Of a stretch of 64,000 bases of DNA, positions 1 through 64,000 are shown piece by piece. Origin of the DNA: Candidatus Thiodiazotropha endolucinida (GTDB taxonomy: Bacteria; Pseudomonadota; Gammaproteobacteria; Chromatiales; Chromatiaceae); assembly GCF_001715975.1 (NCBI RefSeq), contig NZ_MARB01000010.1:62001-126000 (forward strand), given 5' to 3'. Below the pieces are notes generated by a model. That model was given only the letters and a program-made list of their open reading frames with translations. It ran no database searches and had not been told where the DNA came from. Numbering within the stretch: the first letter of the stretch is position 1; each line of letters begins with the position of its first letter. The position numbers and the translations under genes were made by a program.

Positions 1-1603
1 TGCCATTGCCGCTGTGGACTATCGCCTGTACCGCGGCCAGCGTATCGTGCTCCGGCAGGACATAGAGCACATCCTTGAACCAATCGCCAAAGAGTATCGG
101 ATCGATGGTCAGGTAGCCGATGAACACCGAGGGAATAGCCAGCAGGATCAGCGGTACGGTCACCACCTTGGGCGATTCGTGGATATGCTCCTTGGCGTGC
201 TCGTCCCGGGGACCCTCACCATGGAAGACCAGGAAGAACATGCGGAAGCTATAGAGAGCGGTAACGAAAACACCGGCCAGCACCAGCCAATAGGCGTAGG
301 TGGAACCCGCGATAGTAGAGTGGTGCACCGCCTCGATGATGGCATCCTTGGAGAAGAATCCGGAAAAGAATGGAAAGCCGATCAACGCCAGGGAACCCAG
401 TAACGAGGTCCAGTAGGTGATCGGCATGTACTTGCGCACGCCACCCATGTTGCGGATGTCCTGGTCGTGATGCATGCCGATAATTACCGAGCCGGCGGCG
501 AGAAACAGCAGTGCCTTGAAGAAGGCGTGGGTCATCAGGTGGAAGATACCTGCGGCGTAGGCGGAGGCGCCCAGGGCCACCATCATGTAACCCAGCTGCG
601 ACAGAGTCGAGTAGGCCACCACCCGCTTGATGTCATTCTGCACGATGCCGATCAGACCGGTGAAGAAAGCGGTTGTGGCGCCGATCACCAGGACGAAGCT
701 GAGCGCGGTCTCCGAGAACTCATAGAGGGGCGACATGCGTGCCACCATGAAGACACCGGCGGTGACCATGGTTGCCGCGTGGATCAAGGCGGAGATGGGT
801 GTCGGGCCCTCCATGGAGTCGGGCAGCCAGACATGCAGCGGTACCTGCGCCGATTTTCCCATAGCACCAATAAACAGCAGAATGCCGATCACCGACATCA
901 GCGACCAGCTGCTGTCGCCCCAGATCTGAATCTGGGTGTCGGCCAGCCCCGGCGCCTTGGCGAAGACCTCTGCATAGTCGAGGCTGTTGGTGTACATGGC
1001 GATGGCGGCGATGCCGAGGATGAAACCGAAGTCACCCACGCGGTTGACAATGAAGGCCTTCAGGTTGGCGAAGATCGCCGTCGGCCGCACCGACCAGAAG
1101 CCGATCAGCAGATAGGAGACCAGGCCCACCGCTTCCCAACCGAAGAACAGCTGCAGGAAGTTGTTGGACATAACCAGCATCAGCATGGAGAAGGTAAACA
1201 GTGAAATGTAGCTGAAGAAACGCTGATAGGAGTTGCGCCCCGCCAGGCTGGTCTTGGGCCAGTTGTGCTCGTCGTCGGCCATATAGCCGATGGTGTAGAT
1301 ATGGATACAGAAGGAGACGAAGGTGACCACACTGATCATCACTGCGGTCAGCTGATCCACCAGGAAGCCCACCTCCATGTTGATGCCGTCGCTTACCATC
1401 CAGGTATAGACAGAACCGTTGAAGACTTCGGCATTGTCGAACATGAAGCCCTTGAGTACATAGAGCGAGAGCAACGTCGAGATGCCAACGCCTGTGCTCG
1501 TCACCCAGTGAGACCAGCTGCGGCCGATGGAACCACCGAAAAAGCCGGCTATGACGGCGCCCACCAATGGCGCCAGCACAATTGTAAGATAGATATTTTC
1601 CAT
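1..1603 (-). CDS. nuoL: NADH-quinone oxidoreductase subunit L, 3' end outside window
   Basis: Large antiporter-like membrane subunit of respiratory complex I, which takes part in proton translocation. Reading the minus strand from the ATG at 1603 gives an uninterrupted 534-codon frame that starts MENIYLTIVLAPLVGA and still encodes NuoL-like sequence (FGDWFKDVLYVLPEHDTL) close to the window edge. About 80 to 120 residues are therefore missing compared with the usual 610-660. It follows nuoK in the operon, but a repeat element lies between them. The 19 bases left between that element and the ATG show no good Shine-Dalgarno sequence, so the insertion may have altered translation of this gene. 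nuoM and nuoN are expected beyond the left edge. Confidence 0.95.
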   Translation of the reverse strand, partial: MENIYLTIVLAPLVGAVIAGFFGGSIGRSWSHWVTSTGVGISTLLSLYVLKGFMFDNAEVFNGSVYTWMVSDGINMEVGFLVDQLTAVMISVVTFVSFCIHIYTIGYMADDEHNWPKTSLAGRNSYQRFFSYISLFTFSMLMLVMSNNFLQLFFGWEAVGLVSYLLIGFWSVRPTAIFANLKAFIVNRVGDFGFILGIAAIAMYTNSLDYAEVFAKAPGLADTQIQIWGDSSWSLMSVIGILLFIGAMGKSAQVPLHVWLPDSMEGPTPISALIHAATMVTAGVFMVARMSPLYEFSETALSFVLVIGATTAFFTGLIGIVQNDIKRVVAYSTLSQLGYMMVALGASAYAAGIFHLMTHAFFKALLFLAAGSVIIGMHHDQDIRNMGGVRKYMPITYWTSLLGSLALIGFPFFSGFFSKDAIIEAVHHSTIAGSTYAYWLVLAGVFVTALYSFRMFFLVFHGEGPRDEHAKEHIHESPKVVTVPLILLAIPSVFIGYLTIDPILFGDWFKDVLYVLPEHDTLAAVQAIVHSGNG

Positions 1604-1622
1604 AACCGTTTTTCTTTTAAAT

Positions 1623-1778
1623 CCGCAAATGAACGCAAATTAACGCTAATGATTCGTTTGTTGCTTCATCTACAAATCAGCTTTACCTGTGATAAAAATG
1701 TTCGTTGATAAACCCATGCCCCGAAAATGAACTCCACTCACAGAAACAACATTTGCGTTCATTAACGTTCATTTGCGG
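1623..1778. repeat. Element with inverted ends between nuoK and nuoL
   Basis: The left end reads CCGCAAATGAACGCAAAT and the right end, read on the other strand, reads CCGCAAATGAACGTTAAT, so the two ends form an imperfect inverted repeat bounding 156 bases. The interior has no convincing gene. The same kind of end pair occurs at 18106-18307, 19263-19429 and 22692-23146. This copy splits the nuo operon without breaking any reading frame. Confidence 0.7.
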
Positions 1779-1790
1779 ACTGATTAATCC

Positions 1791-2096
1791 CTACCCTCTC
1801 AATACATCCATATCCTCAACATTGATGCTCCGCTTGCTGCGGAACAGCACCACCAGAATAGCCAGGCCGATAGCAGCCTCGGCAGCGGCCACAGTGAGGA
1901 TAAAGAATACAAAAACCTGTCCGGCGGTATCGCCAAGAAAATGGGAGAAGGCGACAAAGTTGATGTTCACCGCCAACAGCATCAGCTCCACACACATCAA
2001 TAGAACGATAACGTTCTTACGGTTGATGAAGATCCCCGCGATGCTGATTGCGAACAGGATGGCGCCGAGTATGAGATAGTCGGAAAGTGCAATCAT
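1791..2096 (-). CDS. nuoK: NADH-quinone oxidoreductase subunit K
   Basis: Small three-helix membrane subunit of complex I (101 aa), homologous to the MrpC antiporter subunit. The chosen start gives [15 protein letters not shown], the usual NuoK amino end. An upstream in-frame start at 2147 would add 17 residues lying inside nuoJ and is rejected. The membrane-embedded glutamate of the family is visible in [13 protein letters not shown]. It begins seven bases after the nuoJ stop, which fits coupled translation. The repeat element begins 12 bases beyond its stop codon. Confidence 0.95.
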
Positions 2097-2103
2097 GTCT
2101 ACA

Positions 2104-2706
2104 TCATCCCTTTTCAGCATCCATGGAGACCATCCGTACCCGGTCATCGCGCTTGACCACCACCTGGGTGGCGGGATCGAGATACTTGGTGTCGGGGCGC
2201 TTGCGCATCGTCAGGCCGATGGCAGCGATAATAGCGACCAGCAGAATCACCGCGGCAATCTCGAACGGATACATATAGACCGTATAGAGCACGCTACCCA
2301 GCTCCTCCGTATTGCTGTAATCCGCCGCATGCCTGGCCGGTGCGGCATATTGTTCCAGGCCGAAATTGTCGGGGCCGACGATCAGTATCAGTTCCGCAGC
2401 CATGGCGATCGCCATGATCACACCCAGCGGCAGCATCTTGATGAATCCCGCGCGCAAGACAGCAAGGTCGATATCCAGCATCATCAATACGAAGAGGAAC
2501 AGCACCATTACCGCCCCTACGTAAACCAGGACCAGGACGATGGCGAGAAACTCCGCCTCCGCAAGCAGCCAGATGCCACTGCAGGCGACGAATGCAAGAA
2601 TCAGGAACAGGGCTGAATGAACAGGATTACGCCGGGTCACAACCATCATCGCTGCAGCGATGATCACCGCAGAGAGGGCATAGAAAATCAGCTTTTCAAG
2701 TGTCAT
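2104..2706 (-). CDS. nuoJ: NADH-quinone oxidoreductase subunit J
   Basis: Membrane subunit of complex I, 200 aa, with five predicted hydrophobic segments. The family pattern [15 protein letters not shown] followed by [21 protein letters not shown] is clear. The carboxyl end is charged and cytoplasmic in character. It sits between nuoI (59 bases upstream) and nuoK in the normal order. Confidence 0.95.
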
Positions 2707-2765
2707 TTATTGGGTTTCCCTTGTCTGTTTCAAAGGTTGCCTGTGCTAAGTCCTGTTGTCAGGTC

Positions 2766-3254
2766 CTAGCGATACTTAGACTGGGCCTCGATATCGGCGG
2801 CAATCTGCGCCTCGTATTTATCGCCCACCGCCAGTAACTTCTCTTTGGTCATTATACTTTCACCGCGATTCTCGAAGTGATACTCGTAGATGCGGGTCTC
2901 GACAATGGCATCCACCGGACAGGCCTCCTGGCAATAGCCGCAGTAGATACACTTAAACAGGTCGATGTCGTAACGGGTCGTGCGCCGCGAGCCGTCTTCA
3001 CTTGGTTCGGCCTCTATGGTGATGGCCAGCGCCGGACAGGTCGCCTCGCATAATTTGCAGGCAATGCAGCGCTCCTCGCCGCTTGGATATCGGCGCAACG
3101 CATGAAGACCACGAAATCTGGGTGAGACCGGCGCCTTCTCTTCCGGATACATCACGGTGAACTTTTTACGGAACAGATAGCGTCCGGTGACACTCAAGCC
3201 ACGAAACAGCTCCAGCAGGAAAAGGCTCTTAAGATAGTTTGAAAGCACTTTCAT
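2766..3254 (-). CDS. nuoI: NADH-quinone oxidoreductase subunit I, 2x[4Fe-4S]
   Basis: Peripheral-arm ferredoxin-like subunit that carries clusters N6a and N6b and passes electrons towards NuoB. Two CxxCxxCxxxCP motifs are present: [12 protein letters not shown] and [12 protein letters not shown]. The start at 3254 ([15 protein letters not shown]) gives 162 aa, the normal length. An open frame continues upstream to 3353, but that part lies within nuoH and is Cys-rich shadow sequence. It starts 11 bases after nuoH. Confidence 0.96.
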
Positions 3255-3265
3255 GGCAGGGCTCC

Positions 3266-4321
3266 TCAGTCGAACCACCAGGGCATTTGATAGACCACAG
3301 CGAGACCTACAACAGCAATCCAGACAATGGTTATCGGAATGAACACCTTCCATCCCAGGCGCATGATCTGGTCATAGCGGTAACGGGGAAAGGTGGCACG
3401 CAACCAGAGAAAGAGAAACATGAAAATGGCCGTCTTCATCACTAGCCAGACAAATCCCGGCACCCAGTCGAACAACGGACCGAGCAGCGGCCAGCCATGG
3501 AAGGGGGAGAGCCAGCCACCGAGAAACATGAGTGCCGTCAGCGCGGAGATCAGAATCATGTTGGCATATTCAGCAAGGAAGAATACCGCAAACACCATAC
3601 CGGAATATTCGACGTGGAAACCGGCGACGATCTCCGATTCACCCTCCGCCACATCAAATGGCGCGCGATTGGTTTCGGCAACGCCGGAGATTACATAGAC
3701 ACCGAACAGGGGCAGCAGCGGCAACCAGAACCAGGAGAAGATCCCCCCCTCCTGCGCCCTGACGATATCACCCAGATTGAGGCTACCGGCGACCACCAAG
3801 ACACCGACCAGGGCGAAACCCATGGCGATCTCATAGGAGACGATCTGTGCCGATGAACGCAACGCGCCGAGAAAGGCATATTTCGAGTTGGACGCCCATC
3901 CGGCAATGATGACCCCATACACACCGACCGAGGTCAGCGCCAGGATATAGAGCAGCCCGGCATTGATATCCGCTAACACCAGCTCTTCATCAAAGGGAAA
4001 AACCGCCCAGGCGGCCAATGCCGGCCCCAGGGTAATCGCAGGTGCAATAACAAACAGCAGTTTATTGGCCTTTGCCGGGATCACAATCTCCTTGAACATC
4101 AACTTCACCGCATCCGCGATCGGTTGCAGCCAACCCTTAGGTCCAACACGATTGGGGCCGATACGAACCTGCATATAACCGATGATCTTGCGTTCGGCAT
4201 AGGTGAAGTAGGCGACCGACAGCATTATCGGCGCGATGATGACGATGATCTTGATCAAGGTCCAGATCAGATACTGCAGTTCGGCGGGAAGGGATCCCCA
4301 GAGGCTGATAAAGAATTCCAT
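3266..4321 (-). CDS. nuoH: NADH-quinone oxidoreductase subunit H
   Basis: Membrane subunit at the quinone entry site of complex I, 351 aa, with about eight hydrophobic helices. Family signatures seen include [20 protein letters not shown] near the amino end and [20 protein letters not shown] in the central loop, which lines the quinone channel. It begins three bases after the nuoG stop. Confidence 0.97.
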
Positions 4322-4324
4322 CGG

Positions 4325-6682
4325 TTATGCCTTCTCCACTGTCACTTCACCAAAGGGTTGGCCGAGCATTGAGGTGTCTCTCAGTCCTGTGGAAATCCAC
4401 ACACACCCTTCCGGAATGGAATCGTCCAATGCCACTGGGAGTGTTGCCTGGTAGCCGTTCTGCCTGATCAATGCGTTTTCTGCGGAGTTGAGGCCCTGGC
4501 GTTCGGCCTCTATCGGATGCAGCCGAATCACTGCCTCGCCGGCATCCTTGGTTTGCTGCAGTGCCGTGGCCCGGCGTACCAGGGGATCGGTTGCATAGAG
4601 CGGCGTATCACCGCCACGCTGCAGACCATCCACGCCGAGTCTTGGTTCTAGATCCGTTGCTGGAGAGAGCTTGTTATCCAGCGACACATCCTCACAAAGG
4701 AGACGCAGCTCCTCACCTATCTCGCCGGGATCGGTATAATCGAATCCCTGTTGATTCAGTAAATTGCCCAGGACACGAAGTATCTTCCATCCGGGTCGCG
4801 CCTCGCCCTGCGGTTTGACCGCCCCCCGACACTGTTGCCAGGCACCTTCGGCATTGACATAGGTGCCGGAAGTCTCTGTGAATATCGCCATCGGCAACAG
4901 GATATCGCAACAGGCTTCCAGTTCAGGGCTAGTATAGGCACTGATGGCCACTACCATATCTGCGCTCTGCAGTGCCGTTTGCGAGAGTGCGCCGTTATGG
5001 AAATCCATACCGGGTTCAACGCCCAGCAACAGATAACCGCTGCATGGCTGCTGAAGCATGCCTAACGCATCCAGGCCGGTACTCTCTGCCGGTTTGCCGC
5101 CCGCCTGCAGGTAGGGGACTGCACCGGCCAGCTGCGCGCCAACACTGTTGACCGCGGCCGGCACGATCGATAGCTTGGCGCCAGTGGCCTCCGCCAGGGT
5201 GGCCGCGAGCGAATATAGCAGGGAGAAGTCGGGATGTGATTGAGCCATGGCCCCCAGCATCACGGCTGATGTATCACCGTCTTTAAGTCCCTTGGCAGCT
5301 GCCTTGGCATCCTCATTCGCATCGGCTGCGTCGAGCAGCTTACCGATCGTGCCTCCCTGTTTGACACCAGCGGCCTTGGCGACCGCCGCCAAGTGCTTGA
5401 CCATTTCACCCGGCGTGCATATCAATTGCCGGGATTTGTAAATGAGTTCCAGATGCTGTGGTGTGATGACATGGATATCGGCACCGGCCAGTGCGGCCTT
5501 GCGCAGGCGATGAGCCAGTATCGGTTGCTCCTTGCGCAGGTTGCCGCCTACCACGAGGGCGGCGTCCAGGCTGTCGATTTCGCCGATCTTCATACCCAGC
5601 CAGTTGACCCGTTTGAGACTGTTGTCGAGACGGAAATCACCTTGGCGCAATCGGCTGTCGATATTGTTGCAACCCAGTCCGTTCATCAGTTTCTGTGTCA
5701 GATAGAGCTCTTCCAGGGTCGCGGTGGGTGAAACCAACGCACCGATCTGATCGGCCGCTTTGATCTCCCCCAGACTCGCCGCAGCCATCTCCAGCGCCAT
5801 GTCCCAACTCACATCCTTCCATTCACCATCCTTCTTGATCATCGGCGTGGTCAGACGGTCACTGCTGTAGAGCCCCTCGTAGCTGAAACGGTCTCGATCG
5901 GAAATCCAGGTTTCATTGATCGACTCATTGTCCCTGGGGTGTACCCGCATGACCTTGTTGCCACGCAGATGCAGATTGATATTCGAGCCCAGGCTGTCAT
6001 GAGGGGCTATGGCATCCACCTGGGTCAACTCCCAGGCCCGCGCATTGAAACGGAACGGCTTGGAGGTCAGTGCGCCGACCGGGCAGAGGTCGATGACATT
6101 GCCGGAGAGTTCCGAATCCACGCTTTTCTCGATGTAGGTACCGATGACGGTATGCTCTCCCCGACCCGTGGCCCCCATCTCACGAATACCCGCAATCTCA
6201 TCACCGAAACGCACACAGCGGGTACAGTGGATACAACGGGTCATATCAGTGGCAATCAACGGCCCGATATTCTTATCCGCCACGACACGCTTGCCCTCGC
6301 TATAGCGGGAGACATCCCGGCCATAACCGATAGCGACGTCCTGCAGTTCACACTCGCCACCCTGATCGCAGATCGGGCAGTCCAGCGGGTGGTTGATGAG
6401 CAGAAATTCCATGGTCCCCTTCTGGGCGGCCAGCGCCCTGGGGGAACGGGTGAAGACCTTCATGCCGTCAGCGACCGGCGTCGCACAGGCCGGCAGTGGC
6501 TTCGGCACCTTCTCTACCTCGACCAGACACATCCGGCAGTTGGCTGAAACAGATAGCTTCTTATGGTAGCAAAACCGCGGAATACGGATACCTGCCGCAT
6601 CGGTGACATCGATGAGCATGCTGCCGGCCTCTGCCTGCAATGCTTGGCCGTCTACTTCAATGGTGACTGTAGAATCTGTCAT
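4325..6682 (-). CDS. nuoG: NADH-quinone oxidoreductase subunit G
   Basis: Largest peripheral-arm subunit of complex I, 785 aa. The amino part holds a [2Fe-2S] site (CYHKKLSVSANCRMC and a later Cys), the His-containing N5 motif (HPLDCPICDQGGEC) and the N4 motif (CIHCTRCVRF, with CPVGAL). The rest resembles molybdopterin oxidoreductases but serves only as scaffold. The extra N7 Cys cluster of the E. coli type is absent: the corresponding stretch reads DAIAPHDSLGSNINL. Located between nuoF and nuoH as usual. Confidence 0.96.
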   Translation of the reverse strand: MTDSTVTIEVDGQALQAEAGSMLIDVTDAAGIRIPRFCYHKKLSVSANCRMCLVEVEKVPKPLPACATPVADGMKVFTRSPRALAAQKGTMEFLLINHPLDCPICDQGGECELQDVAIGYGRDVSRYSEGKRVVADKNIGPLIATDMTRCIHCTRCVRFGDEIAGIREMGATGRGEHTVIGTYIEKSVDSELSGNVIDLCPVGALTSKPFRFNARAWELTQVDAIAPHDSLGSNINLHLRGNKVMRVHPRDNESINETWISDRDRFSYEGLYSSDRLTTPMIKKDGEWKDVSWDMALEMAAASLGEIKAADQIGALVSPTATLEELYLTQKLMNGLGCNNIDSRLRQGDFRLDNSLKRVNWLGMKIGEIDSLDAALVVGGNLRKEQPILAHRLRKAALAGADIHVITPQHLELIYKSRQLICTPGEMVKHLAAVAKAAGVKQGGTIGKLLDAADANEDAKAAAKGLKDGDTSAVMLGAMAQSHPDFSLLYSLAATLAEATGAKLSIVPAAVNSVGAQLAGAVPYLQAGGKPAESTGLDALGMLQQPCSGYLLLGVEPGMDFHNGALSQTALQSADMVVAISAYTSPELEACCDILLPMAIFTETSGTYVNAEGAWQQCRGAVKPQGEARPGWKILRVLGNLLNQQGFDYTDPGEIGEELRLLCEDVSLDNKLSPATDLEPRLGVDGLQRGGDTPLYATDPLVRRATALQQTKDAGEAVIRLHPIEAERQGLNSAENALIRQNGYQATLPVALDDSIPEGCVWISTGLRDTSMLGQPFGEVTVEKA

Positions 6683-6707
6683 CTTCGTGTTCTATCTCTT
6701 CAAGACC

Positions 6708-7982
6708 TCAGCCAAGCCCGACCATGCAACGCTTATGGTCGATGTGATGCTGAAATTCATGCCGAAAATGGCGCAACATTCCCTGTACCGGCATCGCCGC
6801 CGCATCGCCCAGGGCGCAGATTGTTTTGCCGCTGATCTTATCCGCCACGTCATCCAGCAGATCCAGGTCCTCCTGGCGGCCCTGGCCGGTTTCGATACGA
6901 TGCACGATCCGATAGAGCCAACCAGTGCCTTCCCGGCAGGGTGTGCATTGGCCGCAAGACTCTTCGTGGTAGAAATAGGACATGCGCTCCAGGACCTTGA
7001 CCATACAGTTGGTATCATCCAGTACGATGACGGCGCCGGAACCGAGCATCGAACCCGCACCGGCGATGGTGTCATAATCCATGGTCAGTTCCATCATCTG
7101 ATCACCCGGAATCACCGGGGCGGAGGAACCGCCGGGTATGACCGCCTTGATCTTGTGCCCATTCTTCATGCCACCGGCCATCGCTAGCAGTTCAGAGAAA
7201 GGCGTACCCATGGGAATCTCAAACACACCCGGATTATTGATATTGCCGGAGATGGAGAACAGCTTTGAGCCGCCACTGTTTTTCACCCCGATATCGGCGA
7301 ACCACTCACCACCCTTCTCCATGATCATCGGAATCGAGGCCAGACTCTCGGTATTGTTGATAATGGTGGGGCAGCCATAGAGGCCGAAATGGGCAGGGAA
7401 TGGGGGTTTGTAACGGGGTTGACCCTTCTTGCCTTCAATGGACTCCAGCAGGGCCGTCTCCTCACCGCAGATATAGGCGCCGGCACCCAGATGGGTATGC
7501 AATTCGAAGTCATATCCGGACCCCAGCAGATCCTTACCCAGATAACCCGCTTTCCGCGCCTCTTCCAGGGCCTGCTCGAAACGCTCGTAGGGCTCCCAGA
7601 ACTCGCCACGGATGTAGTTGTAACCACGGGTCGCACCGATGGCATAACCGGCGATCACCATCCCTTCAATCAATTGGTGGGGGTTGTAGCGCAGAATATC
7701 CCGATCCTTGAAGGTACCGGGCTCACCCTCATCCGAATTGCAGACGACGTATTTCTGTCCCGGCGCATTTCGCGAGATGAAACTCCACTTCAATCCGGTA
7801 GGAAATCCCGCACCACCGCGTCCTCGCAAGCCCGATTTCTTGACCTCCTCGATAATCGCTTCAGGGGCCGTCTTCTCGGTGAGGATCTTCTTCAGCATCT
7901 CGTAGCCGCCGCGACTCTGGTACTGCTCAAGCAGCCAGGGGCGTTCGAGATCCAAGGTTCGTAAACAGACTTCATTGGCCAT
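6708..7982 (-). CDS. nuoF: NADH-quinone oxidoreductase subunit F
   Basis: NADH-binding flavoprotein of complex I, 424 aa. It oxidises NADH with FMN and passes electrons to cluster N3. Motifs seen: [15 protein letters not shown] (FMN/NADH fold), [19 protein letters not shown] (glycine-rich nucleotide region) and [12 protein letters not shown] with a later Cys in [11 protein letters not shown] (N3 ligands). It starts five bases after nuoE, consistent with co-translation in the dehydrogenase module nuoEFG. Confidence 0.97.
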
Positions 7983-7987
7983 CCGGT

Positions 7988-8494
7988 TTACTCCAGGCCT
8001 TCCAGGATCGCATCGACGATCTCCGGGGTCAGATTTTCATAATATTGCCTACCGATCTGCATCATCGGTGCGCCTCCGCAGGCACCCAGGCACTCCACCT
8101 CTTTGAGAGAGAAACGGCCATCCTCCGTCACCTCGCCGAAACCGATACCGAGCTTCTTCTCCAGGTGCTCCACGATCAAATCCGATTTGTTGGTCATGCA
8201 TGAGACATTGGTGCAAACACAGATCTTGTGCTTGCCCACCGGTTTCAGCTCGTACATCGAGTAGAAGGTTGCCACTTCGTACACGGCGATCGGCGGCATA
8301 TCCAGGTAAGTCGCGACCTGATCCATCAACTCCGTTGTAAGCCAACCACCATTACTGTCCTGCACCACCATCAAGGCACCCATTACGGCGGACTGTTTCC
8401 ACTCCGCTGGGTATTTGGCGATCCAACGGTCTATCTCCGCCCGGATTTCGGGGGTGAAGCGTTCCTTTTTTTCATTTGCAGTTGTTGTCGTCAT
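7988..8494 (-). CDS. nuoE: NADH-quinone oxidoreductase subunit E
   Basis: Thioredoxin-fold [2Fe-2S] subunit (cluster N1a) of complex I, 168 aa. The four expected Cys are in CVCTNVSCM and [15 protein letters not shown]. The first about 20 residues are charged and variable. It lies between nuoD and nuoF with short gaps. Confidence 0.96.
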
Positions 8495-8506
8495 CTATTT
8501 TCTTTC

Positions 8507-9760
8507 TTAACGATCTATTTCACCGAACACCACATCCATGGTGCCGATTACCGCGACCACATCGGCCAGCATGTGCCCCCTGACCATCTCGTCCATGGCC
8601 GCAAGATGGGGAAATCCCGGTGCGCGTATCTTCAGGCGATAGGGTTTGTTGGCGCCATCGGAGATGATGTAACAACCGAACTCGCCTTTGGGCGCCTCGA
8701 CCGCGGCATAAGCCTCGCCTACGGGTGGGCAGTAGCCCTCGGTGAAAAGCTTGAAATGGTGTATCAGGCCTTCCATGTCCTCCTTCATGTCATTCCTTGA
8801 GGGTGCGACGATCTTGTTGTCATCCAGCATCACCGGACCCGGATTCGCCCGCAGCCAATCGATGCACTGTTTGACGATACGGTTGGATTGACGCATCTCC
8901 TCGATCCGCACCAGGTAACGGTCGTAACAGTCGCCGTTTTTCCCCACAGGGATATCGAAATCCACCTGATCGTAGGCGGCATAGGATTGCTTTTTGCGAA
9001 GGTCCCAGGCCACCCCTGAACCACGTAGCATGGGGCCGGTAAAACCGAGCTGTATCGCCCGCTCCGGCGAGACCACACCGATGCCCACTGTACGCTGTTT
9101 CCAGATACGGTTGTCGGTCAGCAGAGTTTCGTACTCATCCACCAGCCCAGGGAAACGGTTGCTGAAGTCTTCGATGAAATCGAGTAACGATCCCTGCCTG
9201 GCCTCGTTTCTAGCCTCTACATCACGTCCGGTGACCCACTGACTGGCCTGGTATTGGGGCATCTGATCCGGCAGATCCCGATAGACACCGCCCGGTCGGT
9301 AGTAGGCCGCGTGCATACGTGCGCCGGACACGGCTTCGTAACAGTCGAACAGATCCTCTCGCTCACGAAAGGCATACAGGAAAACAGTCATGGCACCGAC
9401 ATCCAGCGCGTGGGTGCCCAGCCACATCAGATGATTGAGGATGCGCGTTATCTCGTCGAACATGGTACGGATATATTGCGCGCGTACGGGCGCCTCGATA
9501 CCCAGCAGCTTTTCAATCGCCCTGACATATCCGTGCTCGCTACACATCATTGACACATAGTCGAGGCGGTCCATGTAGGGAATGCTTTGATTGTAGGGCT
9601 TGCTCTCGGCCAGTTTCTCGGTGGCGCGATGGAGTAGACCGACATGCGGGTCGGCACGTTCGATCACTTCCCCATCCATCTCAAGCACCAGGCGCAGAAC
9701 ACCGTGGGCCGCGGGGTGCTGAGGACCGAAATTCAAGGTGTAGTTATGGATCTCAGGCAT
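8507..9760 (-). CDS. nuoD: NADH-quinone oxidoreductase subunit D
   Basis: The 49-kDa-type subunit of complex I, related to the large subunit of NiFe hydrogenases. It forms the quinone pocket with NuoB. The chosen ATG gives [20 protein letters not shown], the standard amino end, and a 417-aa protein. A longer frame back to 9811 is read inside nuoC and is not used. The start codon overlaps the end of nuoC by eight bases (ATGCCTGA), so the two are probably translationally coupled. nuoC and nuoD are separate here, unlike the fused nuoCD of E. coli. Confidence 0.96.
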
Positions 9761-10472
9761 CACTGGCATCCTGCATGGCGCTATCCACATCGAGATAGCG
9801 GTTGTCATCACGTGTCACTCGCGGTACCAGCGTACGCGGATCGATGCTCACAGGCTCATAGATGACACGCTTCAGATTCGGGTCATAGCGCATTTCCACC
9901 TGGCCGATAAGCGGGAAGTCCTTGCGGAATGGATGACCGATAAAGCCGTAGTCGGTAAGAATTCGTCGCAGATCGGGGTGACCGTCGAACAGGATGCCAT
10001 AGAGATCGAATGCCTCTCGTTCAAACCAATCCGCACTCTGCCACACTGGGACTACTGAGGCGACGATCGGTTGTTCGGTATCGACAAATACCCGCAAACG
10101 CAATCGTGTGTTTTGGCTGATGGAGAGCAGATGATAGACGGCCGCAAAGCGATTCGACTCCATCGACTCCAACTCTCCAAGCGGTGTCACACCACGTCCG
10201 AATCCGCTATTGGGGGCGCTATCGGTTTGCCATTCGGACTGACCATAACTGGAATAGTCGACACCGCAGACATCGATCAACTCCTCAAAACCGAACTGTT
10301 CGCCATCCCTGAGTCGTAACGCCACATCGCTCAGCTGTTCTGCCGGCACCACCAGCGTCACTTCACCGCAGCTGCGTTCCACGCTGCAGCCTGTCTCTTC
10401 AAATGCGCGGGTAAGATCCTCCGCCAGCCGATCGAGGCGATCATGCATCCCATTCTGTGCACTGCTGCTCAT
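9753..10472 (-). CDS. nuoC: NADH-quinone oxidoreductase subunit C
   Basis: The 30-kDa-type subunit of the complex I connecting module, 239 aa. The family signature [40 protein letters not shown] is plainly present in the second half. The amino part (about residues 1-40) is polar and variable. It overlaps nuoD by eight bases. Confidence 0.95.
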
Positions 10473-10484
10473 GTTATCTCCACC

Positions 10485-10961
10485 TTAGCGTGCGATAGTA
10501 CTGGTACGGCGAATCTTGTCCTGCAGTTGGAGCACCCCATAAAGCAGTGCTTCGGCGGTTGGTGGACAACCTGGTACATAGACATCGACCGGGACCACCC
10601 GGTCACAGCCTCTTACGACCGAGTAGGAGTAGTGGTAATAACCACCTCCGTTGGCGCATGAGCCCATGGAGATTACCCAGCGCGGCTCTGCCATCTGATC
10701 GTAGACCTTACGCAGAGCGGGAGCCATTTTATTGACCAGGGTACCCGCAACAATCATCACGTCCGACTGCCGGGGGCTGGGCCGGAATATGATGCCGAAG
10801 CGATCCATATCGTACCGTGCCGCCGCGGCATGCATCATCTCCACCGCACAGCATGCCAAGCCGAAAGTCATCGGCCACATCGAACCGGTACGCGCCCAAT
10901 TGATCAATTTATCTGCAGAAGTGGTAATGACACCCTTCTCCAGAATACCCTCAATTCCCAC
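10485..10961 (-). CDS. nuoB: NADH-quinone oxidoreductase subunit B
   Basis: Subunit carrying cluster N2, the last iron-sulfur cluster before quinone, 158 aa. The tandem Cys ligand pair is in [12 protein letters not shown], with further ligands in [20 protein letters not shown] and [11 protein letters not shown]. It begins 48 bases after nuoA. Confidence 0.97.
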
Positions 10962-11009
10962 AATCTACCTCCAAAAACAGTCGTGAATACTCTCCTGATT
11001 CCGGGCCGA

Positions 11010-11366
11010 TTATTCCCATTCCAAGGCTCCCTTCTTCCACTCATAAATGAAGCCTATGACGAGAATGACGAGAAAAACCATCATGGCGATGAATCCGACC
11101 ATACCGATCTGATCCAATACCACAGCCCAGGGAAAGAGGAAGGCGATCTCAAGATCGAAGATGATGAACAGGATGGCAACCAGGTAGTAACGCACGTCGA
11201 ACTTCATGCGTGAATTCTCGAATGCTTCGAATCCGCATTCGTAGGGAGAGAGTTTTTCATCGTCGGGTTTTCTTGTGCCCAACAGAAAACCGAGTGCTAT
11301 AACGACACCACCCATCACAAAGGCAACTGAGAGAAAAATCAAGATGGGTAGATAGTTTTCGAGCAT
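11010..11366 (-). CDS. nuoA: NADH-quinone oxidoreductase subunit A, first gene of nuo operon
   Basis: Small membrane subunit of complex I, 118 aa, three hydrophobic helices. The conserved loop [20 protein letters not shown] and the following [11 protein letters not shown] identify it. It is the first gene after the tRNA-Leu terminator and is preceded by a good promoter candidate at 11432-11461, so it opens the operon. Confidence 0.96.
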
Positions 11367-11431
11367 CAGTGTGCTGCCCCCTCGTGTCGTTCAATCGTTA
11401 TGTTTTTAAGCGAATTTCAGGGAAGGCCCGG

Positions 11432-11461
11432 AGTCTATCCTTTGCCGCATTATCGTGTCAA
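11432..11461 (-). promoter_or_regulatory. Candidate sigma-70 promoter of the nuo operon
   Basis: On the minus strand a perfect -35 box TTGACA (11456-11461) is followed after 18 bases by TAGACT (11432-11437), four of six matches to the -10 consensus. It lies about 65 bases upstream of nuoA and downstream of the tRNA terminator, where an operon promoter is needed. Confidence 0.6.
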
Positions 11462-11520
11462 GTAGCAAGGAAAGTGATATCCCCAATGAATTCAATTAGT
11501 TATTATACTTTTGCACCCAT

Positions 11521-11557
11521 AAAAAAACGGTATTGGATAGAAATAACCCAATACCGT
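11521..11557 (-). terminator. Rho-independent terminator after tRNA-Leu
   Basis: Perfect 10-base stem (ACGGTATTGG at 11527-11536 with its complement at 11548-11557), an 11-base loop and a run of seven T on the minus strand (A at 11521-11527). It begins about ten bases beyond the tRNA 3' end and should separate the glmM-secG-tRNA transcript from the nuo operon. Confidence 0.88.
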
Positions 11558-11566
11558 TTTCATTGT

Positions 11567-11651
11567 TGGTACCGATGGCCGGATTTGAACCGGCACGGCT
11601 TTCGCCACTACCCCCTCAAGATAGCGTGTCTACCAATTCCACCACATCGGC
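11567..11651 (-). tRNA. tRNA-Leu (anticodon GAG)
   Basis: An 85-base type II tRNA with encoded CCA. The acceptor stem pairs GCCGATG with CATCGGT (one G-U), the D-arm contains TGGTAGACAC, the anticodon loop is TTGAGGG (anticodon GAG), there is a long variable arm, and the T-arm reads CCGGTTCAAATCCGG. It is 18 bases downstream of secG, the same neighbour as in many gammaproteobacteria. Confidence 0.96.
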
Positions 11652-11668
11652 AAAAATCTAATCGACAC

Positions 11669-12142
11669 TTACTCCTTAAGTTGCTCCTTCGACTCTTCGG
11701 CAGTTGCAGCACCCTCGGTTTGTGAGGTCGTCGTCTCGACCGGCTCGACCGGTGGCACAGCCTCGATCGCAGGCTTCGCCTCCTCAGCTGGCGGGACAAT
11801 AGCGGGTATGTCGCTCTCTACCGGCACAGGCGGTATGTCGCTCTGCTGAACCTCCTCCACCTGAACTGCAGGCGCCTGATCCAGTGCCTCCATGACACCG
11901 ACCTGTTCGTTTCTCTGGGAAGCAAAATAGGCCATCACCATACTGGTGATAAAAAACAGGGTCGCCAGCAAGGCTGTTGTCCGGGTCAGAAACGAGGCGG
12001 ACCCCTTGGCACCAAATACCGTACCCGAGGCACCACTGCCGAAGGCAGCGCCCATGTCCGCACCTTTCCCGTGCTGTATCAGGATCAATCCCACCAGGCC
12101 AACGGCTAGGAAGATATGAAACACGGTCAATATAGTTTGCAT
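11669..12142 (-). CDS. secG: Preprotein translocase subunit SecG with long acidic tail
   Basis: Non-essential integral subunit of the SecYEG channel. Two hydrophobic helices (about residues 3-22 and 53-73) flank the conserved QHGKGADMGAAFGSGASGTVFG loop region. At 157 aa it is longer than the E. coli protein (about 110): residues 75-157 form a tail rich in Pro, Val, Glu and Ala (for example PPVEPVETTTS), low in complexity. It lies between tpiA and tRNA-Leu. Confidence 0.93.
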   Translation of the reverse strand: MQTILTVFHIFLAVGLVGLILIQHGKGADMGAAFGSGASGTVFGAKGSASFLTRTTALLATLFFITSMVMAYFASQRNEQVGVMEALDQAPAVQVEEVQQSDIPPVPVESDIPAIVPPAEEAKPAIEAVPPVEPVETTTSQTEGAATAEESKEQLKE

Positions 12143-12160
12143 TTGCTTAATGTCCTAATA

Positions 12161-12180
12161 GGGCCCGTTATCACGAATTC
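12161..12180. repeat. Divergent copy of the 20-base gene-end repeat (tentative)
   Basis: GGGCCCGTTATCACGAATTC matches the repeat GGGCCTGTTAACACTAATCC found at 48111, 49619 and 25325 at roughly 15 of 20 positions. It directly overlaps the stop codon of tpiA, like the other copies that sit at gene ends. It may be chance. Confidence 0.3.
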
Positions 12181-12931
12181 AATCCGCTGCGGTACAGATA
12201 CCCAGGAAATCCTCGGCCGTCAGGGAGGCTCCCCCGATCAAACCGCCATCGATATCGGACTTCCCGATCAATTCTGCGGCGTTACCAGGCTTCATGGAGC
12301 CACCATAGAGTATACGCAACCCTTCCGCGACTTCACTGCTCTTCTCAGCCACCCGGGAACGAATGAACGCATGCACCTCCTGCGCCTGATCGGGGGTAGC
12401 GGTCTTTCCGGTGCCTATGGCCCAAACCGGCTCATAGGCGATAACACCGTGAGCCAGGGCATCGACACCCTCAAGCGCAATCACTGCATCGAGCTGTCGG
12501 GCCACGACTTCGTTAGTGGTGCCCGCTTCCCGTTCCTCAAGCGTCTCGCCGATGCAGAGGATGGGTACCAATCCGGCAGCACGCGCCACTGCGTATTTCT
12601 TTGCCACCAGTTGATCGCTCTCGGCATGGTAGGTGCGACGCTCGGAGTGCCCCACGATGACATATTTGCATCCGAAATCGTTGAGCATGGAGGCGGCAAC
12701 CTCACCGGTATAGGCGCCGGACGACTCTGTCGACAGATCCTGGCCGCCCCAAGCGATATCGCTGCCCGAAAGCAGTTTCTCCACCTCAGGTAGATAGATA
12801 TAGGGTGGACAGACCGCCACCTCTGCACTCTTGACATCACCGACACCACGACCGATGCCGTCAAGCAAGCTGCGAACACTCTCGAGAGAACCGTTCATCT
12901 TCCAGTTTCCGGCAACCAGTGGTCTACGCAT
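12179..12931 (-). CDS. tpiA: Triosephosphate isomerase
   Basis: Interconverts dihydroxyacetone phosphate and glyceraldehyde 3-phosphate in glycolysis, gluconeogenesis and the Calvin cycle. The 250-aa protein has the substrate Lys in GNWKMNG, the catalytic His in VGHSERR, the catalytic Glu and flexible loop in [11 protein letters not shown], and the phosphate loop YGGS. It lies between glmM and secG on the same strand, as in pseudomonads. Confidence 0.97.
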
Positions 12932-13030
12932 GCCTTCACTCCTGCGATCAAAAGAAAGCGCGCTAGCTTAACGGTCAATGGGTTTGAAATCAATCTCAAT
13001 CGATGGCGAACCCGCTCAGCTTCGCACTTC

Positions 13031-14377
13031 TTACTCGCTGGTGACCAGTTCCTTCACCGTGGTGGCGATATGGTCTGACAGGTCATCAACCATTGTCCCG
13101 TCATTCCCCTCCACCATGACACGTATCAGTGGCTCCGTACCCGAGGGCCTGAGCAGAACTCGTCCACTGCTGCCCATTTCGACCTCAGCTTCACGAACCG
13201 AACGTCTCACCTGTTCCGAATCCATGATCTCCTGCGGGTTTCGGCTGCCGAGATGGACATTTGTCAGTTTTTGCGGGTATTTACTCATCCCGGCACATAA
13301 CTCACGCAAGGTACTGTTTGTTGCGTACATCTCTTCCAATACCTGCAGGGCGGCAATAATCCCGTCACCGGTGGTTGTGCGGTCAAGGCAGATGATGTGC
13401 CCCGACTGTTCGCCACCGAGCACCCAGCCTTTTTCAGTGAGGCGTTCCATGATGTAGCGATCCCCCACCTGGGTCCGCTCGAAAACCACCCCATGATCCC
13501 TCAGCGCATGTTCGAGTCCGAGATTGCTCATCAGGGTACCGACAACCGCACCCTTGAGCACACCATGCCTCATCCTGGAACAGGCGATGATATAGAGAAT
13601 TTCATCACCATCCACCTCATTGCCCTGATCATCCACCATGATCAGTCGATCGCCGTCGCCATCCAGGGCAATGCCCAGGTCCGCCTTGTGTTCCAACACC
13701 GCTTGTTTCAGGTGTTCGGGATAGGTCGAGCCGACACCATCATTGATATTGAATCCATTCGGCTGGTTTCCGATGGCGATCACATCCGCGCCCATCTCAT
13801 CAAACACATAGGGTGCAATGTTATAGGTAGCTCCATTGGCGCAATCGACCACGATCTTCATGCCTTTGAAGCGGGTCTTGAGGGGAATCGTGCTTTTGCA
13901 GAATTCGATATAACGACCTTCCGCCGCCATCTTCTCCGCCCTGCCAAGGTCGGATGAGTCGACCGTCAACAACGGCTTCTCCATCTCCGCCTCGATCGCG
14001 GTCTCAAGCTCATCCGGGAGTTTGAGCCCCTCGGCCGAAAAGAATTTGATACCATTATCCTGATAGGGATTATGAGATGCACTGATGACGACTCCTGCCT
14101 GGGCATGCAGGGTCCGGGTCAGATAGGCAACACTGGGCGTCGGCATGGGTCCCAGCAAGGTGATATTCACCCCGGCCGCCGTCAGACCGGCCTCGAGCGC
14201 CGATTCCAACAAGTAGCCGGAGATACGGGTATCTTTTCCGATCAACACCCTGCTTTTGGCCTCTGTGCCCAGAACCCTGCCCACGGCCCAGCCAAGCTTC
14301 AGCACAAATTCAGGCGTGATCGGCCCCTCACCGAATCGTCCGCGCACCCCGTCTGTTCCAAAATATTTCCGACTCAC
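13031..14377 (-). CDS. glmM: Phosphoglucosamine mutase
   Basis: Converts glucosamine 6-phosphate to glucosamine 1-phosphate for peptidoglycan and LPS synthesis. At 448 aa it has normal length and begins [20 protein letters not shown]. The active-site phosphoserine loop is [18 protein letters not shown], the metal loop is DGDGDR, and the sugar-binding loop is GGEQSGH. It directly follows folP. Confidence 0.97.
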
Positions 14378-14395
14378 TAAACCGTCCTCAATTAG

Positions 14396-15286
14396 CTATA
14401 TGGCGGATCTGACCGCTGACGCCACCTTGAGTGCATCAACCGTTTCACGTACATCATGTACCCTGATAATAGCGGCGCCTCCCATAACGGCAACCACTGC
14501 CGCCGCGACACTCCCCATGAGTCGTTCGTTCACGGGCAGATCCCCGAGTATCGACCCGACCATCGATTTTCTTGATATCCCCACCAGTACCGGGGCAGCG
14601 AGTTCATCCAACGCCTGCAGTTCTTTCAGCAGGATCAGATTATGCTCAAGTGACTTACCGAAGCCAAACCCCGGATCGACTATCATATTGTGGCGTGCGA
14701 TACCTGCTGCTTCGCCCGCATCCAGACGCTGCCGCAGGAATCGCCTGACCTCATCCACCACGTTCCCGTAATGCGGCGCATCCTGCATGGTTCTCGGTTT
14801 CCTCTGCATATGCATGAGACAGACCGGAACTGTTGTCTCGGCCGCCGCCTCCAGTGCGCCGAGCTCCCGCAGCGCCATAACGTCATTGATCATGCCGGCA
14901 CCGGCAGAAACCGCTTCACGCATCACCAGCGGTTTATTGGTATCGATGGAGATCGGTACGGGAATGGCCTGCGCCAGCCTTTCTATGATGGGAATAACTC
15001 GGTCGAGTTCTTCATCTACCGATACCGGCTGCGCACCGGGGCGGGTGGACTCCCCGCCGATATCGATAACGGCAGCACCCTCCTCCACCATGTGCAGGGC
15101 GTGCTTTAAAGCCACATCAGGATTCAGGAAACGCCCGCCATCCGAAAACGAGTCGGGTGTCAGGTTGAGAATACCCATGACCTGGGGCGAGCCCAGGTCC
15201 AGTTGTTTTCCTGCACAATCGAGAATCAATGAGAAGCAGCTGTCAGTGCTGGCCGGCGGGACCGCCGATGGTTCCCGAGACATCAT
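14396..15286 (-). CDS. folP: Dihydropteroate synthase
   Basis: Condenses p-aminobenzoate with 6-hydroxymethyl-7,8-dihydropterin diphosphate in folate synthesis. It is the sulfonamide target. Family motifs: [42 protein letters not shown] and GISRKSM. The start is uncertain. The frame is open from 15346, inside ftsH. The ATG at 15286 overlaps ftsH by 44 bases. A TTG at 15229, just past the ftsH stop, aligns best with the amino end of known FolP proteins. No strong Shine-Dalgarno decides between them. Confidence 0.92.
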
Positions 15287-17165
15287 CAGAAGAGGGAGAC
15301 TCGCCGGATGGGCGGGTATCGTCATCAGAACCGATATCGCTTTCATCCCAATCCTTTGGCGGTCGTGGCGTCTTGCCTGCCATGATGTCGTCGATCTGTT
15401 CCGTATCGATGGTCTCGTATTTCATCAACGCCTTGGCCATGACATGGAGTTTTTCCAGATTCTCGTCGAGAATCTTCTCGGCGCGCTCATAGTTCCGGTC
15501 AATAAAGCTGCGGATCTCCTCATCGATGGTATGCGCCGTATCGTCGGATACGTTTTTATGCTGGGTCACCGAGCGTCCGAGAAAGACTTCCTCTTCCTCC
15601 TCACTGTACATCAGCGGGCCGAGGCGCTCCGACAGGCCCCATTTGGTGACCATGTTGCGCGCCAGATCGGTGGCACGCTTGATATCGTTGGAAGCGCCGG
15701 TGGTGACCTTGTCGATTCCGAAGATCAGCTCTTCGGCGATACGCCCACCGAACAGACTGGAGATCTGACTCTCCAGATGTTCTTTACTGTAGCTGTAACG
15801 ATCAGCCTCAGGGAGAAACATAGTAACGCCGAGTGCCCTACCACGGGGAATGATGCTCACCTTGTAGACCGGATCGTGAGACGGCACCAGTCGGCCGACG
15901 ATGGCATGACCCGACTCATGGTAGGCGGTCAGTTTCTTCTCGTCTTCACTCATCACCATGGTACGGCGTTCCGTACCCATCATGATCTTGTCTTTCGCCT
16001 TCTCCATCTCCTCCATGCCAACCAGGGTCTTGTTGGCACGGGCGGCAAACAGGGCGGCCTCATTCACAAGATTGGCCAGATCGGCGCCGGAGAAACCGGG
16101 TGTTCCACGGGCAATGATAGCGGGTTTCACATCTTCGGATGCAGCCACCTTGCGTAGATGGACCTTGAGAATCTGCTCACGTCCGCGCACATCGGGCAGG
16201 GGCACCACCACCTGGCGGTCAAATCGGCCCGGCCGCAGCAACGCCGGATCCAACACATCCGGACGGTTGGTCGCAGCAATCACGATAACCCCTTCATTAC
16301 CCTCGAAACCGTCCATCTCCACCAACAGCTGGTTCAGGGTCTGCTCGCGCTCGTCATGACCGCCGCCGAGCCCCGCGCCACGATGCCGTCCCACGGCATC
16401 GATCTCGTCGATAAAGATGATGCAGGGCGCATGCTTCTTGGCCTGTTCAAACATATCGCGCACCCGGGAGGCACCGACACCCACAAACATCTCCACGAAG
16501 TCTGAACCCGAGATGGTGAAAAACGGCACCTTGGCTTCACCGGCGATCGCCTTGGCAAGCAGGGTCTTACCGGTACCGGGGGAACCGACCATCAACACAC
16601 CTTTGGGGATCTTGCCGCCGAGTTTCTGGAACTTTGACGGATCACGCAGGAAGTCTACCATCTCGGATACCTCTTCCTTGGCCTCCTCGACGCCCGCCAC
16701 ATCGTTGAAGGTCACCTTGACCTGATCCTCACTCAACATCCGAGCCTTGCTCTTACCGAATGACATGGCGCCACGGCCAGCCCCACCACCCTGCATTTGA
16801 CGCATGAAAAATATCCACAGACCGATCAGCACGAACAGCGGAAACCAGTTGATCAGAATGTTCATCAACAGAGAGGGTTTCTCCGGCGGATTCGCCTTAA
16901 TCTCAACACTACTATTGAGCAGGTCGCTGACCAGCATGTCGTCACCCGGACTGTAGGTGGAGAAGCGCTGCCCTGAAGTCAATGTGCCGGTAATATCGCG
17001 CCCATTACCGCTGAACTCGACCTCTTTCACCTGCCCCGATTTCACATTGACAATGAACTCGGAGTAGTTCATTGGTTGTGCCTTCGGCTGGGTAGTTGAG
17101 AAATTATTGAAGACCGTCATCAAAACGATGGCGATCACTACCCAGAGAATCAAATTTTTTGCCAT
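15243..17165 (-). CDS. ftsH: ATP-dependent zinc metalloprotease FtsH
   Basis: Membrane-anchored AAA protease that degrades misfolded membrane proteins and regulators such as LpxC. The start at 17165 ([16 protein letters not shown]) matches E. coli. Five further upstream residues are possible. Two amino-terminal membrane helices flank a periplasmic domain. Then come Walker A (GSPGTGKT), Walker B ([11 protein letters not shown]) and the zinc motif HESGH. The Walker A has Ser where Pro is usual. About 640 aa. The carboxyl tail is acidic and polar. Confidence 0.97.
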
Positions 17166-17338
17166 GTCGTTCAAAATCAAAAAACCTCTTTATCAATCCC
17201 GTCATCGTGCGGGATTTAAATCTTCCATATCGGCATTTGCAGATCGGGGGATGGTTTTACTCCATCCGGCACGGCCGATTTCTCAATAATACCCCGAAAA
17301 AACCCTAATTATCTGTGCAAATTACTGATTTTTTGGAC

Positions 17339-17977
17339 TTACTGGTTGGTACGGTACACCATCTTAAAGTTCCCCGCTACCAGATAGACCTCACGGCTTT
17401 TGGCCCGCGATGAGCTGGGTTTACGGCTCACCACGCGCTTAAAATCACGACGAAGCGCCTTCAGGTAAGCGTCGAATCCCTCTCCCTGGAATATCTTAAC
17501 GACAAAACAGCCGCCTGGCTTTAACACTTCGCGAGCAAAATCAAGGGCCAGCTCGCAAAGATATATAGCCCTTGGCTGATCAACGCTTGCTATACCTGTA
17601 ACATTGGGCGCCATATCTGAAATTACAAGGTCCACGGCCTCCCCATCCAGGGATTTTTCCAGTTCTTCAAGTGGTTGCGCTTCACGAAAATCCCCCTGAA
17701 TAAACTCCACACCGGCCATGGGGTCCATTGGCAGTATATCCATCGCCACGATGCGCCCCTTCTCACCTACCAGTTCCCGCGCCACCTGACACCACCCGCC
17801 CGGGGCGGCACCCAGATCCACAACCTTCATGCCTGGCTTGAAAATATTATCTTTTTTCTGGATTTCCAGTAACTTAAATGCAGCCCGGGAACGATAACCC
17901 GCCTTTTGCGCCTGCTTTACATATTCGTCTTTGAAATGACGGTCCAGCCATTGGCGACTGCTTTTACTGCGCTTCAT
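17339..17977 (-). CDS. rlmE: 23S rRNA 2'-O-ribose U2552 methyltransferase
   Basis: FtsJ/RrmJ family, 212 aa. Uses S-adenosylmethionine to methylate U2552 in the A-loop of the 50S subunit. The SAM-binding loop is [15 protein letters not shown]. The catalytic K-D-K-E set is seen as an early Lys, Asp in [10 protein letters not shown], Lys in [10 protein letters not shown] and a late Glu in REVYLV. It is adjacent to ftsH and divergent from yhbY, the usual arrangement. Confidence 0.96.
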
Positions 17978-18105
17978 GAGACTGCTGAGTCCTTAATGAC
18001 TGCATAACCTACAGGTTAGATGATAATTGGCGTTCATTTCACAACAAATTGCATGGATTGGATAATTTAACAGAATCCTATTCCTTAAAACCTATTATTT
18101 TAGAG

Positions 18106-18307
18106 CAGCAAATGAATGCGAATCACTGCAAATGTACGCTTAAAATAGCGAAGAGCATACCTGGCATTGAGAGATGTTGACTGCTTGGTGAACCCTTTTC
18201 TCGACTTTTAGGGAATAATCAGGATTTGGCCTATTTCAATCGCCGGATTTCATAAGCTTTTGTTTTTTAATTTGCGCATATTTGCGGTGATTCGCGTCCA
18301 TTTGCGG
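18106..18307. repeat. Element with inverted ends between rlmE and yhbY
   Basis: The left end (18106-18140) reads cagcaaatgaatgcgaatca and the right end, on the other strand, reads CCGCAAATGGACGCGAATCA; both continue with a second CAAAT unit. The interior of about 130 bases has no convincing gene. It occupies the divergent promoter region of rlmE and yhbY. Apart from this element I see nothing definite in the roughly 400-base gap 17978-18403. Confidence 0.65.
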
Positions 18308-18403
18308 CCTGCTTTTCTCTTAGAAACCTTTAACACTAATCCAGCCTCAATGTTCCACTCGACGGGGAAAAGATATAGAATCCGCCTCCCCATTGATAAC
18401 AAG

Positions 18404-18709
18404 ATGTCCACCATGCCGCTTACAGCCGCACAAAACCGCTCATTGAAAAAACTCGCCCACGACCTCAAGCCAGTGGTTATCATAGGTCAGCACGGCCTGA
18501 GTGAAAATGTGCTGAAAGAAATCGACACCACACTCAACACCCATGAACTGATCAAGGTCAAACTGGCGGGTGCCGACAAGGAGGATCGGAAAGCACTCAG
18601 CAGCGAAATCGTAGCACGCCTGTCAGCGGAGCTGGTGCAGATCATTGGCCGGGTGGCTATCTTCTATCGCCCCAACCCAAAGAAAAAGAAAAATAGAATC
18701 GTGGTTTAA
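18404..18709 (+). CDS. yhbY: CRM-domain ribosome-associated RNA-binding protein YhbY
   Basis: Small CRM-domain RNA-binding protein of about 100 aa associated with pre-50S ribosomes. The core reads AHDLKPVVIIGQHGLSENVLKEI, then HELIKVKLAG, and ends FYRPNPKKKKNRIVV. The open frame extends back to 18260, but the extra 48 codons lie in the repeat element and look non-coding. Starts at 18404 (MSTMPLTAAQ) or 18413 (MPLTAAQ) are both possible; neither has a clear Shine-Dalgarno sequence. Convergent with greA. Confidence 0.93.
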   Translation: MSTMPLTAAQNRSLKKLAHDLKPVVIIGQHGLSENVLKEIDTTLNTHELIKVKLAGADKEDRKALSSEIVARLSAELVQIIGRVAIFYRPNPKKKKNRIVV

Positions 18710-18726
18710 TTTTGAATTGTTAATTA

Positions 18727-19203
18727 TTACTCGTATCTCACTTCCAGTATCTCGAACTCCCTCGGCCCGCCCGGGGTCTCGAGGAATACATCATCCCCCT
18801 CCTGCTTGCCGATCAGCGCACGTGCGATTGGCGAACTGATAGAGACCAGGCCATGCTTGATGTCGGCTTCGTCATCGCCGACTATCTGATAGGTGAACTC
18901 CTCGTCATTGTCCAGCTCCAACACCACAACCGTTGCACCGAATACCACCTTCCCGCCGGCATCCAGTTTTGTCACATCGATGATCTGGGCATGGGAGAGT
19001 TTGCCTTCGATATCCTTTATACGTCCCTCGACAAAACCCTGCTGCTCACGGGCGGCATGATACTCCGCATTCTCCTTCAAATCGCCGTGCGCTCTCGCTT
19101 CCGCAATAGCTTTGATGACTTTCGGCCGCTCGACGATTTTCAACTGCTTCAGTTCCTCTTGCAGTTTTGCAGCGCCTTTGGCTGTCAACGGTACCTTACT
19201 CAT
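18727..19203 (-). CDS. greA: Transcription elongation factor GreA
   Basis: Stimulates RNA cleavage by backtracked RNA polymerase. The 158-aa protein has the amino-terminal coiled coil with the acidic tip ([20 protein letters not shown]) and a carboxyl FKBP-like domain ([14 protein letters not shown]). It lies downstream of carB on the same strand, with a repeat element between them. Confidence 0.97.
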
Positions 19204-19262
19204 CGGATCTGTCCTCTATAATCCTGTCTTTCTCTATCAGAAAAAAACCGTTAATACTCAAT

Positions 19263-19429
19263 CCGCAAATGTCAATAAAATTAGGCTATTTCAGTGGCAC
19301 TCAGGTTATAGGCACTATGAAATCTCTCACTATCAATTTGATAAGGTTTGATTGCAAGCAATCTATTTCCCGTAACCCTCAAATGTCTAATGTTTGCGTC
19401 AATTGGCGGTGACTAGCGTCTATTTGCGG
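19263..19429. repeat. Element with inverted ends between carB and greA
   Basis: The left end is short (CCGCAAATG at 19263). The right end, read on the other strand, is CCGCAAATAGACGCTAGTCA and is nearly identical to the right end of the carA-carB element, including the next bases CTTG. The interior is AT-rich and without a convincing gene. The left end is degenerate beyond the first nine bases. Confidence 0.55.
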
Positions 19430-19455
19430 CTTGTATTGCCTGTTCGTAAATGTAT

Positions 19456-22665
<3,210 letters not shown>

Positions 22666-22691
22666 TTATCTACCGTCGAACCTCAAATTAG

Positions 22692-23146
22692 CCGCAAATG
22701 GACGCTAATCACCGCAAATTTTCGCTAAATCACTTTTGAATCGTCATGCCGCCAGACGATACGTTTAATTTCGGTTCTGGGTGTTCCGAAATTTATGAGC
22801 AGCGAAACAGTTAAATCTGTTGCCTTTAAATAATTGATGACTTGTGCCTTATGTTCTGGTGACAATCTTGCAACCGCCTTCACCTCAAGCAACAGGCAAT
22901 TTTCAACAAGAATATCTGCAAAGTACTTCCCAACAACTTCCCCTTTATAGGTAACGTTCAACTGTTTCTGTCGCTCTACCTCGAGACCATTCCTAATCAT
23001 CTCTACACATAGTGCTTTCTCATAAACACGCTCTAGAAATCCCGGTCCCAATTCATTACCGACGGTGTAGGCGCATCCAATAACCCGTTCCGAAATCCTT
23101 TTCGTACTATTTGTGTCCATTTGCGGTGATTAGCGTCTATTCGCGG
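22692..23146. mobile_element. Inverted-repeat-bounded unit carrying a GxxExxY gene
   Basis: The left end reads CCGCAAATGGACGCTAATCA followed by CCGCAAAT. The right end, on the opposite strand, reads CCGCGAATAGACGCTAATCA followed by CCGCAAAT. The 455-base unit contains just one gene, filling it from end to end. It sits in the carAB operon, and its right end supplies the last codons and stop of carA. No transposase is present, so the mobilising enzyme, if any, is unknown. Confidence 0.65.
22725..23120 (-). CDS. GxxExxY protein, PD-(D/E)XK nuclease-like family
   Basis: 131-aa protein of the GxxExxY family, which is grouped with the PD-(D/E)XK nuclease superfamily; its biological role is not established. 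The name motif is seen in GPGFLERVYEKAL. The nuclease-like core is FADILVENCLLLEVKAV (Asp then Glu-x-Lys), followed by HKAQVINYLKATDL and GLLINFG-like sequence (SLLINFGTPRTEIKRIV). The start codon ATG at 23118-23120 and the stop at 22725-22727 lie in or beside the flanking inverted repeats, so gene and repeats form one unit. Same strand as carA and carB. Confidence 0.88.
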   Translation of the reverse strand: MDTNSTKRISERVIGCAYTVGNELGPGFLERVYEKALCVEMIRNGLEVERQKQLNVTYKGEVVGKYFADILVENCLLLEVKAVARLSPEHKAQVINYLKATDLTVSLLINFGTPRTEIKRIVWRHDDSKVI

Positions 23147-24291
23147 CTTGAATCTCTTTCTTTCATCAAATCGATAAAATGATTGAATACCGGCGCCACG
23201 TCATGGGGTCCCGGGCTGGCCTCCGGGTGGCCCTGGAAGCTGAAGGCGGGTTTGTCGCTGCGATGAATGCCCTGCAGCGTACCGTCGAACAGGGACCGGT
23301 GGGTGGCGGTCAGGTGATCGGGGAGGCTCTGCTCGTCAACCGCAAAACCGTGGTTCTGGCTGCTGATCATCACCGTGCCCTGCTCCAGATCCTGCACCGG
23401 ATGGTTGGCGCCGTGATGGCCGAATTTCATCTTCATGGTCTTGGCGCCGGAGGCCAATGCCAGCAACTGGTGCCCCAAACAGATACCGAACACAGGCATG
23501 CCTGTATCGACGATCTTGCCGATGGCATCGATGGCGTAGTCGCAGGGCTCCGGATCACCCGGTCCATTGGAGAGAAAGACCCCATCGGGCTGCAACGCCA
23601 GAACATCTTCCGCCGACATCTGCGCCGGCACCACGGTGACGCGGCACTCCCTGTCGACCAACATACGCAGGATATTGCGCTTGATACCGTAATCGTAAGC
23701 CACTACATGATACGGCAGCTTCTCGTCGATCGGATGGGGTGCCTCGGGATGGCCCTCTTCCAGCGACCAGGAGCCCTGGGCCCACTCATAGGGTAATGAG
23801 GTAGTGACTTCCTTCGCCAAGTCCATACCTTTCAGCCCGGGGAAACCCTTGGCCAACTCCAGTCCCTTGGCGGGATCGATATTGTCTCCCGCTATGATTG
23901 CGCCGTTTTGTGCGCCCTTCTCCCGCAGGATACGGGTCAGCTTGCGGGTATCGATGCCGGCAATGGCGATGATGCCGTGACGCTGCAGGTAGTGCTCGAG
24001 GGACTCCTCGGAGCGCCAATTGCTGGTGATCAGCGGCAGATCCCGTATCACCAGGCCGGCGGCGTGGATCTGGGTGGACTCCTCATCCTCCTGGTTGATG
24101 CCGGTGTTGCCGATATGGGGATAGGTCAGGGTAACGATCTGCTGGCGATAGGAGGGATCGGTCAGAATCTCCTGATAGCCGGTCATCGCCGTATTGAAAA
24201 CCACTTCGCCGACGGTCTCACCCTCGGCGCCGATGGCTTCGCCCCTGAACCGGCTGCCATCCTCCAGGACCAGAATTGCGGGTTTTCTCAA
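23137..24291 (-). CDS. carA: Carbamoyl-phosphate synthase small subunit (glutaminase)
   Basis: Releases ammonia from glutamine and channels it to CarB. The glutamine amidotransferase triad is visible: Cys in [11 protein letters not shown], His and Glu in [11 protein letters not shown]. The TTG at 24291 is chosen because it aligns with the E. coli start ([12 protein letters not shown]) and has GGAGAG at 24296-24301. A GTG at 24303 is also in frame and would add four residues but lacks a Shine-Dalgarno. The carboxyl end (SSRE, stop) is encoded by the inserted repeat element, so the original tail was altered. Confidence 0.95.
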
Positions 24292-24303
24292 GAGTCTCTC
24301 CAC

Positions 24304-24631
24304 TACAGGCGTGCAAAAAGGGGCAGGTCACGAAGTGCCTGCCCCAATGTATGCGTAAATCAGTAGGTTCCGGGCGTGTCGATCGAGGAGAACACCCGAA
24401 ATAGTTGAGCGGGTATTGTACTGATGGCGAAGGTGGCTGTCTATCCTATCGGGGCCTTGGCCTGCGGCAATGACTGTGACCCATATCGAAGATAAAACAC
24501 CCCCTGAGTCTCTGCTAATCCCTGACCGCAGTGGATTTGATCTTGTTGGCAATCAGTATATCGGTAATATCAGTATCCTTGTCTGTATTGAAAATAATGC
24601 CCGCATCCTGCTAGCGGGACTGGAGCAATGA
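24304..24631. other. Leader region between NUDIX gene and carA
   Basis: This 328-base gap has no supported gene. It contains the hairpin described at 24315-24345. An open minus-strand frame (24328-24552, TTG start, 74 codons) runs into the hairpin, but it has no recognisable sequence and no good ribosome site, so it is not called a gene. dapB, a frequent upstream neighbour of carA, is absent. Confidence 0.5.
24315..24345 (-). promoter_or_regulatory. Terminator-like hairpin in the carA leader (possible attenuator)
   Basis: On the minus strand an 8-base GC-rich stem (GGGGCAGG with CCTGCCCC), extended by three more pairs around a bulge, is followed by five T and then by the carA ribosome site only 13 bases later. 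A simple terminator at this place would shut off carAB. It is therefore either a terminator for an upstream transcript, with the carA promoter overlapping it, or an attenuator. Regulation by pyrimidines or arginine would be expected but is not shown. Confidence 0.6.
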
Positions 24632-25198
24632 TTAGCTATCCCCAAGCTTGGATTCCACAATCGACCGAATGAGCGCCGGCGCACTTTCCAGCTGGCGCAC
24701 ACGCTTCCATAACCGTTCCGGTGTGTTCGCGTAGAGGGCAAGCAATTCATCCGATGCCACCCACGTCAGCTCACGTCTTTTCTTGAATCTGCCCACCGAG
24801 TCCTGCTGCCATTCACGATTCAGCGCTTGGATATCCCGGTACGGAAATTCAATGAAGTAGGTCCTCCACATTTTAGGCTGCAGCCGGCTGCCTGGCGCCC
24901 TGTTGCGCCACCAATCGGGATGGTCCGAGAGGGTTTTTTCAAACAAGGCGTCCACTATTGGAATCTGATGATCGACCTTTTCGGCATTCCGACTCGCCTG
25001 TTGCAGATCGTCGGAGAAATACATGGTTTCCGTCTCCTCGACGAATTCCCTGACTGCGGTCTGCCTGAAACTCTCGCCTTCACCCAGGCCACCGCCAAAA
25101 TCGATCAGATAGCCTGTCTTGCGACCACTGAAAGTTGATTGAAACAGGAAACAGACATCATCTTCATGTAGAGAGAAGGGTATAACACCGGCACCCAT
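24632..25198 (-). CDS. NUDIX hydrolase family protein
   Basis: 188-aa protein that probably hydrolyses a nucleoside diphosphate linked to another moiety; the substrate is not recognisable. The Nudix box is present as GGLGEGESFRQTAVREFVEE, matching G-x5-E-x7-RE-x2-EE, but the glycine normally two residues after the EE pair is Glu (EETETM). Start ATG at 25198 has a strong Shine-Dalgarno (GAGGAG, then GTCGAT). The last third is basic and Trp-rich. No operon partner is evident. Confidence 0.82.
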   Translation of the reverse strand: MGAGVIPFSLHEDDVCFLFQSTFSGRKTGYLIDFGGGLGEGESFRQTAVREFVEETETMYFSDDLQQASRNAEKVDHQIPIVDALFEKTLSDHPDWWRNRAPGSRLQPKMWRTYFIEFPYRDIQALNREWQQDSVGRFKKRRELTWVASDELLALYANTPERLWKRVRQLESAPALIRSIVESKLGDS

Positions 25199-25324
25199 AT
25201 CGACTCCTCCTCATGGCGACTTGGTATTGTTGGCATCCGCCAGAGGCGGTGCCGTAACAGTTGCGCGGCCTCTTAACAGAAGGAAAGCCTCGTATTTCCT
25301 GGAAACAGCAATCCTTACCTGCTA

Positions 25325-25344
25325 GAGCCTGTTGACACTAATCC
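25325..25344. repeat. Copy of 20-base gene-end repeat
   Basis: GAGCCTGTTGACACTAATCC differs at two positions from the consensus GGGCCTGTTAACACTAATCC built from the copies at 48111 and 49619. It contains the stop codon of the small Cys-containing ORF, read on the minus strand. Confidence 0.5.
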
Positions 25345-25517
25345 GTGGGAATGGGGAAGCGGCCACAATAGACGCCCTGCTGCGCATGCTCGCATTTACA
25401 GACCTTATAAGGATCTTTCCAGCACATGATCTCCTTTAACTGACCATCGCTCGAGCCCGGTTTGGCTTCAACCTGCTGCTGTTGATCGTTATCATGATCG
25501 GATTGTTTGGTCGTCAT
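25338..25517 (-). CDS. Small Cys-containing protein of unknown function
   Basis: 59-aa frame from the ATG at 25517. The amino half is hydrophilic and Gln-rich. The carboxyl half holds CWKDPYKVCKCEHAQQGVYCG, with four Cys and one His that could bind a metal. A GGAGG lies about 13 bases before the ATG, a little too far. The frame is open upstream to 25607. The stop codon is inside a dispersed repeat. I do not recognise the family, and it may not be a gene. Confidence 0.4.
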   Translation of the reverse strand: MTTKQSDHDNDQQQQVEAKPGSSDGQLKEIMCWKDPYKVCKCEHAQQGVYCGRFPIPTD

Positions 25518-25690
25518 TAATTTCCAATGCCTCCTCACACTGAGCCATACCGGCATCTGACGTCCACTATTGTGTAACTGCTTTTTATACTGTCCCTGAA
25601 TCGGCATGCCGGCCCTACACCACTCATCGAAATGAGATGATGTTTATCTGAAACAATAGTCCATCAACTGCACAATTGTCGGTTTGACCG

Positions 25691-25736
25691 AAAAATGGAG
25701 CGGGATGATTTCTGATCCTTGATGTTAGTCCCGCTC
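25691..25736 (-). terminator. Putative terminator of the kor-rnf operon
   Basis: An 8-base stem (GAGCGGGA at 25729-25736 with its complement at 25698-25705, as read on the minus strand) encloses a 23-base loop and is followed by five T (25691-25695). The stop codon of the last small gene lies at the start of the loop. The loop is long, so efficiency is uncertain. Confidence 0.55.
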
Positions 25737-25901
25737 TTTCTGGCTTGACGTGGAATGAGCGCAGGAACCGCATCCTGCGCAGTTGTCCGAGGACGCTTCT
25801 CTCTCAGGATCCAGCCCGTTCAGCCACAATTGGAATACCACCCAGCCAGCACACAAGGCCACTAATCCCAATATGGCGAACAAATGTATCCATATGGTCA
25901 T
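25725..25901 (-). CDS. Small membrane protein with CxxCxxC motif, coupled to rnfA
   Basis: 58-aa protein whose ATG overlaps the rnfA stop in the tetranucleotide ATGA. Residues 3-30 form one hydrophobic helix (IWIHLFAILGLVALCAGWVV). After a short charged stretch comes C41-A-G-C44-G-S-C47-A-H49 and a polar tail. The layout, one membrane helix and a nearby Cys cluster, resembles NqrM, the iron-delivery factor for the Nqr complex, whose NqrD/NqrE subunits are homologues of RnfE/RnfA. I infer a role in maturing the Rnf membrane iron-sulfur site. Sequence identity to NqrM is not claimed. Confidence 0.75.
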   Translation of the reverse strand: MTIWIHLFAILGLVALCAGWVVFQLWLNGLDPEREASSDNCAGCGSCAHSTSSQKERD

Positions 25902-26476
25902 GCCGCACTGAACAGGCCGGCAAATCCCATGAATGCCATGGAGAGAATTCCGGCAATAATCAGGTTCATGGCTGTCCCTTTAATCAGTCGAGGCACTTCA
26001 GCCAGCTCGGTCTCCTCCCGCAATCCGGCCATCAGCACCAGAGCCAGGGTAAAACCCAATCCTGCTCCCAAAGCATAGGTCATACCCTGTATGAATCCAT
26101 ACCCTTTGTTGGTGGCGAAGATGGCCAGACCGAGAATCGCGCAGTTGGTAGTGATCAAGGGCAGGAATATCCCCAATGCCTTGAATAGACCCGGACTCAG
26201 CTTTTTTATCACCATCTCGATGAATTGAACCGTGCTGGCAATCACCACGATAAAACTGATCAACCTGAGGTAAGGTGCATAAATCAGGATATAGGTATTG
26301 AGCAGCCAGGCGCACAATGCGGTAATCAGCATCACGAATATGGTGGCCAAGCCCAATCGGAAAGCGGTTTCCAATCGCTGCGATACCCCCAAAAAAGGAC
26401 ACAAACCGAGAAAATAGGCCAGTACAAAATTGTTGATTAGCAGGGCGCTGATGAAAATCCACACAAGTTCGTTCAT
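25898..26476 (-). CDS. rnfA: Rnf complex membrane subunit A
   Basis: 192-aa integral membrane subunit (RsxA/RnfA) of the ferredoxin:NAD oxidoreductase, with six hydrophobic helices. The half-helix Cys motifs are FVLAYFLGLCPFLGVS and PLITTNCAILG, the proposed ligands of the cluster shared with RnfE. It begins in the last bases of rnfE (ATGA overlap) and its stop overlaps the small Cys protein. Confidence 0.97.
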   Translation of the reverse strand: MNELVWIFISALLINNFVLAYFLGLCPFLGVSQRLETAFRLGLATIFVMLITALCAWLLNTYILIYAPYLRLISFIVVIASTVQFIEMVIKKLSPGLFKALGIFLPLITTNCAILGLAIFATNKGYGFIQGMTYALGAGLGFTLALVLMAGLREETELAEVPRLIKGTAMNLIIAGILSMAFMGFAGLFSAA

Positions 26477-27123
26477 GGCGCTTCAATCTCCATCTGATCC
26501 AGTTGTTGCGCCAGTCTGTCCTTACGCTCTTTCAGCCAGTTGAAAAAGAGCAATAAAAGGCCCAAGGTGATGAAACCGCCGGGTGGCAGGATCATGATCA
26601 CCCAGGGTTCGAAGTTCTCACTGAAGAGTTTGTATCCGAACAGCGCACCCTCTCCCAGTAGTTCACGAACCGCACCCAGGGAGAACAGGGCAAACAGGAA
26701 ACCACTGGCCATGCCCAGCGCATCCACCACGGCGAAACGCACCGAGTTGCGAGCGGCAAAGGCCTCCTGCCGTCCCAGGATCATGCAGTTGGCCACGATC
26801 AGGGGTATGAAGGCCCCCAACTCTTTGTGAACCTTTGGCATCAGCGCCTCAAGGGTAAAGTCGGTGACGGTGACAAAAGTGGCGATGATAATGATATAGG
26901 TGGAGATACGTACCTGTTTGGGTATCCAGTTTTTCAATGATGAAACGAAAAAACTCGAGGCCACCAGCACAAAAAAAGTCGCCCCTCCCATCACCAGCGC
27001 ATTCATCGCAGAGTTGGTGACTGCAAGCATGGGACACATACCCAGTACTTGAACAAAAACCGGGTTGTCGCGCCAAAGCCCCTTGATGAACTCCTGATAA
27101 GCGTCTTGTTTTTTCTCAGGCAT
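26473..27123 (-). CDS. rnfE: Rnf complex membrane subunit E
   Basis: 216-aa membrane subunit, partner and homologue of RnfA. The paired Cys motifs appear in VQVLGMCPMLAVTNSA and FIPLIVANCMILGR. The ATG at 27123 (MPEKKQDAYQEF) follows AGGG at a workable distance; a GTG three codons upstream is also in frame. It overlaps rnfA by four bases. Confidence 0.96.
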   Translation of the reverse strand: MPEKKQDAYQEFIKGLWRDNPVFVQVLGMCPMLAVTNSAMNALVMGGATFFVLVASSFFVSSLKNWIPKQVRISTYIIIIATFVTVTDFTLEALMPKVHKELGAFIPLIVANCMILGRQEAFAARNSVRFAVVDALGMASGFLFALFSLGAVRELLGEGALFGYKLFSENFEPWVIMILPPGGFITLGLLLLFFNWLKERKDRLAQQLDQMEIEAP

Positions 27124-27150
27124 GCTCTTCACCCTGTTTGAACAATAATC

Positions 27151-27777
27151 CTAGAAACGCTGTAACCACTGTTGGTTCGCCTGGTTGATAATCCGCACCA
27201 CCGCCTTGGAGGAGATAGTCGCCCCGGTGATGGCATCAACCTCGTTCGGTGCTGCTTTAGCGCCTCGCTTTACAGTCACGATTTCCGGTTCGACGGATAA
27301 GGCATCGAAATTCGAAACGAACTCGGCATCCTTGTAGATCTTGTCCCCCAGACCCGGCGTTTCCCGGCTCTCGAGTATCTCCATGCCAACCACCTTGCGC
27401 TGCTTAGGCTGATAGCCATAGAGCAAACGAATGGTGTCCTGGAAACCGGGACCTGATCCGGGAATGGCATACCCCACCAGCACCCCCTGTGCATCTTGGC
27501 CGCCGAAGACGAATTCCTCACCCTTCCCGACTTCTTCCACCGGTGTCAATCGACCATCCCGGTAGACTAATCGCTGCAGTTGCGTGGAGCCGGGTAACAC
27601 CTTGAATACCGCCTCCTGCAAAACCTTCGCCTTATAGGCGGTAATCGTGGGCAGGGTGGCTTCAAATACGGAGACAATGATCAGGCCGGATAGCAGACCT
27701 GCAAGGCCAAGGGTTGCCACCAAACGGCTGGATCCGGGTTCACTGACCTTCATCTGTTGTCGGCTCTGCTGATTCAA
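27151..27777 (-). CDS. rnfG: Rnf complex FMN-carrying subunit G
   Basis: 208-aa protein with one amino-terminal membrane helix (about residues 20-40) and an FMN-binding domain outside. The attachment motif is DAITGATISSKAVV, where the Thr of GAT is the covalent FMN site placed by ApbE in this family. The start codon is a TTG with AAGGAG ten bases before it. An ATG eight codons later lacks a ribosome site. It starts seven bases after rnfD. Confidence 0.95.
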   Translation of the reverse strand: MNQQSRQQMKVSEPGSSRLVATLGLAGLLSGLIIVSVFEATLPTITAYKAKVLQEAVFKVLPGSTQLQRLVYRDGRLTPVEEVGKGEEFVFGGQDAQGVLVGYAIPGSGPGFQDTIRLLYGYQPKQRKVVGMEILESRETPGLGDKIYKDAEFVSNFDALSVEPEIVTVKRGAKAAPNEVDAITGATISSKAVVRIINQANQQWLQRF

Positions 27778-27784
27778 CTGAATG

Positions 27785-28792
27785 TCACTCCTTGCCGAAC
27801 ACGCGAGGCTGAGTGTAGCGGTCGATCAGTGGCGTGGCCGCATTCATCAACAAGATGGCGTACATCACCCCCTCGGGAAAACCGCCGAAAAGCCGGATCA
27901 GTACAACCAGCAACCCGATACCTATGGCGAAGATCCAGGCGCCGCGCGGGGTCAGTGGGGATGTAACCGGATCCGTCGCCATATAGAAAGCCGCCAGCAA
28001 CAATCCCCCGGATAACAGGGTGAATAAAGGATCCGGATACCGAACTGTATCGATGGCGTAAAGCACACCCGAAAAGAGTGCAGCTGAAAGCAGGATACCC
28101 ACAGGGATACGCCAATCGATATCTCGACGCAACAGCAGATAGATCCCTCCCGCCAGCAACAACAACCCACTGGTCTCGCCGATACAGCCCGCACTATTAC
28201 CCAACGCCAAATCGACCAGCGGGGTCGGCTGCTGCTCGAATTTCATCAATCCCAGGGGCGTGGCTGCGGATACCGTATCGTAGTGAGGTTGCATGAATGG
28301 CAGTGCGAAGTTGGAGGGATACCACAACAGAAAGCCTTCTCCACTTGCCTGGACACTCCAGGTCGTCATGGCATTCGGGAAGGTCGCAAGCAGAAAGGCC
28401 CGCCCGACCAGGGCCGGATTGAACAGATTGTGTCCCAGTCCACCCCAGATCACCTTGCCTATACCAATGGAGACTACCCCACCGAGAAAAGCCATCCACA
28501 GCGGTAGCGCGGGGGGCAGGGTCAGACCCAGCAACAGACCCGTCAGCACGCCGCTGCCATCCAGCAGTCGCTGCCATCGCTGGTCTCCCGGGGAGAAGAG
28601 CCATTCTGTAAGCACCGCCCCCAAGACACTCGCCACAATAACCAGAAGTGCTCCCAGACCGAACAGCCAAATTCCAGCCAGGGTGGCGGGCAACAGTGCA
28701 TACAGCAGATCCTTCATGGTCTGAGCCGTTGTCATCTCCTGTTTCAGCAGGGGTGATGGCTGCACCAGTAATCTCGGATCCTTGTCGTTCAT
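27785..28792 (-). CDS. rnfD: Rnf complex membrane flavoprotein subunit D
   Basis: 335-aa integral membrane protein, related to NqrB, with about nine hydrophobic helices. The covalent FMN motif is TVSAATPLG, putting the flavin Thr at residue 178. The conserved GLGHNLFNPALVGRAF follows the first helices. Its ATG overlaps the rnfC stop by one base (TGATG), which suggests re-initiation. Confidence 0.96.
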   Translation of the reverse strand: MNDKDPRLLVQPSPLLKQEMTTAQTMKDLLYALLPATLAGIWLFGLGALLVIVASVLGAVLTEWLFSPGDQRWQRLLDGSGVLTGLLLGLTLPPALPLWMAFLGGVVSIGIGKVIWGGLGHNLFNPALVGRAFLLATFPNAMTTWSVQASGEGFLLWYPSNFALPFMQPHYDTVSAATPLGLMKFEQQPTPLVDLALGNSAGCIGETSGLLLLAGGIYLLLRRDIDWRIPVGILLSAALFSGVLYAIDTVRYPDPLFTLLSGGLLLAAFYMATDPVTSPLTPRGAWIFAIGIGLLVVLIRLFGGFPEGVMYAILLMNAATPLIDRYTQPRVFGKE

Positions 28793-30132
28793 CAGTGCCT
28801 GCCCCGCTTTCCGCGCAACTCGCTTTTAGCGCTGCGTATCAGTTGCACGATGGGAATACCCGAGGGACAGGAGTAGGTACAGGAGCCACACTCCACACAC
28901 TCCGTGACATTGGCCTGTTTGATCTGATCGAACTGACGCGCTCTGGCCAGACGGGCCAGTTTGGACGGATTGAGAAAATAGGGGCATGCCTCGACACACC
29001 GACCACAGCGTATGCAGGGGTACTCCTTCGGACGAGCTGTCTGTTCCGCGGTAAAGGCCAGTATTCCGGAGCTGGACTTGATGATCGGCGCATCCAGACT
29101 GGCAATGGGAGTACCCATCATGGGACCCCCCATGAGTACCTCTTTGGTATCCTCCTTGAGCCCGCCGCAGAATCGAAGCACCTCCCGGACGGGGGTACCC
29201 AGTGGGACGATCAGGTTGGCGGGATATTCAATACCGGGCCCTGATACCGTCACCATACGGTCGATATAGGGCATGCCGGACTCGAAATAGTCGGCGAGAG
29301 CGACAAGGGTGCTGACATTGTTCATGATGATACCCATGTCCGCCGCATGCAGTCCCTTGGGTATCTCTACATTCAGCAGGGATTTGATCATCATTTTGGA
29401 ATCCCCCTGTGGGTATTTGACCCTCAGGGGAGCTACACGGAACGGCTTGTCGGAGGGGATACGCCTATCCAGGGCCTCGATGGCGTCCGGCTTGTTGAGT
29501 TCGATACCGAGAATGGACTCCTCGGCCCCCAACAGGGTGTGCAGAATCTCAACGCCCCGCAGTAGTGCCTCAGGACGCTCCACCATGATTCGATGGTCGT
29601 TAGTCAGATAAGGTTCGCACTCAGCGCCGTTGGCAATCAGGTGTTTGATCTTCACACCTTCACGCAGAGAGTATTTGACATGCGCGGGAAGCGAAGCCCC
29701 TCCCAACCCCACGATGCCCGTCTGTTGAATAACGGAAACCAAATCCTCCAGCGACAGTCCCCGCCAGTCGGGCGGCTGCTCAACATCGAGACGCTGGGTG
29801 GCATACAGATCAGCTTCGATCTCGATGGCCTGCTCATATCGTCCGCCGGGAAAACGCCGTCTACCTATGGCCTTGACCCAGCCGGTGACCGGACTATGCA
29901 GACTGGCGGATACGAATGCCCCGGGCTCGGCAATCAGCTGACCTCGCCCTACCTGTTGCCCTGCCTCCACCACCGCCTTCGCGGGTGCCCCCAAGTGCTG
30001 GTGCAACGGCAGTATGTAGCGCTCTACAAAGGGCATTCTCTGGGTATGCAGGGAGGCGGTCCGGTGCTTGTATTCCTGTGGGTGAATACCGTGTGAGAAG
30101 CTGCGTTTGAACAGTGTGGAGAGCGTTGGCAT
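28792..30132 (-). CDS. rnfC: Rnf complex iron-sulfur/flavin subunit C
   Basis: 446-aa peripheral subunit that binds NADH and FMN and carries two [4Fe-4S] clusters. The NuoF-like glycine-rich region reads GIVGLGGASLPAHVKYSL. The cluster motifs near the carboxyl end are CIRCGRCVEACPYFLNP and CVECGSCTYSCPSGIP. It is the short form, without the long repetitive tail of E. coli RsxC. The start (MPTLSTLFKRSFSHG) falls eight bases after the upstream PFOR-like gene. Twelve more upstream codons are open but overlap that gene. Confidence 0.96.
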   Translation of the reverse strand: MPTLSTLFKRSFSHGIHPQEYKHRTASLHTQRMPFVERYILPLHQHLGAPAKAVVEAGQQVGRGQLIAEPGAFVSASLHSPVTGWVKAIGRRRFPGGRYEQAIEIEADLYATQRLDVEQPPDWRGLSLEDLVSVIQQTGIVGLGGASLPAHVKYSLREGVKIKHLIANGAECEPYLTNDHRIMVERPEALLRGVEILHTLLGAEESILGIELNKPDAIEALDRRIPSDKPFRVAPLRVKYPQGDSKMMIKSLLNVEIPKGLHAADMGIIMNNVSTLVALADYFESGMPYIDRMVTVSGPGIEYPANLIVPLGTPVREVLRFCGGLKEDTKEVLMGGPMMGTPIASLDAPIIKSSSGILAFTAEQTARPKEYPCIRCGRCVEACPYFLNPSKLARLARARQFDQIKQANVTECVECGSCTYSCPSGIPIVQLIRSAKSELRGKRGRH

Positions 30133-30139
30133 ATCGTGT

Positions 30140-33100
30140 TTACTGTGCCGATTCCCTATACCCGGCAAGCCTCATCAGACGCTCATGCATCGCTTTGCGG
30201 GTCTCCTGTTGGAGTTGATTGGTCAGATCGCTGATGCGTTGTTCATACTTATCCGCCTGCATCTGCAACGCCTCTTCATGGTCTTCAGCCACGGCTGCTT
30301 CCGCCTCCTCGCGCACCCGTGCGGTAAATGGCGTCACCAATCCCGCCAGCTCCTGCAGCATGCGCCATGTCCGTTGCCGCTTCTCGGCGATCTCCAGCAT
30401 ATGCCTGTCTATACTGAAACGCTGGACCTCATCCCCCTGCCGGTTCAGTTCAACGTAAACCGACTTCTTTTCTCTCTCCCCGATTGACAGATCGAGATAC
30501 TCTGCAAGCCTGACAGCTTCCTCGTCAGGATTGAGCAGTGAAAAATAGCCACTGAAGCGTGTCTCACCGAGTGCCCAATCGACAGGTGTATACACCCCCA
30601 TCCCGGCATCTTTTTCCCACGGCTCCGTAAGCGCCGGATTACCATCCAGGCTGATCCGGGAACCGAATACACCTTCCGCTTGCGGATCGTATCGGAACAG
30701 GGGAAAGAGTCGGCTCATCACTGCCGTCCGGGCGCGATACAGTGTCTGATCGGGCGCAAAACCGTGTCGCGAGGGGCTCGGGGCATGCAAGTGCACCAGC
30801 GCCGGACCCCTGTGGGCCAGGGCAGACTGGATGCATTCTGCGAAATGACCCCGATCACTGATTGAGGTCTGGGCAATAAATGACTCCCGCTGAACAAGCG
30901 ACAGCAGCGCCAAATCGATAGCCACGTCATCCACCGAGGTCAGCGGCGACTCCAGGCCCGTCCGTTCTGCAAGCCCCAGATCCAGGTCGGCGAACAATAC
31001 TGTTTTTATCGGCAGCTCATTACCCAAAACCCGGACCAGCTGGCCTAAGCCGTGACCTGCCAGCTGACCGCTGTCGCCCACCAGTAGCAGGATTGGACAC
31101 AACGCTCTCTCTTCATCATCGAGATCGCGCCAGGTCATTGTCTCGAGATCGGACCAGAGGCGCGCCGCATCCGCGGACTGCTCCAATTCCGCACGCGCCT
31201 TGCGCATCAGCACGAAACCTTCCGTCGCCTGCCGCAGTTGGCCCTCCAGCAGACCGGCGGCCAACTGTGCGCCGTCACCTGTGGCATCGAGTGTGACGGG
31301 TGTCGAGAAGGGGTTGTGAGGAAAACTACCGGCCCAGCCAACCACTGCACCTGGAGAAAGCACAAGGCTTACCCTGGAGCGCCCCATATCCTGACGTCCA
31401 CTGCTGAGTCGCCAGGCGAGATCAATCAGGTCACGCGCCAGATCCACCAGGCGGCATAATCGGGCTGCATCCACCTGATTGCTGATGGCATCCTCCGCTT
31501 CACCGATCAGGCTGGTCATGTCAGCCTGCCTCGCGTCGCTCTTTTCCAGGCCACGTGAGAGTGCATCCAGGTCATCGGCAGGAAGGGCGTCCGCCAATAG
31601 ACTGCGGATCGATCCGGTGATCTTTTCCCGGGTTGTCTCGACCTGTTGCAGAAACGATTCAAACCGCGGTGTCTGCTGAGCCTCGACAATGGCAAGGGCC
31701 AGGCGCAGCGCCAATTTCGCCCCGCTTCCAGGTTCGACACCATCGCCACCGGCCATCGCCAACCCTGCGCTGTGCGCCAGATGGGCGGCGGCCACCACAC
31801 CGACTTGCGGATCCTCTGCCAGCCTGCGAATTGTATTCAGCTCACTGTCGGGCAACCCATGCCACGCCTTCTGAATCCGGCGCGCTCGGGATAGAGATTG
31901 CGAACTTTGCGGTATAGGCTGCAACGCTTGCTCTCCACAGGCTTGAATACAGATTCCGCAACCCTTGCAACCATCCGGCTCCACGGCAAGCGCCAATAAT
32001 TCACCACTTCCCCTGTTATCTGTTTCAGGTTCATTGAACATGGGATTGGTGACAGCAACCTGCAGACTGCCCATGTCACTTCGCAATTGCTCAATACCCT
32101 GCGCAATCGCTTGTTTGCGGTCTTGAGGAAAGGGCAGTTTCTCTTTGATCCCGTCATAGCTGATGTCAAGCATCTCTTCCAGTGTGGAATAGCGTGTCTC
32201 CTGCTGTCGACAGAGTGAAGTTATAGCGGCAGCGAGTTTCGAGGCCACCGGTCTGAGCGCCTCGGCGCCACTGTACCGGATTGCGGCATCCATCAGGCGC
32301 ACGGGAGAAATCGAGACGGCCTTGATGACAGAATCGGGACAGGCGCACCAGCAGTCGCCGCATCCAGTGCATAACAGCGGATTGAATTGCGGCAGTTGCT
32401 TGCGAAACCTGCTCAGATCACGAAAACCCGCTGACAAGGGAGGCACAGCCGCCACCGCCAGATAGGGATCAGGCGCCAGCTCACCGCTCTTGCCCTGTTT
32501 ATACAATACCCCGACCTGATCCCAGAACCGGGGCAGGCTGTCATAGGCATCATCCAGGCTTCCCAATCGGCGAACCAGGGCCGGGACTTCATCGTCGACG
32601 TCAGAAATCGAGCGCGCCGGAATCAGAGGAAGACGTTTCAGGCTGATCTCCCTGACCTGATTCATGCCCCCTTCGAAAAGCTGCAAACAGGCATCGACAT
32701 CGGCCACTGACTCTCCCAACAGCTCTTCACGCAGACTCAGCAACCGACGTGGTGTCATCGTCAACCGCTCAGTCGTGATCAATACGGCGGAAACAGCGCC
32801 TAAAAGATATTCATTCGGCAGGGAGTCGGATTCCTCTGTCGGGGCCACTCTAAACAGGCGTATCCCGTTTTCCCTGATGTGGGAACGTACCGCCCTGGGC
32901 AGCTGCGTCCAAACCGATTCATCGGGAAGCGTGCTCTGCACAAGCAGGGTTCCTCCCTTCACGAGGCCATGGTGCGGCATCAACCGCTGCATGCCGGTAG
33001 TTGTCACCAGTATCGATAGATCCACGGGGGTGTCGTCTCCGGGATCTCGAAGTTCATCGCTGCAGAAGCTGATCCGATCACTACAGACACCGCTCCAGGA

Positions 33101-34720
33101 TTTGCTGAACAACGCCGGTCGGCTACGCACACCACCACCGAAGATTCGATGCAGGAAGGCTGCCGTTTCCACCATCAACCCCTCTCCGGCGGCTCCCGAC
33201 AACCGGTGTAGAGCCAGCGTCAGTGCGCCTTCCGGTCGCAGGTCGGGTGAGACGGTTTCATCGTAGAGCCCCATCGACTCGAGCCCCGGATAGCTGCGGC
33301 GTAAACGGTCCAACAAGACCTGTCGTTTCGGATAGTCGCTGGATGTTTGGGAAAAGTTGATGCCCAGATAGACCTGCTGCTGTTTGATCCCATCCAGGTT
33401 TCTGCACAGTGAAGCCAGATCCGAACCACGCAGGGGAAGCCCACCCAACCCATATATGGCTGAGAGAAACCTGGGGCGCTGTTTATCGCTTATCGATGGA
33501 TAGCCCGGATGCGTTTCGAGCCCGAATCGATGGTTTTCCGCGGCATGGTCAAACGCACCACGCACCTCCCTCATCAACGGCGGGTCTGTCGCCAGCGGGA
33601 CATCCATGCGCTCCAGTACGCAAACATTGGCGCCGCCTGCGAGACAGCGTGCTATCTCTTTTGCGGGGAAGGGACGCAGACAGCGTACACCCAACACACC
33701 AACCTTTAAACGGTCGCTGGTACGCAGGTAGTCTGCCAGTGCCTCGAGGACCTCAATAGCCCCACCCTGCGCAACCAGAATCAGTTTGGCGTCATCAACC
33801 CGGTAAGCTGAAAGTGATCGATGTCGCCGGCCCGTCTGTTCGGAAAAAACATCAAAGGCGTCATCAAGGCAATCCGATAGCGCATCGTCAAAGAAGACAC
33901 GCCCCGACGCTTTGGCCTGCCCCCACACCTCCGGGGCCTGAAGTCCACCCAGCATGACAGGTCGGTCAGGGTTATGCCAACGGGTTACCCGTCGGCGCGA
34001 CTCACCCAGCAACAACTGCTGTGCCGCAGTCGGGGATGCAATCAGATCTTCCGGCCGTCCCAGGTAGCGCTCCACCAAGCTCGGAGGCGGCAGGCTGACC
34101 TCCTGCAGTGCCAGCGCTGTCTGTTCACCATCCATACCAACCAGGCCAGGTACCAGTGACTGCTCGGCTGCGCGTCGCACGATCAGGGAGAAATCCACAG
34201 CCTCCTGGACATTCGCTGCAATCAACTGGAAACAGCCGGAATCAGCCGCCAGATGAAAGGCTTCATGACCACTGCCCAGCGCCGGTGCGTGACCGGCAAG
34301 ACTGCGTGCAGTGAGGTGTATGACTAACGGCAGCCTGCGACCGGCGGCGATGGTCAACAGGTCACTGCTGCATGCCAGATCGGGCCCGGATAAAAAGCCG
34401 GTTGCCCGTACGCCGCTCATTGACATACCGATGCTCGCAGCCAGCACACCACGTGCCCCTTCTGTTGACTGCATGCTGACAGGTGAACCCAGGAAATTCA
34501 GCCGTTGCTGCTTCAGTTCACTGCGCCAGGCCAGGTCAGCTGTCAGTGCCGGATAGGACGCTCCCAGCCCGGCCCCTTCACTGATTCCCGCTTCCAATAC
34601 AGACACGGCCGTATTACCGTCCAACAGTGTGCTGTTGCCCGCATAAGGGCCCTGCGTGCGCGAGGGCGTCCCAAGCAGGCGTTTCAATAACCGTAAAGCC
34701 GAATTAACCAGGTCGGGCAT
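30140..34720 (-). CDS. Giant PFOR (NifJ)-like protein with eroded catalytic site
   Basis: 1526 aa, between rnfB (17-base overlap) and rnfC. By eye it follows the pyruvate:ferredoxin oxidoreductase plan: a domain I-like region (about 50-230; LTARSLAGHAPALGSGHEAF resembles the NifJ AARALATHALSIFGDHQD region), domain II (about 250-450; KVGVLGVRCLRPFPAKEI), a gamma-like domain (about 450-650), and a two-cluster ferredoxin domain (C784, C787, C790, C794; C918, C921, C924, C928). The last third resembles the TPP domain, but the Cys that bind the proximal cluster are missing and the GDG...N thiamine motif reads GDSGQLAGHG with no matching Asn. It ends in a coiled coil. I infer an electron-transfer or scaffold role, not catalysis. 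Confidence 0.8.
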   Translation of the reverse strand: MPDLVNSALRLLKRLLGTPSRTQGPYAGNSTLLDGNTAVSVLEAGISEGAGLGASYPALTADLAWRSELKQQRLNFLGSPVSMQSTEGARGVLAASIGMSMSGVRATGFLSGPDLACSSDLLTIAAGRRLPLVIHLTARSLAGHAPALGSGHEAFHLAADSGCFQLIAANVQEAVDFSLIVRRAAEQSLVPGLVGMDGEQTALALQEVSLPPPSLVERYLGRPEDLIASPTAAQQLLLGESRRRVTRWHNPDRPVMLGGLQAPEVWGQAKASGRVFFDDALSDCLDDAFDVFSEQTGRRHRSLSAYRVDDAKLILVAQGGAIEVLEALADYLRTSDRLKVGVLGVRCLRPFPAKEIARCLAGGANVCVLERMDVPLATDPPLMREVRGAFDHAAENHRFGLETHPGYPSISDKQRPRFLSAIYGLGGLPLRGSDLASLCRNLDGIKQQQVYLGINFSQTSSDYPKRQVLLDRLRRSYPGLESMGLYDETVSPDLRPEGALTLALHRLSGAAGEGLMVETAAFLHRIFGGGVRSRPALFSKSWSGVCSDRISFCSDELRDPGDDTPVDLSILVTTTGMQRLMPHHGLVKGGTLLVQSTLPDESVWTQLPRAVRSHIRENGIRLFRVAPTEESDSLPNEYLLGAVSAVLITTERLTMTPRRLLSLREELLGESVADVDACLQLFEGGMNQVREISLKRLPLIPARSISDVDDEVPALVRRLGSLDDAYDSLPRFWDQVGVLYKQGKSGELAPDPYLAVAAVPPLSAGFRDLSRFRKQLPQFNPLLCTGCGDCWCACPDSVIKAVSISPVRLMDAAIRYSGAEALRPVASKLAAAITSLCRQQETRYSTLEEMLDISYDGIKEKLPFPQDRKQAIAQGIEQLRSDMGSLQVAVTNPMFNEPETDNRGSGELLALAVEPDGCKGCGICIQACGEQALQPIPQSSQSLSRARRIQKAWHGLPDSELNTIRRLAEDPQVGVVAAAHLAHSAGLAMAGGDGVEPGSGAKLALRLALAIVEAQQTPRFESFLQQVETTREKITGSIRSLLADALPADDLDALSRGLEKSDARQADMTSLIGEAEDAISNQVDAARLCRLVDLARDLIDLAWRLSSGRQDMGRSRVSLVLSPGAVVGWAGSFPHNPFSTPVTLDATGDGAQLAAGLLEGQLRQATEGFVLMRKARAELEQSADAARLWSDLETMTWRDLDDEERALCPILLLVGDSGQLAGHGLGQLVRVLGNELPIKTVLFADLDLGLAERTGLESPLTSVDDVAIDLALLSLVQRESFIAQTSISDRGHFAECIQSALAHRGPALVHLHAPSPSRHGFAPDQTLYRARTAVMSRLFPLFRYDPQAEGVFGSRISLDGNPALTEPWEKDAGMGVYTPVDWALGETRFSGYFSLLNPDEEAVRLAEYLDLSIGEREKKSVYVELNRQGDEVQRFSIDRHMLEIAEKRQRTWRMLQELAGLVTPFTARVREEAEAAVAEDHEEALQMQADKYEQRISDLTNQLQQETRKAMHERLMRLAGYRESAQ

Positions 34721-35567
34721 AACGGTTCTCTCTCTGAATCCGTGAAGGGGTCTGGTTTGCAAACTGGCCCCCTTCCAACCATTGAATGGCACCGGTAGGA
34801 CAGCGGTAGGTCGCCGCAGGATGGGCCGGTCCACCCCCTGAGTAGTCGACGACCGGCAGGTTATCCTTCATGTGGATCAGACCGGGCGCCGCATCCGCCA
34901 CACAGCGCTCACAGGCATCGCACGCCGTGGTGCAGAGCGCCACTGCCATATCACCGGCAAGGGGCGCCATGCATTGTACGAAGAGATGCTGGCTCAACGG
35001 CACCAGTTCGAACAGATCCCTTGGACAGACACCCACACAATCACCACAGGCGGTACAGTGCTCGATATCGACCACAGGCAGCCCGTTTGAATTGGTAGTG
35101 ATCGCATTGAAGCTACAGGCTCGCTGGCAGTCACCGAGGCCGAAACACCCCCAGGAACAGCCTTTGCCGCCACCGGAAACCACGGATGCCGCAAGACAGC
35201 TTTCGAATCCCCTGTATTCGGCGATCTGGTATGCCTGGCCTTTTCCCCCGGCACAATGCAGTCGCGCCACCCGCTTCTCTTGCTGCCCCGGATCCACATC
35301 CAGCAGTTCAGCAACGGCGTCGATCGTCTCCTGGCTTGCTACAGTGCACTTGCTGGGTGAAGTCGTCAGTTGCACCAGCTGCTCGGCAAATGCATGGCAC
35401 CCCGGTTGCCCACAGGCACCGCAATTTGAACCGGGCAGCAGATCTTCGGTCTCTTCGATCCGGGGATCCTCCTGCACTTTCAGAAATCTGTAAGCCACCG
35501 CCAGGATACTCGCAAAAACCAGACCGATGCCGGTCATGATGGCGGGTGCGATAACAAAGCTGTTCAT
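34704..35567 (-). CDS. rnfB: Rnf complex ferredoxin-type subunit B, long form
   Basis: 287-aa electron-input subunit. A single membrane anchor (about residues 5-28) is followed by the [4Fe-4S] motif of the family (C49, C52, C57, C74 in LPGSNCGACGQPGCHAF and beyond). Then come ferredoxin-like motifs GCSWGCFGLGDCQRAC, CTACGDCVGVCP and CTTACDACERC. The additional Cys-rich middle recalls the Bacteroidetes/clostridial type more than the shorter E. coli RsxB. It overlaps the upstream 840-aa gene by four bases (ATGA). Confidence 0.95.
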   Translation of the reverse strand: MNSFVIAPAIMTGIGLVFASILAVAYRFLKVQEDPRIEETEDLLPGSNCGACGQPGCHAFAEQLVQLTTSPSKCTVASQETIDAVAELLDVDPGQQEKRVARLHCAGGKGQAYQIAEYRGFESCLAASVVSGGGKGCSWGCFGLGDCQRACSFNAITTNSNGLPVVDIEHCTACGDCVGVCPRDLFELVPLSQHLFVQCMAPLAGDMAVALCTTACDACERCVADAAPGLIHMKDNLPVVDYSGGGPAHPAATYRCPTGAIQWLEGGQFANQTPSRIQRENRYARPG

Positions 35568-38086
35568 TGGTTGAACGGCGCCGCCCGTTCAATCAATGAG
35601 TCCAGATCGGGCTCATCTTGATTGAGGGGCTTCCCAGGATGAATGCATTTCGCCGGACAGAGTTCAGCCGCCTGCACCAGCTGAGCATAAGTGGCATTAC
35701 CGAGATCCCCGAGCATGGCCTGCTTCTCGTCGTTATAGATGAAGAGATGCGGGTTGATCGGCAGGCAGTCATTGCAACTGGTGCAAAGGGGGGTATCGAT
35801 CCAGGGATCGTCAAAGCTTAGGCTCTCTTGTTCTTCTTCATCAGGCGGCTCGCTCTCCTCAGCTTCATCGCGCTGTTGTTCCGGCATCACTTCATCACTG
35901 CCCATGGCGACAGGCCCGGAGGGTATGTCGCCGGGACGCAGCCCCCCCTCGACATCCAGGCCAAGCAACACATCCGTGAGTCGCTGCATGGCCTCGCCGG
36001 CGGCTTCGTTTCTCACCCGCTCCACCTCTTCGGCATGTGCAGCCTGTACGCGAACCAGCTCATTGCTGGCTAGCTCACGCTCCTCCGCCCGGGTTTTTTC
36101 CACCGCCATATCGACATAACGGTTGCGCACGCCCGCCATCTCCTGCAGGGTGTGCCAATAGTTGAGGCGGTCACGGCAAGCCAGCGCGAGCTCTCTTGAG
36201 ATCACCACACGGTGCAGCATGGCGTTGCCGTCAATGGCCCATACAAACGGCACACGTCTATAGGCTTCCTCCGGGCTCATGGCCAGATAGTCCTGTATCG
36301 ATAACAGCCCGTCTGAATCGCAGCCGGCCGGGATCAGTCGGAAATGGTCTCGTAGACGCTCGATCAGCAGGGCATGATCGGCAAAGGTGAATGCCAGTTC
36401 TGTGGTGACACTATTGCCGTTGTCATCCAGGTACTGAAACGGATGCAAAGGCCAGTCCCGATCAGCCTGGGGATTACCGCTGAAATCCATCCGCACCGCT
36501 GCCGAATCGCCTGCTTCCGGGTTGATGCGGAAAAAGGGGTGGGCTCGGCTTTCGATGGCAGCGCCAGCCACCAACCAGGCATTCAGCGGAAGCAATCTGC
36601 CGGGTGGACGCATGCCTGTATTGATGACATGCAGACTGGTGCGGGTGGCATCCAAAGCCATCAGGTAACACTTCAACAGGTGCTGATGTCGGGCAGCGGA
36701 AGACTGGTCGACAACGGCTTGACGATGACTGATGCCCAGATAACTCAATTCGGTCCGGTAGCTCTTGAGTGGATCGCCTTCGAGACCGGCACCGGGATCG
36801 GCATGCGCCAACACCCGGATCAGAATCTGTACAGGCCGCCCCGAGCTGAGCAGCCGGGAAAAGGTACGCAATCCCTCGCCGGCCACCTGATCGGCCGATC
36901 CCAACGCGATCACCGAGGGCACCATTCGCAACTCTTCTTGTGAAAAGGCCTCCCAGCTGAAATTGGCGAACCAGGGGTCGTGAATTTCCGGGTTGTAGAT
37001 AGCGTCGATCTCCAACTGTGCGATACGCACCGCACTGTAGATCGAGGTCAGCTTCTCAGCCTCACGATCGAATATCTCCATCGCTTTGGCGCAGGGGTCA
37101 TGATCGGTGATCTCCTGGCAGAAATCGACCTCCTGAAGCCAGGGATCGGTCAGCGTGCCAATGTGCAGGAAACGGACCAGCACCGGGTCGGGATGCCAAC
37201 CTTGCATGATCTCCAGCGCATGTTCGATACGCTCACGCCGCTCCTCTGAAATAGACCGGGTGCCCCGGGAATGATCCATCACCGCGGAGAGTATCACGGG
37301 GTCGAAGCGTTCACCGCCCAGGCCGACGCTGTCTCGGGCCATCTTGGGTTCGATCGACTCATCGGATTTGATCCATTCGACTTCGAGGAGCTCCTTCAGG
37401 CCGCGTATGGAGGCATCGATCCGCTCCTGAAAACGTCGTTGCATGTGGAGAAACTGACTGCGTACCGCATGAATCAGAAGATGGAGCGAGGGATAGCGGC
37501 CATAACCCAACAGCTGGGCACCCTCCGGCACAGACTGCAGCAACAGGTTCAGGTCATCTTCCAGTCTCTTTCTTTCCTGTTCATCGAGACCTAGATGTGT
37601 CTGTAGCGCGATGCAGGACTCCGCCAGTGTCGCTCCGGCATCCACCGGACCTTCGCGTTGCTGCAACAGCTTGCGAATATGGTGTTCCAGCCAGGGCAGA
37701 TGGTGTTTCAGAATCCGTGCCTTCCCCTCCTCCGGTGCATTGGATGCCACTGCCTCCTGAAGCCATTGCACAAGGGGACAGGCAAGTTCTTCGGCTGTCT
37801 GATAGGTCTCTTCGGTATTGGGAGGAAAAAGGAACAGCGGGTAGTCATAGCGTAGCCTGGACGTATCGCGATAGGGATCGAGCAAGGCCGGGAGATAGTC
37901 GTCGCCAATCGATTCCAACTGTGCCTTGGCCGCAGGGTCACCCAGGTGGAAATGGCGCAGAAGAAACATCAATTCACGCGTCGCCCGGGCATCCTTGACT
38001 GCCGTCGGCAGGGATGGCACACGCCCCGATTCATTGCTGGGCAACTGGGTCGATTGCTCCTCTGCGGCCTTTTGTATCGTTGTCAT
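35564..38086 (-). CDS. 840-aa protein with PFOR-TPP-like region and terminal ferredoxin motif
   Basis: I do not recognise a named family. Residues 1-340 are helical and acidic. Residues about 390-640 resemble, by eye, the end of the neighbouring 1526-aa protein (SADQVAGEGLRTFSRLLSSG against DSGQLAGHGLGQLVRVLGNE; HPFFRINPEAGDSA against FPLFRYDPQAEGVF). Both then have W-x2-LQE-x-AG and a coiled coil. The end carries CTSCNDCLPINPHLF and, about 30 residues on, AELCPAKCIHPG, fitting one [4Fe-4S] cluster. It lies between korB and rnfB, overlapping rnfB by four bases. Proposed ferredoxin-like link between the two enzymes; inference only. Confidence 0.75.
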   Translation of the reverse strand: MTTIQKAAEEQSTQLPSNESGRVPSLPTAVKDARATRELMFLLRHFHLGDPAAKAQLESIGDDYLPALLDPYRDTSRLRYDYPLFLFPPNTEETYQTAEELACPLVQWLQEAVASNAPEEGKARILKHHLPWLEHHIRKLLQQREGPVDAGATLAESCIALQTHLGLDEQERKRLEDDLNLLLQSVPEGAQLLGYGRYPSLHLLIHAVRSQFLHMQRRFQERIDASIRGLKELLEVEWIKSDESIEPKMARDSVGLGGERFDPVILSAVMDHSRGTRSISEERRERIEHALEIMQGWHPDPVLVRFLHIGTLTDPWLQEVDFCQEITDHDPCAKAMEIFDREAEKLTSIYSAVRIAQLEIDAIYNPEIHDPWFANFSWEAFSQEELRMVPSVIALGSADQVAGEGLRTFSRLLSSGRPVQILIRVLAHADPGAGLEGDPLKSYRTELSYLGISHRQAVVDQSSAARHQHLLKCYLMALDATRTSLHVINTGMRPPGRLLPLNAWLVAGAAIESRAHPFFRINPEAGDSAAVRMDFSGNPQADRDWPLHPFQYLDDNGNSVTTELAFTFADHALLIERLRDHFRLIPAGCDSDGLLSIQDYLAMSPEEAYRRVPFVWAIDGNAMLHRVVISRELALACRDRLNYWHTLQEMAGVRNRYVDMAVEKTRAEERELASNELVRVQAAHAEEVERVRNEAAGEAMQRLTDVLLGLDVEGGLRPGDIPSGPVAMGSDEVMPEQQRDEAEESEPPDEEEQESLSFDDPWIDTPLCTSCNDCLPINPHLFIYNDEKQAMLGDLGNATYAQLVQAAELCPAKCIHPGKPLNQDEPDLDSLIERAAPFNQ

Positions 38087-38141
38087 TTCAGAAAAACTCT
38101 CGTTGCGATCAGGAGTTCGTCAAGCTTTCCCGATTTCGTGA

Positions 38142-39095
38142 TCAGATAGTGATTCGGTCCAACACTGCGTTGAAGCCCTCCAGCCTTTTCTCAGGCGTCA
38201 TCTCCACACCCTGACTCGACAGATCCTCGTAACACTGGGCATCCGGGTTATGGTAAAGCAGTCCCAACGGCAGTCTCGCGCTGTCTGCTGCGAGCTGGAA
38301 GGCCCGGGCCAGATCCGAGGGATCGTGTTCCGTCCGATTGGGGAATTGACGGCTGACACTTTTGTCCACTGGAATTCCCCGCTGATGCTGCAACAGCAGG
38401 AAGCGGTCCGGGTTCTGCTGCAGCTCCTTTGAAAAACTGTCTGCATAGACCGGGCAACGCTGAATAATGCGAACAAACCCAGTCCCTTTGTGTTGGTATG
38501 CGGCTTTTAGTGTTTCGTAGAGTAAAGGGGGATTCCAGTCAGCCACCTGGGCCACGAAAGATACGTTGGTGACACCCAGCGTTACCGTTAACGGATTATG
38601 CGGCTCGAGTATGGCACCGAAAGGATGGGTGTTGGTCTTGAAGCCATGGGGGCTGGTGGGGGATGTCTGGGCCTTGGTCAAGCCGTAGATGGCATTGTCA
38701 AACACCATCAGAGTCATATCCATGTTGTAGCGCAGAGCATGGATCCAATGAGCGGTGCCAATGGAAAAACAATCGCCGTCGCCCGTCGCCACCCACACAT
38801 CCAATTCAGGCCGTCTGGCCTTGATGCCGCAGGCAACGGGCAGTGCACGCCCATGCAGACCATGAAAACCGAATGTGCCGAGATAATGGGGCATACGGCT
38901 GGAGCAGCCGATACCGGAAACACATACAGACATCTCCGGCCGCTGCTGTTCGTCGCGCAAGACCTTTTGTGCGGCTGTCAGCACCGCATGATCACCACAG
39001 CCGGGACACCATCGGGCCTCGCCTCCCGCATAGTCGCCCATGGTGAAATAGCGCTCAAAGACTTCGAGTGACCAGTCAGCTTTCAATCCGAACAT
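38142..39095 (-). CDS. korB: 2-oxoacid:ferredoxin oxidoreductase beta subunit
   Basis: 317-aa TPP- and [4Fe-4S]-binding subunit, most like 2-oxoglutarate:ferredoxin oxidoreductase (KorB). The cluster ligands are C30 and C33 (RWCPGCGDHAVL), C64 (GIGCSSRMPHY) and a later Cys (IIQRCPVYAD). The TPP motif is ATGDGDCFSIG with NAIYGLTKAQTSPTS. Unlike its large neighbours it keeps all catalytic signatures. It overlaps korA by one base (TGATG). Substrate assignment to 2-oxoglutarate rests on family resemblance. Confidence 0.93.
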   Translation of the reverse strand: MFGLKADWSLEVFERYFTMGDYAGGEARWCPGCGDHAVLTAAQKVLRDEQQRPEMSVCVSGIGCSSRMPHYLGTFGFHGLHGRALPVACGIKARRPELDVWVATGDGDCFSIGTAHWIHALRYNMDMTLMVFDNAIYGLTKAQTSPTSPHGFKTNTHPFGAILEPHNPLTVTLGVTNVSFVAQVADWNPPLLYETLKAAYQHKGTGFVRIIQRCPVYADSFSKELQQNPDRFLLLQHQRGIPVDKSVSRQFPNRTEHDPSDLARAFQLAADSARLPLGLLYHNPDAQCYEDLSSQGVEMTPEKRLEGFNAVLDRITI

Positions 39096-40996
39096 CAGCC
39101 CTCTCCTTGCATTGCTTCGAGTCTTTTTACGAGTTCATGCTTGATCATTCCCGGCTGCAGCGGGTGTCCATATACCACCGACCAGCAATCGATATCCATC
39201 AGGGTATGGGCGCGTAACAGCAGGGCAAGCTGGGCGTAACGGCGCGTCTCGCCGGTAATCAGCGGCGAATCGGGATCATCGCTGTAGTTGATCTCCACCG
39301 TCATCACTTTGCGAAAGCCTTTGAAGATCTCTTTCAGCCCGGGTTCCATGGGTAAAATAAAGCGAAGATGCAGGGAAGAGACTTGATGGCCGTCAGCACG
39401 CGCACGATCCACCGCCTCTTCAATGGCGCCAAGGGTTGATCCCCACCCAACCACCAGCAGATCGCCTGAATCATCGCCGTGCACGACGGGTGGCTTCAGG
39501 GTACTGGCCAGGGCGGCAAATTTCCGGCTGCGCATATTTGCGCCGTGCTGATTTGAATCGGAATCGTAGGCCACCTTGCTATGGTTGGTGTGGGCTAGGC
39601 CGGTGAGGATGTATTGGCCACCTAGCATTCCCGGCACGGGTCGAGGGGAAAGCCCACTCTCCGAATCCCAATTGTAGGGAGGAATATGCTCATCCCAGTC
39701 CGATTGGTCGATCGGCGGCGCCATCCAGTCCAGGCTAGGCTCCGGTCTCTGGTAGGGCTGAACCCCGGTTGCCAGATTCGCGTCTGTCAGCAGTATCACC
39801 GGGGTTCGGAACGCCTCGGCAAGCCGTCGCGACATCACCACGAAATGCAGGCACTCCTCAATCGTGGCCGCGGCGATCACGACCTTGGGTGCATCGCCAG
39901 GTTCCCCGAAAAGCGCAGCCAGCAAGTCACCCTGCTCTACCTTGGTGGGCAGGCCGGTGGATGGACCGCCCCGCTGCACGACACACACCACCAGGGGGAG
40001 TTCCGCCATCACCGCCAATGCCAGCATCTCTGTCTTAAGGGCCAATCCCGGTCCCGAGGTAATGGTACAGGCGGTCTTTCCGGCAAACGAGGATCCAATG
40101 GCGAAACCGGCGGCGGCTATCTCATCCTCGGCCTGATGCACAAAGCCCCCAACTTCATGGTAGACATCCGCCAGATAGTGGGATGCCGAGGTCGCCGGCG
40201 TAATCGGGTACATGGAAACCAACTCCATACCGGATGCCATCACCCCGAGTCCCAACGCTGTATTCCCATTGGTGACGATATACCGCTTCCCCTCCATGTC
40301 CTCTGCCGGCTGCGCTGGAACCTGGTAACTCAGGCCCAGTTTCTCTTCGGCAAACCGGTAACCGGCGTCGAACAAGCGGTGATTCATATCGATCACCTTG
40401 TCGCCCTTGCGCTTGAAGGTGGTGGCGATCTCGCCCTTGGCAAGTTCCACATCCCGCGAATAGATATGGCACAACATCCCCAGCACGAACATATTCTTAC
40501 CACGCCTGGGATTCGGCGTAATCTCCAGACAGGCCGTTTCTATCGGTAATTCGTGAACGATCAGGCCGTTTCTACGAAACTCGGCAACCGCCTTCGCATA
40601 CTGCTCACGGATTTCAGGCACGCTGTCGTCGCGCCATTTATCCTCCAACAGCACTTGGGTACCCTCCTTGTATGCGCCGTTGACGATGCGTGAATAGAGA
40701 ACCTGTTCGTTGAAGGCGACCACAATATCGGCTTCATCACCCATATTGGTAACCGCATGGGACGCCAGACGAATCCGGATACCGCTGGCGCCAGCCGGTG
40801 AGCGTGCGGGGGGTTGGATCTCGGCGGGAATGATCTCCACCGTCCAGACACCATTGCCCATTCGGGCGGATACCGTGCCAAAGGTCTGGCCGGCTTTCTG
40901 TGCGCCTTCACCGGAGTCGCTGACGATCTCCACGATGTGCTCACGGGTTAGCGTCAACCTCGGAGCAAGCTCCTCGGCAGTTGTTGCATCCACCAC
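39095..40996 (-). CDS. korA: 2-oxoacid:ferredoxin oxidoreductase alpha subunit (gamma-alpha fusion)
   Basis: 633-aa fused subunit. The gamma domain is amino-terminal (about 28-200: GAQKAGQTFGTVSARMGNG) and the alpha domain follows (about 225-620: MYPITPATSASHYLADVY, with HQAEDEIAAAGFAIG and SGPGLALKTEM). With KorB it interconverts 2-oxoglutarate and succinyl-CoA plus CO2 using ferredoxin, either oxidatively or, with strong reductant, as a carbon-fixing step of the reductive TCA cycle. The start is a GTG with GAGG nine bases before it. It opens the long kor-rnf operon. Confidence 0.94.
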   Translation of the reverse strand: MVDATTAEELAPRLTLTREHIVEIVSDSGEGAQKAGQTFGTVSARMGNGVWTVEIIPAEIQPPARSPAGASGIRIRLASHAVTNMGDEADIVVAFNEQVLYSRIVNGAYKEGTQVLLEDKWRDDSVPEIREQYAKAVAEFRRNGLIVHELPIETACLEITPNPRRGKNMFVLGMLCHIYSRDVELAKGEIATTFKRKGDKVIDMNHRLFDAGYRFAEEKLGLSYQVPAQPAEDMEGKRYIVTNGNTALGLGVMASGMELVSMYPITPATSASHYLADVYHEVGGFVHQAEDEIAAAGFAIGSSFAGKTACTITSGPGLALKTEMLALAVMAELPLVVCVVQRGGPSTGLPTKVEQGDLLAALFGEPGDAPKVVIAAATIEECLHFVVMSRRLAEAFRTPVILLTDANLATGVQPYQRPEPSLDWMAPPIDQSDWDEHIPPYNWDSESGLSPRPVPGMLGGQYILTGLAHTNHSKVAYDSDSNQHGANMRSRKFAALASTLKPPVVHGDDSGDLLVVGWGSTLGAIEEAVDRARADGHQVSSLHLRFILPMEPGLKEIFKGFRKVMTVEINYSDDPDSPLITGETRRYAQLALLLRAHTLMDIDCWSVVYGHPLQPGMIKHELVKRLEAMQGEG

Positions 40997-41111
40997 ATCA
41001 TTGGCCCTCGTTACAAAGAAGTGAAACGATTTCCTGCGCCCTGTTAATTCTGTTTCTATCAGGGCTTCGTCATGAAAAAAGCCTGGTATCTTCCCTGTTG
41101 TTTAAGTCCAC

Positions 41112-41139
41112 ATTAAACGCAGTGGTATTAAGAAGTCAA
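41112..41139 (-). promoter_or_regulatory. Candidate promoter of the kor-rnf operon
   Basis: On the minus strand TTGACT (41134-41139) and TTTAAT (41112-41117) are separated by 16 bases, five of six matches to each box. The predicted leader to the korA GTG is about 110 bases and contains a short imperfect hairpin around 41050-41080. Confidence 0.55.
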
Positions 41140-41168
41140 TTTTTGGAACCTACAATCGACTATCGAAT

Positions 41169-41203
41169 CGGGCAGGACCATGGCAGGAAGTGCCCGTTTT
41201 TTT
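41169..41203 (+). terminator. Terminator-like hairpin with no known upstream gene
   Basis: Stem CGGGCA/TGCCCG (41169-41174, 41191-41196), a 16-base loop and seven T make a good plus-strand terminator. No plus-strand gene precedes it: korA and the DUF2058 gene are both on the minus strand. The stem-loop contains two AGGA motifs. It may end a small RNA that starts in the korA promoter region. Confidence 0.55.
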
Positions 41204-41247
41204 AAAAGCTACAACTTCAACTTACCGGCAAACCTCAGCATTGGACC

Positions 41248-41787
41248 TCACCACATCAGATCGTCGGGTACGATATAATCAGCGTAGGGATCGTCGCTAT
41301 CATCCTGCTGTTCACGATCATTGCGTACAACGATACAATCACGCTTTCTCATGCTGATTTTGTCCGCCACTGCGGTAGGGATGACGTCATATCGATCATC
41401 TATTTTGACAATCACCAGCCGCCCGCCGATCAGTTGGCCATGAATCTCGTCTGTGATAAAAATCCGCCGCACCTTGTTTTCGTCATTGAAATGGTAAACG
41501 ACCTCGCCCTCATCCAACGGAAGACGATTCATCTCAATCAACTGCCTGATCTGAGCGGCGATCGCTTTTTGCTTCGCCTGCTCATTCTTTTTCTGATTCA
41601 GCGCACGATCCCGTTCGACATCCTTGGCTTTCGCCTGTTTTGCCCAACGCACGGCTTCGTCTTCCGCTTTCTGCTTGCGGTGTCGCTGCTCTTTCTCCTT
41701 GCGTTGTTTTGCCTTTTTCGCCTTGTTAACTTTGTTCTTGTCAGTTAAGCCGGCCTTGAGCAGCTGATCTTGTAGTGAGTTAGCCAA
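41248..41787 (-). CDS. DUF2058 protein (YaiL-like)
   Basis: 179 aa. The first 85 residues are a highly charged Lys/Glu/Gln-rich coiled coil (KVNKAKKAKQRKEKEQRHRK). The globular part has the family pattern YHFNDENKVRRIFIT and a conserved MRKRDCIVV near the end. YaiL of E. coli belongs to this family and is described as nucleoprotein- or polysome-associated, but the function is not settled. Monocistronic as far as can be seen. Confidence 0.88.
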   Translation of the reverse strand: MANSLQDQLLKAGLTDKNKVNKAKKAKQRKEKEQRHRKQKAEDEAVRWAKQAKAKDVERDRALNQKKNEQAKQKAIAAQIRQLIEMNRLPLDEGEVVYHFNDENKVRRIFITDEIHGQLIGGRLVIVKIDDRYDVIPTAVADKISMRKRDCIVVRNDREQQDDSDDPYADYIVPDDLMW

Positions 41788-42174
41788 TACAATCTCCGGT
41801 ACTAGTCGAGGTCATCGAGAGCAAATCGATCAGTCAGCATCATACCGCAGTTGCGGTTTGCTCTCCATTCAACCCGTCGATAACCCGATGTTTCGCGTTC
41901 GGCGCATATGGCGTCGACGGACGTGGCTGAACCTTAAATTTCACACATCATATTCCCCTGAACCTGATATTGCTCTGTAGCTGCTTGATGATTATTCTTC
42001 TGTTGCGTGAACCGTAATCATGCTACATATTTTTGACAATCTGGACGTCATCCACAATTTACTACCTAATCTGTTTTTTTCTGCTAAAGTCAGCTTTTGA
42101 GCATAATGCCGTTACCCGGCTGCTTCATAACTGCACCATAGAATGAAACCTGCTCTCTAAATGGTTTTTTAGAA
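41788..42174. other. Divergent intergenic region, DUF2058 gene and CHAD gene
   Basis: 387 bases without a supported gene. A perfect -35-like TTGACA occurs on the plus strand at 42033-42038, but the sequence 16-18 bases downstream is a poor -10 box. I see no repeat or RNA gene here. Confidence 0.4.
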
Positions 42175-43101
42175 ATGACAAAAAAAAACAAATCGCCTGC
42201 ACCCATCGATACTGATCAAACCGTCAGCGAAGCTGTCCAGATCATTCTCAAACATAATTACAATTATCTGCTTGCATGGGAACAGAGCGCACGTTCCTGG
42301 GACGACATAGAGGGTGTACACCAAACACGGGTCGCGTTCAGACGGATGCGTTCAGCCCTGTCGGCCTTTCGCGCAGCTATTCCTCGCAAAGTCAGTAAAC
42401 CCTGGTCCAACGAGTTACGTGACCTTGCCAGTCAGTTGGGGATGGCGCGGGACCTGGATGTCTTCATCGACGAAGGACTTGGCGCGATACTAGGCAAACT
42501 GCCGCTTCGGGGGGAAGAGGGGGTTACCCAAATCGCCCACCAGCACAGGGAACAGGCCTACCTGCAAGTCAACGCCATGCTCGACAGCGACCAATACAAA
42601 CACTTCAAAGACAATTTTCCTCTATGGATTGACGGTAAGGAGTGGGAACAGGCGGAATTGAAGATTAAACACCGAAATAACTTATCAACCAATATTGTCC
42701 CCTTTTCCCGTAAGTTGCTGGACAGCCTGGAACGAGGCGTATTGGAAGCCGGCAGTCATGTGAATAAGGAATCAGCGCACGAGATGCATAAGCTGCGCAT
42801 CGAATGTAAAAAACTACGTTACGCAGCCGAATTTTTCATTCCGGTACTGAAAGGATTGGATGACTTTATTCGCCACATGAAAAGATTGCAGGATCTACTG
42901 GGCATCCTGAACGATGTATCGGTCATGAAGCATCTTTTGGATATCATGATGGAAAATGAGGACAACCATGAAGTTCTTGAGTATGCCGGAGGCCTGGTCG
43001 GCTGGCGTACGCGTCAATATTATGAAATGCTGGATACCTTTGATGATCGTTGGGAGGAATTCATCAATGCAAAGCAACCCTGGTGGAGAAAATATCCCTG
43101 A
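42175..43101 (+). CDS. CHAD-domain protein
   Basis: 308-aa alpha-helical CHAD-domain protein. Such domains bind inorganic polyphosphate through conserved His, Lys and Arg surfaces. The two family signatures are VHQTRVAFRRMRSAL (about residue 43) and MHKLRIECKKLRYAAEFF (about residue 203). No CYTH (triphosphatase) domain is fused to it. It is convergent with the phosphoesterase gene, whose stop is four bases away. Confidence 0.9.
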   Translation: MTKKNKSPAPIDTDQTVSEAVQIILKHNYNYLLAWEQSARSWDDIEGVHQTRVAFRRMRSALSAFRAAIPRKVSKPWSNELRDLASQLGMARDLDVFIDEGLGAILGKLPLRGEEGVTQIAHQHREQAYLQVNAMLDSDQYKHFKDNFPLWIDGKEWEQAELKIKHRNNLSTNIVPFSRKLLDSLERGVLEAGSHVNKESAHEMHKLRIECKKLRYAAEFFIPVLKGLDDFIRHMKRLQDLLGILNDVSVMKHLLDIMMENEDNHEVLEYAGGLVGWRTRQYYEMLDTFDDRWEEFINAKQPWWRKYP

Positions 43102-43104
43102 TAG

Positions 43105-44187
43105 TTATCGGATCTCTGTTGAATATTCACTCTGATCGGCAGCAAGATATTCAGATACGATTTTACGCTGTTTTTTAGACTTGTTTTTGGTATTGATGAA
43201 CAGAATATCGGTATTCCCGTCTGCACCCGATCGAATCACGGTTGCACCCAATCCCTTACGCCTCACCATGGTGTCATTACCGATCATTCTTACATCCGGA
43301 AGCCACTTACTGAATTCATAGTCAATCTGCACACCTGAACGTTGCGGTCTGTGTCCGTGGATTACGCATTCTATTTTCAATGTCTTGAAAAGCATATTTA
43401 TCGATTTACCGTGCTTTTTATAATACTGCGCTGCATCCTTAACGTCATAGAGTAGATAATTCTTCTGTTTGTTGTCTCGCGCATAGGCATATAGCTGCAT
43501 TGCTTCAGGTCTTTTGAAGGCTTTCTTATAGTGGTCCGAATTAAATTGATTCAGATTATTGCCCGTCACCTCACCATAATGTTGCAATGTACGTAAAAAC
43601 TCCAGCGTCGGATAACCATGAATAAAAAGAATTCCTCTCTCCAGATGAAACAGATCCATAGATTCAATAAACAGTTTCAAATCCTCCAAGTGACCCGTTC
43701 CCAGACTGATTTTCTTGCCGGCCTCGATTTTTTGCCAGATCTCCTGTTCATGATTACCGACAATTATCTTCACGTGTCCTCCTTTCAACTTCGCTTGTCG
43801 TCGAATCTGACGCCAGAAATCCACAACCGAAGGATCAGGTCTTTTTTTATCCCCCAGGTCACCTGTGTGGAATAGGGTGATACCATTCAGATCATCTGCC
43901 AGTTCCTCCCGGTCATTGAGGAGAGCGGCGTAACCTAATGTATTTTTGACCGAGACTATTTCATTGTCAGTATCGGAGAGCACGATGCATCTGAGGTTTT
44001 TTCCAACAGATTCATCATCAGATCGCGGCTCTTTCTCTTGAATCGGCACCGTTGATTGTGTCGATGGCTCAGTATCTTTTTGTCTCTTTTTTGAAGGGGG
44101 ATATGAGCGTTTCAAAAGGTGTCTGACAAGACGAAACGATCGTTGAAAAAGGTTAAACAGGCCTGCCTCCTTAATACGTTTATTCAT
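43105..44187 (-). CDS. Calcineurin-like metallophosphoesterase
   Basis: 360 aa. A basic amino end (1-35, maybe membrane- or nucleic-acid-associating) and a low-complexity linker precede the metallophosphatase core. Motifs: SDTDNE (71-76), TGDLGD (108-113), GNHEQE (144-149), an HGY later and IHGHRP. In the first motif the usual D-x-H is D-x-D. Third gene of a three-gene operon with the GHKL-type ATPase (three bases upstream) and the FHA-like/PPP phosphatase. Confidence 0.82.
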   Translation of the reverse strand: MNKRIKEAGLFNLFQRSFRLVRHLLKRSYPPSKKRQKDTEPSTQSTVPIQEKEPRSDDESVGKNLRCIVLSDTDNEIVSVKNTLGYAALLNDREELADDLNGITLFHTGDLGDKKRPDPSVVDFWRQIRRQAKLKGGHVKIIVGNHEQEIWQKIEAGKKISLGTGHLEDLKLFIESMDLFHLERGILFIHGYPTLEFLRTLQHYGEVTGNNLNQFNSDHYKKAFKRPEAMQLYAYARDNKQKNYLLYDVKDAAQYYKKHGKSINMLFKTLKIECVIHGHRPQRSGVQIDYEFSKWLPDVRMIGNDTMVRRKGLGATVIRSGADGNTDILFINTKNKSKKQRKIVSEYLAADQSEYSTEIR

Positions 44188-44190
44188 CGT

Positions 44191-44955
44191 TCAGAAAAAA
44201 TTGGACAGCTGCAACTCAAATACCGCTCCAGTAGTCAGATAGTGCACATTGACGTCCAGATTCAATTCTATCTTGATTTTTTTCAAGGCCATACCCTGGC
44301 CGCCGGTATAGGCGATCCTGCGATCCACCATATCTTCGCTTTTGCCGAACTTGTTGATACACCACTCGATGATCCTGTTGGACAAGCTGCTGTCCATGTC
44401 CTCACCCAAGTATGATTTTCTTGGCTTGGCGACATTTTTACCGTAACCATTATCAACAACTAATAAAATCGTATGCTTCCTTTTCTGATCGAGATAGAGA
44501 ATGACCTTAAAACCGGGGAATCTGCTCGTATACTTCTGCTGAATATAGGCGGCGTGAGAAAAGCTATCTATTGAATTCTGATAGGCATCCTTGACGATCG
44601 AGCTTATTATTTGTGCATCCCCTGCGGTTTCACCAATCTTGCCGATCAGCTCATTATAAACTTCAGGCAATACCACCAGCTCCGAGAGCGCATCGTTTTG
44701 TTCACGCTTATTGAGGCAATGCCATTCCGCCATGCGGCTATCGTTGAAAATCACGGAGAACTGTCCCAATATGGACAGGTCAGTGAGGCGTGAGCTTTTT
44801 TTCGCCAGATAAAGCTTGAAGATATGATTAAGTTCAGCCAGAGCGAGGTCCTTTTTCACTCGATCCTCATCGAGCAGAGAATCTTCCGACTGATAGATGA
44901 CAGGCCCTTCTTTAAGCGACTTGGCCGCTTTCGAATGATCACTCTGCCTACTCAT
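44191..44955 (-). CDS. GHKL-type ATPase-fold protein
   Basis: 254 aa, no membrane segment. The carboxyl half has the three marks of the Gyrase-Hsp90-histidine kinase-MutL fold: an N-box-like helix KDAYQNSIDS (122-131), the G1 box VDNGYGKN (167-174) and the G2 box TGGQGMALKKI (217-227). There is no His-phosphorylation domain, so it could be an anti-sigma-type or other serine/histidine kinase, or a non-kinase ATPase. It lies between two phosphatase genes in one operon. Confidence 0.72.
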   Translation of the reverse strand: MSRQSDHSKAAKSLKEGPVIYQSEDSLLDEDRVKKDLALAELNHIFKLYLAKKSSRLTDLSILGQFSVIFNDSRMAEWHCLNKREQNDALSELVVLPEVYNELIGKIGETAGDAQIISSIVKDAYQNSIDSFSHAAYIQQKYTSRFPGFKVILYLDQKRKHTILLVVDNGYGKNVAKPRKSYLGEDMDSSLSNRIIEWCINKFGKSEDMVDRRIAYTGGQGMALKKIKIELNLDVNVHYLTTGAVFELQLSNFF

Positions 44956-44990
44956 GAAACAAACTGCGCATATTGATAAAAGACCTCGGA

Positions 44991-46448
44991 TTAATCATCG
45001 CTATCCTGGAGTTCATTAAGTACAGACAACAGCGGTTCGCTACGATATCGAATCGGAATCATATGTCCAGCGACGCTGGTGAACAGGCCGATCCAGGGAA
45101 AATTACCACTGAATACGACATCGTGGTGGTCGATGCCTCCAACGTTGTGCCACAAGGTATCGTGTCGGGTTAATGGGGTATGTCCGACAAAAAGTTCTGC
45201 ATCCGGTTTCAAGCTGAGTGAACTCCGGAAGCGTTTCACGTCGCCTTTGGTATAACCAGCCAGTCGATTCGGCCTGTACAGCCGGTTACAGGTCAACTCC
45301 TCCATCAGGCTGGGATAACTGTGTACATTCACCAGCATATCCATTGTCACCTTGCTCTTCGGCGGTGCCGCATGACAGGCCACATAATCTTTCGATACCG
45401 CAACATAGGGAAGCAGCTTATAAAAATGCTCCATTGCCTTCTTGTAAGCCTCACCGCGAACACGTTTCACCTCCTTGGCCCACAGCAAGCCTTGCGGTAC
45501 GCCATCCTTACCGATCTCTTCAGAAAAACTGTCGTGATTGCCGCGCACATAGAATACCTGCTGAGGAAACCATAACTTGAGCCTAAAGATCAGATCCATG
45601 ATCAGTAGTGAACTCTCCATTTCCGCCAGCTTGCCGTCCATTTCCGAATGGACCGCATCGCCCAAAAAGACCATCGCTGCCTTTCCGTCACCCATCATTT
45701 CGAGAAATTCATTATGACTCAGTATGGTGAGTAAATTATCCACCTGAGCATGCAGGTCGCCTAGAATGACAGGTATCATCTTTTTTGGCAGTTCAACCAC
45801 ACCACCAGGCATACCCCGCTCGTTTCTCGGTCGCAAAGGCTCTTTTTCCAGAATTTCATTAACTGCCTTGAGGTCCGCCAATGCCTCCTCGGGGGGCAGC
45901 AGTTGGATGGGGCCACCGAAGATGCGACGTATCTCCTGGAGATTCGCCAAACGTCTTCTGTTGGCCCTGTGCCTCTCTTTCTCATTCAACAACGGGATCA
46001 ACCGTGTTCCCTTATCGGCATCCAGGTCTTTAAACAATAACGCATCGCCGTCATGGATTATCGATAGCTGACGTTTAGCCAGGTTACGTGGATACTTGAA
46101 GATACGCTGCTGCAGTTCGTCCTCATATCCAAGAATGAGATGATCGCCTTTGCTCAAACGCAAAAATCCACTGATCTCTTTGAAATAGTGTTCCGGATTG
46201 ATGAGCAGGAAACCGGGTTGCTCCTGTAGATTATTTCCATGCACTGACTGTTCAGCATAGAGCAGAAGCCTAAAATCATTGCCAAATTCGATTTCGATAG
46301 GGATATCTTCATAGGGAACACGGATACTGCCGCCTTGTAGCAGAAAACTCTCCTGCAGTCGATGCTCCGTGTATTGGGAGGTCTGAGAAAATGCAGATTT
46401 CAGCTTGGCGAAGAATCCATTCCTGGCGTTTTCAGGACCATTCGCCAT
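44991..46448 (-). CDS. PPP-type phosphatase with FHA-like amino-terminal domain
   Basis: 485 aa. Residues about 96-150 read like a forkhead-associated domain (KGDHLILG, then LAKRQLSIIHDGDALLFKDLDADKGTRL, which parallels the usual SRxH...NGT pattern although the key residues differ). A linker leads to a Ser/Thr-phosphatase-like core: LGDLHAQ (229-235), LGDAVH (262-267), GNHDSF (303-308), ACHAAPP and VGHTPLTRH. Probably the first gene of the operon with the GHKL protein (35-base gap). Confidence 0.78.
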   Translation of the reverse strand: MANGPENARNGFFAKLKSAFSQTSQYTEHRLQESFLLQGGSIRVPYEDIPIEIEFGNDFRLLLYAEQSVHGNNLQEQPGFLLINPEHYFKEISGFLRLSKGDHLILGYEDELQQRIFKYPRNLAKRQLSIIHDGDALLFKDLDADKGTRLIPLLNEKERHRANRRRLANLQEIRRIFGGPIQLLPPEEALADLKAVNEILEKEPLRPRNERGMPGGVVELPKKMIPVILGDLHAQVDNLLTILSHNEFLEMMGDGKAAMVFLGDAVHSEMDGKLAEMESSLLIMDLIFRLKLWFPQQVFYVRGNHDSFSEEIGKDGVPQGLLWAKEVKRVRGEAYKKAMEHFYKLLPYVAVSKDYVACHAAPPKSKVTMDMLVNVHSYPSLMEELTCNRLYRPNRLAGYTKGDVKRFRSSLSLKPDAELFVGHTPLTRHDTLWHNVGGIDHHDVVFSGNFPWIGLFTSVAGHMIPIRYRSEPLLSVLNELQDSDD

Positions 46449-46676
46449 TGTTTACCTCGTATCAAGCACAGCCAAAAGTACAGCATACAACTTAGCGCAT
46501 CATCTGCCCAGGACCATGATCAAGCACTGTCCTTTCAACAACTTTTGTGAGGATAATAGAGATGGGGGATCATCTATTCGCCACGCTATAACAACTGGCA
46601 ATACTCATATACCTGTATCATGTAACATAAAACATCATCCTGTTTACATGATATTGATGGATCTTGTGGCAGCTTG

Positions 46677-47117
46677 CTATCGTGTGAGATGTTGACGGGT
46701 CCAATTTACTATACCCCCCTGATCCATAGCCCCCGCCTGGCGGGCGACCTCTCTGCCGCCGTGCATCAGCATCAGTGTGGGGATACTGCGGATGCCGAAG
46801 CGGGCCCCCAGCTGTTGAGCCTCTTCCGTGTTGACCTTGACCAACCTCACGGCCGGCTCAAGCTGAGCGGCGGCCTGTTCAAAGGCGGGAGCCATCATTT
46901 GGCAGGGTCCACACCAGGGTGCCCAGAAATCGATGAGCAGGGGAATGTCACTTTTCTGTGCGTGGCGTTGGAATCGTCCTTCATCCAATGCCAGGGGTTG
47001 GCCGGCGAATAGTGACTGGTGGCATTTGCCGCATTTCGCCCCATCCCGCAGCCGGTCGGCTGGAACCCGGTTGATGCCATCGCAATGGGGGCAGACAATA
47101 TGTAGGGCTTCACTCAT
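46677..47117 (-). CDS. trxC: Thioredoxin 2 (zinc-binding)
   Basis: 146-aa TrxC. An amino-terminal zinc ribbon (CPHC at 9-12, CGKC at about 29-32) precedes the thioredoxin domain with active site WAPWCGPCQMM. The cis-proline region is SIPTLMLM. It reduces disulfides in the cytoplasm, often in oxidative stress. Divergent from cnoX; the intergenic region is 130 bases. The 228-base gap downstream of it (46449-46676) shows nothing definite. Confidence 0.95.
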   Translation of the reverse strand: MSEALHIVCPHCDGINRVPADRLRDGAKCGKCHQSLFAGQPLALDEGRFQRHAQKSDIPLLIDFWAPWCGPCQMMAPAFEQAAAQLEPAVRLVKVNTEEAQQLGARFGIRSIPTLMLMHGGREVARQAGAMDQGGIVNWTRQHLTR

Positions 47118-47203
47118 GATACTGATTCCAATGCTCTGAATTTTTCCATTAAATGGGGCGTGACATTAGAGATTTCAAGTCCACCATTTCGATCTGAATT
47201 CAG

Positions 47204-47209
47204 TATAAT
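47204..47209 (+). promoter_or_regulatory. Candidate -10 box upstream of cnoX
   Basis: A perfect TATAAT lies 38 bases before the cnoX start, but no good -35 box is seen 16-18 bases upstream (the sequence there is CCACCA-like). Tentative. Confidence 0.35.
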
Positions 47210-47247
47210 GCGCCCCTAATGGGCTGACACACAGGAGTATTCACAGT

Positions 47248-48111
47248 ATGGCGGACCAATCCTTTGTCTTTGATGTCACGACAGACCGTTTTCAGCAGTT
47301 GGTACTGGAGAACTCCATGCACGTTCCTGTGCTGGTCGATTTCTGGGCCGAGTGGTGCAATCCCTGTAAGACCCTGATGCCTACGTTGGCGAAACTGGCC
47401 GATGAATATCAGGGAAAATTCCTGGTGGCGAAGGTCAATACCGAGCAGGAACAGCAACTGGCCGCCCATTTCCAGGTCCGTAGCATTCCCAGTGTCAAGC
47501 TGTTTCACCAGGGACAGGTGGTGGATGAATTCATGGGGGCGTTGCCGGAAGCGGAGATCCGCAGTTTTCTCGACAAGCACATTCCCCGTGAATCCGACGC
47601 CCTGTTGGCCCAGGTGGATGCCATGCTGCTTCAGGGGGATGCCGAGGGTGCCGGCGCCCTACTCAAACAGGCCAGTGAGATCGATCCTGAAAGTCCGCGG
47701 GTTAAAATTTCCCACGCCCGCTATATGGCCACAACGGGCAAACTGGACGAAGCCGAGCAACTGCTCAGGGCCCTGCCCAATGAGGAGCGGAACAAGCCAG
47801 AAGTGGCCTCCATGCTGGCGCGGATTGAACTCGATCGGACAACGGCCGACAGCCCGCCAATCGAGGAGCTCAAAAAGCGCCTGCAGGAGAATCCGGCTGA
47901 CAGCGAGGCGATCCACCTGCTGGCGTCCCACAAGGTTATGGAAAACGATTACGAAGGGGCACTGGAGTTGCTCATGACCCTGTTGCAGAATGATCGCAGT
48001 TATGGCGACAATGCCGCCCAGAAAGAGATGCTGCGGATCTTCGAATTATTGGGCGGACAGGGCGATCTGGTAAAGCGTTACCGCAATAGGATGTTTAACT
48101 TCCTGCACTAG
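47248..48111 (+). CDS. cnoX: Thioredoxin-TPR co-chaperone (CnoX/YbbN)
   Basis: 287 aa. A thioredoxin domain (1-110) is followed by a helical TPR-like domain (115-287). The family holds oxidatively damaged clients and passes them to GroEL. The active site here is WAEWCNPCK, so both Cys are present, unlike E. coli CnoX (SxHC); this copy may be a real oxidoreductase. AGGAG precedes the ATG by ten bases. Its stop codon touches a dispersed 20-base repeat and overlaps the stop of the GIY-YIG gene. Confidence 0.93.
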   Translation: MADQSFVFDVTTDRFQQLVLENSMHVPVLVDFWAEWCNPCKTLMPTLAKLADEYQGKFLVAKVNTEQEQQLAAHFQVRSIPSVKLFHQGQVVDEFMGALPEAEIRSFLDKHIPRESDALLAQVDAMLLQGDAEGAGALLKQASEIDPESPRVKISHARYMATTGKLDEAEQLLRALPNEERNKPEVASMLARIELDRTTADSPPIEELKKRLQENPADSEAIHLLASHKVMENDYEGALELLMTLLQNDRSYGDNAAQKEMLRIFELLGGQGDLVKRYRNRMFNFLH

Positions 48112-48587
48112 GGCCTGTTAACACTCATCCTATCTGCCCCAGCCAACAGGTCGGTCTCATCGCAGGACCATGATGTAATCGAACATCCAACGATTTTGGC
48201 AAAACCGGCCAGGGTCGGGGGCTTTTTGCAATAGAAGAGATGCGAATCGCAGCTGCAGTCGCTGCAGCCGAAACCGTGGACCGGTTCTGTATTGCCCCAA
48301 GTTGCCAGCGCCTTTGCCCATCGGTGCTCCAGGCGAGTCTGCCTTTGGCTGTACCAAACCGATTCAAGTGCTGCTATCTCACGCAGATAGTCGATATGCC
48401 AATGCTTTGACTTCTTTTTCCGGCAATGTCTCGAGACCCGCGCCAGCACGCCGCCAGGCCCGAATGCACTGCCAATGTAGATATAGTAGCCGGGTCTTAT
48501 GTCGATGGCGCCCCAACGTCCCACCTGCACAACAGTGTCTGTGTCTGCCTGCAACACGAGGCCATAGGGCCCGGGTTTTGCGTTCAT
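48108..48587 (-). CDS. GIY-YIG nuclease family protein (DUF123 type)
   Basis: 159-aa protein of the DUF123 group. The GIY-YIG-like core is RPGYYIYIGSAFGPGGVLARVSRH, then KHWHIDYLRE, which is the family pattern. Later Cys (HGFGCSDCSCDSHLFYC) could bind metal. The last six residues (MSVNRP) are encoded by a dispersed repeat, so the carboxyl end may be secondary. Convergent with cnoX, overlapping by four bases. No experimental function is known to me. Confidence 0.85.
   Translation of the reverse strand: MNAKPGPYGLVLQADTDTVVQVGRWGAIDIRPGYYIYIGSAFGPGGVLARVSRHCRKKKSKHWHIDYLREIAALESVWYSQRQTRLEHRWAKALATWGNTEPVHGFGCSDCSCDSHLFYCKKPPTLAGFAKIVGCSITSWSCDETDLLAGADRMSVNRP
48111..48130. repeat. Copy of 20-base gene-end repeat
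   Basis: GGGCCTGTTAACACTCATCC, 18 of 20 identical to the copy at 49619-49638 and in the same orientation. The two copies bracket the GIY-YIG, universal stress and truncated pentapeptide genes. Confidence 0.6.
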
Positions 48588-48602
48588 TCAATCTTGCTGA
48601 CG

Positions 48603-49043
48603 TTATTTCCGATTATGCGTTGGAACAACAAGGATCGGGCATTTTGCCGCATGAAGAACTCCTTCTGTAACACTCCCCATAAGCAGATGATACATGGCGC
48701 CTCGGCCATGAGATCCTATGACAATCATATCCACATCAAGCCTGGAGGCCTCGTGGAGAATGGTTTCGACCGTTGATCCCTGAACAAGAAGTGCAGTTGC
48801 GTCAATGCCATTCCCACGCATACGTTCGGCGATCTCTTGTATCTGTCTGTGTTGGTCGTGGAATTTCTGTGAAAGTGTATCTCGAACCGATTGCGGCCCC
48901 ACATCATACCCAACAAAGTCAGGTTCCGGCTCTGCAACATGCAATAGCCATAGTTTCGCGAGCAGTGCATTTGCTAACTCTTCTGCCTTTTCCACTATAT
49001 TCGCCGTCGATTCAGAAAGATCAACAACCGCCAGGATCTTCAT
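48603..49043 (-). CDS. Universal stress protein
   Basis: 146-aa single UspA domain. It starts MKILAVVDLSES and has the ATP-binding signature GSHGRGAMYHLLMGSVTEGVLHAAKCPILVVP, matching G-2x-G-9x-G-S/T. Expected cytoplasmic dimer that binds ATP; the process it serves is not apparent from neighbours. The 212 bases upstream (49044-49255) hold nothing I can call. Confidence 0.93.
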   Translation of the reverse strand: MKILAVVDLSESTANIVEKAEELANALLAKLWLLHVAEPEPDFVGYDVGPQSVRDTLSQKFHDQHRQIQEIAERMRGNGIDATALLVQGSTVETILHEASRLDVDMIVIGSHGRGAMYHLLMGSVTEGVLHAAKCPILVVPTHNRK

Positions 49044-49255
49044 GTATTGCCTCCGTCAGCCAAACTTTCAGGTAATGTTGGTCATATCCGCCCATAAATA
49101 TGACTATTCGATTTTTTGTTTGCGTAACAGTCCCCGATCTTGGCATCAATAACTGATGATCATTCAATCATATCAACTTATGTAAACAGTCATTTCCGCA
49201 CCACTTCTTTATGAAGTCTGGCTATGGATAGTGTGCTTATTTCTCAATAGTGCTT

Positions 49256-49498
49256 TTATATGCATTGATTCAATATCGAACTTGAAAAGTTACTGTCTTT
49301 GAGATTCGCATTTGCAAAATTCGAACTACTGGCATTCGTTCCTCGAAAATTACAGCCTGACAGATCATATCCTGCATAATCACCAATAGTTAATTGTGAA
49401 TATGACAAGTCAGGTATTATATGTCCTTGTTCCAATCTCCATTTATTCCAGAAGGACTTTCCTTTTTTAAGTATCCCGACATGACTTCTTATTGCCAT
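49256..49498 (-). pseudogene. Truncated pentapeptide-repeat protein
   Basis: 80 codons. The amino end (AIRSHVGILKKGKSFWNKWR) matches the typical leader of pentapeptide-repeat proteins, and the end contains four to five A(D/N)LxX-like repeats (YDLSGCNFRGTNASSSNFANANLKDSNF) before a stop. Full proteins usually carry many more repeats, so this is probably a remnant, though a short functional protein cannot be excluded. The surroundings are AT-rich compared with the neighbouring housekeeping genes. Confidence 0.6.
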
Positions 49499-49831
49499 AC
49501 TAAATCCTTGGAAAATTTCATAACCTTACAACTCAGTCTGACAACTATATCACCATATCCTGCAGGTACTCAGATTGATGTATATAAACCCTGCATCAAA
49601 CAGATGCAAACAGTATTAGGGCCTGTTAACACTAGTCCAATTGGCCTAAGTGTAATCAGACGTATTACGCGTTGTAAAAAAAAATTGGCGCGACAACATC
49701 CCCAGCTCCAAATTGCACCATACTTCACGGACTTTGCACAATCAGTATACGGTTTGAATTACAGCCTTCAACAATATCGCACTCAGGTTTATAAGTTTTA
49801 GACGCTGTGTATGACTTTATTGCAATTTACA
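49499..49831. other. AT-rich intergenic region with one repeat copy
   Basis: 333 bases without a supported gene. It holds the repeat copy at 49619-49638. A plus-strand frame at 49421-49801 spans it but has no recognisable sequence and overlaps the pentapeptide remnant. Confidence 0.45.
49619..49638. repeat. Copy of 20-base gene-end repeat
   Basis: GGGCCTGTTAACACTAGTCC, same orientation as the copies at 48111 and 25325. This copy is not at the end of a surviving gene, but it is in the remnant-containing AT-rich stretch. Confidence 0.6.
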
Positions 49832-51169
49832 TTAAAGCCAATTCGATTCACTTTCCCATTCAATGACAACTGTTTGCTCACCGGGATGAACATGTGTCGT
49901 ATTACAGATACAACGCCCCGGTATTACCGTCAGTTCCCCATCCAGATAGATTAGCGGTATATATTCACGTTCCCAAGGCGGCACCCCCCACTCCTGGAAC
50001 AGCTTTTTTAGAGACCGGTGACCGGGCCGTCCAGATATCTTGCACCGCTCGCCACCCCGGCGAAAACGCACTTCAACTTCGCCTTGTCGCCAACGAACCG
50101 CTGAGATCCCATCTTCACCGGGTCGGGCAATCAACCGGCCCAGACCTTCCGGCAAGACCATCTCGTCACCAGCGGACCAGATCAGCGGCTGGTTGGGGAG
50201 GTCTATAACCCGGGCGCGACTGAGATAAAGCCGGTCGCGATAACGGCGCACCTCCCAATCCTCCCAAGTAATCAGCGGTACTGCATCGATACGGCCATGC
50301 ACAGCCTCGCACACGATGCGGGCAAGTTTTTTGGAACTTGGCAGAGGTGCGTCATTGGCGCTGATCCAGTGACGCAACAGATTCCTGAGTCGAATGGAAT
50401 TAAATTGTTTCAATGCCGTGATTGAAAGGGTATCGACATCCTTTGTGCGGGCCTTGGCCAGGTCTTCCTCCGCCTCCTCTCTCACCAGCATCAACAGTTC
50501 ACCGCTTAAGCGAGCCGCCCGTGACAGGGTAGTGGCGGCAGCCGGCCAGCGGGAACGGAGTAATGGCATGACCTGGTGGCGAATGAAGTTTCGATCGAAA
50601 CGCTGATCCCTGTTCGAGGGATCCTCCTGCCAGCTCAGATTGTGATGTTCGGCATACGCTTCCAACGACTCGCGGGAAAATGTCAGCAGCGGCCGTGCCA
50701 GCCAGCCGGGGCCGAAGTGGGTCAGGGGCGGCATCGATGCAAGCCCGGCGGGGCCGCTGCCACGCATCAGTTGTAACAGGAGTGTCTCCGCCTGATCGTC
50801 CTGGTGCTGGGCCGTCAGCAACAGGTCCCCCTCCCCCATCTGTTCCGCCATTGCCCGGTAGCGGGCCTCCCTGGCCACTGCCTCCAAACTTTCACCACTG
50901 TTTACGTTGAGTGTCAGCCGAACGGTATCCAGAGGAATATCATAGCCCTGGCACACTCTTTCACAGTGGGTTTGCCAGCTATCGGCCTGGTACTGCAAAC
51001 CATGGTGCACATGGATTGCATGAAGATCATAGGGGAGTTGGGATCTGAGTTCAGCGAGCAGATGGAGCAGAACGCAGGAATCGAGTCCGCCACTGAGGGC
51101 TATATGACAACTGGATGCACTGGGTAGTTGCCTGAGTGTCTCAAGCAGCCGTGTGGCCGTGAGGTTCAC
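49832..51169 (-). CDS. tilS: tRNA(Ile)-lysidine synthetase
   Basis: 445-aa TilS. Attaches lysine to C34 of the tRNA-Ile that reads AUA. The PP-loop ATP motif is ALSGGLDSCVLL (about residues 24-35), followed by HVHHGLQ and AQHQDDQAETLLL. The carboxyl tRNA-binding domain is present (GGERCKISGRPGHRSLKKLFQEWGVPPW). It follows accA closely on the same strand, the usual neighbour. Confidence 0.96.
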   Translation of the reverse strand: MNLTATRLLETLRQLPSASSCHIALSGGLDSCVLLHLLAELRSQLPYDLHAIHVHHGLQYQADSWQTHCERVCQGYDIPLDTVRLTLNVNSGESLEAVAREARYRAMAEQMGEGDLLLTAQHQDDQAETLLLQLMRGSGPAGLASMPPLTHFGPGWLARPLLTFSRESLEAYAEHHNLSWQEDPSNRDQRFDRNFIRHQVMPLLRSRWPAAATTLSRAARLSGELLMLVREEAEEDLAKARTKDVDTLSITALKQFNSIRLRNLLRHWISANDAPLPSSKKLARIVCEAVHGRIDAVPLITWEDWEVRRYRDRLYLSRARVIDLPNQPLIWSAGDEMVLPEGLGRLIARPGEDGISAVRWRQGEVEVRFRRGGERCKISGRPGHRSLKKLFQEWGVPPWEREYIPLIYLDGELTVIPGRCICNTTHVHPGEQTVVIEWESESNWL

Positions 51170-51184
51170 AAGGCATTCCTATAG

Positions 51185-52144
51185 TCAGTCTCCGGAAAAC
51201 TGGCCATACTGCATGAGCCGCTGATAACGGGTGTCGAGCAGTTTGTCGATGGCCATGCTGGTGATATTGTCCATCCCCTCCACCAGTGCATGCTTGAGGT
51301 TCTTAGCCATGGTTTCGATATCGCGATGGGCACCGCCCAAGGGTTCCGGCACGATCTCGTCGATCAGCCCCAATTCCTTGAGCCGGTCCGAGGTGATCGC
51401 CATGGCTTCGGCGGCCAAAGGCGCCTTTTCCGCACTCTTCCAGAGAATCGAGGCGCACCCCTCGGGGGAGATCACCGAGTAGGTGCTGTATTGCAGCATC
51501 AGGATGCGGTCGCCGACGCCGACCGCCAGTGCGCCACCGGATCCACCCTCCCCGATCACGGTACAGATGATCGGGGTACGCAGGCCCGACATCACCTTGA
51601 GGTTGCGGGCAATGGCCTCACTCTGTCCCCGCTCTTCGGCGCCGACACCGGGATAGGCGCCCGGGGTGTCGATGAAGGTCATGATCGGCAGCTTGAAACG
51701 CTCCGCCAGTTCCATCAGACGCAATGCCTTGCGATAACCCTCGGGACGGGGCATGCCAAAGTTACGAAACAGTTTGTCTTTGGTGTCTCTGCCCTTCTGA
51801 TGGCCGATCACCATCACCGGACGCCCTTCGAGGCGTGCCACGCCTCCGACGATGGCATGGTCGTCGGCAAAGGCCCGATCACCGTGCAGCTCATGGAACT
51901 CATCGAAGATGCGGTCGATATAGTCGAGCACATAGGGCCGCTGGGGATGACGTGAGAGCTGCAAGATATCCCACGGCTTGAGATTGGAGAAGATCGATTC
52001 GGTCAAGGTCTGACACTTGTTCTCCAGCCGGGCGATCTCATCCTGGATGTTGATCTCGTTGTCGGTACCGACCAGGCGGAGCTCTTCGATCTTCGCTTCG
52101 AGTTCGGCGATAGGTTGTTCAAATTCTAGAAAATTCAGATCCAT
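51185..52144 (-). CDS. accA: Acetyl-CoA carboxylase carboxyltransferase subunit alpha
   Basis: 319-aa subunit that with AccD moves the carboxyl group from biotin to acetyl-CoA, the first step of fatty acid synthesis. It starts [20 protein letters not shown]. The oxyanion-hole and CoA regions are [21 protein letters not shown] and [15 protein letters not shown]. Length is the family norm. Confidence 0.97.
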
Positions 52145-52246
52145 GCGCGAAATATACCGGAATCACATTAGTTAGGACAGCCTCAGATTGAGGAAACAGC
52201 GGACATCGCCGGTCACAACCAAATACCACTGCATAACAGTCTCAAA

Positions 52247-55200
52247 TCAATGGACAGCCTGTCGGCAGCTTGCAGTACTGCCCACTTGCTGAGAGTGGCG
52301 GTAAGCGACCCGTACCGAACCGGGCCCGAAGAACTGTTCAAGGCGACGCAATAGCTCATCGGAGGGAGTGACCTGCCACTCCTTGCCAAGCTGAATATCG
52401 CCACAGGCATCATTTGTCTGGTAGTGCAACCGTATCCCCGTGGTACCCCCACGGAAGGGGGAGAGTATCTGTTGCAACTGCTCGCTGAATCCGGCCACTT
52501 GGAGGCCATTTTGTGAGACTCTGACATTCAACAGGCCCGCGTAGTGTGACCGTGCCTGCTCAAAGGTCAGCAGATTGTCGGCACGTATACTGAGTCCGCC
52601 GCGGAATTCGTCATAGTTCAGGCTGCCCGAAACCACCAGTATATTATCCGCAGCGATCAGATCCCGGTGTTGTTCATAGACTTCACTGAAGAGGGTACAT
52701 TCGATACGTCCGCTACGATCGTCCAATACCAGGGTGCCCATGCGACCCCGTTGGGTCTGCCGGTGGCTGGCGCTAACCACCAGACCGGTCACCACCACCG
52801 GTACACCCCGACGCCGATGACCCGTTTCCGGCGTTCCATCGAGGCTGAGATCGCCTATACGGCTGCTGCTGATATGGCTCAGCTCCTCGGCATAGCGGTC
52901 GATGGGATGGCCGGTAAGGTAGAGACCGAGGGTCTCTTTTTCACCCTGCAGGCGCTGTTCCTCCTCCCATTCGTCCACATCCTTGGGTATCACCTGGGCA
53001 TGGCTGGCCGCCTCCGGTTGCGGATCTCCCATACCGAAGAGGTCGTTCTGACCCACTGCCTGCATGGCGCTGTGCTGTTCGGCCAGCTTCAACGCCAGCG
53101 GCAGCTGCATCATCAGGGTGGCGCGATTGGCGCCGAGCCCGTCGAGGGCGCCGGCCCGGATCAGCGACTCGATTACCCGCCGGTTGACCTTGCGCAGATC
53201 GATGCGGCGACAGAATTCGAAGATATCCTGGTAGGGACCGTTGCTGTTGCGTTCATCGATCACCGCCTCGATGGCTGCCTCACCCACCCCCTTGATCGCA
53301 CCGAGACCATAGACCACAGTCTTTTTATCGGTAGCGGTAAACTTATACTCCGACAGGTTGACCTGGGGCGCATCGACCCTGAGCCGCATACGGCGACACT
53401 CTTCGATCAACGGCACCACCTTGTCGGTATTGTCCATGTCGGCGGAACAGACCGCAGCCATGAAAGCGGCTGGATAGTGCGCCTTCAGCCACATGGTCTG
53501 GTAGGAGACCAAAGCATAGGCGGCGGAGTGGGATTTATTGAAGCCGTACCCGGCAAACTTCTCCATCAGGTCGAAGATATAGGTGGCGGTCTCCTCCTCA
53601 ACCCCCCGCTCCACGGCGCCCTTGCGAAAGATCTCACCCTGTTTCGCCATCTCCTCCGGCTTCTTCTTGCCCATGGCCCGGCGCAGCAGATCGGCTCCTC
53701 CAAGGGAATAGCCCGCCAACACCTGGGCAATCTGCATGACCTGCTCCTGGTAGAGAATGACGCCGTAGGTCGGTTTCAGGATCGGTTCCAGATCCGGGTG
53801 CGGGTAGGAGACCTTGGCACGACCGTGTTTACGGTTGATGAAGTCATCCACCATGCCTGACTGCAGGGGACCGGGTCGAAACAGCGCCACCAGAGCGGTG
53901 ATATCCTCGAAGCAATCGGGTTGGAGTTTTTTGATCAGCTCCTTCATACCGCGGGATTCCAACTGGAATACGGCTGTGGTCTCGGCACTCTTGAGTAATT
54001 TGAAGGAAGCCTCGTCATCCATGGCAATGGCATTGATATCGATCGGCTCCTCACCCTGCCTGGCGCGTTCCCCATTCACCGTCTTCAATGCCCAGTCGAC
54101 AATGGTCAGAGTGCGCAGACCGAGAAAGTCGAATTTCACCAGGCCGACCTTCTCCACATCATCCTTATCGAACTGGGTAACCAATCCCTCCCCGTTGGCC
54201 TCACAGTAGAGGGGTGTGAAGTCGGTCAACAACCCGGGCGAGATGACCACGCCGCCGGCATGCTTGCCCGCATTTCTGGCACAACCCTCCAGCTTCTTCG
54301 CCATGTCGATGAGTTCACTGACCTCATCATCGGTGGCGTAGGCCTGTTTCAGATCGTCGCTCTCCACCAGCGCCTTGTCGAGGGTCATGCCGATCTCGAA
54401 GGGGATCATCTTCGCCACACGGTCGGTGAAGCCGTAGGGATGGCCCAGCACCCGACCCACGTCACGCACCACCGCCTTGGCCGCCATCGAACCATAGGTA
54501 ATGATTTGGGACACCGAATCGCGTCCATAACGTTGAGCCACGTAATCGATCACCTGATCGCGTTTATCCATGCAGAAATCGACATCGAAATCGGGCATGG
54601 AGACACGTTCCGGATTAAGAAAACGCTCGAACAGCAGTTCATGCTCGATGGGATCGAGATCGGTGATCTTCAGGGCATAGGCGACCAGTGAACCCGCACC
54701 CGAGCCACGACCGGGACCCACCGGAATGTCATTGTCTTTGGCCCACCGGATAAAGTCGGCAACGATAAGAAAGTAGCCGGGAAAGCCCATCGTGTTGATG
54801 ACATCCAGCTCCACCTGCAGACGATCGTCGTAGATCTTTCTCTGTTGCGGAAAGTCGGCGCACTGGGTATCGAAGGTGGAGTGCAGCCGCCACTCCAGCC
54901 CCTTGCGGGATTCAGCTGCCAGAAACTCCTCGATGGTCATCCCCTCGGGAATGGGAAAATCGGGGAGATAGTTTTCACCCAGTGTCAGTTCGATGGTGCA
55001 GCGTTTGGCGATTTCCACCGTATTCCGCAGGGCCTCCGGGATATCGGAAAACAGTTCCGCCATCTCTTCCGGGGTGCGTAGATATTGCTGCTGGCTGTAA
55101 TTTCTCGGCCGTCTCGGATCGTCGAGGGTGCGGCCTTCATGAATACAGACCCGCACCTCGTGGGCATCGAAATCCTCCGCTTGCAGGAAATGCACATCAT

Positions 55201-55795
55201 TGGTGGCCACGACGGGAACACCGTAATCGGCTGCCAGGACGACACTGTCATGCAGGCAGCTCTCCTCATCGGTACGGCCTGTACGATGCAGCTCCAGATA
55301 ATAGCGGTCACCAAACAGCTCCAACCATTGACTGAGCAGCCGCTCCGCCTCTGCCTGGTTACCGGCCAGCAGGGCACGGCCCACATCCCCTTGACGACCC
55401 GCGGAGAGTGCTATCAGCCCATCCGTGTTGCCATTCAACCATTCCCGCTCCATCAATGGACGCCCAAGGTGCTGACCCTCGCGGTAGCTGCGTGATACCA
55501 GACGCGTCAGATTCTTGTAGCCCGCCTGGTTCTGCACCAACAACACCAGACGAAAGGGCGTGTTGATGTCCTCAGGATTGCGAATCCAGGCGTCGACACC
55601 GGCAATCGGTTTGACCCCGGCGGCCAGGGCGGCCTGATAAAATCGAACAAGAGCGAAGAGGTTTGACTGATCGGTCAGGGCTACTGCCGGCATACCTGTC
55701 TCGGCCACCTGTCTGACCAGGGGTTTGACACGCACCAAGCCGTCTACCAGCGAATACTCGGAGTGAACGCGAAGATGAACAAAGGGGACTTCCAT
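52247..55795 (-). CDS. dnaE: DNA polymerase III subunit alpha
   Basis: 1182-aa replicative polymerase. Domains in order: PHP domain (1-280; FVHLRVHSEYSLVDGL), palm with catalytic aspartates in MPDFDVDFCMDKRDQVIDYV (about 400), fingers, helix-hairpin-helix (about 830-900), OB fold (about 1000) and a carboxyl tau-binding region. The PHP metal site is only partly kept (ALTDQSNLFAL), as usual in DnaE1 of gammaproteobacteria, where a separate DnaQ proofreads. It lies between rnhB and accA as in E. coli. Confidence 0.97.
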   Translation of the reverse strand: MEVPFVHLRVHSEYSLVDGLVRVKPLVRQVAETGMPAVALTDQSNLFALVRFYQAALAAGVKPIAGVDAWIRNPEDINTPFRLVLLVQNQAGYKNLTRLVSRSYREGQHLGRPLMEREWLNGNTDGLIALSAGRQGDVGRALLAGNQAEAERLLSQWLELFGDRYYLELHRTGRTDEESCLHDSVVLAADYGVPVVATNDVHFLQAEDFDAHEVRVCIHEGRTLDDPRRPRNYSQQQYLRTPEEMAELFSDIPEALRNTVEIAKRCTIELTLGENYLPDFPIPEGMTIEEFLAAESRKGLEWRLHSTFDTQCADFPQQRKIYDDRLQVELDVINTMGFPGYFLIVADFIRWAKDNDIPVGPGRGSGAGSLVAYALKITDLDPIEHELLFERFLNPERVSMPDFDVDFCMDKRDQVIDYVAQRYGRDSVSQIITYGSMAAKAVVRDVGRVLGHPYGFTDRVAKMIPFEIGMTLDKALVESDDLKQAYATDDEVSELIDMAKKLEGCARNAGKHAGGVVISPGLLTDFTPLYCEANGEGLVTQFDKDDVEKVGLVKFDFLGLRTLTIVDWALKTVNGERARQGEEPIDINAIAMDDEASFKLLKSAETTAVFQLESRGMKELIKKLQPDCFEDITALVALFRPGPLQSGMVDDFINRKHGRAKVSYPHPDLEPILKPTYGVILYQEQVMQIAQVLAGYSLGGADLLRRAMGKKKPEEMAKQGEIFRKGAVERGVEEETATYIFDLMEKFAGYGFNKSHSAAYALVSYQTMWLKAHYPAAFMAAVCSADMDNTDKVVPLIEECRRMRLRVDAPQVNLSEYKFTATDKKTVVYGLGAIKGVGEAAIEAVIDERNSNGPYQDIFEFCRRIDLRKVNRRVIESLIRAGALDGLGANRATLMMQLPLALKLAEQHSAMQAVGQNDLFGMGDPQPEAASHAQVIPKDVDEWEEEQRLQGEKETLGLYLTGHPIDRYAEELSHISSSRIGDLSLDGTPETGHRRRGVPVVVTGLVVSASHRQTQRGRMGTLVLDDRSGRIECTLFSEVYEQHRDLIAADNILVVSGSLNYDEFRGGLSIRADNLLTFEQARSHYAGLLNVRVSQNGLQVAGFSEQLQQILSPFRGGTTGIRLHYQTNDACGDIQLGKEWQVTPSDELLRRLEQFFGPGSVRVAYRHSQQVGSTASCRQAVH

Positions 55796-55822
55796 AGTTG
55801 CCTATTCTACCCCGAAACGGTC

Positions 55823-56398
55823 TCAGGTCATGAGCCTCTTGACCGGCCCGAACGAACGCCGGTGAATGGGGGTGATGCCCAGGGCTTGCAGCCCTTCCAG
55901 GTGCTGCTTGGTTGGATAGCCTTTGTGGCGGGCGAGACCATAACCGGGATAGCGGCGGTCCAACTCCACCATCTCCTGATCCCGCGCCACCTTGGCAATA
56001 ATCGATGCCGCGCTGATCGACTCGACAAGGGCGTCCCCGCCGATGACCGTATCCACCCTGCATGCCAGTCGCGGAGCATGCTTACCATCCACCATTGCCA
56101 GACCGGGCATCCTTGGAAGCCCCTCGACAGCCCGTTTCATGGCCAACAGGCTTGCCTGCAGGATATTGATCCGATCGATCTCCTCCACTTCAGCCCGTCC
56201 CAAACACCAGCTGTGGGCCTGTTCCTTGATCAATTGGGAGAGTTGTTCCCGGCGTTTTTCACTCAGTTTCTTGGAATCGGCCAGTCCCTCGATGGGTCGC
56301 TCCGGATGAAGAATCACTGCAGCTGCGACAACCGGTCCCGCCAGGGGCCCTCTCCCTACCTCATCAACACCCGCAACCAGGGCAAACGCTTTTGACAT
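55823..56398 (-). CDS. rnhB: Ribonuclease HII
   Basis: Removes ribonucleotides from DNA-RNA hybrids. The acidic active site is [16 protein letters not shown], with Asp and Glu, plus VDGKHAP and the [14 protein letters not shown] region; about 191 aa. The ATG at 56398 is chosen. A GTG four codons upstream (56410) is also possible; a GGAG sits too close to the ATG to decide. Only 27 bases separate it from dnaE. Confidence 0.95.
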
Positions 56399-56476
56399 GC
56401 TCCAACTCACTGAATATAGAGTTACAAACTTAGGCCCAATTTCATTGTGTAGACAGAAATCGATCGGACGTTTACT

Positions 56477-58060
56477 TCATTCGGATATTGACGCCATTAT
56501 CTCCACTCTAAGCTGTTTTCTATCGACCTTGCCATTGGGATTCGTCGGCAGCATGGTACGCAATATAACTTCGGCCGGCATCATGTAGTTCGCCAATCGC
56601 TGCTTACAGTTATCGAGTAGTTGTTTTTCCGTCACTTCCGAACCGTTTTTGAGGATTGCTACCAGAACGATCGATTGACCCATAGTGGTGTGGGGAATAC
56701 CCAATGCAACCGCTTCAGATACCAGGCCGGTGCGGTAGAATACCTCTTCGATCTCATTCGGGCTTACCCGATAGCCCATCGTTTTGATCAATTCATCATC
56801 TCTTCGTAAGAAATAGAGATAGCCTTCGCCGTCCATCTTGACGATGTCCCCCGACCAGACGGCCAGCTCATCGCCGGGCAAGCCATCAAACCGATTGGGG
56901 ATAGGCCGAAAACGCTGCCGGGTAGCCTCGACATCGTTCCAGTAGCCCATTGCCACCAACGATCCCCGATGCACCAGTTCGCCGGGTTCATCCACAGCAC
57001 AGGGGCTACCGTCACTTCTCAACACCATTACATCGACATTCGGAATGGCTTTGCCGATGGAGGTGGGTCTTTTATCTATTTGATCCGGTGCCAGGTAGGT
57101 CGATCGAAACGCCTCTGTGAGGCCATACATGAGAAAGATCTCAGTATTGGGCAGTACCTGACGTAACAGCTCTGTGGTCTCAACCGGCACCACGCCACCG
57201 GAGCTGGTGATATAACGCAGGCTCGATGCGGCCTCAGTCGGCCAGGGCAGCTCGACCAACAGATTCCATAAAGGGGGTACCGCCGCCAACCCGGTAATCT
57301 TCTCCTGGGCAAGGGTGTTGAGTACCTCCATAGGCAACAGGTAGTTGATCAATATGACAGTGGCACCGACCAGAAATGCGGTTGTCAACTGGCTCATACC
57401 ATAGTCGAAGCTGAGAGGTAATACGGCCAGGATCCTGTCTGATGAGGTATTTTTCAGGTATTGGGCGACACTTTTTGCACCGGTCACCATATTACGATGG
57501 GAGAGGATCACACCCTTCGGATCACCGGTACTGCCTGACGTATAGATGAGAGAAACCATATCCGAATCGATCACGCGATGGCCGTGAGGAGTGACTGGAT
57601 TGGCGATCAGCTCATCCCAGGCAAGCAAACGCTGGGCGTGCAATCCTTCCTCTTCGCTGTCCACTCCATCGATCAGGACCACGGTCTGCAGATCGACGCA
57701 ATAACCGAGCGCCGTATTCAACGCCCTGCATTTGCCCTGTACAGTAATCAGAACCTTGGCATCGCAATCTAACAGAATATGCGACACTTGGTGGGACTTA
57801 AGGGCTGGATTGATCGGTACGAACACAGCACCGGCTGCAGCTGCCGCGAAGATAGCGATGACATTCTCCAGACACTTCGGCAGATAGATCGCAATGCGAT
57901 CCTGTTTCTCGATACCGATGTCGACGAATGCCCGTGATAAGCGTCCGACCTGTTGCGCCAGTTCGGCATAGGTCAGCGAGGTCGATTTATACTTTAAGGC
58001 CGTCTTTGACGGAGTGCGGGTGGCTGATTCGAAGATCAGATCATGGAGTAGTACAGCCAT
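56477..58060 (-). CDS. AMP-forming acyl-CoA ligase, exosortase A-associated type
   Basis: 527-aa adenylate-forming enzyme. Core motifs: YTSGSTGDPKGVILSH (P-loop), YGLTEAFRST, SGDIVKMDGEGYLYFLRRDDELIK and the lysine motif NPNGKVDRKQ. The beginning (MAVLLHDLIFESATRTPSKTA) and overall wording match the acyl-CoA ligase 1 family of exosortase A/PEP-CTERM exopolysaccharide loci. No other such gene is in this window. It interrupts the conserved lpxB-rnhB pair and seems to have its own promoter (58100-58127). Substrate unknown. Confidence 0.85.
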   Translation of the reverse strand: MAVLLHDLIFESATRTPSKTALKYKSTSLTYAELAQQVGRLSRAFVDIGIEKQDRIAIYLPKCLENVIAIFAAAAAGAVFVPINPALKSHQVSHILLDCDAKVLITVQGKCRALNTALGYCVDLQTVVLIDGVDSEEEGLHAQRLLAWDELIANPVTPHGHRVIDSDMVSLIYTSGSTGDPKGVILSHRNMVTGAKSVAQYLKNTSSDRILAVLPLSFDYGMSQLTTAFLVGATVILINYLLPMEVLNTLAQEKITGLAAVPPLWNLLVELPWPTEAASSLRYITSSGGVVPVETTELLRQVLPNTEIFLMYGLTEAFRSTYLAPDQIDKRPTSIGKAIPNVDVMVLRSDGSPCAVDEPGELVHRGSLVAMGYWNDVEATRQRFRPIPNRFDGLPGDELAVWSGDIVKMDGEGYLYFLRRDDELIKTMGYRVSPNEIEEVFYRTGLVSEAVALGIPHTTMGQSIVLVAILKNGSEVTEKQLLDNCKQRLANYMMPAEVILRTMLPTNPNGKVDRKQLRVEIMASISE

Positions 58061-58099
58061 CGCTAACTATCGGTATCCCTGCGCTGGAAATTGATGCGT

Positions 58100-58127
58100 T
58101 CTATATATAATTTTCCGGATGTGACAA
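58100..58127 (-). promoter_or_regulatory. Candidate promoter of the acyl-CoA ligase gene
   Basis: TTGTCA (58122-58127) and TATAGA (58100-58105) are 16 bases apart on the minus strand, in an AT-rich stretch (TATATATAG). It lies 40 bases upstream of the ligase start. Confidence 0.45.
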
Positions 58128-58189
58128 TAAGAGCAAAAAAACCTCCCTCTGTCTAATCAATTGATGAGTGATGCCCGGACTGATAGATC

Positions 58190-59374
58190 CTAACTATCTT
58201 CCAGCATCTCCAGAACTGCATTGGCGGCGGTATGGGCGGCGTTTTGGCGTAATTTCTTGTGGGCCTCCGTATAGGCCTTTGTTATCTGCCCACACTTTAT
58301 CGGGTTTTCGAGAAAATCCAGCAAGGCCCTGCCCATGGCATCAGGTTTACACGCCTCCTGGATAAATTCAGGCGCGTAGGGTTTGTCCGCAAGCAGATTT
58401 GCCAAGGCCACGTGAGGCGTTTTTAATAGATTAAAGCGACGAATCAACCCGGCCGTGAGGGGTGAAAGCCGGTAGGCCACCACCATGGGACGCTTCAACA
58501 ACATGGTCTCGAGGGTAGCCGTACCCGATGCGGTCAACACCACATCCGCAGAACGGATCGCCTCTCTTGGCCTGCCGTTCAACAGCATCATCGGCAGTTC
58601 CGGTGCGGTCGATTCTATCTGTTCCTGAAAAAGCTGTTTGACCTTCTGATCCACCATCGGCGCGATAAACTGCAGATCCGGCTTATGTTGTTGCAGCCAC
58701 AACGCTGTCTGCAGAAATAACCGGGCCAGCCTGCTTACCTCGCTCATGCGGCTTCCGGGTAATAGCGCTACGACAGGCTTTTCCCTATCAAGGCCCAATT
58801 CATCCCGAATCACTCCGGGGTCGGCGGGTTGCAACGGGATCTGGTCCGCCAGGGGGTGTCCCACATAGACTGCCGGCACATGGTGTCGCAACAGGAAATC
58901 GACCTCGAAATCAAAGATGCAGAGCATCAGGTCAACCGCCTTTTGCAGCTTCTTCACTCTTCCCTGCCGCCACGCCCAAACCGTTGGGCTGACAAAATGC
59001 GCTGTCGGGATGCCGGCCGCTTTGAGTTGCGCCTCCAGTGCCAGGTTGAAATCGGGAGCATCGACACCCAATACCAGATCGGGTGGATCGTCAAGAAAAT
59101 GGGCCACCAGTTTTCTACGGCTGCGCAGCAATCCTGGCAGATGACCGATCACCTCGGCAAACCCCATTACCGGATCCATCTTGGCAAGGGAGCGGCATCC
59201 CGCAGCCTCCATCAACGGTCCTGTCATGCCCTCAAACTCGATATCTGCCCGTTGGGCACGCAGGGCATCGATCAATGCCGCTGCCAGCTGATCGCCTGAC
59301 ACTTCATTGGCCAGGATACCAATCTTCAGCGGGCGCTGTTGTTGCGTGTTCTGCATAGACGGGGATAGAGACAT
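58190..59374 (-). CDS. lpxB: Lipid-A-disaccharide synthase
   Basis: 394-aa GT19 glycosyltransferase. Joins UDP-2,3-diacylglucosamine and 2,3-diacylglucosamine 1-phosphate in lipid A synthesis at the inner membrane. Motifs: NEVSGDQLAAALI, GVDAPDFN, WAWRQGRVKKL, LLPGSRMSEV and TASGTATLE. The first ATG is used; a second one six codons later is also plausible. Follows lpxA after 42 bases. Confidence 0.95.
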   Translation of the reverse strand: MSLSPSMQNTQQQRPLKIGILANEVSGDQLAAALIDALRAQRADIEFEGMTGPLMEAAGCRSLAKMDPVMGFAEVIGHLPGLLRSRRKLVAHFLDDPPDLVLGVDAPDFNLALEAQLKAAGIPTAHFVSPTVWAWRQGRVKKLQKAVDLMLCIFDFEVDFLLRHHVPAVYVGHPLADQIPLQPADPGVIRDELGLDREKPVVALLPGSRMSEVSRLARLFLQTALWLQQHKPDLQFIAPMVDQKVKQLFQEQIESTAPELPMMLLNGRPREAIRSADVVLTASGTATLETMLLKRPMVVAYRLSPLTAGLIRRFNLLKTPHVALANLLADKPYAPEFIQEACKPDAMGRALLDFLENPIKCGQITKAYTEAHKKLRQNAAHTAANAVLEMLEDS

Positions 59375-59416
59375 TCGCTTTCTACTGGTGTATCCCCTGT
59401 GCCAGGGTAGGAGGGC

Positions 59417-60211
59417 CTAACGTAAAATACCCCGGCCCTTATGTCCGAGAAAATCGGAAAGAATCTCAAGCTCCGGGGTTTCATTCAGCATCCCGTCGAT
59501 TCCCTCCCGCGCCTCGTCCAAACGTTTTTTGGAAAGGTAGAGCAGTTTGTAGGCACGCTTGATCTGCTGAATAGTTTCATCACTGAATCCACGGCGGCTC
59601 AACCCCTCCCGGTTGATACCATGTGGTTTCGCCGGTTGCCCCGATGCCATCACATAGGGCGGCAGATCCATACTGATAGCCGACCCCATCCCGGAGAAGC
59701 TGTGCGCGCCCACCCGGCAGAATTGGTGCACTTTCGTGAATCCACCCAGGATAGCGTGCCTTCCGATCTTCACATGGCCGCCCAGGGACGCGGCATTGGC
59801 CATAATGATATGGTCTTCCAGCAGGCAATCGTGGGCGACATGAATATAGGCCATCAGCAGATTGTCATTGCCGATTCGTGTCACACCCTGGTCCTGCACG
59901 GTTCCGCGATGCAGCGTGGCGAATTCACGGATAACGTTGCGATCGCCGATCTGCAGGATGGTCGGCTCGCCGGCATATTTCACGTCCTGGGGATTCTCCC
60001 CAACCGAGGCGAACTGGTAGATCCGGTTGTCCCGGCCAATTTGGGTCGGCCCTTTAATCACCACATGGGGGCCGACTTCGGTACCTGCTGCAATCTTGAC
60101 CCCGGCACCAATGATGGAGAAGGGACCAATACTGACACCTTCATCGAGCTCGGCATCCGGATCGATAACTGCGCGTGGGTCGATCAGCTGCCTATCTCCC
60201 GTGCCGTACAC
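59417..60211 (-). CDS. lpxA: UDP-N-acetylglucosamine acyltransferase
   Basis: 264-aa left-handed beta-helix enzyme that adds the first acyl chain in lipid A synthesis. Hexapeptide repeats run through residues 8-190 (for example [22 protein letters not shown]). The catalytic His lies in [15 protein letters not shown], followed by GGHVKIG and [19 protein letters not shown]. The ATG at 60211 overlaps the end of fabZ by 28 bases. Confidence 0.95.
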
Positions 60212-60633
60212 ATGATATCTGCCGTCGCTACGGTTTTATCCTCGACTTTCGCGGAGCAGGTGAAAAAGCCGATACCTCGCTTCATCTTGGTCTGAACGAC
60301 TTCGATGATCAGTTGATCACCAGGCTCCACCTGATGCTTGAAACGAGCCTTATCGATACCGACGAAAAGATAGATGGTCGTCTCATTGACTGTTTCCGGA
60401 TTGGACTCCATCGCCAATAGACCGGTCGCCTGCGCCATCGCTTCGACAATCAGGACACCCGGCATCACCGGTTGGATGGGAAAGTGACCGTTGAAAAAGG
60501 GTTCATTGTAAGTAACATTTTTCAACGCCAGGAGGCGTGCATCCTTTTCGTATTCAAGAACCCGATCGATTAGCAGGAAAGGATAGCGGTGCGGCAGCAG
60601 GCTCAGCACCTTGTTGATATCCATTGCGATCAA
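60184..60633 (-). CDS. fabZ: 3-hydroxyacyl-ACP dehydratase FabZ
   Basis: 149-aa hot-dog fold dehydratase of fatty acid elongation. The catalytic His is in [20 protein letters not shown] (with Glu following). The start is TTG at 60633: GGAGG lies five bases before it. The ATG three codons later has the same GGAGG 14 bases away, too far. Sits between lpxD and lpxA, linking acyl supply to lipid A synthesis. Confidence 0.95.
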
Positions 60634-60674
60634 ACTGTCCTCCAGTTACTCATGCCATTCATTTCAACGGCTCA

Positions 60675-61709
60675 TTATTGGTTGTTCAGGTTTTTTTTCA
60701 GAAATTTCATCTCTTTTGCCATCGACTCCAGATTTCGCAGCCGGGCTATCACGCGTTTCCAGGCACCATTTTCCATGGCGGGTAGGTTACCACTGTAGTA
60801 CCCCGGCTCGATGAATGAGCGGGTAGCCAGGGTGGCCGCCGAAAAGTGCACATTATCACCTATCGTCAAATGCCCCACCAGACCTGTTTGACCACCGATG
60901 GTGCAATGGCTTCCAATCTTTGTTGATCCGGCTACCGCCGAGCAACCGGCCATCGCCGTATTCCGGCCTATTTCCACGTTGTGGGCAATCTGAATGAGAT
61001 TATCCAGCTTAACCCCGTCATGCAGGATCGTATCTTCCAGCGCACCGCGGTCGATGGTGGTGTTGGCGCCGATTTCCACATCATCCCCAACCCGTACCCG
61101 ACCGAGTTGCGGTACTTTGACCCAATGCCCTTCGTCATTTGCCAGGCCGAAGCCATCCGCACCCAGCACCGCCCCTGGATGAATCAGGCAACGCTGACCC
61201 AGGCGGGTGTCGTGACACAGGGTCACATTCGCCACCAACCGGCTATCGGCACCGATCCGGCAATTGTCCTCGACCACACAACCCGGACCTATACAGACTC
61301 CAGATTCAACAGTCACACCTTCCCCAATCACAACACAGGGCCCGATCCAGGCACTGCTGTCGATCGACGATGATCGACCCACAACCGCCGTGGCATCGAT
61401 ACCGGGGGTAATGGTTTTGCGGGGAAACAGCTTTGTTGCCACTCTGGCATAGGCAAGATAGGGGTTATCGGAGACCAACGCTGAAGTCGGGCAATCGGCG
61501 GCATCCTTCTCGTATAGGATCACAGCCGAGGCCTGTGTCGCTGAAAGATATTTACGATAGGCGGGATTACTGAGAAAACTGATCTCTCCGGATTGTGCGC
61601 TCTGTAGCGTCCCAACCCCTCTGATCATTGTTTCTGGATCACCCAGCAGCTTCGCCCCAACGGCATCCGCCAGGTCTCCGAGACTGGATCCAGATGATCT
61701 TGATACCAC
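60675..61709 (-). CDS. lpxD: UDP-3-O-acylglucosamine N-acyltransferase
   Basis: 344-aa acyltransferase of lipid A synthesis. An amino-terminal uridine-binding domain (1-100) precedes hexapeptide repeats (100-290), with the catalytic His in IQIAHNVEIGRNTAMAGCSAVAGS. A short helix ends the protein. The start codon is GTG, preceded by AAGG. It follows ompH with one base between. Confidence 0.95.
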   Translation of the reverse strand: MVSRSSGSSLGDLADAVGAKLLGDPETMIRGVGTLQSAQSGEISFLSNPAYRKYLSATQASAVILYEKDAADCPTSALVSDNPYLAYARVATKLFPRKTITPGIDATAVVGRSSSIDSSAWIGPCVVIGEGVTVESGVCIGPGCVVEDNCRIGADSRLVANVTLCHDTRLGQRCLIHPGAVLGADGFGLANDEGHWVKVPQLGRVRVGDDVEIGANTTIDRGALEDTILHDGVKLDNLIQIAHNVEIGRNTAMAGCSAVAGSTKIGSHCTIGGQTGLVGHLTIGDNVHFSAATLATRSFIEPGYYSGNLPAMENGAWKRVIARLRNLESMAKEMKFLKKNLNNQ

Positions 61710-61710
61710 C

Positions 61711-62226
61711 TTATTCAGCTTTTAACTGACGCAGTTTTTCCAACACCTTATCTGAGATGTCGATCTTTTTACTGAAATAGACGACACCATCTGAAACGAT
61801 AAGGTCTATCTTCTCACTCTTACCCACTTCCCGGATCACTTCGCGCACCTGCTGACGGAGTTTCTTGAACTCCTCGTTCTGGCGCAGGTTGAGGTCCTCG
61901 CGAAACTCGGTCTGGGCGTTTTTCAACTTGCGGCTGCGACTGAGAATATCCCTCTCCAGCCGTTTGACCTCGGACTCGCTCATCACCGAGCCGTCCCGCT
62001 GCAGCTTCTCTTCAAGCTGTTTCAGCCGCTTCTGGGAAGCGAGCAGGTCTTTCTCCCGCCGGGAAAACTCAGTCTGCAACCGCTCCCTGGCAGATTTGTA
62101 TTGCGGCGACTCCTCGAAGACTTTTGTGGCGTTCACGAAGCCGATACGATACTCCTCGGCTACAGCACTGCCGGTCACGAAAAAACCAAGGGTCAAAGCA
62201 AGTAGTATATGTCTTAGCGAATTCAC
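61711..62226 (-). CDS. skp: Periplasmic chaperone Skp/OmpH
   Basis: 171 aa with signal peptide NSLRHILLALTLGFFVTGSAVAEE. It holds unfolded outer-membrane proteins on the way to BamA. The mature part begins YRIGFVNATKVFEESPQ and consists of long charged coiled coils (residues 50-140). The GTG at 62226 is chosen because GGGAG lies seven bases before it and the signal peptide follows at once. An upstream ATG at 62292 would overlap bamA by 47 bases. Located between bamA and lpxD. Confidence 0.92.
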   Translation of the reverse strand: MNSLRHILLALTLGFFVTGSAVAEEYRIGFVNATKVFEESPQYKSARERLQTEFSRREKDLLASQKRLKQLEEKLQRDGSVMSESEVKRLERDILSRSRKLKNAQTEFREDLNLRQNEEFKKLRQQVREVIREVGKSEKIDLIVSDGVVYFSKKIDISDKVLEKLRQLKAE

Positions 62227-62245
62227 CCATTCACTCCCTAACTGT

Positions 62246-64000
62246 TTAGAAACCACTACCAATCCTGAATTGAAGGTTCTTGATATCATCACCCTCTTCC
62301 TCTTTGATCGGATACCCCCAGCTGAAAGAGAGGGCTCCTACTGGCGAGAACCAGGATAACATCAGACCGGTGGAAGCCCTAAACAGGTCCCACTCGACCT
62401 TCTCATCCCCAGCCAGATCGAATACGTTGCCGACATCGACAAACAAACCGGCACGCACCGTGTCCTTAAAGTCATCGCCAAAGGCGGGAAAGAGTAACTC
62501 CATCTGACCCACGATTCTAGCATTTGCTCCCAAAGCATCATCCTGGGAGTCCTGCGGTCCCAGGGTATTCTCCTCAAATCCCCTGACCGAACCGATACCG
62601 CCGGCGTAGAAATTACGGAAAAATGGCAGCTCATCGTCTTCCCCGTAACCATCGCCATATCCCAACTCCCCATTCAGCTTCAAGGTCAGAGAGTTGGTGA
62701 GCTGAAAATAGAGGGCATTTGAGTATCTAACGCGGTAGTACTGCAGATCACTGCCGGGGGTGTTGGTCTCGATGGTGAAGACCTGCCGATTACCCCGATT
62801 GGGAAATATGGCGCGATCCCTGGTGTCGTGAATCCAGCTGCCCACCAACTCGAAATCGCTGAATTTATCGCCGTTGGTTTCTATGAATTCCTCGATCTCA
62901 TCGGAAGGGGAGGAGCCAAGAAAAAAGGTCGTATGCTCGTAGGCCAGACTGAATCTAAAGCGGTCGTATTCCGTCAAGGGTATGCCGAAATGGACCCCGA
63001 GACGCCCCACGTCGGTGGAATAGCTGGAAATATTCAGTTCCGAGAAATCGGTCTCCCGGTAACTCAGCTCATAACCCTGACTTACGCCGTCAATGGTGTA
63101 GTAGGGATTGGTATAGGACAAAGAGAGCTTTTTGGTTGCATCGCTGGTATCGAAGCCAGCGCTGAAGCGGTTCCCCGTACCGAGAAAATTGTTTTCACTG
63201 ATGCTGGCATTGAAGATCACTCCCTGGGTCTGAGTAAACCCGACACCGGCACTGAACTGCCCGGATGCAGCCTCGGTCACAGCAAGGTTCACATCGAGTT
63301 GATCCGTGGAGCCCGGTACTGCTGGGGTCTCCATATTCACTTCACTGAAAAAGCCCAAACGCTGCAGGCGTTCCCTTGAGAGCCGGGTCTTCTCACCGGA
63401 AAACCAGGCTGATTCCATCTGTCTCAATTCCCGACGCAACACCTCATCACGGGTGTTGGTATTACCCGATATATTGATATAGCGGACATAGACCCTTTTT
63501 CCCGGATCAACGAAAAATGTGATGGCCACCTGCATCTTTTCACGATCAATATCGGGAATGGTGTTGACATTGGCAAAGGCATATCCCACATCGGAATAGT
63601 GCCGGTTCAGCCTGTCTGCGCTGGCTGTCAGTTTTTTACGGGAGAAGACCGCCCCCCGTTTGAGATGGATTAGAGGAAATAGCTCCTCCGGATTCAGTTC
63701 CAGGTCTCCGGCCAACTTGATATCGCTGAGGGTGAAGACATCACCCTCGTCGATCACCACGGTAATGTATATATCCTTCTTGTCCGGTGTTATGGATACC
63801 TGGGTGGACTCGATCTTGAAGTCGATATAACCCCGATCAAGATAGAATGAGCGCAATGTCTCCAGGTCGCCTGAGAGCGCCTGTTTGGAATATTTGTCGC
63901 GGCTGGAGAAGACGGCATACCAGGACGGCACACCCAATTCGAACTTATCCAACAACTCGTCATCTTCATAGGCCCGATTGCCGATAATGTTTATGTGCTT
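62246..64000 (-). CDS. bamA: Outer membrane protein assembly factor BamA, 5' end outside window
   Basis: The frame is open to the right edge (584 codons plus stop inside the window). It covers POTRA domains from the third onward ([21 protein letters not shown], then [20 protein letters not shown] and [23 protein letters not shown]) and the beta-barrel, with [14 protein letters not shown] as the conserved lid-lock motif and a final Phe (QFRIGSGF). The signal peptide and first POTRA domains are missing because of the window edge. It folds proteins into the outer membrane. Confidence 0.97.

Follow-up and report, generated by a model that had tools for sequence, protein, structure and literature searches.

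The window, a 64,000-nucleotide stretch of the genome of Candidatus Thiodiazotropha endolucinida, a sulfur-oxidising symbiont of lucinid clams (below, the host of the operon), carries on its minus strand a run of 11 genes read from 40996 to 25725. Genes were assigned to families using NCBIfam subfamily models with their cut-offs.

korA, 39095..40996, minus strand: 633 aa, 2-oxoacid:ferredoxin oxidoreductase alpha subunit with fused gamma domain (TIGR03710 489 bits, cut-off 483; POR, POR_N)
korB, 38142..39095, minus strand: beta (TPP) subunit (TIGR02177 230 bits, below the cut-off of 262; matches 5b46 and 6n2n)
B840, 35564..38086, minus strand: 840 aa, PFOR-domain-VI-like putative pseudoenzyme, one 4Fe-4S ferredoxin domain (single cluster) at the C-terminus, probable KorAB partner
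rnfB, 34704..35567, minus strand: RnfB (TIGR01944, above cut-off)
P1526, 30140..34720, minus strand: 1526 aa, PFOR-like; TPP and proximal-cluster motifs absent, cysteines retained for two 4Fe-4S clusters
rnfC, 28792..30132, minus strand: NADH/FMN-binding subunit (TIGR01945 496 bits), ATG at 30132
rnfD, 27785..28792, minus strand: RnfD (TIGR01946)
rnfG, 27151..27753, minus strand: RnfG (TIGR01947 91 bits, below the cut-off of 102; FMN_bind)
rnfE, 26473..27132, minus strand: RnfE (TIGR01948)
rnfA, 25898..26476, minus strand: RnfA (TIGR01943)
58-aa Cys protein, 25725..25901, minus strand: a single hydrophobic stretch and CxxCxxC

The one-strand run of 11 genes set out in the preliminary description was confirmed, with every gene in place on the minus strand and junctions of -17 to +55 bases. 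Measured from start to stop, the junctions are korA/korB -1, korB/B840 +55, B840/rnfB -4, rnfB/P1526 -17, P1526/rnfC +7, rnfC/rnfD -1, rnfD/rnfG +31, rnfG/rnfE +18, rnfE/rnfA -4, and rnfA/58-aa gene -4, those of P1526, rnfC and rnfG with an ATG start picked within the longest frame. The cut-off was exceeded by korA, rnfB, rnfC, rnfD, rnfE and rnfA; korB (230/262 bits) and rnfG (91/102 bits) fell below it, yet no other family scored better. All six Rnf subunits, A, B, C, D, G and E, were found by these models, five above the cut-off and RnfG below. A frame resembling the 58-aa gene follows rnfA in 3 (L056, L058, and L065) of the 16 loci in which 300 bases or more are available there. The promoter and terminator formerly placed at the operon ends were not recovered in a scan of 25000-41800: on the minus strand no sigma-70-like site, the only promoter type scanned for, was present, nor was any terminator-like site 3' of the 58-aa gene, and both scan totals lay under the shuffled means.

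KorAB has the make-up of a two-subunit OFOR, an alpha subunit with a fused gamma domain and a beta subunit with the TPP motif and FeS cysteines. The YPITP motif was present in all 56 KorA sequences checked. Host KorB carries WCPGCG, GIGCS and GDGD; GDGD and GIGCS occurred in 63/63 KorB sequences and the N-terminal CxxC in 57 of these, the motif varying outside the host WCPGCG. Separate korC and korD genes are absent beside korAB in the operon, so the enzyme is not a four-subunit KorABCD. Within the cluster, sucC or sucD was found in 12 of 48 loci, a context for 2-oxoglutarate as the predicted KorAB substrate.

The two large proteins, B840 and P1526, had been called novel, which is wrong at the fold level: both match PFOR by sequence and by fold, and a new fold was thereby ruled out. 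Judged from their motifs, they are degenerate PFOR paralogues without GDG and proximal-cluster motifs. In P1526, YPITP, GDG, the YSN Asn, the proximal CxxC and the fourth Cys were each complete in 0/43 sequences, eight Cys were invariant across all 43, and a dicluster ferredoxin domain was found together with the PFOR fold. In B840, GDG, the proximal CxxC and the fourth Cys were found in 0/76 sequences and the ferredoxin motif in 76/76; the fold search covered mostly residues ~95-652 and barely touched the remainder. The residue names used in this scoring are those we take to be the PFOR catalytic ones. A role of B840 and P1526 as electron carriers is plausible.

Among the 195 genomes of the order, KorB and B840 were each present in 40, and both together in 39 of the 41 having either. 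The scan of relatives covered the best 80 of 171; records of Thiorhodococcus and Thiocystis are among those with B840. The gene order was conserved around B840, with korB upstream in 63 of 72 named loci with enough flank (missing in 9), rnfB after it in 50/64, and P1526 after it in 47/58. The grouping of the operon genes exceeds chance, with rnfC downstream of B840 in 34 of the 47 named relatives whose sequence extends 9.5 kb or more beyond B840, and missing in 13. One of the four same-genus loci examined (L176) was an empty site. A NuoF-like gene occurred in the cluster in 20/55 loci, and some relatives' clusters also hold fumarate-reductase-like genes, TfrA-like flavoproteins, or mdh. The analysis shows which genes are present, their homology, which motifs are lost or kept, the conservation of the order, and co-occurrence. 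The gene set is spread over clam and tubeworm symbionts, purple sulfur bacteria, giant sulfur bacteria, and Woeseiaceae.

Elsewhere in the host genome, a different Rnf cluster has an intact PFOR (P1650) between its rnfB and rnfC, followed by PEP synthase, and this neighbour fits a synthetic direction of the PFOR-Rnf unit. A further rnf cluster adjoins nifL, nifA and nifB. In the rnf tree, built from 19 of 20 clusters (L107, missing rnfE and rnfA, was left out), the P1526-type genes separated from the host PFOR, plain, and nif types with support of 100/100. A fifth RnfC_N match in the genome (C11) sits in a carboxylase-like frame, judged by sequence alone, and was not counted as Rnf. Genes designated PpsR-like are presumably such.

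The reading tentatively preferred here, at a confidence somewhat under even, is a dedicated KOR-Rnf circuit mainly for NADH- and ion-gradient-driven synthesis of 2-oxoglutarate. RnfC would oxidise NADH, and the ion gradient would push the electrons through Rnf down to ferredoxin potential. P1526, a PFOR shell without an active site and with the cysteines of two clusters, would stand on the Rnf side, and B840, likewise a PFOR remnant and bearing a ferredoxin domain, would pass the electrons to KorAB, which would carboxylate succinyl-CoA to 2-oxoglutarate. The origin was probably a PFOR-Rnf unit like the surviving one of the host, by duplication, loss of the PFOR active site, and adoption of KorAB as the new catalyst. 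We infer that the parts touch, which route the electrons take, how the duplication went and which way the circuit runs on balance; this direction may be reversible and may vary among species. It is rather doubtful that KorAB, B840, P1526 and Rnf form one membrane machine, in which the ion gradient would directly power CO2 fixation, the dead PFOR would be a fixed wire, and the second remnant would bring a tethered ferredoxin.

The arrangement in relatives bears on how closely the parts are joined. In 22 genomes B840 is not followed by P1526, and 19 of these have a P1526 orthologue elsewhere. The flank is long enough in 16 of the 19 (too short in G199, G208, and G209), and 11 of the 16 have rnfB or a different rnf gene close to P1526. 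The other five, G202, G203, G204, G213 and G232 (via L082, L084, L086, L099 and L119; Thiotrichaceae, Thiomargarita, Gammaproteobacteria, Thioploca, and Halobeggiatoa), showed no rnf gene within the flank examined. These five copies, the nine loci without korB upstream of B840, and the records of Beggiatoaceae, Thiosymbion and Thiorhodococcus in which korAB-B840 and P1526 lie apart agree with a quite possible looser arrangement, in which B840 would be only a ferredoxin-bearing KOR subunit, P1526 an extra Rnf subunit or a separate carrier, and free ferredoxin the link between modules that share an operon in many species. The continued co-occurrence of the modules in the 19 of 22 unlinked cases speaks against it, as does the relation of both B840 and P1526 to one parent protein. 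The KOR-Rnf electron circuit proposed in the preliminary description was borne out in part, as the unit is kept together and a part of the relatives offers a reductive-TCA setting.

As to the direction of the preferred dedicated circuit, ATP citrate lyase was present in 22 of 37 order genomes with B840 compared to 0 of 23 without it, a comparison that is phylogenetically non-independent because 15 of the 23 negatives belong to one genus. The 37 were drawn from 40 genomes (G171, G185, and G189 left out), and the 23 were hand-chosen from 155. In 4 of the 22 positive genomes the lyase lies ~8-22 kb from the operon. In a second set, 50 of 54 loci (L075, L079, L122, and L126 dropped), only 11 were positive; three of these (L105, L106, and L108, with identical match coordinates) repeat first-set genomes, and further repeats are possible. 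No match to ATP citrate lyase (PF16114) was found in the host genome or in 20 more of its genus, and the host therefore lacks by this measure a complete reductive TCA cycle via ATP citrate lyase. The 2-oxoglutarate dehydrogenase E1 had a match in 186 of the 195 order genomes, the host among them, which rules out the operon as a simple stand-in for a lost dehydrogenase; B840 occurs in 3 of the 9 genomes without a match (G076, G102, and G106). For the earlier proposal of Rnf run in reverse for succinyl-CoA carboxylation, a reductive-TCA setting is supported in some relatives by ATP citrate lyase, sucCD, fumarate-reductase-like genes and mdh; in the host itself, with its dehydrogenase and no lyase match, the reductive direction is tentative.

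The missing lyase is also what would be expected of a forward circuit, in which KorAB oxidises 2-oxoglutarate and B840 and P1526 lead the electrons to Rnf for NADH formation and ion pumping. Such a circuit would save energy by going round 2-oxoglutarate dehydrogenase when oxygen is low or nitrate is respired. In the available text of PMC6315080, gltA is described near dimeric korAB of a tubeworm symbiont, a position that fits oxidative use, and in that of PMC9796809 dimeric korAB is thought to work both ways. This direction is nevertheless unlikely: the host already has the dehydrogenase E1, the operon of relatives lies beside fumarate-reductase-like genes and in some beside ATP citrate lyase, and the PEP synthase next to the PFOR-Rnf unit suits synthesis.

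Enzymes of new chemistry, rather than electron carriers, are a very improbable identity for P1526 and B840. P1526 retains much of the PFOR domain set, B840 has many invariant residues beyond its ferredoxin domain, and the TPP site of B840 is not wholly erased because the asparagine place of the motif is Asn in 70/76 sequences (Asp in host B840); against this, both families are without GDG and without every proximal-cluster cysteine tested. A supply of ferredoxin electrons to nitrogenase, suggested by nifH on the operon's own contig in the host, was ruled out as the least credible explanation, since NifH above the cut-off (10/37 genomes with B840 vs 15/23 without, in the same comparison) does not track B840 and the rnf cluster beside nifL, nifA and nifB suits that role better.

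With its conserved operon, its named genes and a pair of recognisable pseudoenzymes, the cluster offers a way to test how sulfur oxidisers obtain low-potential ferredoxin electrons for reductive carboxylation. If the wiring of the dedicated circuit is real, enzymes would here have become carriers of electrons. In the accessible part of PMC11636981, RNF and the OGOR/PFOR isoforms are counted with those complexes whose function or in vivo direction is unknown. Both dimeric korAB and a "PFOR-like" gene have been published before; in the main text of the literature available, no account was found of the whole gene set, in which a KOR operon also contains rnf genes and remnants of PFOR. Some of the surrounding genes may appear in Fig. 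S4 and Note 2 of PMC6315080.

KorAB shares alpha and beta subunits and catalytic motifs with the OGOR of Magnetococcus marinus (6n2n) and with Sulfolobus 5b46; in contrast to known two-subunit enzymes, gene order and co-occurrence tie it to B840 and often to Rnf. P1526 and B840 have domains and fold in common with PFOR of Desulfovibrio africanus and Moorella, whereas GDG and the proximal-cluster motifs are missing in both. For the rTCA cluster of tubeworm symbionts, with korABCD, Flx-Hdr, pntAB and rnf, dedicated electron delivery to OGOR in sulfur-oxidising Gammaproteobacteria has likewise been proposed (PMC6315080 and PMC11636981, in the text available); there, the OGOR has four subunits with Hdr-Flx, and dimeric KorAB is sited elsewhere in the genome (PMC6315080). 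In the five-subunit OGOR/PFOR of Aquifex, as described in the text available from PMC10052474, ferredoxin is the epsilon subunit and thus part of the enzyme, as in the case of B840; it is a small subunit there, whereas in the host it forms one domain of a PFOR remnant of 840 aa that is encoded alongside Rnf genes. Compared to the Rnf complex (RnfABCDGE), the six subunits of the host operon are alike, and the host adds P1526 between rnfB and rnfC.

The eleven genes of the KOR operon, which joins the two-subunit 2-oxoacid:ferredoxin oxidoreductase KorAB to Rnf, were found on one strand where the preliminary description had placed them, with junctions of -17 to +55 bases. The promoter candidate and terminator also claimed did not reappear; the scan detected no promoter-like site on the minus strand of this stretch, nor any terminator-like site past its last gene. 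The window (G000:C10:62001-126000) belongs to a 4.49-Mb genome with four rnf clusters, on contigs C6, C9 and C10 (two, including the KOR operon):

40996 to 25725, minus strand: korA, korB, B840 (840-aa PFOR-domain-VI-like pseudoenzyme with a C-terminal 4Fe-4S ferredoxin domain), rnfB, P1526 (1526-aa PFOR-like protein without TPP and proximal-cluster motifs), rnfC, D, G, E, A, 58-aa gene
L038, G000:C10:44001-62000, just outside the window: complete rnfABCDGE cluster adjoining nifL, nifA and nifB
L036, G000:C9:150001-170000: PFOR rnf cluster, intact 1650-aa PFOR (P1650) between rnfB and rnfC, then PEP synthase
C6: plain rnf cluster

The 58-aa protein (25725-25901, after rnfA) has a hydrophobic stretch and CxxCxxC, and a comparable frame occurred in 3/16 loci with enough sequence.

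Gene order was conserved in most of the named B840 loci surveyed (the best 80 of 171, to which the following counts and hosts refer), with korB upstream of B840 in 63/72 loci with enough sequence and rnfB, P1526 and rnfC downstream in 50/64, 47/58 and 34/47, respectively. Of the named relatives of B840, one from a symbiont of the clam Ctena orbiculata came closest (97%), ahead of those in named Ca. Thiodiazotropha genomes (79-81%), which makes Ca. Thiodiazotropha the probable source. Hosts by record title included symbionts of lucinids, nematodes and tubeworms, purple sulfur bacteria, Beggiatoa/Thiomargarita relatives, Woeseiaceae, and one Methylophaga MAG. Within the order, KorB (E up to 1e-80, at least 62% identity) and strong B840 matches (E below 1e-200) were each present in 40/195 genomes, 39 of them common to both; korB lies at the end of a contig in G174, which has no strong B840, and G178 has B840 with korB absent. 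Among 397 phylum-wide genomes (completeness at least 90%), a full-length B840 match was found only in the own genome. In G047:C99, korB is split across two frames, by assembly error or decay.

P1526 was searched in 30 genomes, eight of which have it after B840. An orthologue (at least 41% identity) was located elsewhere in 19 of the other 22; no clear P1526 was present in G239 (33%), in G227, where only P1650 matched, or in G226 (1.7 Mb, no match). Among the 16 of these 19 genomes with enough flank, an rnf gene was close to unlinked P1526 in 11, and none was near it in the remaining five, mainly Beggiatoa-like records. Taken together, the modules tend to co-occur even when separated on the chromosome, and the P1526-Rnf tie is strong, not universal. 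The 11 include the Thiosymbion-type G016 (L177, G016:C1:1042000-1061000), with rnfB about 2 kb from P1526; two related inserted genes (about 200 aa) lie between them and one (286 aa) between P1526 and rnfC, perhaps mobile elements. P1526 copies in L146, L156 and L160 carry in-frame stops (assembly error or decay), and G016, G049, G021, G192 and G142 encode another PFOR-like family of about 1690-1720 aa, 26-27% identical to P1526.

In an unrooted tree, KOR-type rnf genes stand apart from the other three types, PFOR, plain and nif (support 100/100). B840 was present in 6/22 genomes of the genus, and therefore the operon is gained or lost within it. In G069 of the same genus (L176), about 780 bases separate the NUDIX-like and DUF2058 flanking genes, and the operon is missing between them; such an empty site was not seen at three other loci examined. 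P1650 is also flanked by rnf genes in L041, L165, L169 and L170, and its link to PEP synthase suggests that pyruvate may be made from acetyl-CoA. The next gene in L036 we take to be PpsR-like. P1650-like proteins (33-34%) also occur in a different taxonomic class, at loci L171 and L172, where the next gene differs and the available stretch has no rnf match.

In the dedicated KOR-Rnf circuit that we favor, NADH would give electrons to RnfC, from which they would pass through membrane Rnf, with ion inflow, to RnfB/P1526, then to the ferredoxin domain of B840 and to KorAB. We infer every link of this path beyond the gene data. Its main rivals are a circuit running in the forward direction and modules loosely linked through free ferredoxin.

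KOR clusters of relatives contain sucC/sucD (12/48 loci), a NuoF-like gene (20/55), a TfrA/SdhA-like flavoprotein (12 loci, one being SdhA on the opposite strand), a 2Fe-2S/4Fe-4S protein (nine loci) and mdh (three loci); these added genes cover parts of the reductive arm between oxaloacetate and 2-oxoglutarate. In the autotrophy comparison put forward in the preliminary description, ATP citrate lyase was confined, in the first set tested, to genomes with B840 (22/37, with a weak match in G149, versus 0/23 without B840). In G137, G155, G132 and G121 it lies about 8-22 kb away from the operon, and in the rest it is distant or on another contig. A second set had it in 11/50, three of them already in the first count. 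In the own genus, none of the 21 genomes searched, among them six with the operon, had ATP citrate lyase. Both this absence and the 2-oxoglutarate dehydrogenase E1 of the own genome speak against the reductive use.

Dimeric korAB in these bacteria is already in print; full-text searches gave no description of the KOR-B840-rnfB-P1526-rnf unit or of its PFOR remnants. PMC11636981 describes an Endoriftia gene as "PFOR-like," with expression dropping together with korAB(3). PMC6315080 places Rnf near rTCA genes and, in a tubeworm symbiont, gltA near dimeric korAB, leaving the direction open. According to PMC6593406, there are thiotrophs that have Kor and Frd but lack ATP citrate lyase, and PFOR is put forward there as a heterotrophic step of CO2 fixation; by analogy, partial use as in those thiotrophs could fit the present species.
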